A stretch of DNA of 64,000 nucleotides from Plumapathes pennacea. Its lineage: Eukaryota; Cnidaria; Anthozoa; Antipatharia; Myriopathidae. A program made the position numbers and the translations under genes. Within the stretch, counting starts at the first letter, position 1. Each line of letters starts with the position of its first letter. The stretch lies in the NCBI GenBank assembly GCA_964036295.1, contig OZ038468.1, positions 14,274,683 through 14,338,682 on the forward strand, read 5' to 3'. Under the pieces are notes generated by a model. The model worked only from the letters and a program-made list of their open reading frames with translations, was not told where the DNA came from and did no database searches. Below, one piece after another: positions 1 through 64,000 of the stretch.

Positions 1-123
1 TTGTGTTACGCTGCGCTATTGTGTTGTGCTGCATGAACCTTGAGTTGAACTGTGTTGTGTTGCGTTGCGCTGCGTTACTGTACGTTATTGTGTTGTGTTG
101 TGCTATGCTGCGTTATGTTGTGT
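1..123. repeat. Degenerate short tandem repeat (TTGTG/CTGCG type)
   Basis: The first ~120 bases are a low-complexity run built from variants of TTGTG, TTGCG and CTGCG words. It lies in an intron of the importin-11 gene, just downstream (in gene sense) of the donor of coding exon 4. No coding signal is supported, although open frames run through it because the repeat rarely makes stops. Confidence 0.7.
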
Positions 124-149
124 GGTGTAAGATGACGCATGCAGCTCAC

Positions 150-1332
150 CTCAAGCAAAGCAGGGAAAAGTTCAGGCCAGTCCTTCGACTCAATTCTTGC
201 AATCTTAGAGACAAGGACGGCAATTTGTGTGGCAATCTGGAGAACGTGAAAATGGTAAAGAAAACAAGGAACAAGGACATGGCATCCTCCCCACTGATCA
301 CGGGTGCCAAAACACCGACGGCTGGGGACTGGGCCTATCACTAACTTGGCTCTTTACTATAAGGAAAAATATGTACACTGGACTGTCCTGGCACCACTGC
401 TAAGAAAGTTTTGTAGTCTGAGCTACCATCCGTGCATCCTTGCACAGTAGTCTCTCGACCTTGTATCTTGTATGTGGGGATCTAATAGAATTCAAAAACA
501 CTCAAACAGAGGTGCCAGGAATCTCCCTGGTGCTTTGGTCTGTCCTTTATCAAATGTATGTCTAACATTTTGGTTTATTGTGCAGAAGTGCTTAAGCTGT
601 CATTTGCAGTAGTACAGGATACTATTACAATCTGATGTACCTGTGGAAATGGCTCTTGGAGTGAGGCAATTAGTTGGGACCTCATAAAGGTTTTTTCCTC
701 TTCTGAAATGGCACTGCAAGTAAACAGAGATTCGATCTTTACTATACAGCCAACTTTTAAACATGCAAGCAACTCAAACTTCTACTAACAGTTCCTGTTC
801 AATGTACAATATAGACCCTGAAACTGATTTAAATATTTTTCTTCAACAGAAGACTTTTCATTGCAATATCACAAGCAGGTTACATATTTAATAATATTAC
901 TCTGCTGCTTTTTAGCAAACCTCACATCTTAATTCAAATACATACTTAGGGGCAGTCTTCCGCCAGTAACGTTCCACTCCATTCTTGATGTACAGAATTG
1001 CAAGCCAGCGAACATTGACATCAATGGAATAGTTGCAGAAAATTTGCTAAAATAATGAAAACTGAGCATGATTACATATTACACAATATGTAAACATCTT
1101 CAAGATTACTACATTTTGTTTTAATATCTGAGTGCAAGTAACTTTTATATAATTATAATTAAATGCAATTAACAAGAGAAATATAACCAAGAGCAGCACA
1201 GTGCAGCCTGTGGTAGTTATGGGCCCAATTATGTGCTTGGTGTGACATTGGTTAGAGTTGGCATTAGCATGGCAGCTACTAGAGTGGAGAGTGGTGGAGT
1301 ATGTTATTAATACCCCTCACCCCCCCCCCCTC

Positions 1333-1363
<31 letters not shown>

Positions 1364-1671
1364 CTCCATTTCCACTATATTCAATGTCACTATTGCCCCT
1401 TATTCTTCCACCAACTCCACCTCCATAGTGATGAAGTTGTTAAATAATTATATTATTTTGTTTGTTTGACCCAATTTAACACATCTTGGCTGTGTAAATT
1501 ACAGATGATGGACAATAAATGTACAGAAAAGCATCTCACCATTAGTGTTGCATAGAAACCTGGCCGTGTTTCCCAGGATTTGAGTCGCTGTTCAGCCACC
1601 TTAAAAAATGTGGGATCTTGACTTGACGCCTGACGCAATGTTTCTAGCACTTCAACACCACCACCTTCCAT
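150..1671 (-). CDS. IPO11: Importin-11 (karyopherin beta family), N-terminal part only
   Basis: Four exons on the minus strand give the first 131 residues: 1671-1540, 1046-946, 713-641 and 236-150. All have GT/AG borders and the frame stays intact; the gene continues past the left edge. Recognisable importin-11 segments are the start with ETLRQASSQD and SWETRPGFY, then VNVRWLAILYIKNG followed by ERYWRKTAP, then SEEEK, and finally QIATQIAVLVSKIAR with WPELFPALLE. This is the importin-beta N-terminal (RanGTP-binding) HEAT region. In animals importin-11 carries cargo such as ubiquitin-loaded E2 enzymes into the nucleus. The ATG at 1671 was chosen because it gives the expected N-terminal length; the frame is open further upstream but loses similarity. 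The identification is from recall of the family, not a search. Confidence 0.92.
1333..1361. repeat. (CA)n microsatellite preceded by a C-run
   Basis: About 14 CA units follow a run of ten or more C within intron 1 of IPO11. It is a plain dinucleotide repeat. Confidence 0.95.
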
Positions 1672-2691
1672 TTTATTGCAGAATAATCTGGTGAAGGAGA
1701 ATGACACACATGCATGTACACAACCATTTGATTTTTCTGAACAGCTGACGTCCAGTGCTGTGAGCCCTCTGATCATATCAGTTGGTCATTGTGCAGCAAA
1801 TGTGCACATGCTTGAAAGAAAATCAAACAATACTGTATGCAGAGTTTCCTTTCTTCTCAGTGAGCCTCTGTCTGGCAGTGTACAGCGCAACAATTGATCA
1901 ATATTGCAATAACATGTTTATGACTGATTAAGGCTGAGAAATTTCAACAATACCACATTATTAAAAATACAGTACTCATTGTCTTGGTGGTCCTTTTAGA
2001 CTCATACCTGCACCTTAAATGTCACCTGGCGTCGCCAGTAAATATACTTTTTCTTTGTTTTGTTTGTAATAAAAATACACAGCGATCAAAATCGGAGTGG
2101 CTCCGCACACGTACTTTAGCCACGCCGTCTCTTCAATTACTGAGATCCACAATCTCTCTCTGGCACTCAAGATCATAGAATACTATCAATCATTACATTT
2201 TAAATAATTATGGTTTATTAATATAGTGCTCTCGAGTTTTATCAAACGTTACGTGTAGTGGCTGTATAATATTTTACGGACCCGAACAGCCACAACGCCA
2301 CATGTAGCACACACATAGACTTTTCCTTTTGAGGTACTCACAATCAATGCGTCACCACGTCAAGGAAGCCATGCCATGACCCATTTTTATCTCATTTTCC
2401 TTGATTTGTTGCGATTGAGAAAGGTAACGTTTTATATCCTCGCTCCGTCGGCCATGTTGTTTTCACGGACTTTGCCGCTGACCGCATGATCTATTCTTCG
2501 TGCAATGAACTGTGGGAAGAGATTGTTTCTGTGCGTCTTTGGCTCCTTACTCAATGATCTCCCCCTTTCTCCTCGACTCTTTCTCTTTTTCTTGTGTTCA
2601 TGTTTTCTTGTTAATACAAACCTGCTTTTCTTTGCTACTCTTCTTTGAAACAACTCTGCTTATCTTTATTCTCCCCAATCTGAACATCAGA
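1672..2691. other. Intergenic / IPO11 5' flank
   Basis: This stretch runs from the IPO11 start codon to the tRNA-Asp gene. It should hold the IPO11 promoter and 5'UTR, but I see no TATA box or CpG cluster that fixes a start site. Short open frames on both strands here have no recognisable content. Confidence 0.5.
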
Positions 2692-2763
2692 TCCTCGGTA
2701 GTATAGTGGTGAGTATCCCCGCCTGTCACGCGGGAGACCGGGGTTCGATTCCCCGCCGGGGAG
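2692..2763 (+). tRNA. tRNA-Asp (anticodon GTC)
   Basis: A 72-nt cloverleaf can be folded by eye. The 7-bp acceptor stem pairs TCCTCGG with CCGGGGA (one T-G wobble). The anticodon stem is CCCGC/GCGGG around the loop CTGTCAC, with anticodon GTC at 2725-2727. The internal Pol III promoter is visible: box A TAGTATAGTGG at 2699-2709 and box B GGTTCGATTCC at 2742-2752. No intron and no encoded CCA, as expected for a eukaryotic nuclear tRNA gene. It delivers aspartate to GAC/GAU codons. Confidence 0.97.
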
Positions 2764-2772
2764 AAGAGGATA

Positions 2773-2779
2773 TTTTTTT
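2773..2779 (+). terminator. Pol III terminator of tRNA-Asp
   Basis: A run of seven T lies ten bases after the tRNA 3' end, the usual RNA polymerase III stop signal. Confidence 0.85.
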
Positions 2780-2855
2780 CTTTAAGTACTTTTGCATTTT
2801 TTTCTGCTTTTCTACTCTAACCCTACCGTCCGGACAGTGCATTCTTCACCGAAAG

Positions 2856-3015
2856 TTACCCTTTTACTCCCAAGCATAAAATGCAGGGTTTCCCACTTTT
2901 CTTCCAATCCCCTTAATAACGGAGAAGAAAATGAGAGTTTAGTCAGCTTTCACCTGAGCAAGGAAAAACGCCAAGAGTAGAAAACTAAATTGATCTCTCT
3001 TTGGATTGAAAGGGT
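2856..3015. mobile_element. Degraded TTAA-flanked MITE, piggyBac type
   Basis: The left end is like CCCTTTCACTCCCAAG (here with one change) and the right end is GAAAGGGTT. The interior shares the 'AAAATGCAG' and 'TTTAGTCAGCTTTCACCTGAGCAAGG' blocks with intact copies elsewhere in the window (e.g. 31452-31655), but it is shorter and diverged. Confidence 0.65.
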
Positions 3016-3429
3016 TGAAACTATGTCTCGGCTCATGATGGAGTATTACTACCGCATCAGATGTATTCTCTTTTGTTTAAAGTTTCGACGAAAACTCTGT
3101 TGCCAAGCAATTGACCGGCCCAGAAGACCCCGCGGCGCGGGAGGATTTTAAAATATTCAAAACTGCGCAGTGGTGTATGAGAACTTGTGATAACTTTCTT
3201 TTACGTTCTTGATTTTATTAGTAGCACTTGTCATAAAGTTATTAGATGTCGAACTGTGTCAACGTACCTCCCCGATCTTACATTCATGTTATGTTGCCAC
3301 TGTCACCGTTTGACATAGTTGTCCTCATCATAGTCGTCCTTATCTTCGTTGCAAATTCCGCTGCCGCTAAATTTCACAGACAATCAATTCACGCGGGTCC
3401 AAACACATTGAATAGGCCCAAGATTGCTA

Positions 3430-3918
3430 CTACAAATCTGTTTCCTTACTAACAACAACCTCGACTTTACGCTGAGGGATAGGCCGGCATGTTCCACCTG
3501 CACTGTCAGCCAAGCGTCTCGGGTGAGGCAACTCATACGTGGGAAAAAGCAACTTTGTCTTCCTTTTGCTTGTACTCTTTCTCTCCTCGGTTTGCGCTGT
3601 GATCTTTGGTGCATTCCTTCCACTCGTCTCTGAAGTACTAAATTCTTCACAAAGAGAAGGAATCCTTCGGATGGTAGCTTGCCTTGTGCGCCCACCAACT
3701 TCCTTTGCGAAGTGAAACACGCCGGGGATTTTAAATCTCTTGTGCCTTCGGCCAATTTCTATCACCGGCAGCTGGCAGCAGTACCTCGGCGCTTGATGTG
3801 CGTCCCTTGCACGAGAAACTTGTTCTTCCTGTCTCCAACGACATTCCCTTACTTCGTGATTTCCCAAACGGGACAGCCTCAGTGAACGCCTGGACCTTTC
3901 TTCACCACCCGCCGACAT
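3430..3918 (-). CDS. Unconfirmed 162-residue ORF
   Basis: This is an open frame from an ATG near 3918 to a stop at 3430, rich in Arg, Lys and Ser. Its start contains RRSLRLSRL and a later part KRFKIPGVFHFAKE. I recognise no domain. A possible splice donor (GAA|GTAAGG) occurs about 22 codons in, so the real exon, if any, could be short. Overlapping open frames of similar length in other frames and the higher GC here mean it may be chance. Treat as a candidate only. Confidence 0.25.
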   Translation of the reverse strand: MSAGGEERSRRSLRLSRLGNHEVRECRWRQEEQVSRARDAHQAPRYCCQLPVIEIGRRHKRFKIPGVFHFAKEVGGRTRQATIRRIPSLCEEFSTSETSGRNAPKITAQTEERKSTSKRKTKLLFPTYELPHPRRLADSAGGTCRPIPQRKVEVVVSKETDL

Positions 3919-6900
3919 TGATCATTCGATCCCGAACTCTTTCGAAGTGAAATTCATTTAAATAAATACCTCAGTTCTTGTCATTGAAACAAATTCCACC
4001 GGCAAATAGTTTCTGAGTGACCCGCGTTAAAAATTCTCTTTATTCAAGCACATTGTATAATATTAATAAGAATTGGAACTGTGCGAAGGAATTCTTAATT
4101 TGCCAATTAGGCTGAACGCCGTAGTCCAATTTAGGGCGATGTGCCAGCCAAATTGAATCACGGGAACGCTACATTCCAGAAGTAAGGACAAGGGGACGCG
4201 AGCACGGGGTTAGGGGGTTGGTTGCGAACCAAGAGTATGACGTAAACAGTTTCGGGCTTCGATCGGAGCGAAGCGTGAGGAAGCTGGCCATCTTGAAATT
4301 TATGCTTGTTCAAAGGCTGTGCGCTAATAATGCGAAACAATGTGCGTGCTCATCCTCTTGTGTGGTAGTGAACTGGTTCTGTGTCGTGCTGAACTCAAAA
4401 CCGGTTTACAACAGTTTCCTTGTAAGCTGAAAGGTTCACCCTTTATAAATAAGGTGTCTGACTGTCTAAGTTTTACGCACACGCACCTCAAACAAATATC
4501 CTTGACAAGAAGTTTATTCAAACTTGTGCCTGATTGACGACCAAACTGAACTAAGCAAAAACAACCGCCTAGCATCGGGTGGCATTTTGAACTTCAAAAC
4601 CGCTGACCGATGTGTGGCGCGGCTGTTTCCGCGAGCTGTAGTCGAACCTGTTTTGACAAGAGCCAACCACTAACAACAACAAACCCCTCTGAAAAATTTA
4701 ACACTTTTACTGCCACATATCTTTGACAAATTACACTTATAATGCAAAACGTTGGAAGTTTTCGATAGGTTGGCTTAAATTCGCCTTTCGCAGTGAAAGG
4801 GTTAAATTTTAGCAATGGACAATTCTCTTCAATCATGGCCGTTGTATACACAGGTTCCACTTTATGCTCAATTTAGATAAGAAAAAGAGTGACGTGATTA
4901 TCGCAGTGAGAGCACTGAGTGGATAATCAGAAGTACGTGAACCTCTTGACAGGAAGTGAATTAATTAATAAATTGTTGTTATTTTCAGAGACGAGTAAAG
5001 CACCAGATACAACCACTGCAAGAGCAGTGAGAAAAAGGAACAGTCATCGGCACAGACAAATAAAATAACCAACAGTTCTATCGAGGCGAGATTGAATGAT
5101 GTTATAAAAATGAAATTAATTAAAGTAAAATTTTGCATTATGCGTGGGAAATCAAAAGTAAACCTCAGGAGAAAGTTTTTTTTTTTCCCGCGCGGCCTTC
5201 GCCTTTATGCAGCTAACTAATCTTCCAGCGCTTCCATTTCAGAGGAGCCACATGACATTAGGAAACAAAATGGGATTCCCCATAGAAAAACGCAATGTCT
5301 TGTATATGATAAACACTACAAGAACGATAACCCCAACCTACACCACTGCACCAATCTGACCGCTGGCATAAAATAACATTTTGCAAAGAACAAAAAATCC
5401 CCGACCAGCAAGGAAAGTAAGATCTGCCCCATCCGGCCTGACAGGTTTGATTTTAGTCAAGCAGGTTTCTCAAGTTGCACGTGATCAGGAAAATTGCTGC
5501 TCACTTGCATTACCCATGGCCCGGTTGTTCAAAACTAAGATCTCTTTCGCGACCTCTTAACTAACAAACGGCAGGATTTCGATTAAAGGGACCCTTCACC
5601 GAAAATCGAAAGAAAGGCCACACCACATTTTCATAGGACTCACTTGAGAAACTCAGTTCATTTGGACTAAAAGTGCTGCATTGCCATCGCGGTTTTCGTG
5701 TTCTAAACCATAACAAGGCTTCGATTCTTCATAGTCCTATTCTATATATAAACAAAAACGTTTGAAATGACTGAAAGGGCCCGGAACAATCGAAAGGCTT
5801 GTTATAGCTCAAAACACATCAAGTAAGATGTCAAAATATATTGTTAGACCTAAATGCAGGATTAGCCTAATCGTACTTTGAACAACTTTGAAGCATATGG
5901 CGGATTGTCCACTATCAAATTTGGATCTGCTCAAGCGGATTGCAGCCTCGTAGAAAATGTATTATTACCAGCGGGCGCACATGCTCAACTAAACTCGTAG
6001 ATAGTAAAACGAAAAGTACTCTATAGAATGAATTGAAATAATCTTGAAGTAAACCAAATAATTAATACATGCGTGTTATCCCGCAACCCTCCCCCTCCTT
6101 ATACCAGACTCGAGCAACAGGACAAGACGGACCCCCAAAAATGCGAAGGGAAAAATAAACAAGTAGTGACAGGCAGAATCGTGTTTTCCTCGCTCGTCCG
6201 GAACTTACAATATCCTGGTTTTAGAGCTGTTCTCTCTTCAAGACAGATCTTACAATACCCACACCAGAAGAGCGTCTAACAGCTGGACAACTTCAATACG
6301 AGGTCAAACCGTGGTCTTTTCTGCAGTACAGGCGCCATTTCTAAGTTGCAATTTTGCCTGCGAGTTTCATTTGCATTAAAATGCAGACACGGGTAAAACT
6401 GACTTTCACATGAAAGGTTTCACAATGGTCCTCGTTTAGAAAAAGATACAAAAAGTCACTTGGAAATTGCCTTTTTCCTTTGACGGCGAGCTATGTCAGG
6501 GCTCAATTATACAAAGCTCGGACAGACTAATCCTGGATTAAATGGAAATGCCAGTACTTGTGGCAACTAGCCGTTTTAAATTGCGTCAGCGTACACATAA
6601 GTGACAATCAACTAAAAGTCAATGTGGAAAAACTAAACACCGTTACAGAAGTTTAAGCTGACGTTTCGAGCGGTAGCTCTTCGTCGTAGAAAGTCTGAGC
6701 CGCTAACCCTTCGTCGGGACAACTGAAACATCAACTTAATACTGGATTAACTTAATTCTCTCTCCAAACGTCCTGGTCAAGGACCACTACAAAGCTTGTT
6801 TTAGCACAAAACAGGTGAAAAAGGTTGTGATGTGAGCGAGAAGTTTTGAGACTTGAAGATGACAAAAATAGTGTAATGCACTAGGATTAGCCTAATCAAG

Positions 6901-6950
6901 CTTTGAATAACTTTGGCCTAAAAGCTAACCTCTCCTTCTCCGACAAAGTA

Positions 6951-6987
6951 CAAAAAAAAAAAAAAAAAAAAAAAAAAGAAAAAAAAA
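6951..6987. repeat. Poly(A) run
   Basis: Nearly uninterrupted A for about 37 bases, next to another diverged copy of the GATTAGCCTAATC repeat. It could be a microsatellite or a remnant retrotransposon tail; no retrotransposon body is seen. Confidence 0.8.
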
Positions 6988-7187
6988 GGAGAGAGATAGG
7001 AACAAACTTTGACCTAATCCAGGATTAACATATTCGTGCTTCGAACAAATAGGCCCATTTTTTTTTCAACAATTTCGGGAAGTTCGCTTGTGTAAATGGT
7101 GCTGTTTAATACATGGTTTCTTTTAGGCTTGGCACACCTACATATCCAATTTCATGCTTATGTGTTCTGTACACGGGTATATATAAA

Positions 7188-7366
7188 CAATAAACTACTT
7201 TTGGCGAGGAAATATGCACGGATAATTGCCCGAGGATATTATCTGTTCCGAGAAGCGAACAGTTGCCCGAGAGCGAAGCTCGAGGGCAACTGTTAGCTTC
7301 GAGGAACAGATAATGTCCAAGGACAATTATCCGTGCATATTTCCGGCGCCAAAAGTAGTTTATTGT
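7188..7366. repeat. Large near-perfect palindrome
   Basis: Two arms of about 88 bases mirror each other around a centre near 7276. The left arm reads AATAAACTACTTTTGGCG, then AAATATGCACGGATAATTG, then ATTATCTGTTCC; the right arm is the reverse complement with few mismatches. A related single arm lies at 29629-29707. This suggests the terminal part of a foldback element or a hairpin-type MITE. Confidence 0.9.
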
Positions 7367-8430
7367 CTTTATTATCCTTCAAATATTTCCTCTTGCAGCG
7401 CAAATAATGGCGCGGGGACTGTGAAGCTTTTTGGTGCTTTCTGGAACTGCTTTTTCGACCAATAAATTGATGTCCTCCTCGGTAGTCATCTCGTAATGGG
7501 CTTTTGTGATTAAGATATAAAATTGTGTTCGGATATTGTCAATAAACAGCGTTTGTTCGCCAGGCGGGGGTTATTCGCTGATAACGTCCGCTCGTGAGCG
7601 GACGTTATTCGGTCACGTGTGACGATTCCACCAATCACGCGCGGGAGGAAATATTTGATGGGTCATAAATGTAAATATCACCGATTCGAGTCTGCTTTTG
7701 TTTGTCCCTGTTTGGCTGTTTTGTCCATATTTTTTCGTGTTTCAGAGCGCAATGCAATGGAGCAAAAGCACATAAGATAAAAAGATATTCGTTATATTCA
7801 ATCACCCCAGCAGACCCTGAGACAACGAAGGGGTAACACCCATCCCTACCCCTTAACAAAAGAAGCATTCGGAGAGCATAGACCATTTGCACAAAGTTGC
7901 GCGCGAAACTTTGACAGCCGCGACATAATAAACATTCGATTTTTCGGACTGTCGTCTCGTGATCGACACAATCGTACGCGTTAAGTTAGCTGGACTGAAT
8001 TTAACCCTTTTCTGTACGAGGTGCACTGGCTGAGTTCGCTCTTAGAACCTTTTAACTTCCTACGACGCATGCTCGGCAAAAACGAAGATAGTCTGCAAAT
8101 CGCGGGCTGGTATTTTAGATAACCAATCAGAATCACCCAGAGATTCTCCCAGAGTCCCTCGTTTTCGTCTAACTTGCGCCATAAGACTTGCTGCGACCTG
8201 TTAAGCTAGGCTGCTGGCGCAACGCTGTGCCAATGGTTTATGCATGTATACTTTCCAAATAAGGGCAAACGCAACGTTAACACTCCTCTTCACCAATCAC
8301 AAGCGACTTCGCCAAAAACTTTCAGGTTATATATATATATTTGCTTTTTCATTCGCCATCGCACTGCACATAAGTAGGTTTCCAGTACACATCATTTGTG
8401 CTACAAATGGACGGTCATTCCCCCCCTCAC

Positions 8431-18773
<10,343 letters not shown>

Positions 18774-20850
18774 GGCCGGACCTGTTGTCGCGTGCGATCG
18801 AGCCGATACAGCTTAAACATGGGCTCCACAAGTCCTCACACATGCAGTCACTGCACCATACTGCATCCAGTCCAGTTTGATCTGCCAAAACACCATAAAC
18901 CCGAGCGCTTTCTGTACTCAGCTTTGACGAGTTTACTTGCAACCTGCAGTAATCGACAATATTTTCGCAAACTGACATGCGCTGTTTAATGAATGCGGAA
19001 TGGAAACGAGGCTGTTCCTAATTACCTGATTTATTATGCGTACCTAAAAAAGCACCGGTGAATATGAGATATTTTGGGCCTCTTACGGTTAATAAAATAC
19101 CACAAACAGAAAGTCCCGGTAAGATACCTAAACTACCCACGGATTCGTTTGCAAAATTAAACCGCGTCTCCCCGCCGGGGGTCGCTCCTCATTTTGCCAT
19201 GATGTCGATGGTTGATTTTAAGAACAGTTCACTGTCGCCGTTTTATAGTAGAACAATAGTAAGATCATGGTGTCATAAAAGTAGAGTTTCTGTTTATATG
19301 AAATATTTAAACCTAACCTCCTATTTTATTTCTATTTTTCCTGTTTATCACTCAATCAATTATTTAAATAGCCATTTCTGCCAGACATCGTGACTCGTTA
19401 TGCCGCTTTTTCCTGCTTTTCTGACGTCAATTCCACGGCACGGAGCCAGGCCGACGGTTGTGGGTCAGACCACAATTAAACGAACGATAAACTGCGAGGA
19501 GTGGGTGGTGGAGAAGACTAAATACTGAGTTCAGGCTAAGCGATGTCTAAACTACAGGAAGCATGCATTCGGGGAGGGCCCCGAGGCTGAGGAAGAGGAG
19601 GTGCGAGTTAGGTAGGGCAATATCGTGGTTTGTCCGCTCGCCTTGTCAATACATCATAGGAACACAATATTTCGAATACAAAGCTAATTTGGCATGCATC
19701 AAACTGGTAGAACATGCGAGAATATGAACATTTCACTAGCCCATGCACATCGATTTTCACTCATTCCATCCGCTCACTGGAAAACACTCAAACGTTAGAA
19801 AATGACGAGGCATTGTTTGTGTTTTGTGCGTGTTTTGGACGCAAATTCTGAATTACTGTAGCCACAGCTGGGTTTATCGTTTGAAAAAATTTTCAGTGAT
19901 ACTGTTTTGATAGCCTTACCACTGGAATGGTGAACTAATATCGCACCACGTGATCAATTCGATGTCTGGCCAAACTGATTTGCCCAACAGCAAGATACTA
20001 CTTCTTCTTCCTAGTCCAGATAATGCAACAAGCTGAGGACTAAGTCAGCACCGAGTCTAAGAAGTCAATTCTTACTCCCTACTCATACACTTCCAGTGAA
20101 ACTATGATTGAGAGAATTTCTATCATGATCAAGGGGGTTAAAGACTCAACATTGTGATTGCTGTACGGGTTGTCTCAGTTGTGTGCTTAGCCAAACTAAA
20201 ATCAAACTTCTCCTTTCTTTGGAGCAAAGCACTCCAGAGGCCAGGAAGGAAGTATGTAAAACACATAGTCACTGCAATTCACCGGAAACTCCGTATAGAA
20301 CGAGAATATTTGGAATGTTTTCAGGATTACAATAACAAAGCGGAGGTTAGAACACTACACTTTTGGTGTGTCTTGGGGATTCTAGGAGATTACACCCAAT
20401 TCCTTTCTTCTGAGTCACTTTTTCCTCTTTCAGGCTGAACCGGATGCCGATGCAACAGCATGGTTGTCCCTACTTTATATAATAGGTGATTTAATGTCCC
20501 ACCTCCGTCAAAATACCCGAAACGGCATATATCACAGTTAGATTATGACACTGTTACACTTCATATTATGAAAGATCGGGGACGCATCGTTTTCCAAAGT
20601 CTATTTTCAGGCATTTTTCCGTAGTATCGGACAGATCAATAGTTATGATGTTATATTGTTCAGACCTATTAAACTATCCTATGTGTTGGCTGACGCAAGT
20701 TCGAGCGATTTATAAACAGCCTTTCTTCGACCAATTCAATGTTTAGTATCAAGAGAGTTTAGTATACATCTCGGAAATAATGTATCAAATTTCAAAGCAG
20801 AGTTTCTTTCGTTACAAATCAACACCAAAGTAGGTAAGTACCACTGTTAA

Positions 20851-21051
20851 CCCTTTCAATCCCAAGCTCAAAATGCAGATTCTCCCAACCTTTTAAGAAA
20901 ATGTATCAATGATGTAGTGAGAATTCATAGTTTAATCAGCTACCATCTGAGCAATCTATCAAAAGCCAAGTTCTCCTTACTGTTTGATAAATATTTCTAG
21001 TGAGAAACTGAAGGAGAAAATTGAAGTTGATCACTCTTGGGAGCGAAAGGG
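20851..21051. mobile_element. TTAA-flanked MITE, piggyBac type
   Basis: TTAA at 20847-20850 and 21052-21055 flanks inverted ends CCCTTTCAATCCCAAG and TTGGGAGCGAAAGGG. A second partial copy of the same family lies directly to the right at about 21112-21240. Confidence 0.87.
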
Positions 21052-21410
21052 TTAACACATAAACTAATCTCCTCAAACGAGTCAGATGGAAATGAATTCT
21101 ACACTCCGGGGCTAAGCTCATAAAACAAATTCTCCCAACCTTTTAAGAAGAAAATGATTGGTGTCAATAGTAAGAGTTGATAGTTTAATCAGCTTTCATC
21201 TGAGCAAGGTATCAAAAGCCAAACTCTTCTAACTGCATGCACGATAATTTTTTAATGAGGACCTGTCGCAGGACATCGCATTCCATTGCTCCAAAGTCTT
21301 CTGACTAAATTACCAGAAATTATATGGGCCATAAAATGAGAAATTATAGAATGCTCCGAGAAACTGGTCTCCTGAGTGGATCAACTTCACCCACCAGGGG
21401 TGGAAGGGGC

Positions 21411-21432
21411 GGGGGGGGGGGGGGGGGGGGGG
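21411..21432. repeat. Poly(G) run
   Basis: About 22 consecutive G, preceded by GGGGCGG-type sequence. A possible G-quadruplex former and a likely assembly or sequencing trouble spot. Confidence 0.9.
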
Positions 21433-22334
21433 TACTTCCATATAGAAGGCATCCGGAGATCTACCAACAGTATGGATAACATCAAGTCTGATAGCTTGTT
21501 CAGATGTAGGCTGATTGGAATACTGATACTCACTACATCACTGGTAAAGCTTCTTCATATGTGGTTGGCAGAATTTGTAATATGAGCTCAGGCCGTTCAA
21601 TGAGAAGTATTTGAGTATTTCAATAATGTTCCAACGACGATGTTTCGTCTTGTAATACACACCATCCAAACCATCGGGGGATGACAATTAACCTGAACGT
21701 TCAATTCTATAAAATCAACCTATATTTCTTCTTCTTCTAGATTGGGAGAACAACTTCGACCAACAGGGTTTCAGTGTTTCTCCGCAGTCCTTTTTTGTTG
21801 TAGGTTTAACGCAGATTAACCCTTTCGCTGACGAGTTCCTGTCCAAATAAACGATAAGAGAACCTCTAAGCCAATTCAAAAAGGAATGTGTATAAAATCA
21901 AAGGCTAGGTTTCGTTCCAAACACCAAAAGAAAATTATAATAAATCGATACAAAAATATGTAAAGAACACTTTCAGACTAAAACGAAACTAATCTTCTTA
22001 AACGAGTTGGATGGAGAAGGATTTCCAATACACCATCTCCAATACACTCACATGTTCATTTTCATGCAAATCCAACTCATTTTCATAAGAAAAGTTTCGC
22101 ACAAGGCTTTGTTTTGAAACAGGGGCCACAGGCATCTGGGAATTATCCTATTTCTTTCCAATGGCCCTGAAAACGGTCGTTCGAGGATTTTCGGTTTTCA
22201 TTCGACAGTCCAGAAGTTGGAAGTTTTCTAGACTGAGTTCAATTCGCCTTTGACTCAGCGAAAGAGTTACTCTGTTGTTCTTCTGACCTCAAACTTACTC
22301 TTCCTTAATTCATATTCATAATGCAATACGCCTT

Positions 22335-25111
22335 CTATTGCAAGGCCTTTTTGATTTCTTTGACAAGCATCGACGCAATGGCCATTTTTTCGCAGTTGAC
22401 GACTACCGCACTCCCTTTGCCGTCGTTGGACACTTTCACGGTGACGAGAACGGGCACCCCCTTGGACACTGTCTTGGCGGCGCATCTGTGAATCGTCTGC
22501 GTTCCGTCCTCGGACGTAGAATACGACACCACCGTCAAGTTTGCCGCTTCTTGGAGGCGCGAACAAACAGCTTCCCGAGAAAGACGGCCGTCAGGAATGT
22601 CCACGCTCGAGGAGCTCTCGTTCATGCCTTTCAGTTTTCCTGCAAAGAGACGATTCTTATTATTATTTTATTATTTTTATTTATTTTTTCACACAGGCGA
22701 AACGTAAAGCCCAAAACGATTTTCGCTCAGAGCGGTTTTTTGAACGACTGTCAAGTAATCGTATGATTAATATGGTTTTGCATTTGCTACGCTTTTGGCT
22801 TGATGCAACAAGTTTGACAGCATAATCTTCGCCTAGTGTGGCAAATCTTGCTTGTGTTCCTGGTTAGGCCTGTTTCAGACATCGAACTTCACACAAGTTG
22901 AATACAGTGCAGGTAAGCAAAACCTATTGTTTCAGGTAATTTACAAGAAAGCTAAGAAACCTATGGAAACGCTTGCTACGCAGGATATGATGCAACAGAC
23001 TTGTACTTGGCTCACCTTGCTCTCTTATAAAATCCTTCTCCGTCATGGTGGAACCTCGCAGTAGCTCACCAACAGGAGCTTTGATGCTCACAGGAAACTT
23101 GTGAACGTTTGTGCTGCCATACGAAAAAAGGGGCACATACTTTAGAGTTTATCAGCAGTCTTGACTGTAAAATATGTCTTATTAACGGAGTTTTTTTTCC
23201 TCGCCTAATTGCCCAAGCTCGAAGAGCACAGGGCCTAAAGTGAGGAAAACAAACGAGATTCCATAACTTTCAGTACGGTCCAAATAAACAAGGTTAAGGG
23301 GTTCTCTCAACCACAGTCCTTTGCGCGCCGAAATCCTTGGTTCCACCATTTTGGGAGCCCCGAAAGTCGAAAGATGAATAGCAATCATCCGACTCGTTTG
23401 AGGAGTAGATTAGTTTCTTTTGATCTAAAAGTGCTACTACCTATTTTTCTTTTCATTAATTGCGTTCTTTCGTGTTGGGAACCAAGCTCAACCTTGGATT
23501 TTCCAGATGTAAACAAAAACATTAAAAAGGCCGAAAGGGCCCCTTTAATGAGACACTTATCATGTGGCATATTCCGGTCCATAGCGTATTAAAACTGACC
23601 AATAAGCCATTCAATTCACAATAAGGAGCAGTTCGTGAAGCGCAGATGTTCTGGCTAGCCACCGGACGATAAAACTTGACGGCCAGAGCGGATAACTGAT
23701 TCTTTGGTGATAATGCAATTATATAGAAACAAGATCAAGCTCTACAGAGAGATTTACTTAACGGACACTCGCTTGTGTGGGGAGTAAGAGTGCTACTGCG
23801 CATGACTGTGAAAGTGGCTTACCAGAGCGTGCGTGCTATCTGTGCCATAGAATGAGAGTTATTGTCGCCTCAATCATGTCAAATGAAACTTATCACTTAC
23901 CATAAGTCAAAACTTGCTGGTTGAGTCGTGTCGTTGAAGTCGATTCCTAACGTGGCCGCTATTGAAGCACCAGGCGGCAGAGAACCTGTGCGATGCAGTA
24001 AAACAAGAAAATCAGGACTTCGACAAATGTGTTTGACTGTAAAGTTGTTTGCGCCTATTTTACATCATCATGTAAACCAAGTTAAATACACATGCACAAT
24101 TAACTCAATTTCCAAATTGCCTTCGAAGTGAAGTACAGTGTAAAGCGTTTCGTATGAAAATTAGTTTTATTGGCAATGACGAGGCAGATGTGAATAATCG
24201 AATTTTCAAGGACTGAGGCAAAAAGTAACTCTGGATATATTAAACACCAGTAAAAAAAAACGTTACACGTACCTATTTCTTGAAATTCCTTCAATTTCAT
24301 TCCCATTCCTAGTTTCTAAAATAACGAGAAAGTAATAATGTATCGTGTTAGGTGTCTGAAAGGCACGTACGAACAAATATTCATGTCATCCCTATCAACA
24401 ACAAAGACAGCCGTCTTGACCGACAAAACTATCTAACAATAATCTTTCATGGGACACACAGGACGCAGAAACGGACAAAGAAACAGACAAACAGAGAGAC
24501 ACAGACGAGGACACGGAAAGTGGGGTGTGTCCTGAAACACAAGGAAAAGAAAAAGCAAATATTTGTGAAAGCGAAGCTGAAATTTCAAAGCTTCAACTAA
24601 CGGCCTGGTAAAACGAGGACACATTGTGGCGGCAACACTGTGTCCTTCGATGTTTCTAGGGTTGCAAAACGTGCGGCAACATGGTTGCGCTCCGCGCGGA
24701 CACAACAAATGTTTTTGAAGTTTTTCAGAAACATTTTTTGTGTCCAGGACACAAATTTGTGTCCGCAACAAATGTTTGGCGCGTGGCAAAGCGGGGCAAC
24801 ATTTGGGAAACATGCGCGCGATACCCATGTTGCCGCCACAATGTGTCCTCATTTTGCCAGGCCTTAACAAACACAGAAGAAAAATGGCGAGGTAGCGAAG
24901 CCTTTCAACAAACCTGTCCTCCAACGTGAATGTTCGTCACTGGTGCTTCGGTGGTGTTGTTAAAAGTTATCTCCACAGATATCATGGTCGTGGAATAAAT
25001 GCACGGACTCCGCGTGAACTTGAACGTCGCCGCTAGTCCCTGTCCCGTCATCCTGTGCAGTAGCTCGTGTGATCGCGCGGCCGAAAAACTTGGCGTGGCC
25101 TGGGAGAGGGA
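22335..25111 (-). CDS. AP3B1: AP3B exons 27-31: C-terminal domain and ear
   Basis: Exons: 25111-24914, 24315-24273, 23985-23901, 23113-23016, 22639-22335. Conserved pieces are [20 protein letters not shown] and [17 protein letters not shown] in exon 27, GMKLKEF in exon 28, SLPPGAS and [17 protein letters not shown] in exon 29, [19 protein letters not shown] in exon 30 and LKGMNES with [18 protein letters not shown] in exon 31. This matches the AP3B1 C-terminal domain and ear that bind accessory factors. The stop codon is at 22335-22337. A 3.3-kb intron separates exon 26 from exon 27 and contains the foldback element 25501-27371. Confidence 0.95.
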
Positions 25112-28100
25112 CTGGGAAAGAAATCCGAGGTAAATTGTGAAAAACTGGGTAAGGGTTCATTTCTCCCTAGTTTCCTAATAGCTTCCCAATGTTCACGCAT
25201 CGAGTGAGGCATCGACTAAGGGTGTTTTGTTTTGTTTTTTTTGTTTGTTTGTTTTTTTGTTTTTGTTTTTTTGTTTTTTTTTTTTGTTTTTTTTTTTGTT
25301 TTTTTTTTGTGACCATGCCAATCAAAGCAGCGTCGCCGCTGAAAGGTCGCCCATTTCTTGTTAATCGATAGGTTTCGTCGCACTTGCTAGTTCGGGTATA
25401 CTTTTCTATTTAATGAGGCGGAGACAAATCCGATAATTGTTTGCAAAAGTTATATAACGGTGAAACAATTTTTTCGAATATTTTTTAAAAAGGACTGAAA
25501 ACAGCAAATCAAAGCAGCAAGGCAGCTCTAAGCTCGCGAATTTGTGAAAGGTCACATTTCATAATTTGCTCAACTTTTGGTATGTGGAAGTTCGGAACCG
25601 TTTCCGCGGGCCTCCACTTTTGCTAGACTGCGTATTTGAATAAGTCGTAGTTTTAAAAACCCTCCATTTACAAGGCGGCAGAGGGTGAAAACTACATGTG
25701 GCGCTCAAAATGAGAGAATTTAGATTTATCTCCAAAACACTGCGGCAATCATTTAGTACTCTGAACCGTGACGGGACTTCCCAAGCCGTCAAAGAAAAAA
25801 AAGAGTCTATCCGTGACTTTCGACACCTCAATATTTATCAGAGACATGATATTCCAGCCTGGCCTGCATCCAAACTAAATACGTGCGCAATAAAAACTAT
25901 GCCTTTCTTCTTTTGGCTGAGTTTCAAGTTAAATATATTTTAGGGAAATCTGATACACTTGTTGACAACTGTACTTGCGGTTTTGGTCAATCATATTCAC
26001 TTTTGAATTCTTCTTCCAGTATCCAGTATCATGCACAGCTAGTATTTGACACCTACAAATTTATCAGAAGCCATGGTACTACGCCTGGGCTGCATCCAAA
26101 CTAAATACACATGCAGAGAAAACTGCGGCCGTTCTTCTTTTGGCTGAGTTTCAAGTTCAAGGACATGACGTGCGGTTTCGGTCACGCATTATTCTTCTTC
26201 CATTTGTGTACAGTTTTTAAGCTCGCGTTCAGCACTTCGTGCTGAAAAGCGAAGCCTCATGCGATTAGTCCAACTGGAATGTGTCCCGTGTCCCGGTGCT
26301 GTCAACAATGGATTCCAAATATGGAAGTCGTTCTGTTCCCAATTTGGGCAGTATCGATATTACCGACAACGCAACAAAATCGAGAACGCGGTCGTCGAAG
26401 TAGTTTTTGTGGTGGCATTTTTAAGCGTCCCACCTTATTGCAGTTGACTGCGTCAGTCAGTCAGTCCGTCATGCTGTGTCAACAATTCGGCTTTGAAATT
26501 TGAGCATCAGCAAATACGCGAGAAGAAACGAAGAGATGGGAAGACGTTTTCTGGAGTTATTTTGATTGTTATCATTGTATTCCTTAATTGCCAGTAGATC
26601 TGTTGCACTTCAGAACCATTATCACATAGGTTTTGGTAAATTCTCGGTTGTTTGACAAGCGTAAGTCAAAGTTGAAATACCCGTGACCACTGACAGCCCT
26701 GAGCGACTTCAGCTTGTCGAAATATTTCTATCGTTTGATTATAATTGCTTTGCTTCGCATAGCTTTCGCCAGCAATGAAAAGTGTTGTAGAGAACTCGAA
26801 GAAGAAGAATTCGAAAATGAATTTGACCAAAACAGCAAGTAATGTCAACAAGTTATCAGATTTCACTTAAACTTATTCGACTTGAAACTCAGCCAAAAGA
26901 AGAAAGGCGTGTTTTCTTTAAGCACGTATTTAGTTTGAATGCAGCCCAGGCTGGAGTATCATGGCCTCTGATAAATATGTAGATGTTGAACATAAGCTGT
27001 GCATGAAATGAGTAATGAAGTCACGGATAGACTTTTTTCAGTGCGACTCCGGAAGGTCTCCTTCCGGTTCAAAGATTTGGCACTCGGTGAAGGATTTTAA
27101 ATTCTCCCAATTCGAGCGTCTAAGTTTATAATTTTCACCCTCTGCCGCCTTGTAAATAAGGGTTTTCAAAACTGAGACTAAATCGAATACGCGGTTCAGC
27201 AAAAGTGGAGGCCCGCGGAAACGGATGCGAACTTCCACATACCTAACAAAATTGAGCAATTTTTACGATGTGGCATTGAGCTAGTTCTATTACTGAAATA
27301 CCCACTCCCGCAAAAGTACTTTTTAAAAATTCGCGAGCTTACAGCTGCCTTGCTGCTTTGATTATTGCTGTGGAATATGACAATTTGAACAAGTGACAGC
27401 GACGTTGTTTCTTTTTTTCCAAGAGTCTTCGAAGTTTGCGTAAAAGAATATTCGACGGTTCTCTGGTCGAGTCGCTTCTGAATATAAATCGACCTTATTC
27501 ACCTTTACCACGCTCCGTTTAAATAGTAACGCGAGCGTTCGTCAAACATTTTAAGTTCACAAGCTGCTGTTGCACCCTCATTCAGCGGCTGGTTTTCGTT
27601 TAAAAACAACGCAATGGCTGCACTTCATGATAACAGTATAGCCATGCAGTTTGACTATTTCAGTGTCTTCAGTTTCAGTGTCTTCAGCGTCCGCGCTCAA
27701 CGGCGTTATATTTTCGTGCCTTAATAATCACAATGTAATATACATTCGCGGAAAATTTTAGGCTCAGTGACCAAACAAACTTCGAATGCTTGACCACCAG
27801 AATGACAACGAGTTCCAGAAAAGCTCCCGCACAAAAACTTGGAGAACTGCTATTATAACGCGTAACACGATCATGCCCAAATTTGGAATTGACAAAATCC
27901 TTATTTGGAAGTTCATTCTTGACACAGAAGGCTGGGGGGACATCGCGACTCCTTTAAGCTCGCCCCACTTCGTGGGCGACCTTAAAAAAGACGCAAGATG
28001 CATTCCATTGGGTGAAATTCCTATTCTGAAACTCCTATTCCGGTCATTGCACCGAGGGCACCTTCCTGAAAAGGTCAAACAATCACCCTCCCATACATGC

Positions 28101-31100
28101 GAAGTGCTATTGGGTCAAACAATTGGCGGGGACTTGACAGCAACCTGATCCCGCTAAACTTGGCCCGCTTGAAGGGAGGGGGAGGGGGGGGGAGGGGTAG
28201 TAAACCCTTCTCCAAGCGAAAACAAGCAAAACATTGTCCCTGCAAGGAGGGTTACCTAAAGTATCATATACAGTATATGTACGAGAAATATAATAGAAAA
28301 GGGAGACCCTTCTTGGAGGGTCACCCTCTGTCCACGCAAACTGCCCCTAAATATTTAACCATTTCTTCCCTCAGTGTTGGTGTGGTGGGACGTAATAGCA
28401 CACATACCGGTATCAGACCCGGTGAGGCATCACTCCCAAGATCCAGAGACTGCAAGTCGGACGCCAACGATGGGGAAAGAACTGCACCGCCTGCCGGTGT
28501 AGCGAGACTCTGCGCCGGGGCTACGTTGTCTAAAGAGAGCGAACACAAGAGATGAACCAAGAGGACCGAAGAGAAATGCTCAAAACGAACTTTTTGAGTT
28601 TATATCAGTATACGACGCACAGTACCGCTCGCAGGTCACAAATCGCGTTTCTTCTTTTTTTGCGGGACGCGAGGACACCCGCAGAGAAACATCAGCCATG
28701 CGTTTTTTCAAAATAATATATAGAGGATATTACACGGCGGCGCGAAGATATGAATTTTATTTTTGAGTGGTAAGAACAATATTTTACGAACGAGCGCTTC
28801 GCGAGTGAGTAAAATATTGTTTTTACCACGAGAAAATAAAATCCATATCTTCAAGCCGCAGTGTAATTTTCTTTTTATTATGTTAGACACGAGTGTTTTA
28901 CGAGAAATTGCACAAACAACCGTGCAAAAGCGGGAAATGATGCCAACGATATCACTAGTGAGGATATGGAAAATACGCCACTCGGGTCCCGGATGCAGTT
29001 TCGTATGGATTTTACGCACGGTATATTTTCCAGTAAAACACTCGTGTCTATATAATAAACGTGTACATGTGTACGCTTCTGTGCATTTGAATATATGTTT
29101 GCGTTATCTGTCTGTGTATGTACGTACGTATGTAATGTAATTATGCGTTTTAGTATCGTGCAGTCAGATATGCTTCACCAGTTACATCATCAAAAATGAA
29201 ACGTGTACGAACCATCATCAAAAATCAGCAACTGACTCGCGTTCCCCTGAGGCTTCTGCGGCTTTGCTTTAACAGTCTTTGTTTGTTCTTTTGCAATTGG
29301 CTTCGGCTTTGGCTTTGCCTGAAAAATAAAAAATAAAAAAATAAAAAATAAATAAAAATGAAAAAAAAAAAAAAAACTCTATAAAATGTATAAGACGTTG
29401 ATCAAAAGCGTAACTGTTTCGCTGCCCACACTTTTCCAAGTTTTAATCAAGCCGTGACGTCATTCACGACTCTTGTGCCGGCCGGAGAAGAGGGGTCTGA
29501 GAAAAGACTTTATGGAGCCTCTGATAAGGTTTCGGGTGCCAACCTCACTGGTAAGACTTGCTAAGGGCGGCTCGTCTGATGGAAGAGCATTGCCCATTTC
29601 AAAGATATTTTCACAAGTTGGTCTCGCAGTTGTTTGCTTCTCGAAGCAGATAATATCCTCGGACAATCAAGCATGCATATTTCCTTGCCAAAAGTAATTT
29701 ATTGTTTATCTGTTATTTTCAAAAGCTTGCCACGCAGTTTCTGTTTGTGTTAACAAACCTTCATCTGGTACCCTCGCTTGATCGACTCGTCTGATTTTAC
29801 TCACCTTGGCTGGTTTCACCTCCTCCTCTGATTCACTGGTGTCCGAGTCTGATGGCGATTCTGAACTGTACTCAGACTCTTCCTCGCTATCATCCGTGTT
29901 CTCCTCTTCACTGCTACCTGCACGGGCATAAAACAAGCAAAGCTTAATTATGAACATGCGAGTAAACCTCCTTTTCATAAGCAAGGTTTCGCACTAGGCA
30001 CAAAAGCCACACCAGCTGATCTCCTGGCGGATTCTTACAATTACTACAACAACTGAATCTTGAAAAAGTCATTCATATTATAATGCAAGCTTAGGAGAGG
30101 AGAGGAAAGGGGAAAAGGGGGGTGGGGTGCACGGAGAGGAGAGAGAGGGGAAGGGGCTTTTGTTCTATGACCTAAATTTACCGAAAGTTATTATGCTGTT
30201 ATTGTATAATAACACACTCCACAGATCACAATGAACTTACCACTTTCGTTTGACGACTCGGAGTTTTCATGACTTCCTTCATCCTCACTTCCGGACTCAC
30301 TCTCGCTGTCATCGTCAGATTCACTTCCGGACCCACTCTCGCTTTCACTTCCGCTGGATCCGGACTCTGAGTAAGCATGGTAACGAACGTGGCTGTGAAA
30401 CTTAGGCCGCAGATTTAGCGACAAGACTCAACCACAGTGCTTTGCGCGCCTGTATTTTTGTTTCTATCCGGCAACGCGCCATTGACGAATTTTCAACGAC
30501 CAAACTCGGACCAATTTTCATATGAAAATCTTCGTCTAGACCTCGTTTTGAAACAGAGGCAAATGGCAACTCAGAAGAGGCTATTTCTGATTGGCAGAGA
30601 AAGGCCGCTAATACTATTTTGGACTTATCAGAAAAGCGCAGAGAACACAAACAACAAAACTAAAGCAATCACACAATTACACTCCGACATTCAAGGTCAC
30701 AGAAACTGCCTCCTCCACAGGGTCTTCTTCGAGCGCGAGGAAGCTGGGCACGAACGTTGAGCGCGAGCGAGGGTTGCTGGGATCGCGCGTCTCCCCTGCC
30801 TATCTTCACTCGCGCGCCCCGCTAGGAGCAACCGTAGACGAGGCAGCTACAATAACCCAGGTAGTACCTGATTCGGATTCGGATTCGGATTCAGAATAGA
30901 AGGTCGATTTCTTCGCCTTCCCTTTCTTCGTAGACCGCGTGGTCCACTTAGTTTCGACCTTGAAGGAGCAAAACCAAGAAAAATATAATGATACAAGTAC
31001 AAACGTTTTCAGAACCAACCTTTTTTGACGTTTGAAAACGTGCATAATCCCTATTTAGACTATTACGGCACTTTAATTATGAATTCCCATTAAATGAATT

Positions 31101-32230
31101 TCAACTCTGAAGACTAATTTAAAAGTCCTTCCTTTGCCGCCATCAACATGGCCGTCCAACCCCTGTTTCATTACGATTACGTGTAAACTTATGAAACTTT
31201 ATGAGAGTTTAATGTATCAGCAACGTACCTCGACATTTCTGACTGACGCGTCCGGTGCTACTTCCGGGAAGTCGGGCAGCTCCTGGTATCCATTGGCCTT
31301 CAAGTTGATCATGTGTGACAACGAACCCAACTGAAAGCTCTGGCGTTCTACAAAAGACGCATAAAATGATTTGTCCGTGCAAAACTACAACTCTAGATCG
31401 AGATTCTAATTCTCCTAACCTGCCTGAACAAAACTGTACAAGTAGTGTTAACCCTTTCACTCCCAAGAGTGACTAACTTCGATTTTCTCCTTCAGTTTCT
31501 TACCAGAAATATATATGACACAGTAGGGAGAACTTGGCTTTTGATAGTTTGCTAAGATGAAAGGTGATTAAACTATCAATTCTCACTACATCACTCATAC
31601 ATTTTCTTTTTAAAAGGTTGAGAGAATCTGCATTTTGAGCTTGGGAGTGAAAGGGTTAAGAGAATTGGTAGTCTAACTAGTCTAATGGCCTGGCAAAACG
31701 AGGACACATTGTGGCGGCAACATTGTGTCCTTCGATGTTTCCAGGGTGGCAAAACGTGCGGCAACATTGTTGTGTTCCGCGTAGACACAACAAATGTTTC
31801 TCAAGTTTATCAGAAACATTTTTTGTGTCCAGGACACAAATTTGTATCCGCAAACAAATGTTTCGCGCGTGGCAAAACGGGGCAACATTTGGGAAACATG
31901 CGCGCGCTAGCAATGTTGCCGCCACAGTGTGTCCTCGTTTTGCCAGGCCTTAATCGCACGGAAGATGTCCTGCTATTTTCTCCATACTGAACTACGTATT
32001 AACGGACCATGTAGTGAAAGGAGAAAGTTGCATCTGATCCGTCCCTCTTGTGGCCTAAAGAGGTGATTGGTGCAGTAATAGTTTACAAGAAAGTTAAAGT
32101 GACGTTGATGACTCATTACCGACCTTTGAAGACCGACTCCACAACAGGCGGTGGTTTAGAAGCCAAGAATATCTTCTTTACATGTTTATTAAGTTGACTA
32201 TTCTGGAGACAACAGTACAATAAAAACATC

Positions 32231-32270
<40 letters not shown>

Positions 32271-35200
32271 TACAGCAATCATCCTGACTTTCTAAAAAAT
32301 ACGCGTATTGCGAACGCATGTCCCTCTTGAATTAGAAGTAGTACCAGCAGCAACTGCAACAGCAATACTAGCAGTAACTGTGCACACGGCACCTGCACCG
32401 TTACAGGACAGCTCTTTCTCACCGGTTCGGTCGGCAGCAGCAACTGCTTCAGGAATCTCGCTCGGTCTCTCACGTCGTAGTTTTGGTCGTACTTGGCAAG
32501 ATTGAGCACATACTGACAAATCAACTTGGTCTGCAAGGAGAAAAGAAAAAGAAGGTCCGCTACAGGTTCCGGAGAAAAAAAAAAAACTGCGCAAAAACAA
32601 GAAGGAACTTGGCAAGATAATTCCACCAGAACATTAAAGATGGGAAACATGCAGTGGGATACTGTATGTAAAAATACAGTATTCATGAGTCCCATTACCT
32701 TACAAAGATACATTATTTCCTCGAGAAAGCGTCCGGGATACTTACTTTTCAAATCTCGCATTCAACAGGGGCAAAAAATCGAGGAGGGGGTGGGGGAGGG
32801 GCGCTTATTAGAGGAACAAGGCATTACGTTATTACATATCGTCAAGTTTCACAAAGTGGCTCGTCTCAGCTAATCCAATGTTTTGTTTACACACGAGAAT
32901 GCATACAAACCCGAGCACGAACAAATACAGAAAATGATGGTAAAATACGTAGAGAACATTTCAGGTCAAACAACTAATCTTCACAAACGAGTCAGTTAAA
33001 AAGGATCCCCATGAAAGCTAAATCGAGTTTCGAGAAGATGGCGGTCAATCAATCACTCCAGGCGCGCAGAGGATTGTGGTCGAATTTCACGGCTCGTTAG
33101 CTCTACTATTCACTACAGTACCTGTTTGGGATTTGTAATCAACAGTTTGACGCCGAGGTTTAGTATCTGTAGCTTGACAATATCCTCCTGTGTAGAAAAA
33201 AGGGAAAGCATCGCCAAACAGAATCACTTAGAGTGGTGAAATACAAATTCTCGTTTCAATTCATAAAGAGAACCTACAGATACATCAATTGTCTTTTGCG
33301 TGAGGGATTTCACGTTCACGTTTGAACGATTTTCATTAAAGTATAACGTAGTTGAATGAAGTATTGTAAGTACTTTATGTATGAAAGGGAATCAGATGCT
33401 AAGTTGTATACAGAACTACATAGCATTTCTCAGAGGTTGAAACGAGCATACATGTGTTGCACATTGCTTGGATTCAAAGGGGCAGTGTCATAAATGCGCA
33501 TGCGCAAAATCCAAGATGGCGTCCACAAGTGAATTCTGATAACTCGAACCCTCGATTAACTCGAAACTCTCGATATCTCAAACCACACGTCGTTTCCCTT
33601 TGATTTGCTAGACACTGTAATTTTACCCTCGATAACTTGAACTCCCAATAATTCAAACCAAATTGTTTCCCTTGGGGGTTCGAGTTATCGGGTTCCACTG
33701 TATCTCTAAAGATAATGCCATGTATTCTGACCAGCTTCTTACTTCAGATCCAAAGGTCTTGGCCATTTTCCGGAGGACGTCCGGTGCAACCTTGGGAACT
33801 CGTTCTGCATACTCTCCGACCAACCATAAAATGCTTGCCCTGGCCATTGGTACCTTGTGGAGAATAATACTTGTCAATACCGCAGTACAGAAGCCCTATT
33901 GCTGTTAAATGCATTGAGTGCCCAATAAAGGCCATGCCACATGAGGCAATTTTTCCTGCAACATGTTTCGCAACGCTGACGACAGTATGTCACACGATGC
34001 AACAAATCCTCGCCATGTTGCGAAAAGTAGAAAACTGTTCAACTTTTCCTGCAACTTATCTCGCAATTTCTTGTTGCGTTGCAAGTTGTAAAGGGGGTGT
34101 CGCACGCGCAACTTCTTCTGCCACTTGTCTCGCAACGGCGTTGCGTTGCAATTGCAAGAAAATTTGCCTCGTGTGATATGGCCTTAACTGCCAACGGTTT
34201 TCTTCGTATAATGCTTCGATTGAAGGACGTTTATGATCCGACGAAGGACTCTTGCGGACTATTTGCAAAAAAAAAAACAAACAAAAACTGGTCACAAACA
34301 GGCAATACAGAAAACTTACAGTGATGGAATCCACGAGCTTGGCCATGTGTGCAATGATGTCTGAATTGCCCTTTGGCTGAAATTCAAAAGAAGAAGAAAA
34401 ACAATATGCATTTTACAGATGATGATAGGAGATGGTGGTGGTGATAATAGTCTTGGATATAGTCATGAGCTCATGATGATAATGATTATTATGATGGTGA
34501 CGATGATGATGATTACCATGATGAATGATGACGGTGATAATGATGATGAAGACAACAGCGAGGAATGATCATGGTGATGACGACGATATGATATTGATCA
34601 TGATGACGACGATGATGATGATGATGATGATGATGATGACAAGGATGATGACGATGATGATGATAATGACGATGATGATGATAATGATAATGATGATGAT
34701 GACGATGAAGATGATGATGACGAAAATATATTTTGTTCTCTTCAACTATCAAAGAACGTTTCCATTAAAATACCTTACCTTCAGCTGCAGTAGTTTCTTT
34801 ATCACCACCACACTTTCAGCAACTACAACCTCTGTCAAAAAAAGTTTGAAGACTTTTTAAGTACGAGTATTCAAGGTGAACTGACCTCTAACTCCCACCA
34901 TTCTGTTCACAAATCAGCTATCCTGCTTCTGTACAAGATTAAACTACAGAGCCCGGTTTTTCAAAGCACGATTAGGCTAATCCCGGATCAGTTCTAGATT
35001 TTCTTGTCATTTATAAGCCTGAAGATTTGAAGGTTTCGTCCACAACAACTCCCTTGATACGTTTTAAGCTAGAGCAAGCTTTTTAATCAATCTTCAAACA
35101 GAACCCTGCAGTTTATTAGCAGAGAGGTCGAGAGAAAGAATTTCGTTAATTCTGGATTTCGGCTTTCTAACAACTGGGCCCCAGTACAATCAACAACAAC

Positions 35201-38200
35201 AAAAAAAACAAAAGTAGGACAAAACACAACACACACACGTTCTACGCACCATCTCTGTTGGACAACAGCCTCACCAATCCCGCCAAGCACGTTTCTGTTA
35301 CTTCTGCGATGTTTGATGCACAGCGGCCAATGGCCTGAATTGTGGAGGCCACGAACTGCTTATCTGAACTCGAAATATAACTCTGAAGAATATCGAGAGA
35401 AAAGAAGTAAGTTAGAACTCAAAATACAAAAATTCCTCGCAACCAATCAACAAAAAATGTATACATGATGTGACAAATAATGGTGCTGTACAAGCGTTTC
35501 TAAAACTGTATTTGTCGCTGCTAATTTTGAATGTGTGCAATGACTGCTGACAGGAAAAAGTAGGTGAACACATGATTAAAACACATATTTCCCGATGCTA
35601 ATTGAAGTACTCATACATAAGTTGAAAAAAAGACTGCCAAATGCCCCTTTGTACAATGTCAGCCAATACATTCTTTAGGGTTATTCTATGCACTCTATCA
35701 TCTACCCAAGAAGAAACTGTACATACTCCAGATGAAGATAGGATTACCTGGAATTCTCTCAATATCGTTCCAATACTGGTCTCTCCCGCAACATTGGTCA
35801 TTATTTCTAACTGAAAGTTCAAAGAGAATGGTGCACTTATAATGGCAGTTACAGTTGATTGGACCACCCTGTTATGCTAGTGTCACGTTACCGACCACTT
35901 ACCGACCAGTTCAACTTGTTCACAATTACCGTCATAATGTATGTGTGAAGCAGTCTTTATGTACACAAACACATACATTCCCTCACCTTTAACAGACAAA
36001 TGTGAGTTGGATCACCAGAATGCACAAAGAAACTTTTTAAATGTGGCTCAAACATGCCCTGCAGATAAACAAAAACATGTATTAATGAAAGATCATGCTG
36101 AGCACATAGAGATTTTTATGACAATTACAATAACTTTATTTTGACATTTCTATACACTGCATATGTGACTAAAGTAAAAAGTCAAAGCCAAAAAGCTTAT
36201 GTGGCATTGAATACCTGTAGGTGTCTAAATAGGTTTTAAATCTATTTTAATACCAGGGCACTATGAAAACAATTTTGGCAGGTTGCCAACTTTAGTTGTC
36301 CAAGGCATGAGATTTTTGTTAAAAGACAACCTGACTATCTCCAAAAACATCTGAAGAATTCCAAAGACAATATGAAGATTTCCGAAGTCCAATTCACCAA
36401 ACACAACCTCGCCCCAAATTACTTTCCTTCAAAAACTGGAAACTCAATGAAAGTACCATCATTTACATGGGTTTTTCCTCCCTCGCATTGATTTGAGTTT
36501 CCATATTTTTTTAAGGTACGTTAGCTAATGTTGTGATAACCAAATGTTTCAGCCAGGTGTGAGAAATTGGTCTGTAGGCATGAGTAGGCATGAGATTGAA
36601 GTTTTCATCCTGCAGGCATGAGACTCAGTTGATACATACTATATACTGTAGCCAAAAGCCTGTCACTGAACACTGAGTGAGTGGAGTCTCACACTCACCT
36701 TCCTTGTAGCAGACATTGTTGCTATGTTGCTGAGCACCACGGTCTGTACTTCTCTGAAAGTGGGCAGAGATGTGAGACAACCAGCCAGTAAAATTACTAC
36801 AACAACGTAGATTGCATGGTGTACTCTGCACAACCAAGCGACCACTTGGGCTTACAGTAATAATTACAATATTACTGTTGGCCCCAATCAGGGGCAGCCT
36901 AAGCTTGTTGTGAGATTCTGTTAGAAAAAGTTTATTTTTAAATTTCAAAAATTGGTGGTCTCCTCATACTGTACTGTAAGAACCGGCTGAAATATCACTC
37001 AGAATTGCTCCAATTGGCCTCAAAACATCAAATGACAGATAAAACAACACAAAAGGAACAAAATAAGTTCATTATTTTTAATTTTCATTTTTTTTCTAAC
37101 AGAATCTCACAACAAGACTGGGGCTGCCTGTGCCCTAATGGGACTCCAAGGTCTACTCCCTCTCTCTAGCAACCATTCTAAACAAATACATGGTTGCTGG
37201 TCAACCACTGGAAATTTAAAGTATGCTACAGACCTCAATTTTTCCTGCTTGTTTTTGGTATGTTAAAAATATTGTGAATCAACTCTTAGGGAGGTGGTAT
37301 GATGTAGGCATTTTTCTTGTACCTTGAGGCCAGTACACTACACAAATTATGTCATGAATATTCTGGTACTGTCAAACAATGTACAGTATGTCAGTTGATG
37401 AAAAAAGACTGAAGTTTACCCAAGAAGCACCAAGATTGGTCAAAGACAAGATTCTTATTTTTTTATACTCAGTCAGCTATATAAAGGTCAGTATGGAGAA
37501 ATGGCAGGTGAAATATATCTTGCTTGGGGTCAAGCTGATTATTCTCCTTGCAATACTGATTAATTTGATATAGGTAAAGTTGGGAGAATCTGCATGTACC
37601 TGTGGCTTCTGAGGAGCCTGACCATTGCTCTGGCCACAGTTCCAACTTCACTAGACGGCGCACAGTGATGATAGAGTCGTGCAACTGCCATGACAACCTA
37701 GAAATACAAAAGGCAGAAGAAAATAAAACATAAAACTATAACCTTTTCACTCCCATACTCAAAATACAAATTCTCCCAAACATAAAATAGGAAAACGTAT
37801 GCAAGTGATGAAATGAGAGTTATTGTTTTAAACAACTATCATTTGAGCACGGTATCAAATGACAAATTCTCCACACTGTATGATACATCTATGATGGCAG
37901 ACTAAAAAGAAAAAATTGAAGTTGATGTCTGAAGACTTGGGAGTAAAAGGGTCAATTAATGGCCTGATAAAATCTCATTCAACTATCACTGTACAATATA
38001 ACATGCATGGAGAATCTGCATTAGAGTACAGTAGCTTTCAGATGACTGTCAAAAACCCAAACCCAAAGAAAGTACACAGCCAATCAGAGCTCTGGCTATA
38101 AGAAATTATTTCGAATTATCAGAAGCAAAGGTACTGTAAATCACATCTGATTTACTTTGAAGAAGAAACCACTCAGGAATGTGAAAAAACTTCTTGTGGA

Positions 38201-41200
38201 TAAAGCAACAGGTTTTGCTTTTGTTCTGTACTGATTGGCCAAGAGTGCCGACTACATAAATTTGTTTGGACCAATCCAAAAGTGTATGTAGCAAATGCAA
38301 AACCAAAGCAATCACACAATAATATAAACTTTCTATGGTTATCCGAAAAAGGCTCTAAAATAATGGTGTTCATAGGACCTGTGCAAGAGTGCTGCTACAT
38401 AAACTTGTTTGGACCAATCCAAAAGTGTACTATGTAGCAAATGCAAAACCAAAGCAATCACACAATAATAAAAACTTTCTATGGTTATCCGAAAAAGGCT
38501 CTAAAATAATGGTGTTCATAGGACCTGTGCAAGATGAGTCTGAATCTCTACTTACTGAAGCATTGCGACTCTGTAGCAGGGGCTTGCATGTCCTCAACAG
38601 AAGCCTGTGGTCCGGATCCATGATGTATGTTTGCTTCTTTGGTGTATCAAGATCTTCTTCGCTTTCTTCAGAATCCTTTGCATAGAACGCTGCTTCCTCA
38701 ATCTAAAAAACCAGAACACAAATCATTTAATATGTAGCATTGTGTGACATTTATGGTGTTTTTTTTTTGTTTGTTTTTTTTTTTTTTTTTGTTAACTATT
38801 TGTGATATTCTCATCTTGCATCTCCATGAAAACATTATTTTAAATTTGTTGAAAAGATGTGTCTGATTTCTGTTGCTATGCACAGTAACAGTAAAAACAG
38901 GAGGTTAAAAAGCTTCTGTTTTTGTACATACAGTAGCCCAAGAGCAGAAGTAAAGCAAAACTTACATGTGTATCCTTGTTGGGATCCAGAAATTGAGTCC
39001 TGGAATATCTGATCAGCATATGGATCACTGCCACCTGACCCCATTCATCAATGTCTACCAGCAAGTTGCACAGTTTACGGTAGTTCTTGTGGATCAGATC
39101 TATTCTCTCGGGACAGACTTCTTCAAATGCCATCACAGCACTGCCAGCGACAAGCTACAAAATACAACACAGGGATCAGTCAATGACAGAGACCTGTACA
39201 CCAACCAGCTCACTTATCCAGTTCACTCCCCACTTGTGTCATGTAAAAAAGATGAACAGAATATGGACTGAAGGAAAAAAGGCAGAGTAAGGAATGAACA
39301 TGGAAATAAACTCTCGTACTGAACATTGGATCTGTTGAACCGTTTGTTTAAAAATAAAATACCTGAGCTCCACTACATTGGTGTAGTTTGTATTTTGTAG
39401 CTCAATCATTAAAATAAGCCCATGGGCTCACTCCAGCCAAAAAGAAGCAATTTACAAGGCAATTTTCGGATACAGTGTATCCTCTCCGGACACTCTCCAT
39501 ACTAGATTTAGTGTCCACCTTGGAAAGAGTTCAGTCAGACAGAAACAAATGAAAATCGGCAAGGACCAAATCTGCATGCTGTCCGCCTTAGAGAGGTGTC
39601 TGGTTTATGGAGGTGTCTGCTTAGAGAGTTGACTGTATTCTAAATACAATTCACTGTACCCAATGTTGTCAAAATGGATATCTGAGCTACAAAACATAAC
39701 ACTCACTGTTGTCTTGTCTTTCACAAGTTTTTCTATGACCTCAATCAAACAGTCCTTCTGTTCAGGATCCAGACTGGAGAAATGATAACAGCCAAATTAT
39801 ACAATAAACATCAATTTTACTTAAAAAGCACACACTGCAACATTATTCCCTGGAATGTACATGTGTTTGTTGCCCACTAAATGCCTGGGACTACCAAAAT
39901 TTTGGTTTGGCAGGTAAATTCAGGGCTGGGCAACCAGAAATTATGAAACTTTCAATATTGCTTGAACTCAATCTACAGTCCAAAGGGTAACCAACCTAAA
40001 ACCTTAATGTTGAGCACTGATAGATTGGTGCTAAATACTTTTTATAAATAATTAACAAGTTATACTGTAAGTAGTGATTGGCAAGTAAATTGCTGATGTA
40101 CATGTACTGTAGCTGAGATGGTCGACATCTGATACTTTACCTGTACAACTTGGGAATGGCATGTGCTGCAGTTTTCCGTACATAGGGTGACATATCTGCC
40201 TGGCCCTGTGGATTATTCAGTCATTTTGGAAAGTTGTCAGTGCTAACTAAAGAAAATCACTATCACGTCCATGCTGCAAAACAGTTACTACGGTATGCAG
40301 TAGTTAAACCAAGGAAGTACAGCTGAATTTATGTATGTATGGGAACAAAACACCAGTGATTCTGGCACAAAAGAAATAGAGGATATTACACGGTGGCGCG
40401 AAGATATGAATTTTATTTTTGAGTGGTACAAACAATATTTTACGAACGAGCACTTCGCGAGTGAGTAAAATATTGTTTTTACCCTGAGAAAATAAAATCC
40501 ATATCTTCAAGCCGCCATGTAATTTTCTTTTTATTATATTAGACACGAGTGTTTTATGAGAAATTGCACAAACAACCGTGCAAAAGCGGGAAATGATGTC
40601 AACGATATCCTCACTAGTGAGGATATGGAAAATGCGCCACTCGGGTCCCAGATGTAGTTTCGTATGGATTTTATGCACAGTATATTTTCCAGTAAAACAC
40701 TTGTGTCTATAATGAAATATATTATGTAACCATATTTACTATAATTTAGGTACTTTAGGTACTGTACTCTTTCACAACTGATTCAAACTTCTGACACTAT
40801 CTCTCCGTCAATGAACTAGAATATAGAAAATAAAAACAATTGCTCAACAACTCAGAACACATCCCAGCTCAGAACATAAGTTCACTCATTGAGTATCTTC
40901 ATACAGTACCCACAGTACATTTTATTTGACAGTTGGAAGAGTTGGAAGTTTTCTAAAGGTTGAGTCAAATTCACCTTGGCAGCTAGTGAAAGGGCCCTTT
41001 AAATTGATACACACAGTGTTTCAAATGCTTACCTCTTTAATTGCTAACATCATAATGGGAGCAATGACAGAGACCCGAATGCTGGACAATACCCTCAAAG
41101 CACTGGCTCGAATTAGCTGGTTTGGATCCTAAAGATCACCAATTTAAACAACAATACAGTTACCAAACAGTACAAGACAAGTATTAAATCTCCAGTCTTC

Positions 41201-43154
41201 AATTTCCAATCTTTATTCTCCAATCTTCAATCTTCAGTGTCCAATCAATCTCCAATCTTCAATCTCTAATCTTCAATTTCCAATATTTAATCTCCAATCT
41301 TCAATCTCCAATCTTCAATCTCCATTCTTCAATCTCTAATCTTCTATCCAGTCTATGAGGTTTAGATTGCGGTAGTCATTACCAATTCGCAGTTGGAATT
41401 GACTGGTGCATAAACCTATTTGCACCTGAACCAGCCAATAAGAACATAGAATATGAAAATCTACTTATCATTGGTTTTGCCAGTAATATTTCCTACCACA
41501 GATATGTGTGTACACACACACTTATGTTCTTAGCACTCAAATATAAACTTGAATGTACATTTATCATCTTGGGTAACACTTCTCTATTCTTGCATGTACC
41601 TTCAAACCTTTCTGAAATGTACTGATTGATAGGAGAGCAAGGTCTTGTTGTTCTTCTGCATATCGCACCAAATACACATACACAAGCTTCTTTATCTGAA
41701 AAAAAAAATTAAATAGAAAACCTCGATCAGATTGCAGTAGTACACTTGTAATAGTCTCTGACCAGTCAGAATTCTTAAAACATTTACATTCAGTTTAAGA
41801 CATTTGGTTTGTGCATTTTAGGTCTTGCCTGCAATTAGCATGGCAGTGCTAAATACATTATAATAATATATTTTTTTTACATATACAGCAAAGCATCTTA
41901 CCTCAATGTTTTTTTTTTAAATATACAGCAAAGCATCTTACCTCAATTCCTTTTTTTTTTACATATACAGCAAAGCATCTTACCTCAATTTTTTTTTTAC
42001 ATATACAGCAAAGCATCTTACCTCAATTTTTTATTTTTTTTTTTACATATACAGCAAGGCATCTTACCTCAACATTTTTCGATACAACATTCTTCACAAC
42101 AGCAGCAAACAAATCTGACATATCTCTTCCATCAGCAACCATCTGTGTAATATTAGTAAAGATATAAGGGCGAATCTAAAACACTTTTATCCCAACCTAT
42201 TTATTCAGAAAAGGCCAATATTTGGTAATGCTCAAGGTTACTGATAATTTCATCTGAAAGCAGTTTAACAGCTATTACAATTGTACAGTATTGTACAATA
42301 CCACTCTTTGTAATGTACATGCATTTGTTATAACTTCAGAAGAGGTTTGCAGGAACAGAATTCCCCATTGATTGATCAATTCAAAAGGCTACCACCCCAT
42401 ACCCTATTTTTCAGTGTGGTCAAAAATTCTTTACTCCCAGTATTGATCCAAGCATGATCAGCATAAACCTTTATTTAATGCCCTCCCACTGTACCCCAGG
42501 CCCCCAGGGATGGTAAAAACATTATAAAATTTAAACCAGGGTGAGATCACAGATCCTAAAATACAGTATGCAAGCACGGGGAAGCACTGCCTTGCCTGCA
42601 ACCAATTCCCCTCCCCCTCCCCCACCCTCAATTCAGCGATTTGTTGATTATAGATTATATACGAGATGAGATTTCCTGGGGAAAATCGTGGATCGATATA
42701 TTGTACAGTGTATCATCACACATATTGTAATCTTACTCCAGGAGCTACACAACGAAGGCTTAATGTTGGCGTATTTAGCGTCGCCTGAGCTGCGGAGCTG
42801 AGAAATTTGCAAACGCGAAGACAATGCGGGTATCATATGATATTAGGATTTCGAAAAGACATATTACCCCGATAATTCTCTTCATCGCTTCGAGCTTCAG
42901 ATTATCCTTCGAGCTGTCCAGCATAGATTTCAAATCATCGTGCCTTTGTAAGAGAAGACACAATCAGAAACACACTAAAATCACAAGGTCGATTTCTTAC
43001 AAATAGAAAACCGGAACACAAATATACTGAAAGTCAGCTGATTAATCTAAAGTTACATCCATTACCTTTTGAAATCGCTGGAGAAGAACCCCCCAGTTGC
43101 CGGTTCTGCACTAAGATCTTGCTCACTACCCGGTTTCTCGGCGTTGTATGACAT
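22335..43154 (-). CDS. AP3B1: AP-3 adaptor complex beta subunit, complete 31-exon gene
   Basis: Thirty-one coding exons sum to 3201 nt (1066 aa plus stop; human AP3B1 is 1094 aa) with every junction in frame. AP-3 sorts cargo from endosomes/TGN to lysosomes and lysosome-related organelles; the beta subunit pairs with delta, mu3 and sigma3 and forms part of the vesicle coat. Domain order: adaptin N-terminal HEAT region (about residues 30-610), acidic Ser/Glu-rich hinge (about 655-790), AP3B C-terminal domain and ear (about 800-1066). Exon coordinates are given in the three block entries that follow. Introns hold many MITEs, one foldback element and microsatellites. It matches both vertebrate AP3B1 and AP3B2 and is probably the single pre-duplication gene. 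Confidence in every exon is high because family motifs run across the junctions. Confidence 0.96.
24601..24864. mobile_element. TAA-flanked palindromic MITE, copy 1
   Basis: Flanked by TAA (24598-24600 and 24865-24867). Ends GGCCTGGTAAAACGAGGACA and TTTTGCCAGGCC are inverted. The interior is internally palindromic, with repeated AACATTTTTTGTGTCC / GGACACAAA words. Same family as 31686-31950. A 3-bp TAA duplication fits PIF/Harbinger-type transposition. Confidence 0.87.
25189..25320. repeat. T-rich (TTTTTGT)n tract
   Basis: Runs of T broken by single G from about 25222 to 25309, in AP3B intron 26. It produces a spurious Phe/Cys-rich open frame. No further meaning is seen. Confidence 0.85.
25501..27371. 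mobile_element. Foldback element with ~450-bp inverted arms
   Basis: The left arm starts AGCAAATCAAAGCAGCAAGG (about 25503) and is mirrored at about 27340-27371. Further inward, a GGAAGTTCG...TTTCCGCGGGCCTCCACTTTTG block at 25586-25622 returns inverted at about 27205-27240. The GGCGGCAGAGGGTGAAAA block at 25673 returns inverted near 27140. A 70-bp piece with ATCCAAACTAAATAC and TTCTTTTGGCTGAGTTTCA is also repeated directly inside (25867 and 26093). No transposase ORF is visible. It lies wholly inside AP3B intron 26. Confidence 0.88.
28408..30958 (-). CDS. AP3B1: AP3B exons 22-26: acidic Ser/Glu hinge
   Basis: Exons: 30958-30868, 30366-30241, 29917-29805, 29318-29213, 28529-28408. They encode a low-complexity hinge: SESESESES, then [18 protein letters not shown], then a SSEEEN...[11 protein letters not shown] stretch, a Lys/Pro-rich part ([14 protein letters not shown]) and a short LLIFDD motif before [13 protein letters not shown]. 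In vertebrate beta-3 this hinge is heavily phosphorylated and flexible. Exon 25 leaves through a GTTCGT donor, another weak site supported by frame continuity. Repeated TCCGAATCC-like codons at 30870-30893 make a small in-frame microsatellite. Confidence 0.92.
28721..29050 (+). mobile_element. Hairpin MITE, copy 2
   Basis: Flanked by TATA (28717-28720 and 29051-29054), starting TAGAGGATATTACACGG and ending CACTCGTGTCTA. It is the reverse orientation of the copy at 12434-12766 with high identity. Confidence 0.9.
29629..29707. repeat. Solo arm related to the palindrome at 7188-7366
   Basis: The run AGATAATATCCTCGGACAA, then GCATATTTCC, then GCCAAAAGTAATTTATTG resembles one arm of the large palindrome, without the partner arm. 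Confidence 0.7.
31229..43154 (-). CDS. AP3B1: AP3B exons 1-21: adaptin N-terminal (trunk) domain
   Basis: Exons: 43154-43066, 42943-42868, 42142-42068, 41695-41600, 41128-41033, 40205-40141, 39773-39707, 39154-38966, 38702-38556, 37697-37600, 36753-36699, 36058-35987, 35810-35748, 35382-35250, 34831-34779, 34376-34320, 33853-33743, 33187-33122, 32530-32423, 32202-32124, 31347-31229. Telling segments are [122 protein letters not shown] and [15 protein letters not shown]. These are HEAT-like helices that form the trunk and bind the sigma/mu subunits. Exon 20 ends at an AAAG|GTCGGT donor, which is unusual but is needed for the conserved frame into exon 21. Confidence 0.95.
31452..31655. mobile_element. 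TTAA-flanked MITE, best-preserved copy
   Basis: TTAA at 31448-31451 and 31656-31659. Perfect inverted ends CCCTTTCACTCCCAAG and CTTGGGAGTGAAAGGG. 204 bp, non-coding. Reference copy for the family seen at 2856, 12195, 13307, 20851, 37741 and as fragments at 21112 and about 44535. Confidence 0.93.
31686..31950. mobile_element. TAA-flanked palindromic MITE, copy 2
   Basis: TAA at 31683-31685 and 31951-31953. Ends GGCCTGGCAAAACGAGGACA and its complement. Nearly the same length (265 bp) and sequence as 24601-24864. It sits only 27 bp from the right TTAA of the piggyBac-type MITE. Confidence 0.9.
32231..32270. repeat. (AGT)13 microsatellite
   Basis: About 13 perfect AGT units, 28 bp upstream (gene sense) of the AP3B exon 20 acceptor, between the likely branch site and the intron body. 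Confidence 0.95.
33530..33702. mobile_element. pogo/Tigger-like MITE fragment
   Basis: The sequence has repeated 'ACTCGAACCCTCGATTAACTC' style words and ends GGGTTCGAGTTATCGGGTTC then CACTGTA. From family knowledge, CAGTGGAACCC-GATAACTCGAA ends are typical of Tc1/mariner pogo-Tigger elements. The left end is not clear. Confidence 0.6.
33929..34184. mobile_element. TAA-flanked MITE
   Basis: Flanked by TAA (33926-33928 and 34185-34187). The left end AGGCCATGCCACATGAGGCA mirrors the right end TTGCCTCGTGTGATATGGCC. The interior has repeated TTGCGAAAC/GTTTCGCAA words. 256 bp, no ORF. It lies just upstream of AP3B exon 17. Confidence 0.88.
34419..34721. repeat. Imperfect (GAT)n trinucleotide tract, about 300 bp
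   Basis: An almost continuous purine/T triplet repeat (GATGATGAC, GATAAT variants) in AP3B intron 15, between exon 16 (ends 34376) and exon 15 (starts 34779). It produces long Met/Asp or His-rich spurious frames on both strands. Confidence 0.95.
34951..35182. mobile_element. MITE with GCCCGGTT ends
   Basis: The left end GCCCGGTTTTTCAAAG is partly mirrored by CTTTCTAACAACTGGGCC at the right. The interior 'CGATTAGGCTAATCCCGGAT' is shared with blocks near 5862, 6517 and 6889. Confidence 0.7.
36881..37140. mobile_element. Short inverted-repeat element in AP3B intron 10
   Basis: TTGTTGTGAGATTCTGTTAG at 36904 is exactly complemented at about 37096-37115, with GGGGCAGCC outside on both sides. The arms are about 45-55 bp around a 150-bp AT-rich centre. 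Confidence 0.78.
37741..37953. mobile_element. Diverged TTAA-family MITE
   Basis: Ends CCTTTTCACTCCCATA and TTGGGAGTAAAAGGG with the family interior. The flanking TTAA has decayed, so this copy is old. Confidence 0.75.
38241..38533. repeat. Tandem duplication of a ~145-bp intronic unit next to AP3B exon 9
   Basis: Copy 1 (about 38241-38384) and copy 2 (about 38385-38533) share GGACCAATCCAAAAGTGTA, GCAAATGCAAAACCAAAGCA and AATAATGGTGTTCATAGGAC with very few differences. Copy 2 ends 22 bp before the exon 9 donor at 38556. Confidence 0.92.
39472..39637. mobile_element. Tigger-like MITE
   Basis: Begins ATACAGTGTATCCTCTCCGG and ends CTTAGAGAGTTGACTGTA; the words CTTAGAGAGGTGTC and GTCCGCCTTAGAG are repeated. 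A diverged relative is at 45490-45605. The TACAGT...ACTGTA ends fit Tc1/mariner-derived MITEs. Confidence 0.65.
40377..40709 (+). mobile_element. Hairpin MITE, copy 3
   Basis: Same 333-bp family as 12434-12766 and 28721-29050, same orientation as copy 2. The flanking duplication is not preserved. In AP3B intron 5. Confidence 0.88.
41187..41348. repeat. Minisatellite of ~14-bp units
   Basis: Degenerate tandem copies of AATCTCCAATCTTC over about 160 bp, starting about 58 bp outside AP3B exon 5 in intron 4. Confidence 0.9.
41879..42073 (-). repeat. Five tandem copies of the AP3B exon-3 splice-donor segment
   Basis: The unit ACATATACAGCAAAGCATCT then TACCTCAA plus a T-run of variable length occurs at about 41879, 41927, 41961, 41999 and 42045. 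On the gene strand each reads TTGAG|GTAAGATGC then TTTGCTGTATATGT. Only the last copy is joined to exon 3 (donor at 42067/42068). The other four are identical decoy donors downstream in the intron. Confidence 0.93.
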
Positions 43155-43376
43155 TTTCACCAGAGAAAACGGGAAGAAACTTCCGAGATTCGACAACACA
43201 CAAACTACAGATGAAAACGCAACATGGCCGCCACGTAAAAGAGACCTTCTGATTGGTCCGCTCTTGTCACACTGGGGCGAGTGATGTGAGATGTGTGAGC
43301 CCGCGAACCTCCAAAGAAAACTTATACACCACCTTACACGACGTACTAAAATAGCAAATGTGCCTCAAACGTCAAG
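43155..43376. promoter_or_regulatory. Shared bidirectional promoter, AP3B / unrecognised 142-aa gene
   Basis: Only 222 bp separate the two start codons, which face away from each other. The segment includes both 5'UTRs, is moderately GC-rich and has no TATA box, as is usual for bidirectional housekeeping promoters. The motif AACATGGCCGCCAC at about 43221 contains a YY1-like ATGGCCGCC core. Confidence 0.7.
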
Positions 43377-44786
43377 ATGGCTGACGAAAAATGGGTCGAA
43401 GGATTGTGCCATTTGTGCATTATCGATGAAGGAGCATGGTTTCAGGTAGATTGCGAGTTCACTATAAGCTGAAAATGAACATGGAAATCTGGCCGTTTCA
43501 AACGATCATCCTTGTACGACTTCGACTGTTTGACATTATCATGAGCGCCCACCGTAAATGACCGGGGAACGATACTTCGATCTGGGAGTGAGTAGCGCTT
43601 TGGCAGGAGCAGATCAGAGGCAATTTATAAAATTACCCAGGAGAATGGTGTACTTTTAATTTTTTTTTTTTTTTTTTTTTTTTCCTGAACCATCTGGTCC
43701 AAATTTGAGAAGATTGTACCAAATGAGAAATGAAAGTGCAACAATTTAACCGTCTGTATTAAAGCATCACAAATTTGACCACTCCTCTCTCCAATTTCAA
43801 TATGAATTCCTGGAAATGTTGCTATGCACTCATTTTGATCACTGAGATTCTGAAAGCATGCTTTGCGATGCTTTGGTGGGAAAATGTTACAGTATTAACT
43901 TTGGTTTGGAAAAGACAGTATGTGAAAAGTGTTTTAAATTCTTATATTGTGTTCAGTGCTTGTTTATTGAGGACTTGACTTGAACCATATTGTCACATCC
44001 CTTATTTTAGGGAAGGTTGATATCCAGCAGCATGAAACAGTTTGGTGTGATAGGAGAAAGTGAGTATACTATACCCAAATACATGCAGTCACAGAAATTT
44101 TGAGCCCAAGGCAATAGCAGCTGACTCAAACTATTGATAACGAATCCATAGTTGCGCTATTTGCAAATAAGACCAATTCATTTATCTTACAACTTTGTTT
44201 TGTCTTCTACAGTCAGCAGTCCACCAGCCGAAGGCTACCATGAATGCTGCTTTGAGGAAGATCCTACTTTCTACACAGTTAAAGTGATGGACCTTGAAAC
44301 TAAGAAAGAAATGGTGAGAGCTCAACTAGATATGTATACTGTTTTTAAACAACACTGCAGTGCAGGACATTTCAGACAATAAATGCAGATTTTGGTGTCA
44401 CTTTGGTTTCTCTCAGGTCTTCAATCATGTGGCAAAATCAAATGGAGACAACTGCTCCTTAACATCTGAACATGTTCTATTTGAGACTGAGGAGTTGTTG
44501 ATTGGAGACAAGGTGAGTCTGCAAAGTGACCTCAGCTCTCTCACTCCTATGTTTGCAAATTCTCCCAACCCTTTATGAAATAGATATATGGGTGATGTAG
44601 TGAGAATTGATAATTCAATCAGCTTTCATACGAGTAAGACTTTCTTTCCCATTCCTCTTCACTTCGTTTTAGGCGGAAAAGTACATCAGCAAGTATGGCT
44701 CTCCACAGCTGAAGGGAAAAGACTGTATAGTTTATGTGGGACAGATGAAATTCGCCACAAGGGAGGACCAAAGCTTTAATACGTAA
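43377..44786 (+). CDS. Unrecognised conserved-looking 142-aa protein, five exons
   Basis: Exons 43377-43445, 44011-44059, 44213-44313, 44417-44512 and 44673-44786 join in frame (429 nt, all GT-AG) to a 142-residue acidic, cysteine-containing protein without signal peptide or membrane segment. It starts MADEKWVEGLCHLCIIDEG, has an EGYHECCFEEDPTFYTVKV stretch, and ends with CIVYVGQMKFATRED. The alternation of hydrophobic beta-like strands suggests a small beta-rich fold, but I do not recognise a family and assign no function. The ATG follows directly on the short intergenic promoter and is in a good context (AAGATGG). The exon model is based on frame, splice sites and coding composition. Confidence 0.75.
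43660..43683. repeat. Poly(T) run
   Basis: About 24 T within intron 1 of the 142-aa gene. Confidence 0.85.
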
Positions 44787-46390
44787 TAGAATGCTGTTTA
44801 ATCAAGCTTCAGAAGCCGCTGCTGATCTCTGCAGCTTTCTCTGTTTCTCATGTTCTTTTTAACTACCTGCAAAGGTCCGTAGACAAGCCGCGCCCTGGGG
44901 CCCCGTCCACTCCGTTTTTGTTTGAAAACACATACTTTTTTATGCGATTTTTTCTTTCCGTCCACACTCGATGACTTAAAAACGGAGGTTTTCAAAAATG
45001 GTTTTCAAAGGGGAAACTTTCGACAACCGAAGCATTATTAAACGAAAACGAATTAGTGTGGATGAGTGACTCGAAAACGGAGGATTAGTGTGGACGGGCA
45101 AAAACGAAGATTTTGAAGTACGCATTCGTTAGTGTGTTTGAAAGTTATTGTAGGCTAAAATGTCGAAACCAAATCCATTTTTACCTGATTTAATGCACTA
45201 CAGCTATTGAATTCAAGGAAACTGTTTAATCCCCCGCAAAATATTTGAGATGGGCTGTTACACCTAGACGATTTTTAACAACACATCGTATCGTTGCAAA
45301 TCGTTTAACTTCCAAGCTCAAAATACATGGGCAATGCAGATAGACTGACAGTTTAATTAGGTGGTACCATAGATTAACTGCGTCGGCGTGGTGACAAAAA
45401 CGCTGGTGTATTAACTGAGAGCTGTTTGAGGTACTGGAATGGCGATCATTTAATGGTAAATTCAACGACTATTTAATGGCAAATTATTTGTTTGCCATAG
45501 AGAGGTGTCCGCTTTTGAGAGCTCAGTTACTGGGAAACAAGTGAAATTCGGCAGGGACCAAATTTGATGTCCACCTTAGAGAGTGTCCGCTTAGTTTTAC
45601 TAAAGCGGCCAATCAGAAGTGTAAGGAATTAATTGCTTTTGCTCCTGATTGGCCAAGTTTACAGGGTTAGTGGCTACATCCACACACTAAGGCTACGCCC
45701 ACACTAATGTGTTTTCTAAAAGCTCTATTTTCGCCCGTCCACACACTAATCCTCCGTCTTCGAGTTGCCCGTCCACACAAAGGGTCCACAAAATAGAGAA
45801 TAGAATGGAAATTCCAGTGGGGTGAGCAAAAATTGGCCTTGCAGATGGGGGGAGGGGTGGGGTTATTGTGAGAAGGGGCTTATTCCAAGCTCATTCCCAT
45901 TGGCTCACAGGAGACTTTGATTAGTTAGGTGGGCAATACTTTAAAAATCCGCAAAACTCAATAACGTTGCCCCAAAAACGCAACTGACCGAAACAGTCAC
46001 TCGATTACTTTCATCATTACCCAAATGCCTAAATATTTGGCCTGAATCTACCAAAAAGTGGCGATTTTTTTGTTAGCGCATAAATTCTATCATGTTTTTT
46101 TTTTTTTTTTTTTTTCGAGTACTGTTGTACTGTTGACCAAAGCAAAGAGTAAAACAGGCAACATTTTTGATGTGGTTTTTCACAAAGAACGATCGGTCCA
46201 TAAATTCCTTGAAAAGTTGCAGCACGTTCAATTTTCACGCGACACAACTGCAACTTAATATCACACTGTTCACTAAAATAACAATTATAATAAAATGACT
46301 TACTTGTGTACCATCAAAGAAAAAGCAGAACACACACACACACACACAGAAAGAAACGTCCCTCATGTAAAGCACAGTTAAGAGACACTC
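44787..46390. other. Intergenic region with MITE remnants
   Basis: It holds an element at 44897-45100 and a related piece at 45691-45780 built from 'GTCCACACTAAT' and 'AAAACGGAGG' words, a Tigger-like piece at 45490-45605, a T-run at 46095-46115 and a short CA repeat near 46330. A TTAA-family MITE fragment lies just outside at about 44535-44640 in the preceding gene's last intron. No gene is supported. Confidence 0.6.
44897..45100. mobile_element. MITE with GTCCACACT repeats
   Basis: Left GGGGCCCCGTCCACTCCGTT, interior AAAACGGAGGTTTTCAAAAA, right GGAGGATTAGTGTGGACGGG. The ends are roughly inverted and the inner words recur at 45691-45780 in the other orientation. Confidence 0.65.
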
Positions 46391-46536
46391 GAGGATTTTT
46401 CTCCCCTTTATTCGCTATAAATCAAAACTAAATCCCTCTAATGCGTCTCCAGCCACGTAGACATCAGCAAAACACAAGTAATTTGTTTTTCAATGCATCC
46501 CCAGCCCAACCAAATGGTCATCAACTGCTTGTCCAT
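46330..46536 (-). other. 3'UTR exon and poly(A) signal of unit A
   Basis: Acceptor TTTTGCAG before 46536; donor of the preceding intron after 46882. The exon carries no long frame and has AATAAA (complement at 46407-46412). Homologous exons end at 49896, 54693, 59282 and 62271 in the other units. Confidence 0.75.
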
Positions 46537-46894
46537 CTGCAAAAGAGAAAGCAAACACGTAAGAAATCATCATCTTTTTAGTGTCCTGACTTTACTGACA
46601 AGGTTCCTTTAAATGTCAACTGCATCCAAACAGCAAGTCTTTAGGAAAGTCGCCCTGTAAAAATTATAAGATAAAAGAGGTTAAAAAATAGAACTAAGGC
46701 CTTCAATTTTCTGAGGGCCATCATTAACTGAGATCGGTGCCTAAATCTTGCATTGGAACGCGTTCACAATGTTTAACAATCAGTCACTCCAAACAGATCG
46801 ATGTAAGAAAACGTGGATGTTACAACGGGGAATGGGAAATGAGGTCAAAGAAGCCGACAGAACTACCAGCTTATGACTCACCTCAAGGCCACCA

Positions 46895-47729
46895 CTAAGC
46901 GCATGGGCAAAGACGACGCACATCAAAGTTATGCCCATCGGCACAATCTATTGTTTCAGGGACATCGGTTAGTCCATAACAGTGATTATTCGATGTTCGA
47001 ATACAAGGGTTATCAGTGAAGTAGTAGGCTTGTCCACTTGCACAAGGGAAACCAAGTCTTCGAAAAATCTCCCCTGTATTTCCGTCTCTCGGAAAACCTC
47101 TTTGCTCGACACATTCCATGCCAGACTTTCTACAAAAGTCGTTACAGCTTTCCGCTGGTTCTGCTATGAAGTACTTGGTGGCTTAAAAAGAGAAGAATAA
47201 ATTAACTTTACTTATCGTAATATGAACATTTCTAGTAACGCCCTTACTTACTCGTTAGGCTGAATTCTATTTTGAAACGCTCTCATTGAAATGTTGAGAT
47301 ATCCAATGTGGGATAATAAAATGAGGTTAAATTAAAAATTTGCGAAACTGTAAAGTAACGAAAATAAAGAGAAAATGATACTGAAGGGAGATCTACAGAC
47401 ATCAAGGCAACGTTACGTCTATACTGTTCACAGACACACATATATATACACCACACATATATACTAAAACACGCGCGCACACACACATACTCGCACAAAC
47501 TCTTTCCAGTTCTTCAATATCCCCTGCCAGTTCTTCAATCATGCATTACATAGATCACACACATACACATACACATGCATCACATACATGGAGCACATGC
47601 TCTTTCCAGTGAAGCTAAATCGTTCTTCAGTTCAGAGAACTTATTCCTGCAACTTAGAGCCATCTGAGCCATGGCGGCGTTGATCGCCACAATAACAATC
47701 AAGAGCAGCAGAAGGGTTTTTATGTTCAT
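46895..47729 (-). CDS. Secreted cysteine-rich protein, array unit A (142 aa)
   Basis: Coding exons 47729-47588 (signal peptide and linker) and 47181-46895 (cysteine-rich module) join at CCA T|CC (phase 1). The first ~22 residues are a classic signal peptide with LLLLLIVIV, ending near AMAQ. A short helical linker (RNKFSELKNDLASLERACAP) follows. The second exon has SCNDFC, GMEC, LGFPC, NPC, HCYG, IDC and ends RRLCPCA then TAG. The SC-x3-C ... RRLCPC frame resembles the C-terminal cysteine-rich tail of MGAT5-type glycosyltransferases (from family recall). No enzyme domain is present, so this is a small secreted protein of unknown role. A third, untranslated exon starts at 46536, with AATAAA at about 46407-46412. 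Start ATG chosen because it lies about 40 nt after the predicted TATA-driven start site. Confidence 0.88.
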
Positions 47730-47794
47730 TGTAACCTGATGAAAAAGAACAGAGAAATTAATGGCGTGATCACAAGCGGCCCAGACTCTTGTTG

Positions 47795-47803
47795 TATATA
47801 TAT
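47795..47803 (-). promoter_or_regulatory. TATA box of unit A
   Basis: TATATATAT lies about 66-74 nt upstream of the ATG, in a block (TATA, AGCGGCCCAG, GTGATCACGCCATTAATTTC) that is nearly identical before units B and C. Expected transcription start is about 47768. Confidence 0.7.
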
Positions 47804-48102
47804 TGCGGAACATAAGGTTGTAAAGAACTGACGTATGGAGGAAAGTAACGATCTCGATATCTCTTGGGATTATGAATAATACTAGAAATTAACATCCTGT
47901 AACTTTAATTATGGTCTCTTAAATGTGTGTGAGGGGAGAATCCTCGATAGGATTTCAACAGTTAATAGTGGCCATAAGTAGCCTCAAATCGACACACTAA
48001 AGACACAACAAACGACAAACAGCAGGAAACGCAGGTTTGTTTTAAATTTCATTTAGAATCCTGTAAATTAACCGATCATTTCTTTCCGACTCCCCTCAAG
48101 AG

Positions 48103-48368
48103 AATGGGCCGCCTGTGGCGCGATAAGTTCGAAATTGCAACAGACTTTTTCCACTATGCAGGAAATGAACATTTTCGCAGTGGATCTAGTTGGCAGAGTT
48201 GGAGGAACCAATAACATAAGATACAAGCTTCAGAGTCGCTCTCGCAAAAGCAAATTAGATTATAGTTGTTCGCAAGGGAAAGCAGGCGAAAGAACTGTCG
48301 GCCGGTCTATCACACGGGGGGTTAGAGAAAATATCTGTGTCAGGGCGTTTTTTACGCAAGTTTTATAG
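48103..48368 (+). other. Plus-strand repeated block, frameshifted relative to units B and C
   Basis: Homologous to the open frames at 52863-53117 and 57454-57708, upstream of and divergent from the unit A gene. A 7-base length difference near 48145 breaks the frame; the rest (DLVGRVGG, RYKLQSRSRKSKLDYSC) stays open. It is probably not a gene. Confidence 0.4.
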
Positions 48369-48704
48369 CTGGGACATGTATATTTTTAGTACATGGACTA
48401 CGAGACCTGAAATCAAGTCAAAGCTGGGAAGGAGGAGAAGATTAATAAACAAGACCGCCTTACTTACGTGTACAGAACTGTTTCCAGTCAACTGATTTCA
48501 GGTGTGCTGATCTTAAGCTGAAGGGATGTACTCACTCGTGAAGTCAAGATAAACTGACGTGTCTCTAGTCGCGTGAGGTGAATTTCAAAAGGACCAAGAC
48601 ATGGCAACGTTGGATCGTTTGAAAACATCCAAAATTGTTTTGAATAAGCCAAGTCCATTCATAGTATTGTTTATATGTTCTCTCAAAAGTAGGCTTCTTT
48701 TAAA

Positions 48705-48976
48705 ACCCGGACCCGAATGTACCAGCGTGTTAGCGCCAGCCCAAAGGATAACTCGTTATCCAGCTAATAAATAAGATTAAACGTTAACACTTATCTACTG
48801 AATAGTGACTGTGTTACCTAAAGCTCGTTATATCTATGTATCCATTATCTTGTAGTATAGCCTTAAAATAATTCCTAATTACAAACTCATTTCAATTCTT
48901 ACTATAAATAAACACTATTGTTCTCCCTGAACTTATCCGGTGAATGGCATTATCCACTTTATGAACAACCGGGCCC
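48705..48976. mobile_element. Old MITE with CCCGGGCCC-type ends, unit A copy
   Basis: AAACCCGGACCCGAATGTA at the left and AACAACCGGGCCCTA at the right, with TTATCC near both ends. Copies sit at the same place in units B (about 53460-53745), C (about 58048-58315) and partly D (about 61380-61420), so insertion preceded array growth. Confidence 0.65.
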
Positions 48977-49725
48977 TAAAAATACGAGACGTGATTTCTA
49001 TTTCACATAAAACGAAAAATTTTACCTGAAAATATGGTACAATTAGATCATTTTTTATGTTTTCGTGGCAAGTGTCATAACAATGTCAAAACCGGCTCCC
49101 ATTTGCTATGACAAGTGTATTCCAATTGGACGAAACGACACGACACGACCGTCAGAAAACGATACGACACGAACATCGATCACGGACGATGCAAAAGGTG
49201 CAAAAGGTGAAGGCGAATACGGAAAGGAAAACTGCAAGTGCATGTCGCGAATAACAGTAACATTCTGGGCGATGAGGAATGTAGGGTGATAAAATTGTTG
49301 ACAGACCCTCAGTAAAGTTGATTGCGCTCGCGATCACGTGCGCAGCTCGTTTTTGGACCCTGACCTGAGTTGGTGTTTGAATAGAAAACCTGTTCAATAA
49401 AATTCTATTAGTCTCACAGGCACAAAGTTCATGTGACAAAATGGTCCCTGACTACTGTAGTATTAGACTGCAAACAGTCCCTCCTTTTCCCGCCAAGATC
49501 GTGTAAGCGAGCGAGCGTGGTAAGAACAGGGCGCGTGGAGAATCTTGGATCTCGTCCACTGAACTTCAACATCTGCACTTTAATTCACATATGTGTGCAA
49601 TGACCGCTAAATCAAAAATAGTTTAAGAAATTGTTGAAACTGCCTGCTAGTCTGAAAAAGAAAACGTATTTCCACGGTGTTCAAAGGAGCCCGTGTTTAG
49701 TTGCCCCGCGTCACCGAAATGCAAA

Positions 49726-49727
<2 letters not shown>

Positions 49728-49759
<32 letters not shown>

Positions 49760-49763
49760 AGAG
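49728..49763. repeat. (CA)n microsatellite, unit B
   Basis: Positionally equivalent to CA tracts near 46330, 54530 and 59097. Lengths differ between units. Confidence 0.9.
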
Positions 49764-49799
49764 AAAGAAACGTCCTTCATGTAAAACACAATTAAGGGG

Positions 49800-49896
49800 A
49801 CACGTGACGGCATTCTCTCCTGTTTTATTTACACTCAAACCCAAGCTTTCTTTTTCAATGCGTCCCTAGCCACACGAGGATCAACTGCTGGTTGAT
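49800..49896 (-). other. 3'UTR exon and poly(A) signal of unit B
   Basis: Acceptor CTCTTGCAG before 49896, AATAAA complement at 49824-49829. Separated from the coding exon by a 1.8-kb intron that holds two MITEs. Confidence 0.72.
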
Positions 49897-50001
49897 CTGC
49901 AAGAGAGGAAATAAAACCATAAGACAGCATCATTTTTTGAGTGTCCTGAGCTTACTGACAAGGTTCCTTCAAATCTCATTTGCATCCACACGGCAAACCA
50001 A

Positions 50002-50221
50002 CGGTGCGTTCGATTGTGTCAATTCCGGAACAGGAAAAGCGCTGCCGATCGGTAAATTGTTTGTTTGGAGCTGATTTAAGTTTGGATTAGTCGGGAACTG
50101 TTCAGAATGCAAGCATGGAGTTTTTAAAACAATTTCAAGCAAAATCTCCCACACCACACAAGCAAAAATTTCGGTCATTTTAGCTGTTCCTATTCCGGAA
50201 CAGACCCAATCGAACGCACCC
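50002..50221. mobile_element. MITE with GGTGCGTTCGATTG ends, unit B copy
   Basis: GGTGCGTTCGATTGTGTCAA at the left mirrors CAGACCCAATCGAACGCACC at the right, and TTCCGGAACAG sits near both ends. A copy is also present in unit C (54799-55020) but missing in unit D, where the flanks join directly (about 59387). Confidence 0.87.
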
Positions 50222-50591
50222 TAAAAGAGGTTAACAAAGAAACAAGTCCTTCAATTGTCTCAAGGCCCTCGTTAACTGGGATTGAACCGAAATCGGTACC
50301 AAAGATTGCATTGGAGCGCTTTTACATTGTTGAAAAATCGGTCAGATCGATGCGCAAGAAAACATCCAACCTCGTTCCCAGAACCGTTCCTTTCCGGATT
50401 GGAGAGGACAGAGCCTGGGAACGAGTTTGGAAAACGTCGACTGTTCACACCAGGCTCCCATTTATCATAGATTGGTTACGCTTAGAAAAATACAAAAATC
50501 GTTCAGGTCAGCATAACATCCTAATTAACAACGAACAACCACACTCAAAACTGTTTGTATGCTGGCGTCTTGCTTGGTGGCGTGGAACTAA

Positions 50592-51472
50592 TGTACCGAT
50601 CAATTCGAAACTCGCACATCCCCCCCCCCCCCCCCCCCCGGGCAACCCCCCGGGCATTTGAACTTTTCGATTTTCCGTTGGTCAAATTCCCCACCCTCGG
50701 GCCAAAATGACTGTTCAAATGCCCCGGTTTAAGGCTGAATTTAGTGGTCAAATGCCCCACCCCCGGGGCAAAAAAACGCTGAAAAACAGATACACGTCTA
50801 ACAATTTGACTTGTTATTGTGAAAGTCGCGCGCGTCCGAGCTTGATAACGGTGGGTACGTTGGCTAAAATTGTTTCTTTAAGCGAATTACACTGTAGGAA
50901 GTAAATACGAGTGATTGCAAGACTGAAGCAGATTTATAAACTATTTATATACTGGGCAAAGGGAAAAAAGTCGAAGGGAATTGACACGTTTGTTGACAAG
51001 AAATGCCGCGAGTCGTGTTCCGACGCGCCGAGGGTATTAAAGTCGTTGATATTTTTCTTTAAACCGTACGGCTAACAAAATGCATTTATTTAACATCCAA
51101 TGATAAGGTTTCAAACCATACCTTGAGCGAAACAGCGCTTATTGCGAGTTGTTTAAATCGTAACGGCGCAACATCGGAGATTGATCCTCGATAAATGAAC
51201 GTTGTGCTTGGAACATTCACTGATATGCCTCTCAATTTAGACAAAATAAACACTTAGCACACAACGTACGCACAGCTAAAACACTTTCGCGTAAAGCAGG
51301 GCGAAATTGAGGGAACGAGTTCAAATTCCCCACCCCTCCGTGGTTGTGGTCAAATGCCCCACCCCGGGCGAGAGCGGTTGGTCAAATTCCCGCCTCCCCG
51401 GGCAAGGGAGGCGGTCAAATGCCCGGGGTATGCCCGGGGGGGGGATGTGCGAGTTTCAAATTGATCGGTACA
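50592..51472. mobile_element. 881-bp TAA-flanked element, present only in unit B
   Basis: TGTACCGATCAATT opens it and the complement closes it, with TAA at 50589-50591 and 51473-51475. The empty site is intact in unit C (GGAACTAATGTACAAGAG at about 56057). C- and G-runs sit just inside each end, and there are repeated 'TCAAATGCCCC' words. No transposase frame. Confidence 0.93.
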
Positions 51473-51754
51473 TAATGTACAAGAGTTCTAAGAACCTTCG
51501 ACAGTTGCGCTAATACTGATTGCGTGCACCAACAATCGACGAGAGCGGTGTTACGCTGGTCAACGCCGCTCAAAATTCACGTAACTTTTTCGCAAGTATT
51601 TGAAACGACCTAAAAACGTACGGCATGATACAGCACTGCAAATATTGCAAAAAATTTGTTCGAGGTGGGGTGTTACACTTAAACGATTTTAACATAACAT
51701 CGTATAGTTGAAGTAGCAGCTTATAAAGACTCACCATCAGGCCTGCCTGCACCA

Positions 51755-52515
51755 CTAAGCGCATGGGCAAAGACGGCGACTCATAGCATTACTAGCGGCA
51801 CAATTTATTCTTTCAGGGACACTGCGGGTCTTGCCATAAACGCAGGAATTAAACTCTACTAAAAAGCAGGGCGTGTATGGAAGGTTGGAGGGTGCATGAG
51901 CTGCACAAGTAAAACCAAGTCTTTTAAACAAATCCACTACATCTCCGTTCTTCGGAAAACCTCTGAACGCGACACACTTCATGAGTGACTTTCTACAAAA
52001 GGTGTCACAGCTTTCCCCAGCTTCTGCTACGAAGTATTTGTTAGCTTGAAAAGAGAAGAATAAATTAGGATTGTTTTAACATAGTATTACATCGTAATAT
52101 GAAACACTTTTATAATATCGTTAGTTACTCGTCAAGTTAAACTCCATTTTGAAAGGCCAGCCATTCAAGGATTGAACTATGCGACATAACTCAAGTGAAA
52201 TTAAATTAAAATCAGCAAAACTGTGACGTAACGTAAACTAAAGAGGAGACACTCAGGAGACCTACAGACATCAAAGCCTTTCGTCTGTAATATCCAACAC
52301 ACATGCATTACATACATCACACACATACACGTACACATGCATCACATACATGGAGCACATGCTCTTTCCAGTGCGGCGAAATCGTTCTTTAGCTCAGAGG
52401 CGATATTGTTCTTGAGCTTAGAGAACTTATTCCTGCAAGTTTGAGCCATCTGAGCCACGGTGGCGTTGATCGCCACGAAGACAATCAAGAGCAGCAGAAG
52501 GGTTTTTGTGTTCAT
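51755..52515 (-). CDS. Secreted cysteine-rich protein, array unit B (151 aa)
   Basis: Coding exons 52515-52350 and 52044-51755, in frame (456 nt). Signal peptide MNTKTLLLLLIVFVAINATV, then a linker eight residues longer than in unit A, because the LKNxxAxELKN piece is duplicated. The module has SC and C four residues apart, KC, LGFTC, TPC, SCVYG, INC and RRLCPCA. Its middle loop (AAHAPSNLPYTPCFLVEF) is unlike unit A. Donor GTATGTGATG and acceptor TTTTCAAG are the same as in the sister genes. The frame is open upstream of the chosen ATG, but the TATA box at 52581-52590 puts the start site close to it. Function unknown; secretion is inferred. Confidence 0.88.
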
Positions 52516-52580
52516 TGTAACCTGATGAAAAAGAACAGAGAAATTAATGGCGTGATCACAAGCGGCCCAGGCTCTTGTTG

Positions 52581-52590
52581 TATATATATA
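52581..52590 (-). promoter_or_regulatory. TATA box of unit B
   Basis: TATATATATA, same spacing to the ATG as in unit A, embedded in the same conserved block. Confidence 0.7.
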
Positions 52591-52862
52591 GCACAACATA
52601 AGATAGTAAGGAAACTGATGTATGGAGGAAAATAACGATCTGGATATATCTTAGGATTATGAATAAAACTAGAAATTAACGTCCTGTAACTTTTATCGTG
52701 GTCTCTTGAATGTGTGTGAGGGAAGAATTCTCGATAGTAGAGTAAGTAGAGTAGTAAGACACAAGAAACGACAAACAGCAGGAAGCGCAGGTTTGTTTTG
52801 AATTTTATTTAGAATCCAATAATTGAACAAAATCGTTCCTTTCCGATCCTTCACAAAAAAAA

Positions 52863-53117
52863 ATGGGCCGCCTGTGGCGTGATAAGTTCGAAATTGCACC
52901 AGACTATATGCAACAAATGAACATTTGCGCAGTGGATCTAGTCGGCAGAGTTGGAGGAACCAATAACATGAGATACAAGCTTCAGAGTCGCTCTCGCAAA
53001 GGCAAATTGGATTATAGTTGTACGCAAGGGAAAGTAGGTGAAAGAACTGTCGGCCGGTCTATCACACGGGTATTTAGAGAAAATATTTGTGTCAGGGCGT
53101 TTTTTACGCAAGTTTGA
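52863..53117 (+). other. Plus-strand open frame in unit B, doubtful gene
   Basis: 84 residues starting MGRLWRDKFEIAPDYMQQMN, basic, no recognised domain. Compared with the unit C copy I count about four amino-acid-changing and two silent differences, which gives no sign of purifying selection. It lies head-to-head with the secreted-protein gene. Confidence 0.3.
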
Positions 53118-54599
53118 TAGGGACGTGTATATTAATAATACAAGGACTACGAGACCTGAAATCAAACCAAAGCTGTGAAGGAGGAGAAGAAGTTTAAATA
53201 TACACGACGGCGTTACTTACGTGCAGAGAACTGTTTCCAGTCAACTGATTTCAAGTGTGCCGATCTTGTAGGGAGCAGAAGAGATGTACCGCACTCGTGA
53301 AGTCAAGACAAACTGACGTGTCTCTAGTCGCGTGAGGTGAATTTCAAAAGGACCAAGACATGGCAACGTTGGTCCGTTTGAAAACATCCTAAATTGTTTT
53401 GAATAAGCCAAGTCCATTCATAGTATTGTTTATATACTATCAAAAGTAGGCATCTTTCAAAACCCGGGCCCGGATGTACCAGCGTGTTGCGCCAGCCAAC
53501 TAATAAATCGTTATCCAGCTAATAAATACGTTTAAACTGATTAACACTTATCTACTGAATAGTTAGCTCGTTATATCCAGGTATCCTAGCTCGTTATATC
53601 CAGGTATCCATTATCTTGCAGTATAGCCTTAAAATAATTTCCTAATAACAAACTCATTTCAATTCTTAGTATAAATAAACACTATTGGTCTCCCTGAACT
53701 TTTCTGGTGAATAGCATTATCCACTCTATGAACAACCGGGCCCTAAAAATACGAGACGTGATTTCTATTTCACATAAAACGAAAAATTTGACCTGAAAAT
53801 ATGGTACAATTAGATCATTTTTTATGTTTTTGTGGCAAGTGTCATAGCAATGTCAAAACCGGCTCCCATTTGCTATGACAAGTGTATTCCAATTGGACGA
53901 AACGACACGACACGAACGTCACAAAATGATACGACACGAACATCGACCACGGACGATGCAAAAGGTGCAAAAGGTGAAGGCGAATGTCAATGCAAAAGGT
54001 GAAGGCGAATACGGAAAGGAAAACTGCAAGTGCATGTCGCGAATAACAGTAACATTCTGGGCGATGAGGAATGTAGGGTGATAAAATTGTTGACAGACCC
54101 TCAGTGAAGTTGATTGCGCGCGCGATCACGTGCGCAGCTCGTTTTTGGACCCTGACCTGAGTTGTTGTTTGAAGACTCGCTGAATAGAAAACCTGTTCAA
54201 TAAAATTCTATTAGTCTCACAGGCACAAAGTTCATGTGACAAAATGGTCCCTGACTACTGTAGTATTAGACTGCAAACAGTCCCTCCTTTTCCCGCCAAG
54301 ATTGTGTGAGCGAGCGAGCGTGGTAGGAACAGGGCACGTGGAGAATCTTGGGTCTCGTCCACTGAACTTCAACATCTGCACTGTAATTCACATATGTGTG
54401 CAATGACCGCTAAATCAAAAATAGTTTAAGAAATTGCTGAAACTGCCTGCTCGTCTGAAAAAGATAAAGTATTTCCGCAGTGTTCAAAGGAGCCCGTGTT
54501 TAGTTGCCCCGCGTCACCGAAATGCAAAACACACATACACACACAAGCACACAGAGAAAGAAACGTCCTTCATGTCAGTAAAACACAATTAAGGGGACA

Positions 54600-54693
54600 C
54601 GTGACGGCATTCTCTCCCGTTTTATTCACCCTTAAACCCAAGCTTTCTTTTTCAATACGTCCCTAGCCACATGAGGATCAACTGCTGGTTGAT
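54600..54693 (-). other. 3'UTR exon and poly(A) signal of unit C
   Basis: Acceptor before 54693, AATAAA complement at about 54620-54626. The same exon as in units A and B. Confidence 0.7.
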
Positions 54694-54798
54694 CTGCAAG
54701 AGAGAAAATAAAACCATAAGACAGCATCATTTTTTGAGTGTTCTGAGCTTACTGACAAGGTTCCTTCAAATCTCATTTGCATCTAGACGGCAAACCAA

Positions 54799-55020
54799 CG
54801 GTGCGTTCGATTGTGTCAATTCCGGAACAGGAATAGCGCTGCTGATCGGTAAATTGTTTGTTTGGAGCTGATTTAAGTTTGGATTAGTCGGGAGCTGTTC
54901 AGAATGCAATCATGGAGTTTTTAAAACAATTTCAAGCAAAATCTCCCACACCAGAACAAGCAAAAATTTGGGTCATTTTAGCTGTTCCTATTCCGGAACA
55001 GACCCAATCGAACGCACCCT
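54799..55020. mobile_element. MITE with GGTGCGTTCGATTG ends, unit C copy
   Basis: Near-identical to 50002-50221 at the same intron position, so inherited by duplication. Confidence 0.87.
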
Positions 55021-55022
55021 AA

Positions 55023-55692
55023 AGGTGATGTTACACGAGACGATTTTTAACGACAATTTTTAGCGACGATTTTTAATGCATGTTACACAAGACAACTTTT
55101 AGCGCAACATTGTTGCGGCAACGGCATGTTACACGAGATAATTTTTCGCGCAACATCCAGCTAGCATCCAGGCTCCTTCTCCAAAAACATGACAGCCTTT
55201 ACCAAAAGCAGAACTTTGTGCGAATGCTGAAGATTACCAGATGCGAACACGAAAAAGAATTGCTTGGACGAGGGAATGGATGAAGAGGAGAGAAGAAAAG
55301 GGGGTTTATCACCAGTTAGCCAGAGAATTAAACGTAAAAGATGAACTTTCGCTCGATATTTCCTGATGGCAAAAAACAAGTTCGACGAGCTGGCCGGCCG
55401 AGTCGCCACATAAATACAGAGGTTTAACACAATAATGAGGGCGTCAATAAGTCCTGTGACGTCAGTGTTGCGCGAAAAATCGACTGCGAGGGTGTTACAC
55501 GAAACAACTCCAACAAAATTCGAGCAACATTGTTGCATGCGTTTGAAGGCCATTCAAAAACTTTTAACATGTTACCGCAACGAAGATTGCGCTAAAAATC
55601 GTCCGGCGCGCCATGTTACACTATGACAATTTTTCGCGCAACATTGTTGCGCTAAAAATCGTCGTTAAAAATCGTCTCGTGTAACATCACCT
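55023..55692. mobile_element. 670-bp TAA-flanked element, present only in unit C
   Basis: Left AGGTGATGTTACACGAGACG and right CGTCTCGTGTAACATCACCT are exact complements over 20 bases. TAA flanks both sides (55020-55022 and 55693-55695). The unit B empty site reads CCCTAAAAGAGG at about 50219. The interior repeats GATTTTTAGCG and GCGCAACATTGTTGC words. Non-autonomous; PIF/Harbinger-type by its TAA target. Confidence 0.94.
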
Positions 55693-56330
55693 TAAAAGAG
55701 GTTAACAAAGAAGCAAGTCCTTCAATTGTCTCAAGGCCCTCGTTAACTGGGATTGAACCGAAATCGGTACCAAAGATTGCATTGGAGCGCTTTTACATTG
55801 TTGAAAAATCGGTCAGATCGATGCGCAAGAAAACATCCAACCTCATTCCCAGAACCGTTCCTTTCCGGATTGGAGAGGACAGAGCCTGGGAACGAGTTTG
55901 GAAAACGTCGACTGTTCACACCAGACTCCCATTTATCATAGATTGGTTACGCTTAGAATAATACAAAAATCGTTCAGGTCAGCATAACATCCTAATTAAC
56001 AACGAACAACCACACTCAAAACTGTTTGTATGCTGGCGTCTTGCTTGGTGGCGTGGAACTAATGTACAAGAGTTCTAAGAACCTTCGACAGTTGCGCTAA
56101 TACTGATTGCGTGCACCAAAAATCGACGAGAGCGGTGTTACGCTGGTCAACGCCGCTCAAAATTTACGCAACTTTTTCGCAAGTATTTGAAACGACCTAA
56201 AAACGTACGGCATGATGCAGCACTGCAAATATTGCGAAAAATCGTTCGAGGTGGGGTGTTACAAACGATTTTAACATCGCATAGTTGCAGTAGCAGCTTA
56301 TAAAGACTCACCGTCAGGCCTGCCGTACCA

Positions 56331-57091
56331 CTAAGCACATGGGCAAAGACGGCGTGTGTATTGATAACGAGCGGCACAATCTATTCTTTCAGGTACACTG
56401 CGGGAAGTATCTAAATAACAGTTACTATTCTCTTGGTCGATAGAGGGCCTCTCATCATAGCTGCTGATCACTTCACTTGCACAAGTAAAACCAAGTCTTT
56501 CAAACATATCCACTACATCTCCATCTTTCGGAAAACCTCTGAACGCGACACACTCCATGAGTGATTTTCTACAAAAGTCGTCACAGCTTTCCCCACGTTC
56601 TGCTACGAAGTACTTGTTGGCTTGAAAAGAGAAGAATAAATTAGGATTGTCTTAGCATACTATTATCCTAATATTGAACATTATAGTATCGTTAGTTACT
56701 CGTCAAGTTAACAACTCCATTTTGAAAGGCTAGCCGTTCGAGCATTGAGCTATCCTGCGATATAACTCAAGTGAAATTAAATCAAAAGCAGCAAAATTGT
56801 GAAGTAACGTAAACTAAAGAGGAGACACTCAGGAGACCTACAGACATCAAAGCCTTTCGTCTGTAATATCCAACACACATGCATTACATACATTACACAC
56901 ATACACATAAACATGCATCACATACATGGAGCACATGCTCTTTCCAGTGCGGCGAAATCGTTCTTTAGCTCATAGGCGATATTGTTCTTGAGCTCAGAGA
57001 ACTTATTCCTGCAAGTTTGAGCCATCTGAGCCATGGTGGCGTTGATCGCCACGAAGACAATCAAGAGCAGCAGAAGGGTTTTTGTGTTCAT
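56331..57091 (-). CDS. Secreted cysteine-rich protein, array unit C (151 aa)
   Basis: Coding exons 57091-56926 and 56620-56331, in frame. Exon 1 matches unit B, including the duplicated linker piece. Exon 2 keeps SCDDFC, MEC, LGFTC, NCYL, IDC and RRLCPCA, but the loop cysteine present in A and B is replaced: ...DERPSIDQENSNCYL. Thus this paralogue has an even rather than odd cysteine count in the module. TATA box at 57157-57164. The unit is otherwise the closest relative of B. Confidence 0.88.
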
Positions 57092-57156
57092 TGCAACCTG
57101 ATGGAAAAGAACAGAGAAATTAATGGCGTGATCACAAGCGGTCTAGGCTCTTATTG

Positions 57157-57164
57157 TATATAAC
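57157..57164 (-). promoter_or_regulatory. TATA box of unit C
   Basis: TATATAAC (plus-strand reading) in the conserved promoter block, slightly changed from units A and B. Confidence 0.6.
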
Positions 57165-57453
57165 GGAACATAAGATAGTAAGGAACTGATGTATGGAGGA
57201 AAATAACGATCTGGATATCTCTGAGGATTATGAATAATACTAGAAATTAACGTCCTGTAACTTTTATCGTGGTCTCTTGAATGTGTGTGAGGGAAGAATT
57301 CTCGATAGTAGGATTTCAACAATTAATAGTGGCCATAAGCAGCCTGAAAGACACAAGAAACGACAAACAGCAGGAAGCACAGGTTTGTTTTGAATTTCAT
57401 TTAGAATCCAATAATTGAACAAAATCGTTCCTTTCCGATCTTTCACAAAAAAA

Positions 57454-57708
57454 ATGGGCCGCCTGTGGCGTGACAAGTTCGAAATTGCACCAGACTATAT
57501 GCAACAAATGAACATTTACGCAGTGGATTTAGTCGGCACAGTTGGAGAAACCAATAACATGAGATACAAGCTTCAGAGTCGCTCTCGCAAAAGCAAATTG
57601 GATTATAGTTGTACGCAAGGGAAAGTAGGTGAAAGAACTGTCGGCCGGTCTATCACACGGGTATTTAGAGAAAATATTTGTGTCAGGGCGTTTTTTACGC
57701 AAGTTTGA
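57454..57708 (+). other. Plus-strand open frame in unit C, doubtful gene
   Basis: Copy of 52863-53117; an open frame also extends upstream to 57415. See the unit B entry for why coding is doubtful. Confidence 0.3.
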
Positions 57709-59090
57709 TAGGGACGTGTATATTAATAATACAAGGATTACGAGACCTGAAATCAAACCGAAGCTGTGAAGGAGGAGAAGAAGTTTAAATATACAAGACG
57801 GCGTTACTTACGTGCACAAAACTGTTTCCAGTCAACTGATTTCAAGTGTGCTGATCTTGAGCTGAAAGATGTACTCACTCGTAAAGTCAAGATAAACTGA
57901 CGTGTTTCTAGTCGCGTGAGTTGAATTTCAAAAGGACCAAGGCATGGCAACATTGGCCCGTTTGAAAACATCCAAAGTTGTTTTGAATAAGCCAAGTCCA
58001 TTCATAATATTGTTTATGTACTATTAAAAGTAAGCTTCTTTCTAAACCCGGGCCCGAATGTACAAGCGTGTTAACGCCAGCCAACGGATAAATCTTTATC
58101 CAGTTAATAAATAAGCTTAAACGTTAACACTTATCCACTGAATAGTGACTTACCTAGCTCGTTATATCCAGGTATCCATTATCTTGTAGTATAGCCTCAA
58201 AATAATTTCCTAATAACAAAATTATTTCAATTCTTAGTAAAAATAAACACTATTAGTCTGTCTTAACTTATCCGGTGAATAGCATTATCCACTCTTTAAA
58301 CAACCGGGCCCTAAAATCAGTCTGATCAAAAAACGAGACGTGATTGCTAATTTCACCTAAAACGAAAAAATTTACCTGAAAATATGGTAAATTTAGATCA
58401 TTTGTTTATGTTTTCTTATTAATCATGGCAAGTGTCATAACAATGTCAAAAGCGTCTACCATTTGGTATGACAGGTGTCTTCGAATTGGACGAAACGACA
58501 CGACACGAACGTCACGGACGCCTGTTCAATGCAAAAAGTGAAGACGAATACGGACAGAGAAACAGCAAGTGCATGTCGAGAATAGCAGTAGAATTCTGGG
58601 CGATGAGGAATGTAGGGCGAAAAAGTTGTTGACAAACCCTCAGTGAAGTTGATTACGCGCGCGATCACGTGCGCCGCTCGTGTTTGGACACTGATCTGAC
58701 TTGTTGTTTGAAGACTCGCTGAATAAAAAACCTGTTCAACAAAACCCTGTTAGTCTCACAGGCACAACATTCGTGTGACAAATTGGCCCCTGATTACTAT
58801 AGTATTAGATTGCAAACTGTCCCTACTTTCCTTTCTATTTCCCGCCAAGATCGTGTGAGCAATTGGCGAGCGCTAGAGTAACAAGTGCGGTAGGATCAGG
58901 GCGCGTAGAGAATCCTGGGTTTAGTCCACCGAACTACAAAATCTGCACTTGAATTTACATTTTTTTCAAGACCGCTGAATCAAAAACTAGTTTAAGAAAT
59001 TGCTGAAACTGCCTGATCGTCTGAAAAAGAAAACGTATTCCGCGGTGTTGAAACTGGAAGCCTGTGTATAGCTCCTCCGCGTCACCAAGC

Positions 59091-59096
<6 letters not shown>

Positions 59097-59148
<52 letters not shown>
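59097..59148. repeat. (CA)n microsatellite, unit D
   Basis: About 25 CA units, the longest of the array's equivalent tracts. Confidence 0.95.
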
Positions 59149-59151
<3 letters not shown>

Positions 59152-59631
59152 AAGAAACGTCCTTCATGTAAAACACAATTAAGGGACACGTGGGGGCATT
59201 CTGTCCCGTTTTATTCACCCTTAAACCCAAGCTTTCTTTTTCAATGAGTCCCTAGCCACATGAGGATCAACTGTTTGTTAATCTGCAAAAGAGGATATAA
59301 AACCGTAAAAAACTATCATTTTTGAGTGTGTGTCCTGAGCTTACTGACAAGGTTCCCTCAAATAGTCTCACTTGCATCCAGATGGCAAACCAAAAGAGGT
59401 TAAAAAAGAAACAAGTCCTTCAATTGCCTGTTGCCCCTCGTTAACTGGGATCGATCCGAAATCAGTATCTATAGGATCGCATTCACAGTGTTAAAAAGTC
59501 GGTCAGATCGATGTGTGAAATTGGAACGCGTTCACAATGTTTAACAATCAGTCACTCTCTACAGATCGATCTAAGAAAACAAGCCGGCAGTGCATGCTAG
59601 TAACAGCTTATGACTCACCTCCAGGCCACCA

Positions 59632-59959
59632 CTAAGCGCATGGGCAAAGACGACGTACATGTCCAGCGGTACAATTTATTGTTTGGGGGACTCCGGTATT
59701 TCCATAACAGCAATTATCCGATTTTCGAATACAAGGGTTATCAGTGAAGTAGTAGGCTTGTCCACTTGCACAAGGGAGAGTAAGTCTTCCAAATACCTCC
59801 CCTGTGTTTCCGTCTCTCGGGAAACCTCCTTGCTCGATACATTCCATTCTCCTGTATTTCCGTCACTCGGAAAACCTCCTTGTTTGACACATTCCATGCC
59901 AGACCTTCTACAAAAGTCGTTACAGCTTTCCGCTGGTTCTGCTATGAAGTACTTGGTGC
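59632..59959 (-). pseudogene. Unit D: broken copy of the secreted cysteine-rich gene
   Basis: Exon 2 is recognisable (acceptor at 59959, SCNDFC, and near the end NCCYG and VRRLCPCA). A 50-base segment starting TGGAATGTGTC at about 59898 is repeated directly at about 59848, which shifts the frame. The intron upstream matches unit A up to about 61090, but the signal-peptide exon that should follow is missing, replaced by unrelated sequence. Both defects make it a pseudogene. It is closest to unit A by its loop (YYFTDNPCIR). Its 3'UTR exon relic ends at 59282. Confidence 0.88.
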
Positions 59960-60049
59960 CTTGAAAAGAGAAGAATAAATTAAGTATATTTATTGTAATA
60001 TGAAACATTTTATAGTAACCTTATTTACTCGTCAGGCCGAATTTTACAT

Positions 60050-60806
60050 CGCCAGAAATTTCAGACATCCGGTTGCGCCATCAAAGGCATCTGGTTTCAC
60101 GCTGAGAGCCGCTCAAGAAATAACAAAGAAATGTATAGGATCTGATAATAAATTGCGCTTTTCGCTTAACTGAAGCACGTTCGTAAAAATGTTTGGGCAG
60201 CATTCGGAAGAGGAAAGCTTCCTAAACACAAAAGTACAAAAAATATTTATCTCCGGTAAAATTCGATGTGTACTTTTTTTAATTTAAAATTTCGGCCGAC
60301 GTAAGAAGGGATTGATAGCAGAATACGCTCAAAACCGGCTACTGTCACTTTTTAAGCTGCATTTAATCAAAGAGCCTTGGGTACAACGCAAAATGTTTAC
60401 CCCGTAACTGATTGTCGAAGGATTGAACATCTCCTGTGAAGCCCCGGTCAGTCCCTTGGACCAAATTCGATGTGTACTTTTTGCGTTTGAATTTGCAGTT
60501 CACAGCCAGCCGTGGCGAATGCCTCGTCCCCAATGCAGCGCATCCCGTGAAATACGCTGACTTCGGATGTTGATATTTTGGGCTAGGAAGCTCCAAATCG
60601 AATGAAAATTGCATCAAACGAAAGCAAATTTCAACTGGTTCGGTCAGCGGCACATCTCCTAAACGTAGCAGTCTCTTTTTGAACCGGAGAAACCCATCCC
60701 TCCCCCACCCCACTGAGGCAAAATATGAATGGCACATGCTCATACCGCACGCCGCTGGGAAAGACCGGAAGCAATCGTGGACGCAAAATGTCCGGAATTT
60801 CTGGCG
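60050..60806. mobile_element. 757-bp element inside the unit D intron
   Basis: CGCCAGAAATTTCAGACATC at the left is mirrored by TGTCCGGAATTTCTGGCG at the right. Absent from the matching place in unit A (about 47265). A 126-residue minus-strand open frame inside has no recognised domain. The target duplication is short or unclear (AT). Confidence 0.82.
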
Positions 60807-62199
60807 ATGATTTGGAAACGCTCTTATTGAAATGTTGAGATATCCAATATGGTGTAATAAAATTTAGTAAAATTACGCAAAACTGGAAAGTAACAAAAAT
60901 AAAGAGCAGATACTGAAGGGAGATCTACAGACATCAAGCCCGGACATCAGGCAACGTTTCATCGATACTACACACACACGCATATATACACCACATACAT
61001 ATATACATATAGTTTTACACGCACATACATACTTGCACAATCCCACTCCAGGTCTTCAATCTGCTCTGCCAGTTAATTCTTCAATATCCTCTGCCAGTTC
61101 TTCACTCTCGCCTTCCAATATGTCAGCAAGGTTTGTCAGACGAGTGATAATAAATTTCCACAGGTTTGCCGTGGTGTGGACTCTTAGTTACCACGATTCA
61201 CGTCATCACATGATCAAAATGTTGTGGACTTCACGAGGCGCTTCGCCGAGTGAAGTCAAAATAACCAAGTTTGTTTAGCTTTAAAGTTATATTTAGGTAA
61301 CCATTATCTTGCAGTATAGTCTCAATATAAATTTTAATAACAAACTCATTTCAAGTCTTAGTATAAGTAAACACACCGGTGAATAGCATTATCCATTTTT
61401 TGAACAACCGGACCCTAAAATCAGTCTAGAGTGTCATCAAAATACGAGACGTGATTGCTATTTCACATTGACGAAAAATTTTACCTGCAAATATGGTAGA
61501 TTCAGATCATTTTTTAATGTTTTCGTATTAATCACGGCAAGTGCCATAACAAAACCGGCTTCCATTTGCTATGACAAGTGTCTTCCAATTGGACGAAACG
61601 CGACACGACACGAACATCAATCACGGACGCCTGTTCAATGCAAAAGGTGAAGGCGAATACGGACAGGAAAACTGAAAGTGCATGTCGCGAAAAACAGTAA
61701 CATTCTGGGCGATGAGGAATGGAGGGTGATAAAATTGTTGACAGACCCTCAGTAAAGTTGATTACGCGCGCGATCTCGTGCGCCGCTCGTGTTTCGACCA
61801 TAACATTAGTTGCTTTGTGAAGACTCGTGCGACAGATTGGACCCTGATTACTATAGTATTAGACTGCAAATAGTCCCTCCTATTTCCGCCAAGATCGTTT
61901 AATCGAGATATTGAGCGCGTCTGTAGGAACAGGGCGCGCGAAGAATCCTGGGTATCGTCCACAACTTCGAAATCTGCACTTGAATTCACATTTTTGTGCA
62001 ATGACCGCTGAATCAAAAATAGTTTAAGAAATTGCTGAAGCTGCCTGCTTGTCTGAAAAAGAAAACGCGTGTTCCACGGTGTTCGAAGGAGTCCGTGTAT
62101 GGTTCCCCCACGTCACCAAACATGCAAACAAACAACACAAAGAAACGTCCTTCATGTATAACACAATTAAGGGGCACGTGAGGATTTCTCTCCCGTGTT

Positions 62200-62271
62200 T
62201 TATTCACCCTTAAACCCAAGCCTTTTTCTTCAATGCGTCCCTAGCCACACGAGGATCAACTGTTTGTTAAT
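62200..62271 (-). other. 3'UTR exon of unit E
   Basis: Acceptor CTTGCAG before 62271 and AATAAA complement at about 62200-62206, homologous to the other units. Confidence 0.68.
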
Positions 62272-62751
62272 CTGCAAGAGAGGAAATAAAACCATAAGAA
62301 AGCATCTTTTTTTTTAAGTTTCCTAAGTTTAACTGGACGAGGTTCCCTCAAATCTCATTTGCACCCAGACGGCAAACCCGTTAGAAAAGTCGCTCTGTGC
62401 TCAATTTTCTGAGCCAAACCTACCTAAAATAGAGTGCGATTTTTGAAAAAGCCGGAACTTTTGGTGTGTGTATACTGGCGCATTGCTTGATGGCGTGGAA
62501 CTAATACAAGACTTCTGACAACGTAAGAATCCTCGACATTTGCTGCTAACATTGCACCAAAAATCAACGAGAGTGGTGTTACACTGACCAACGCCGCTCA
62601 AAATGCACACAACTTTCTCACAAGCTTTTGAAAAGATTTCAAAAACGTACAACATGATGCAGCACTGCAAATATTGCAAAAACTCGTTCGAGGTTGGGTG
62701 CTATACCTGAACGATATTTAACGTAGCATCGTATAGTTGCAAATCGGCGGT

Positions 62752-63170
62752 GTCAAAACGGCCGGGGGGTACTCAATAGGAATTTGGGTGGGGTGTTCCG
62801 CTGACTCTATAAAACCCTGACCCTATTTAAGACACAAAAATGGAAATTTTGCTACCCTGTCTAAGACAAAGTGCTCTAATTTGATACCCTGTTCAAGACT
62901 AAGTTTAGATAAGTTAGCCTGCGTTGCACGCGTTTCCACTGGAACATATGAAGAAATCGAGTGAAAATGACGAGAGCAAAAATGTGGTTGAAGGGGGAGG
63001 GGAAGAGGATAAAATCTTGAGAAAATAACCCTATTTAAGACACGAAAATGTAAAATTTGATACCCTGTTTAAGACAGAAGACCCTGAAAATGATACCCTA
63101 TCGGGCGGAAAATACCTATATAGGAAATATATGGGAGTACCCCCCCCCCCCCCCCCGGGGGTCAAAACGG
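62752..63170. mobile_element. MITE with GTCAAAACGG / poly-C ends in unit E
   Basis: GTCAAAACGGCCGGGGGGTA at the left; GGGAGTACCCCC then GGGGGTCAAAACGG at the right. The inner CCCTATTTAAGACACAAAAA and TACCCTGTTCAAGAC words are repeated several times. Missing in units B and C at the same intron position. Confidence 0.78.
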
Positions 63171-63207
63171 CTCATAAAAAGACTCACCATCAGATCTGCT
63201 GGTACCA

Positions 63208-63944
63208 CTAAGCGCATGGGCAAAGACGGCGCACCAAAGGATGACTACCGGCACAATCTATTCTTTCAGGGACACTGCGGGAAGTCCCATAATAACACAT
63301 ATTATTCGTTGGTGCAATAAAGGGGATTATAGTGTACGGTGTAGTGTTTCCACTTGCACAAGTAGAACCAAGGTCTGCAAACATTTTCACTACATCTCCA
63401 TCTTTCGGAAAACCTCTGAACGCGACACACTCCATGAGTGACTTTCTACAAAAGGTGTCACAGCTTTCCCCAAGTTCTGCTACGAAGTACTTGTTGGCTT
63501 GAAAAGAGAAGAATAAATTAGGATTGTCTTTGCATACTATTATCGCCTTAATATTGAACATTATAGTATCGTTAGTTACTCGTCAAGTTAAGCTCCATTT
63601 TGAAAGGCCAGCCATTCAAAGATTGAGCTATCCAATGCCATATGACTCAATTGAAATTAAAGTAATATCAGAAAATCTGTGAAGTAACCGTAAACTAAAG
63701 AGGAGCCACTCAAGGAGACCTACAGACATCAAAGCCATTCGTCTGTAGTATCCAACACACATGCAATACATACATCACACACATACATACGCAAACACAT
63801 GCATAACATACATGGAGCACATGCTCTTTCCAGTGAAGCGAAATCGTTCTTTAGTTCAGTGAACTTATTCCTGCAAGTTTGAGCCATGGCGGCGCTGATC
63901 GCCACGAAGACAATCAAGAGCAGCAGAAGGGTTTTTGTGTTCAT
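63208..63944 (-). CDS. Secreted cysteine-rich protein, array unit E (140 aa)
   Basis: Coding exons 63944-63812 and 63497-63208, in frame (423 nt). Signal peptide MNTKTLLLLLIVFVAISAAM, short linker like unit A. The module has SCDTFC, MEC, LGSTC, MCYYG, IDC and RRLCPCA, with the loop cysteine missing as in unit C (PYTIIPFIAPTNN). The promoter, including the expected TATA box, falls beyond the right edge. The gene is complete in its coding part. Confidence 0.87.
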
Positions 63945-64000
63945 TGTAACCTGATAAAAAAGAACAGAGAAATTAATGGCGTGGTCACAAGAGGCCCAGG

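What the first reader, a model, noticed from the sequence alone, without database searches (positions are those of the whole stretch)
46390..64000. Tandem family of small secreted proteins built on a stand-alone MGAT5-tail-like cysteine module
Seen: four intact paralogues and one broken one, each encoding a signal peptide, a short charged linker and a ~95-residue module with S-C-x3-C, a mid C, an (I/N)-(D/N)-C and a final R-R-L-C-P-C. Known: MGAT5/MGAT5B glycosyltransferases end in a cysteine-rich tail of this pattern. Inference: the module was detached from, or is ancestral to, that tail and expanded as a secreted family, perhaps for defence, venom, mucus or matrix roles. No function can be read from sequence alone.
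Basis: partly seen in the sequence, partly recalled or inferred. Interest (0 to 1): 0.88.

Follow-up and report, generated by a model that had tools for sequence, protein, structure and literature searches.

The report
Freed enzyme tails with variable loops
A row of small genes in an animal genome (likely a cnidarian's) encodes proteins, predicted to be secreted, that match only the tail of the sugar-transferring enzyme MGAT5 without the enzyme itself and whose one loop differs sharply from copy to copy, so they likely serve as binding proteins outside the cell.

The parts
47588..47729 (-). Gene 1 exon 1: leader and cysteine-flanked neck
   Evidence: ATG, hydrophobic leader, GTATGT donor; in frame with exon 2
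46895..47181 (-). Gene 1 exon 2: MGAT5-tail module to stop
   Evidence: PF15024 25.3 bits for the whole protein; 27.6 bits for the module alone; cut-off 28
46982..47041 (-). Gene 1 variable loop between Cys47 and Cys68 of the module
52350..52515 (-). Gene 2 exon 1: leader and longer neck
51755..52044 (-). Gene 2 exon 2: MGAT5-tail module to stop
51845..51904 (-). Gene 2 variable loop (its relative is found in the mosaic copy at C7:14342418)
56926..57091 (-). Gene 3 exon 1: leader and longer neck
56331..56620 (-). Gene 3 exon 2: MGAT5-tail module to stop
   Evidence: (PF15024 28.4 bits for the whole protein, cut-off 28)
56421..56480 (-). Gene 3 variable loop
59632..59960 (-). Broken copy: module exon with internal duplication and shifted frame, no exon 1 within 1.5 kb
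   Evidence: a twin with the same interruption lies at C7:14344916-14345238
63812..63944 (-). Gene 4 exon 1: leader and neck
63208..63497 (-). Gene 4 exon 2: MGAT5-tail module to stop
63298..63357 (-). Gene 4 variable loop

Best explanation
These are four intact genes of a genome-wide family whose ~95-residue module is homologous to the C-terminal cysteine domain of the glycosyltransferase MGAT5 without its catalytic part, and they likely act as secreted, predicted oligomeric binding proteins in which a conserved cysteine scaffold would display a loop that differs from copy to copy. Shown: two-exon genes; homology of the module to the MGAT5 tail; eight cysteines invariant in 40 modules; 43 uninterrupted modules on nine contigs; a loop far more divergent than scaffold, intron and first exon; one mosaic copy whose loop half follows a different paralogue from its front half. 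Predicted: the leader directs secretion; the neck with hydrophobic residues at 4-3-4-3-4 spacing and a cysteine at each end forms a disulfide-capped coiled coil. Inferred: the oligomer binds a variable target (microbial or self glycans or proteins, or prey or competitor proteins) through the loop, and unequal exchange among tandem copies renews the loops.
Against: Positive selection on the loop is not significant by codon likelihood: home array p 0.17, six C6 members 0.70, C2/C4/C7 set 0.077 (a shorter stretch of 21 codons), C1 set 0.62. Pooled loop dN/dS is below 1 in the C1 cluster (0.58), the C6 cluster (0.64) and the C7:14.515 pair (0.30). In the home array even the scaffold is not significantly constrained (p 0.56). 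Loop synonymous divergence is also high, so mutation, conversion or misalignment may explain part of it. Four of five structure models were poor (pLDDT 53.6-61.0). In MGAT5 the acceptor-contact residues named in the paper lie outside the tail (passages of PMC6107550), so sugar binding cannot be carried over. No transcript, protein or localisation data; signal peptide, coiled coil and oligomer are read from sequence only. Multi-domain links elsewhere rest on exons in order and strand, not on transcripts; three of the nine pieces scanned had no match above a cut-off.
Confidence: 0.42

Rival explanations
1. Venom or nematocyst components: a cysteine-scaffold secreted family with conserved leader and diversified mature exon, used on prey or foes.
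For: Conserved leader exon with diversified mature exon in a tandem array is a pattern known from venom families (recalled). A GFP-like gene array fits, but does not prove, a cnidarian.
Against: Two whole proteins match no Pfam family above its cut-off other than PF15024 (one non-significant match to diapausin antimicrobial peptides, E 0.31); the PDB profile search gives MGAT5 and then only alpha-lactalbumins at 0.1 or worse; relatives lie near PAN, EGF and pentaxin exons, which suits recognition or matrix proteins at least as well.
Confidence: 0.2
2. Structural mucus or extracellular-matrix proteins: disulfide-linked oligomers in which the loop is merely unconstrained.
For: PAN, EGF_CA and coiled-coil-like companions; loop dN/dS not significantly different from 1. 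A coral larval gland-mucous cell type expresses a protein annotated as 6-beta-N-acetylglucosaminyltransferase-like (one passage of PMC12225738), which could be a true MGAT5 or a module like these.
Against: A neutral loop should diverge about as fast as the intron; it diverges about three times as much on average over 28 pairs, and over four times as much in the 21 pairs without gene 1.
Confidence: 0.23
3. Partial MGAT5 gene copies without function, kept as open frames by chance.
For: Three of eleven array copies are broken, and codon tests in the home array do not show constraint.
Against: 43 uninterrupted places; eight cysteines invariant in 40 of 40; scaffold constrained in the C1 set (p 0.0012) and six C6 members (p 0.0056); relatives in other sources (P0001-P0004); intact leader exons and splice sites in all eight intact array genes.
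Confidence: 0.05
4. A regulator of glycosylation: the free tail binds the partner surface of MGAT5 or its substrates and competes with the enzyme.
For: Same predicted fold as the enzyme's own tail, and MGAT5-type genes in the same genome.
Against: A hypervariable loop in many copies does not suit one conserved partner.
Confidence: 0.06

Closest known systems
MGAT5 / GnT-V (CAZy GT18, Pfam PF15024), C-terminal domain G628-L741 of the human enzyme
   Different: No GT-B catalytic domain; leader and cysteine-flanked neck instead; one exon instead of three; home copies stop after CPCA and lack the CxxC end; loop hypervariable; many copies.
Collectin-like and fibrinogen-related secreted recognition proteins (recalled)
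   Same: Works like, at most: predicted coiled-coil neck plus C-terminal disulfide head with a variable surface.
Cnidarian small cysteine-rich proteins (SCRiPs; PMC10892658, listing and start of abstract seen)
   Same: Small, cysteine-rich, predicted secreted.
   Different: No comparison was run; the module here matches only PF15024 in Pfam and MGAT5 in the PDB at credible E-values.

Membership tests
MGAT5 / GT18 enzyme | C-terminal cysteine domain by profile | tested here: met
   40 of 40 modules match PF15024 at E <= 0.01; of two whole proteins one reaches the gathering score (28.4 vs 28), one does not (25.3)
MGAT5 / GT18 enzyme | Fold of the C-terminal domain | tested here: met
MGAT5 / GT18 enzyme | GT-B catalytic domains upstream of the tail | tested here: not met
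   Whole spliced proteins are 140-151 aa; the two scanned match only profile positions 470-557
MGAT5 / GT18 enzyme | CxxC end after the CPC motif | tested here: not met
   Home copies end CPCA-stop; the own-genome MGAT5-type gene in L051 goes on to ...CKNCG
MGAT5 / GT18 enzyme | Tail split by introns as in an own-genome MGAT5-type gene | tested here: not met
   Three exons traced in L051, two of them seen in L052; one exon in the modules
MGAT5 / GT18 enzyme | Type II membrane anchor and Golgi location | not testable with these tools
   Leader looks like a cleavable signal peptide, but no predictor was available
C-type lectin-like domain | CTLD fold | tested here: inconclusive
Cnidarian venom peptide families | Nematocyst or venom-gland expression and activity | not testable with these tools
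   No expression data; no family other than PF15024 above its cut-off in two proteins scanned
Cnidarian SCRiPs | Own cysteine framework and sequence | not tested
   No SCRiP sequence was compared

The most novel reading that the evidence does not exclude
An animal lineage freed the accessory tail of a Golgi glycosyltransferase and turned it into a mobile extracellular domain, mounted on coiled-coil, PAN-EGF and pentraxin-type stems, and in one array into a diversified secreted recognition repertoire whose disulfide-tethered loop is renewed by cassette exchange between tandem genes: a non-immunoglobulin variable-head system.
Probability: 0.3. Interest if true: 0.9.

Novelty: new variant of a known kind. 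Interest (0 to 1): 0.72.

Why it matters
As far as I know, the MGAT5 tail has been described only as an accessory part of a Golgi enzyme. If it lives on its own in dozens of genes, as a shuffled extracellular domain with a variable loop, it is an unrecognised protein module, and automatic annotation will tend to call it a glycosyltransferase (two of the four outside relatives carry that Pfam label). It would also be a compact new scaffold for loop-based recognition, and it makes the question of what a Golgi enzyme's accessory domain can do by itself directly testable.

Tried and rejected

Papers: listings only for (1 paper; 20 of 222 listed; 20 of 7,771 listed, none of which holds 'glycosyltransferase family 18'; 6 of 13 listed; 1; 0 papers; the tool read the term as glycotransf18; 4); passages of PMC6107550 and one passage of PMC12225738. 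None of the papers listed reports a free MGAT5 tail family by title or abstract start; that is all I can say about print. The disulfide pairing of human MGAT5 and its transfer to the module are recalled; the passages give only that five of eight disulfides lie in the C-terminal domain.
Full report
What is there. The minus strand of the window from 63944 down to 46895 holds four intact two-exon genes and one broken copy. Exon 1 encodes a hydrophobic leader (MNTKTLLLLLIVFVAINA... in most copies) and a short neck; a phase-1 GT...AG intron of 305-406 bases follows; exon 2 encodes a ~95-residue cysteine module and ends in RRLCPCA-stop. The spliced proteins are 140, 151, 151 and 142 aa. The broken copy has a duplication inside the module that shifts the frame, and no exon 1 within 1.5 kb.

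The window lies at C7:14274683-14338682 of a 290-Mb, 24-contig genome. The array goes on to about 14366000: 8 intact and 3 broken copies. A unit holding gene 3, the broken copy and gene 4 looks duplicated as a block, since a twin broken copy with the same interruption lies between close relatives of genes 3 and 4 (introns 3.3% and 0.6% different), although the 3' flank of gene 4 does not match its twin's. A tandem set of GFP-like genes on C4 (11 rows, 34-35% identity to DsRed) fits a cnidarian but does not prove it.

How does it differ from MGAT5? The catalytic part is absent. The own genome also has MGAT5-type tails on C9 (four rows, E 1.8e-7 to 0.02). I fetched two. In L051 the tail is split over three exons, and the first of them runs back into the end of the GT18 profile's middle region (profile 449-488); L052 shows the first and last of these exons, with the first break, by eye, in the same place and phase. 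I did not trace their catalytic exons. Every uninterrupted free module is a single exon. L051 continues after CPC to a CxxC end, which the home copies lack. In a 46-tip tree two MGAT5 tails (human and L051) are split from the other 44 tips with support 100 on a long branch (2.5); the array members form a group of 7 tips (100), six of them on a branch of 1.03. Relatives from other, unnamed sources fall among the modules: P0002 with the C6 cluster (92), P0003 with L045 (90), P0004 nearest to MGAT5 (93). So the family is likely older than this array. Detachment from MGAT5, with loss of introns, is the simplest reading; the direction is inferred.

A genome-wide module. The gene-1 module gives 56 rows, which are 52 places after joining pieces, 43 of them uninterrupted over residues 4-94 or more, on nine contigs. 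Forty of these 43 were aligned; the others were two near-identical twins and one place not fetched. By a simple acceptor rule the module exon starts in the same phase in 33 of 34 distinct modules checked outside the array (35 references, one of them a duplicate). Upstream exons differ. Leaders like that of the home array lie upstream in L021, L030, L036, L037 and L048, and L036 also has a coiled-coil-like exon (read; its Pfam matches are of coiled-coil type and all below cut-off). Elsewhere Pfam finds PAN_1 at 6.1e-5 (L038) and 1.4e-5 (L041), EGF and two EGF_CA (L041), and pentaxin at 8.4e-24 (L042): six of nine pieces scanned pass a cut-off. These links rest on order and strand, not on transcripts.

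The neck. In the home array the segment between leader and module reads C-x3-F-x2-L-x3-(F/L)-x2-L-x3-C in five of eight intact copies, and a longer form C-x3-F-x2-L-x3-I-x3-L-x3-F-x2-L-x3-C in three. L048 on another part of C7 has a neck with the same 4-3-4-3-4 spacing, though with Cys and Asn at two inner positions. That is what a short coiled coil capped by interchain disulfides would look like; it is a prediction from sequence.

The loop. Between cysteines 47 and 68 of the module most of the eight copies are hard to align. Mean nucleotide divergence over 28 pairs is 0.484 in the loop, 0.119 in the scaffold before it, 0.152 in the tail after it, 0.162 in the intron and 0.054 in exon 1; the loop exceeds the intron in 27 of 28 pairs. 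In the 21 pairs without gene 1 the loop exceeds the intron in 21, with means of 0.487 and 0.105. Genes 2 and 3 are 98% identical in exon 1, 93% in the intron and 96% in the 3' flank, but 76% in exon 2. Copy 14342418 shows how this may arise: exon 2 follows copy 14331773 at 13 of 13 two-way sites up to base 120, and copy 14327197 at 46 of 52 from base 144. So loop-bearing halves are exchanged between paralogues, or flanks are evened out around loops that stay different.

Selection, for and against. Pooled Nei-Gojobori dN/dS is 1.53 over columns 48-74 with dN > dS in 96% of codon bootstraps, 0.77 before and 0.87 after. A recent C6 pair, 7534 and 7574, has 11.7 nonsynonymous but 0.3 synonymous differences in the loop; but pooled over whole clusters the loop gives 0.64 (C6), 0.58 (C1), 1.85 (C2/C4/C7) and 0.30 (the C7:14.515 pair), and the C10 pair has a single loop difference. 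Codon likelihood tests of loop omega against 1 are not significant: home 0.17, six C6 members 0.70, C2/C4/C7 0.077 (21 codons only) and C1 0.62. The scaffold is constrained in C1 (p 0.0012) and C6 (0.0056) but not detectably in the home array (0.56) or C2/C4/C7 (0.52). Diversification is therefore clear as a pattern, while its cause is open.

How it most likely works. A leader sends the protein out (predicted). The neck joins two or more chains by coiled coil and disulfides (predicted). The MGAT5-type fold, held by four disulfides (pairing recalled from the human enzyme), carries a loop closed by the pair 47-68 (recalled pairing), which varies between copies. Such an anatomy suits binding to a variable target. 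Sugar binding should not be assumed: in the enzyme the named acceptor-contact residues D378, F380, W401 and K554 lie outside the tail. I put recognition at about 0.42, mucus or matrix at 0.23, venom at 0.20, a glycosylation regulator at 0.06, and relics at 0.05.

Novelty. Searches of the open library listed no report of a free, expanded MGAT5 tail; two of these showed only the first 20 of longer lists, and the library lacks most subscription journals. Secreted, tandem, loop-diversified cysteine families are a known kind; the use of this enzyme tail as the module is, as far as I could see, new.

Noticed in passing
window 10041-18254, minus strand: Exons of a protein kinase (Pkinase 2.5e-8, above cut-off, and 3.2e-6, below it), MEK-like by eye.
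   Followed up: partly
window 22338-32761, minus strand: Exons of an AP-3 beta adaptin-like gene (AP3B1_C_2 1.3e-17; Adaptin_N 1.4e-4, below cut-off).
   Followed up: partly
G000:C4:5724463-5765292: Eleven GFP-like rows with long open frames in two opposed tandem runs, five on the minus and six on the plus strand.
   Followed up: no
L042:4348-6334, minus strand (C10:6.515 Mb): A pentaxin domain exon (8.4e-24) lies upstream of an MGAT5-tail module; a possible pentraxin fusion.
   Followed up: partly
L041:3815-6731, minus strand (C9:13.40 Mb): PAN_1, EGF and two EGF_CA exons lie upstream of a module.
   Followed up: partly
C7:14334317-14334639 and C7:14344916-14345238: Two broken copies share the same internal duplication, so the break is likely older than the block duplication.
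   Followed up: partly
[quoted passage not shown] worth checking whether that is a true MGAT5 or a free module.
   Followed up: no
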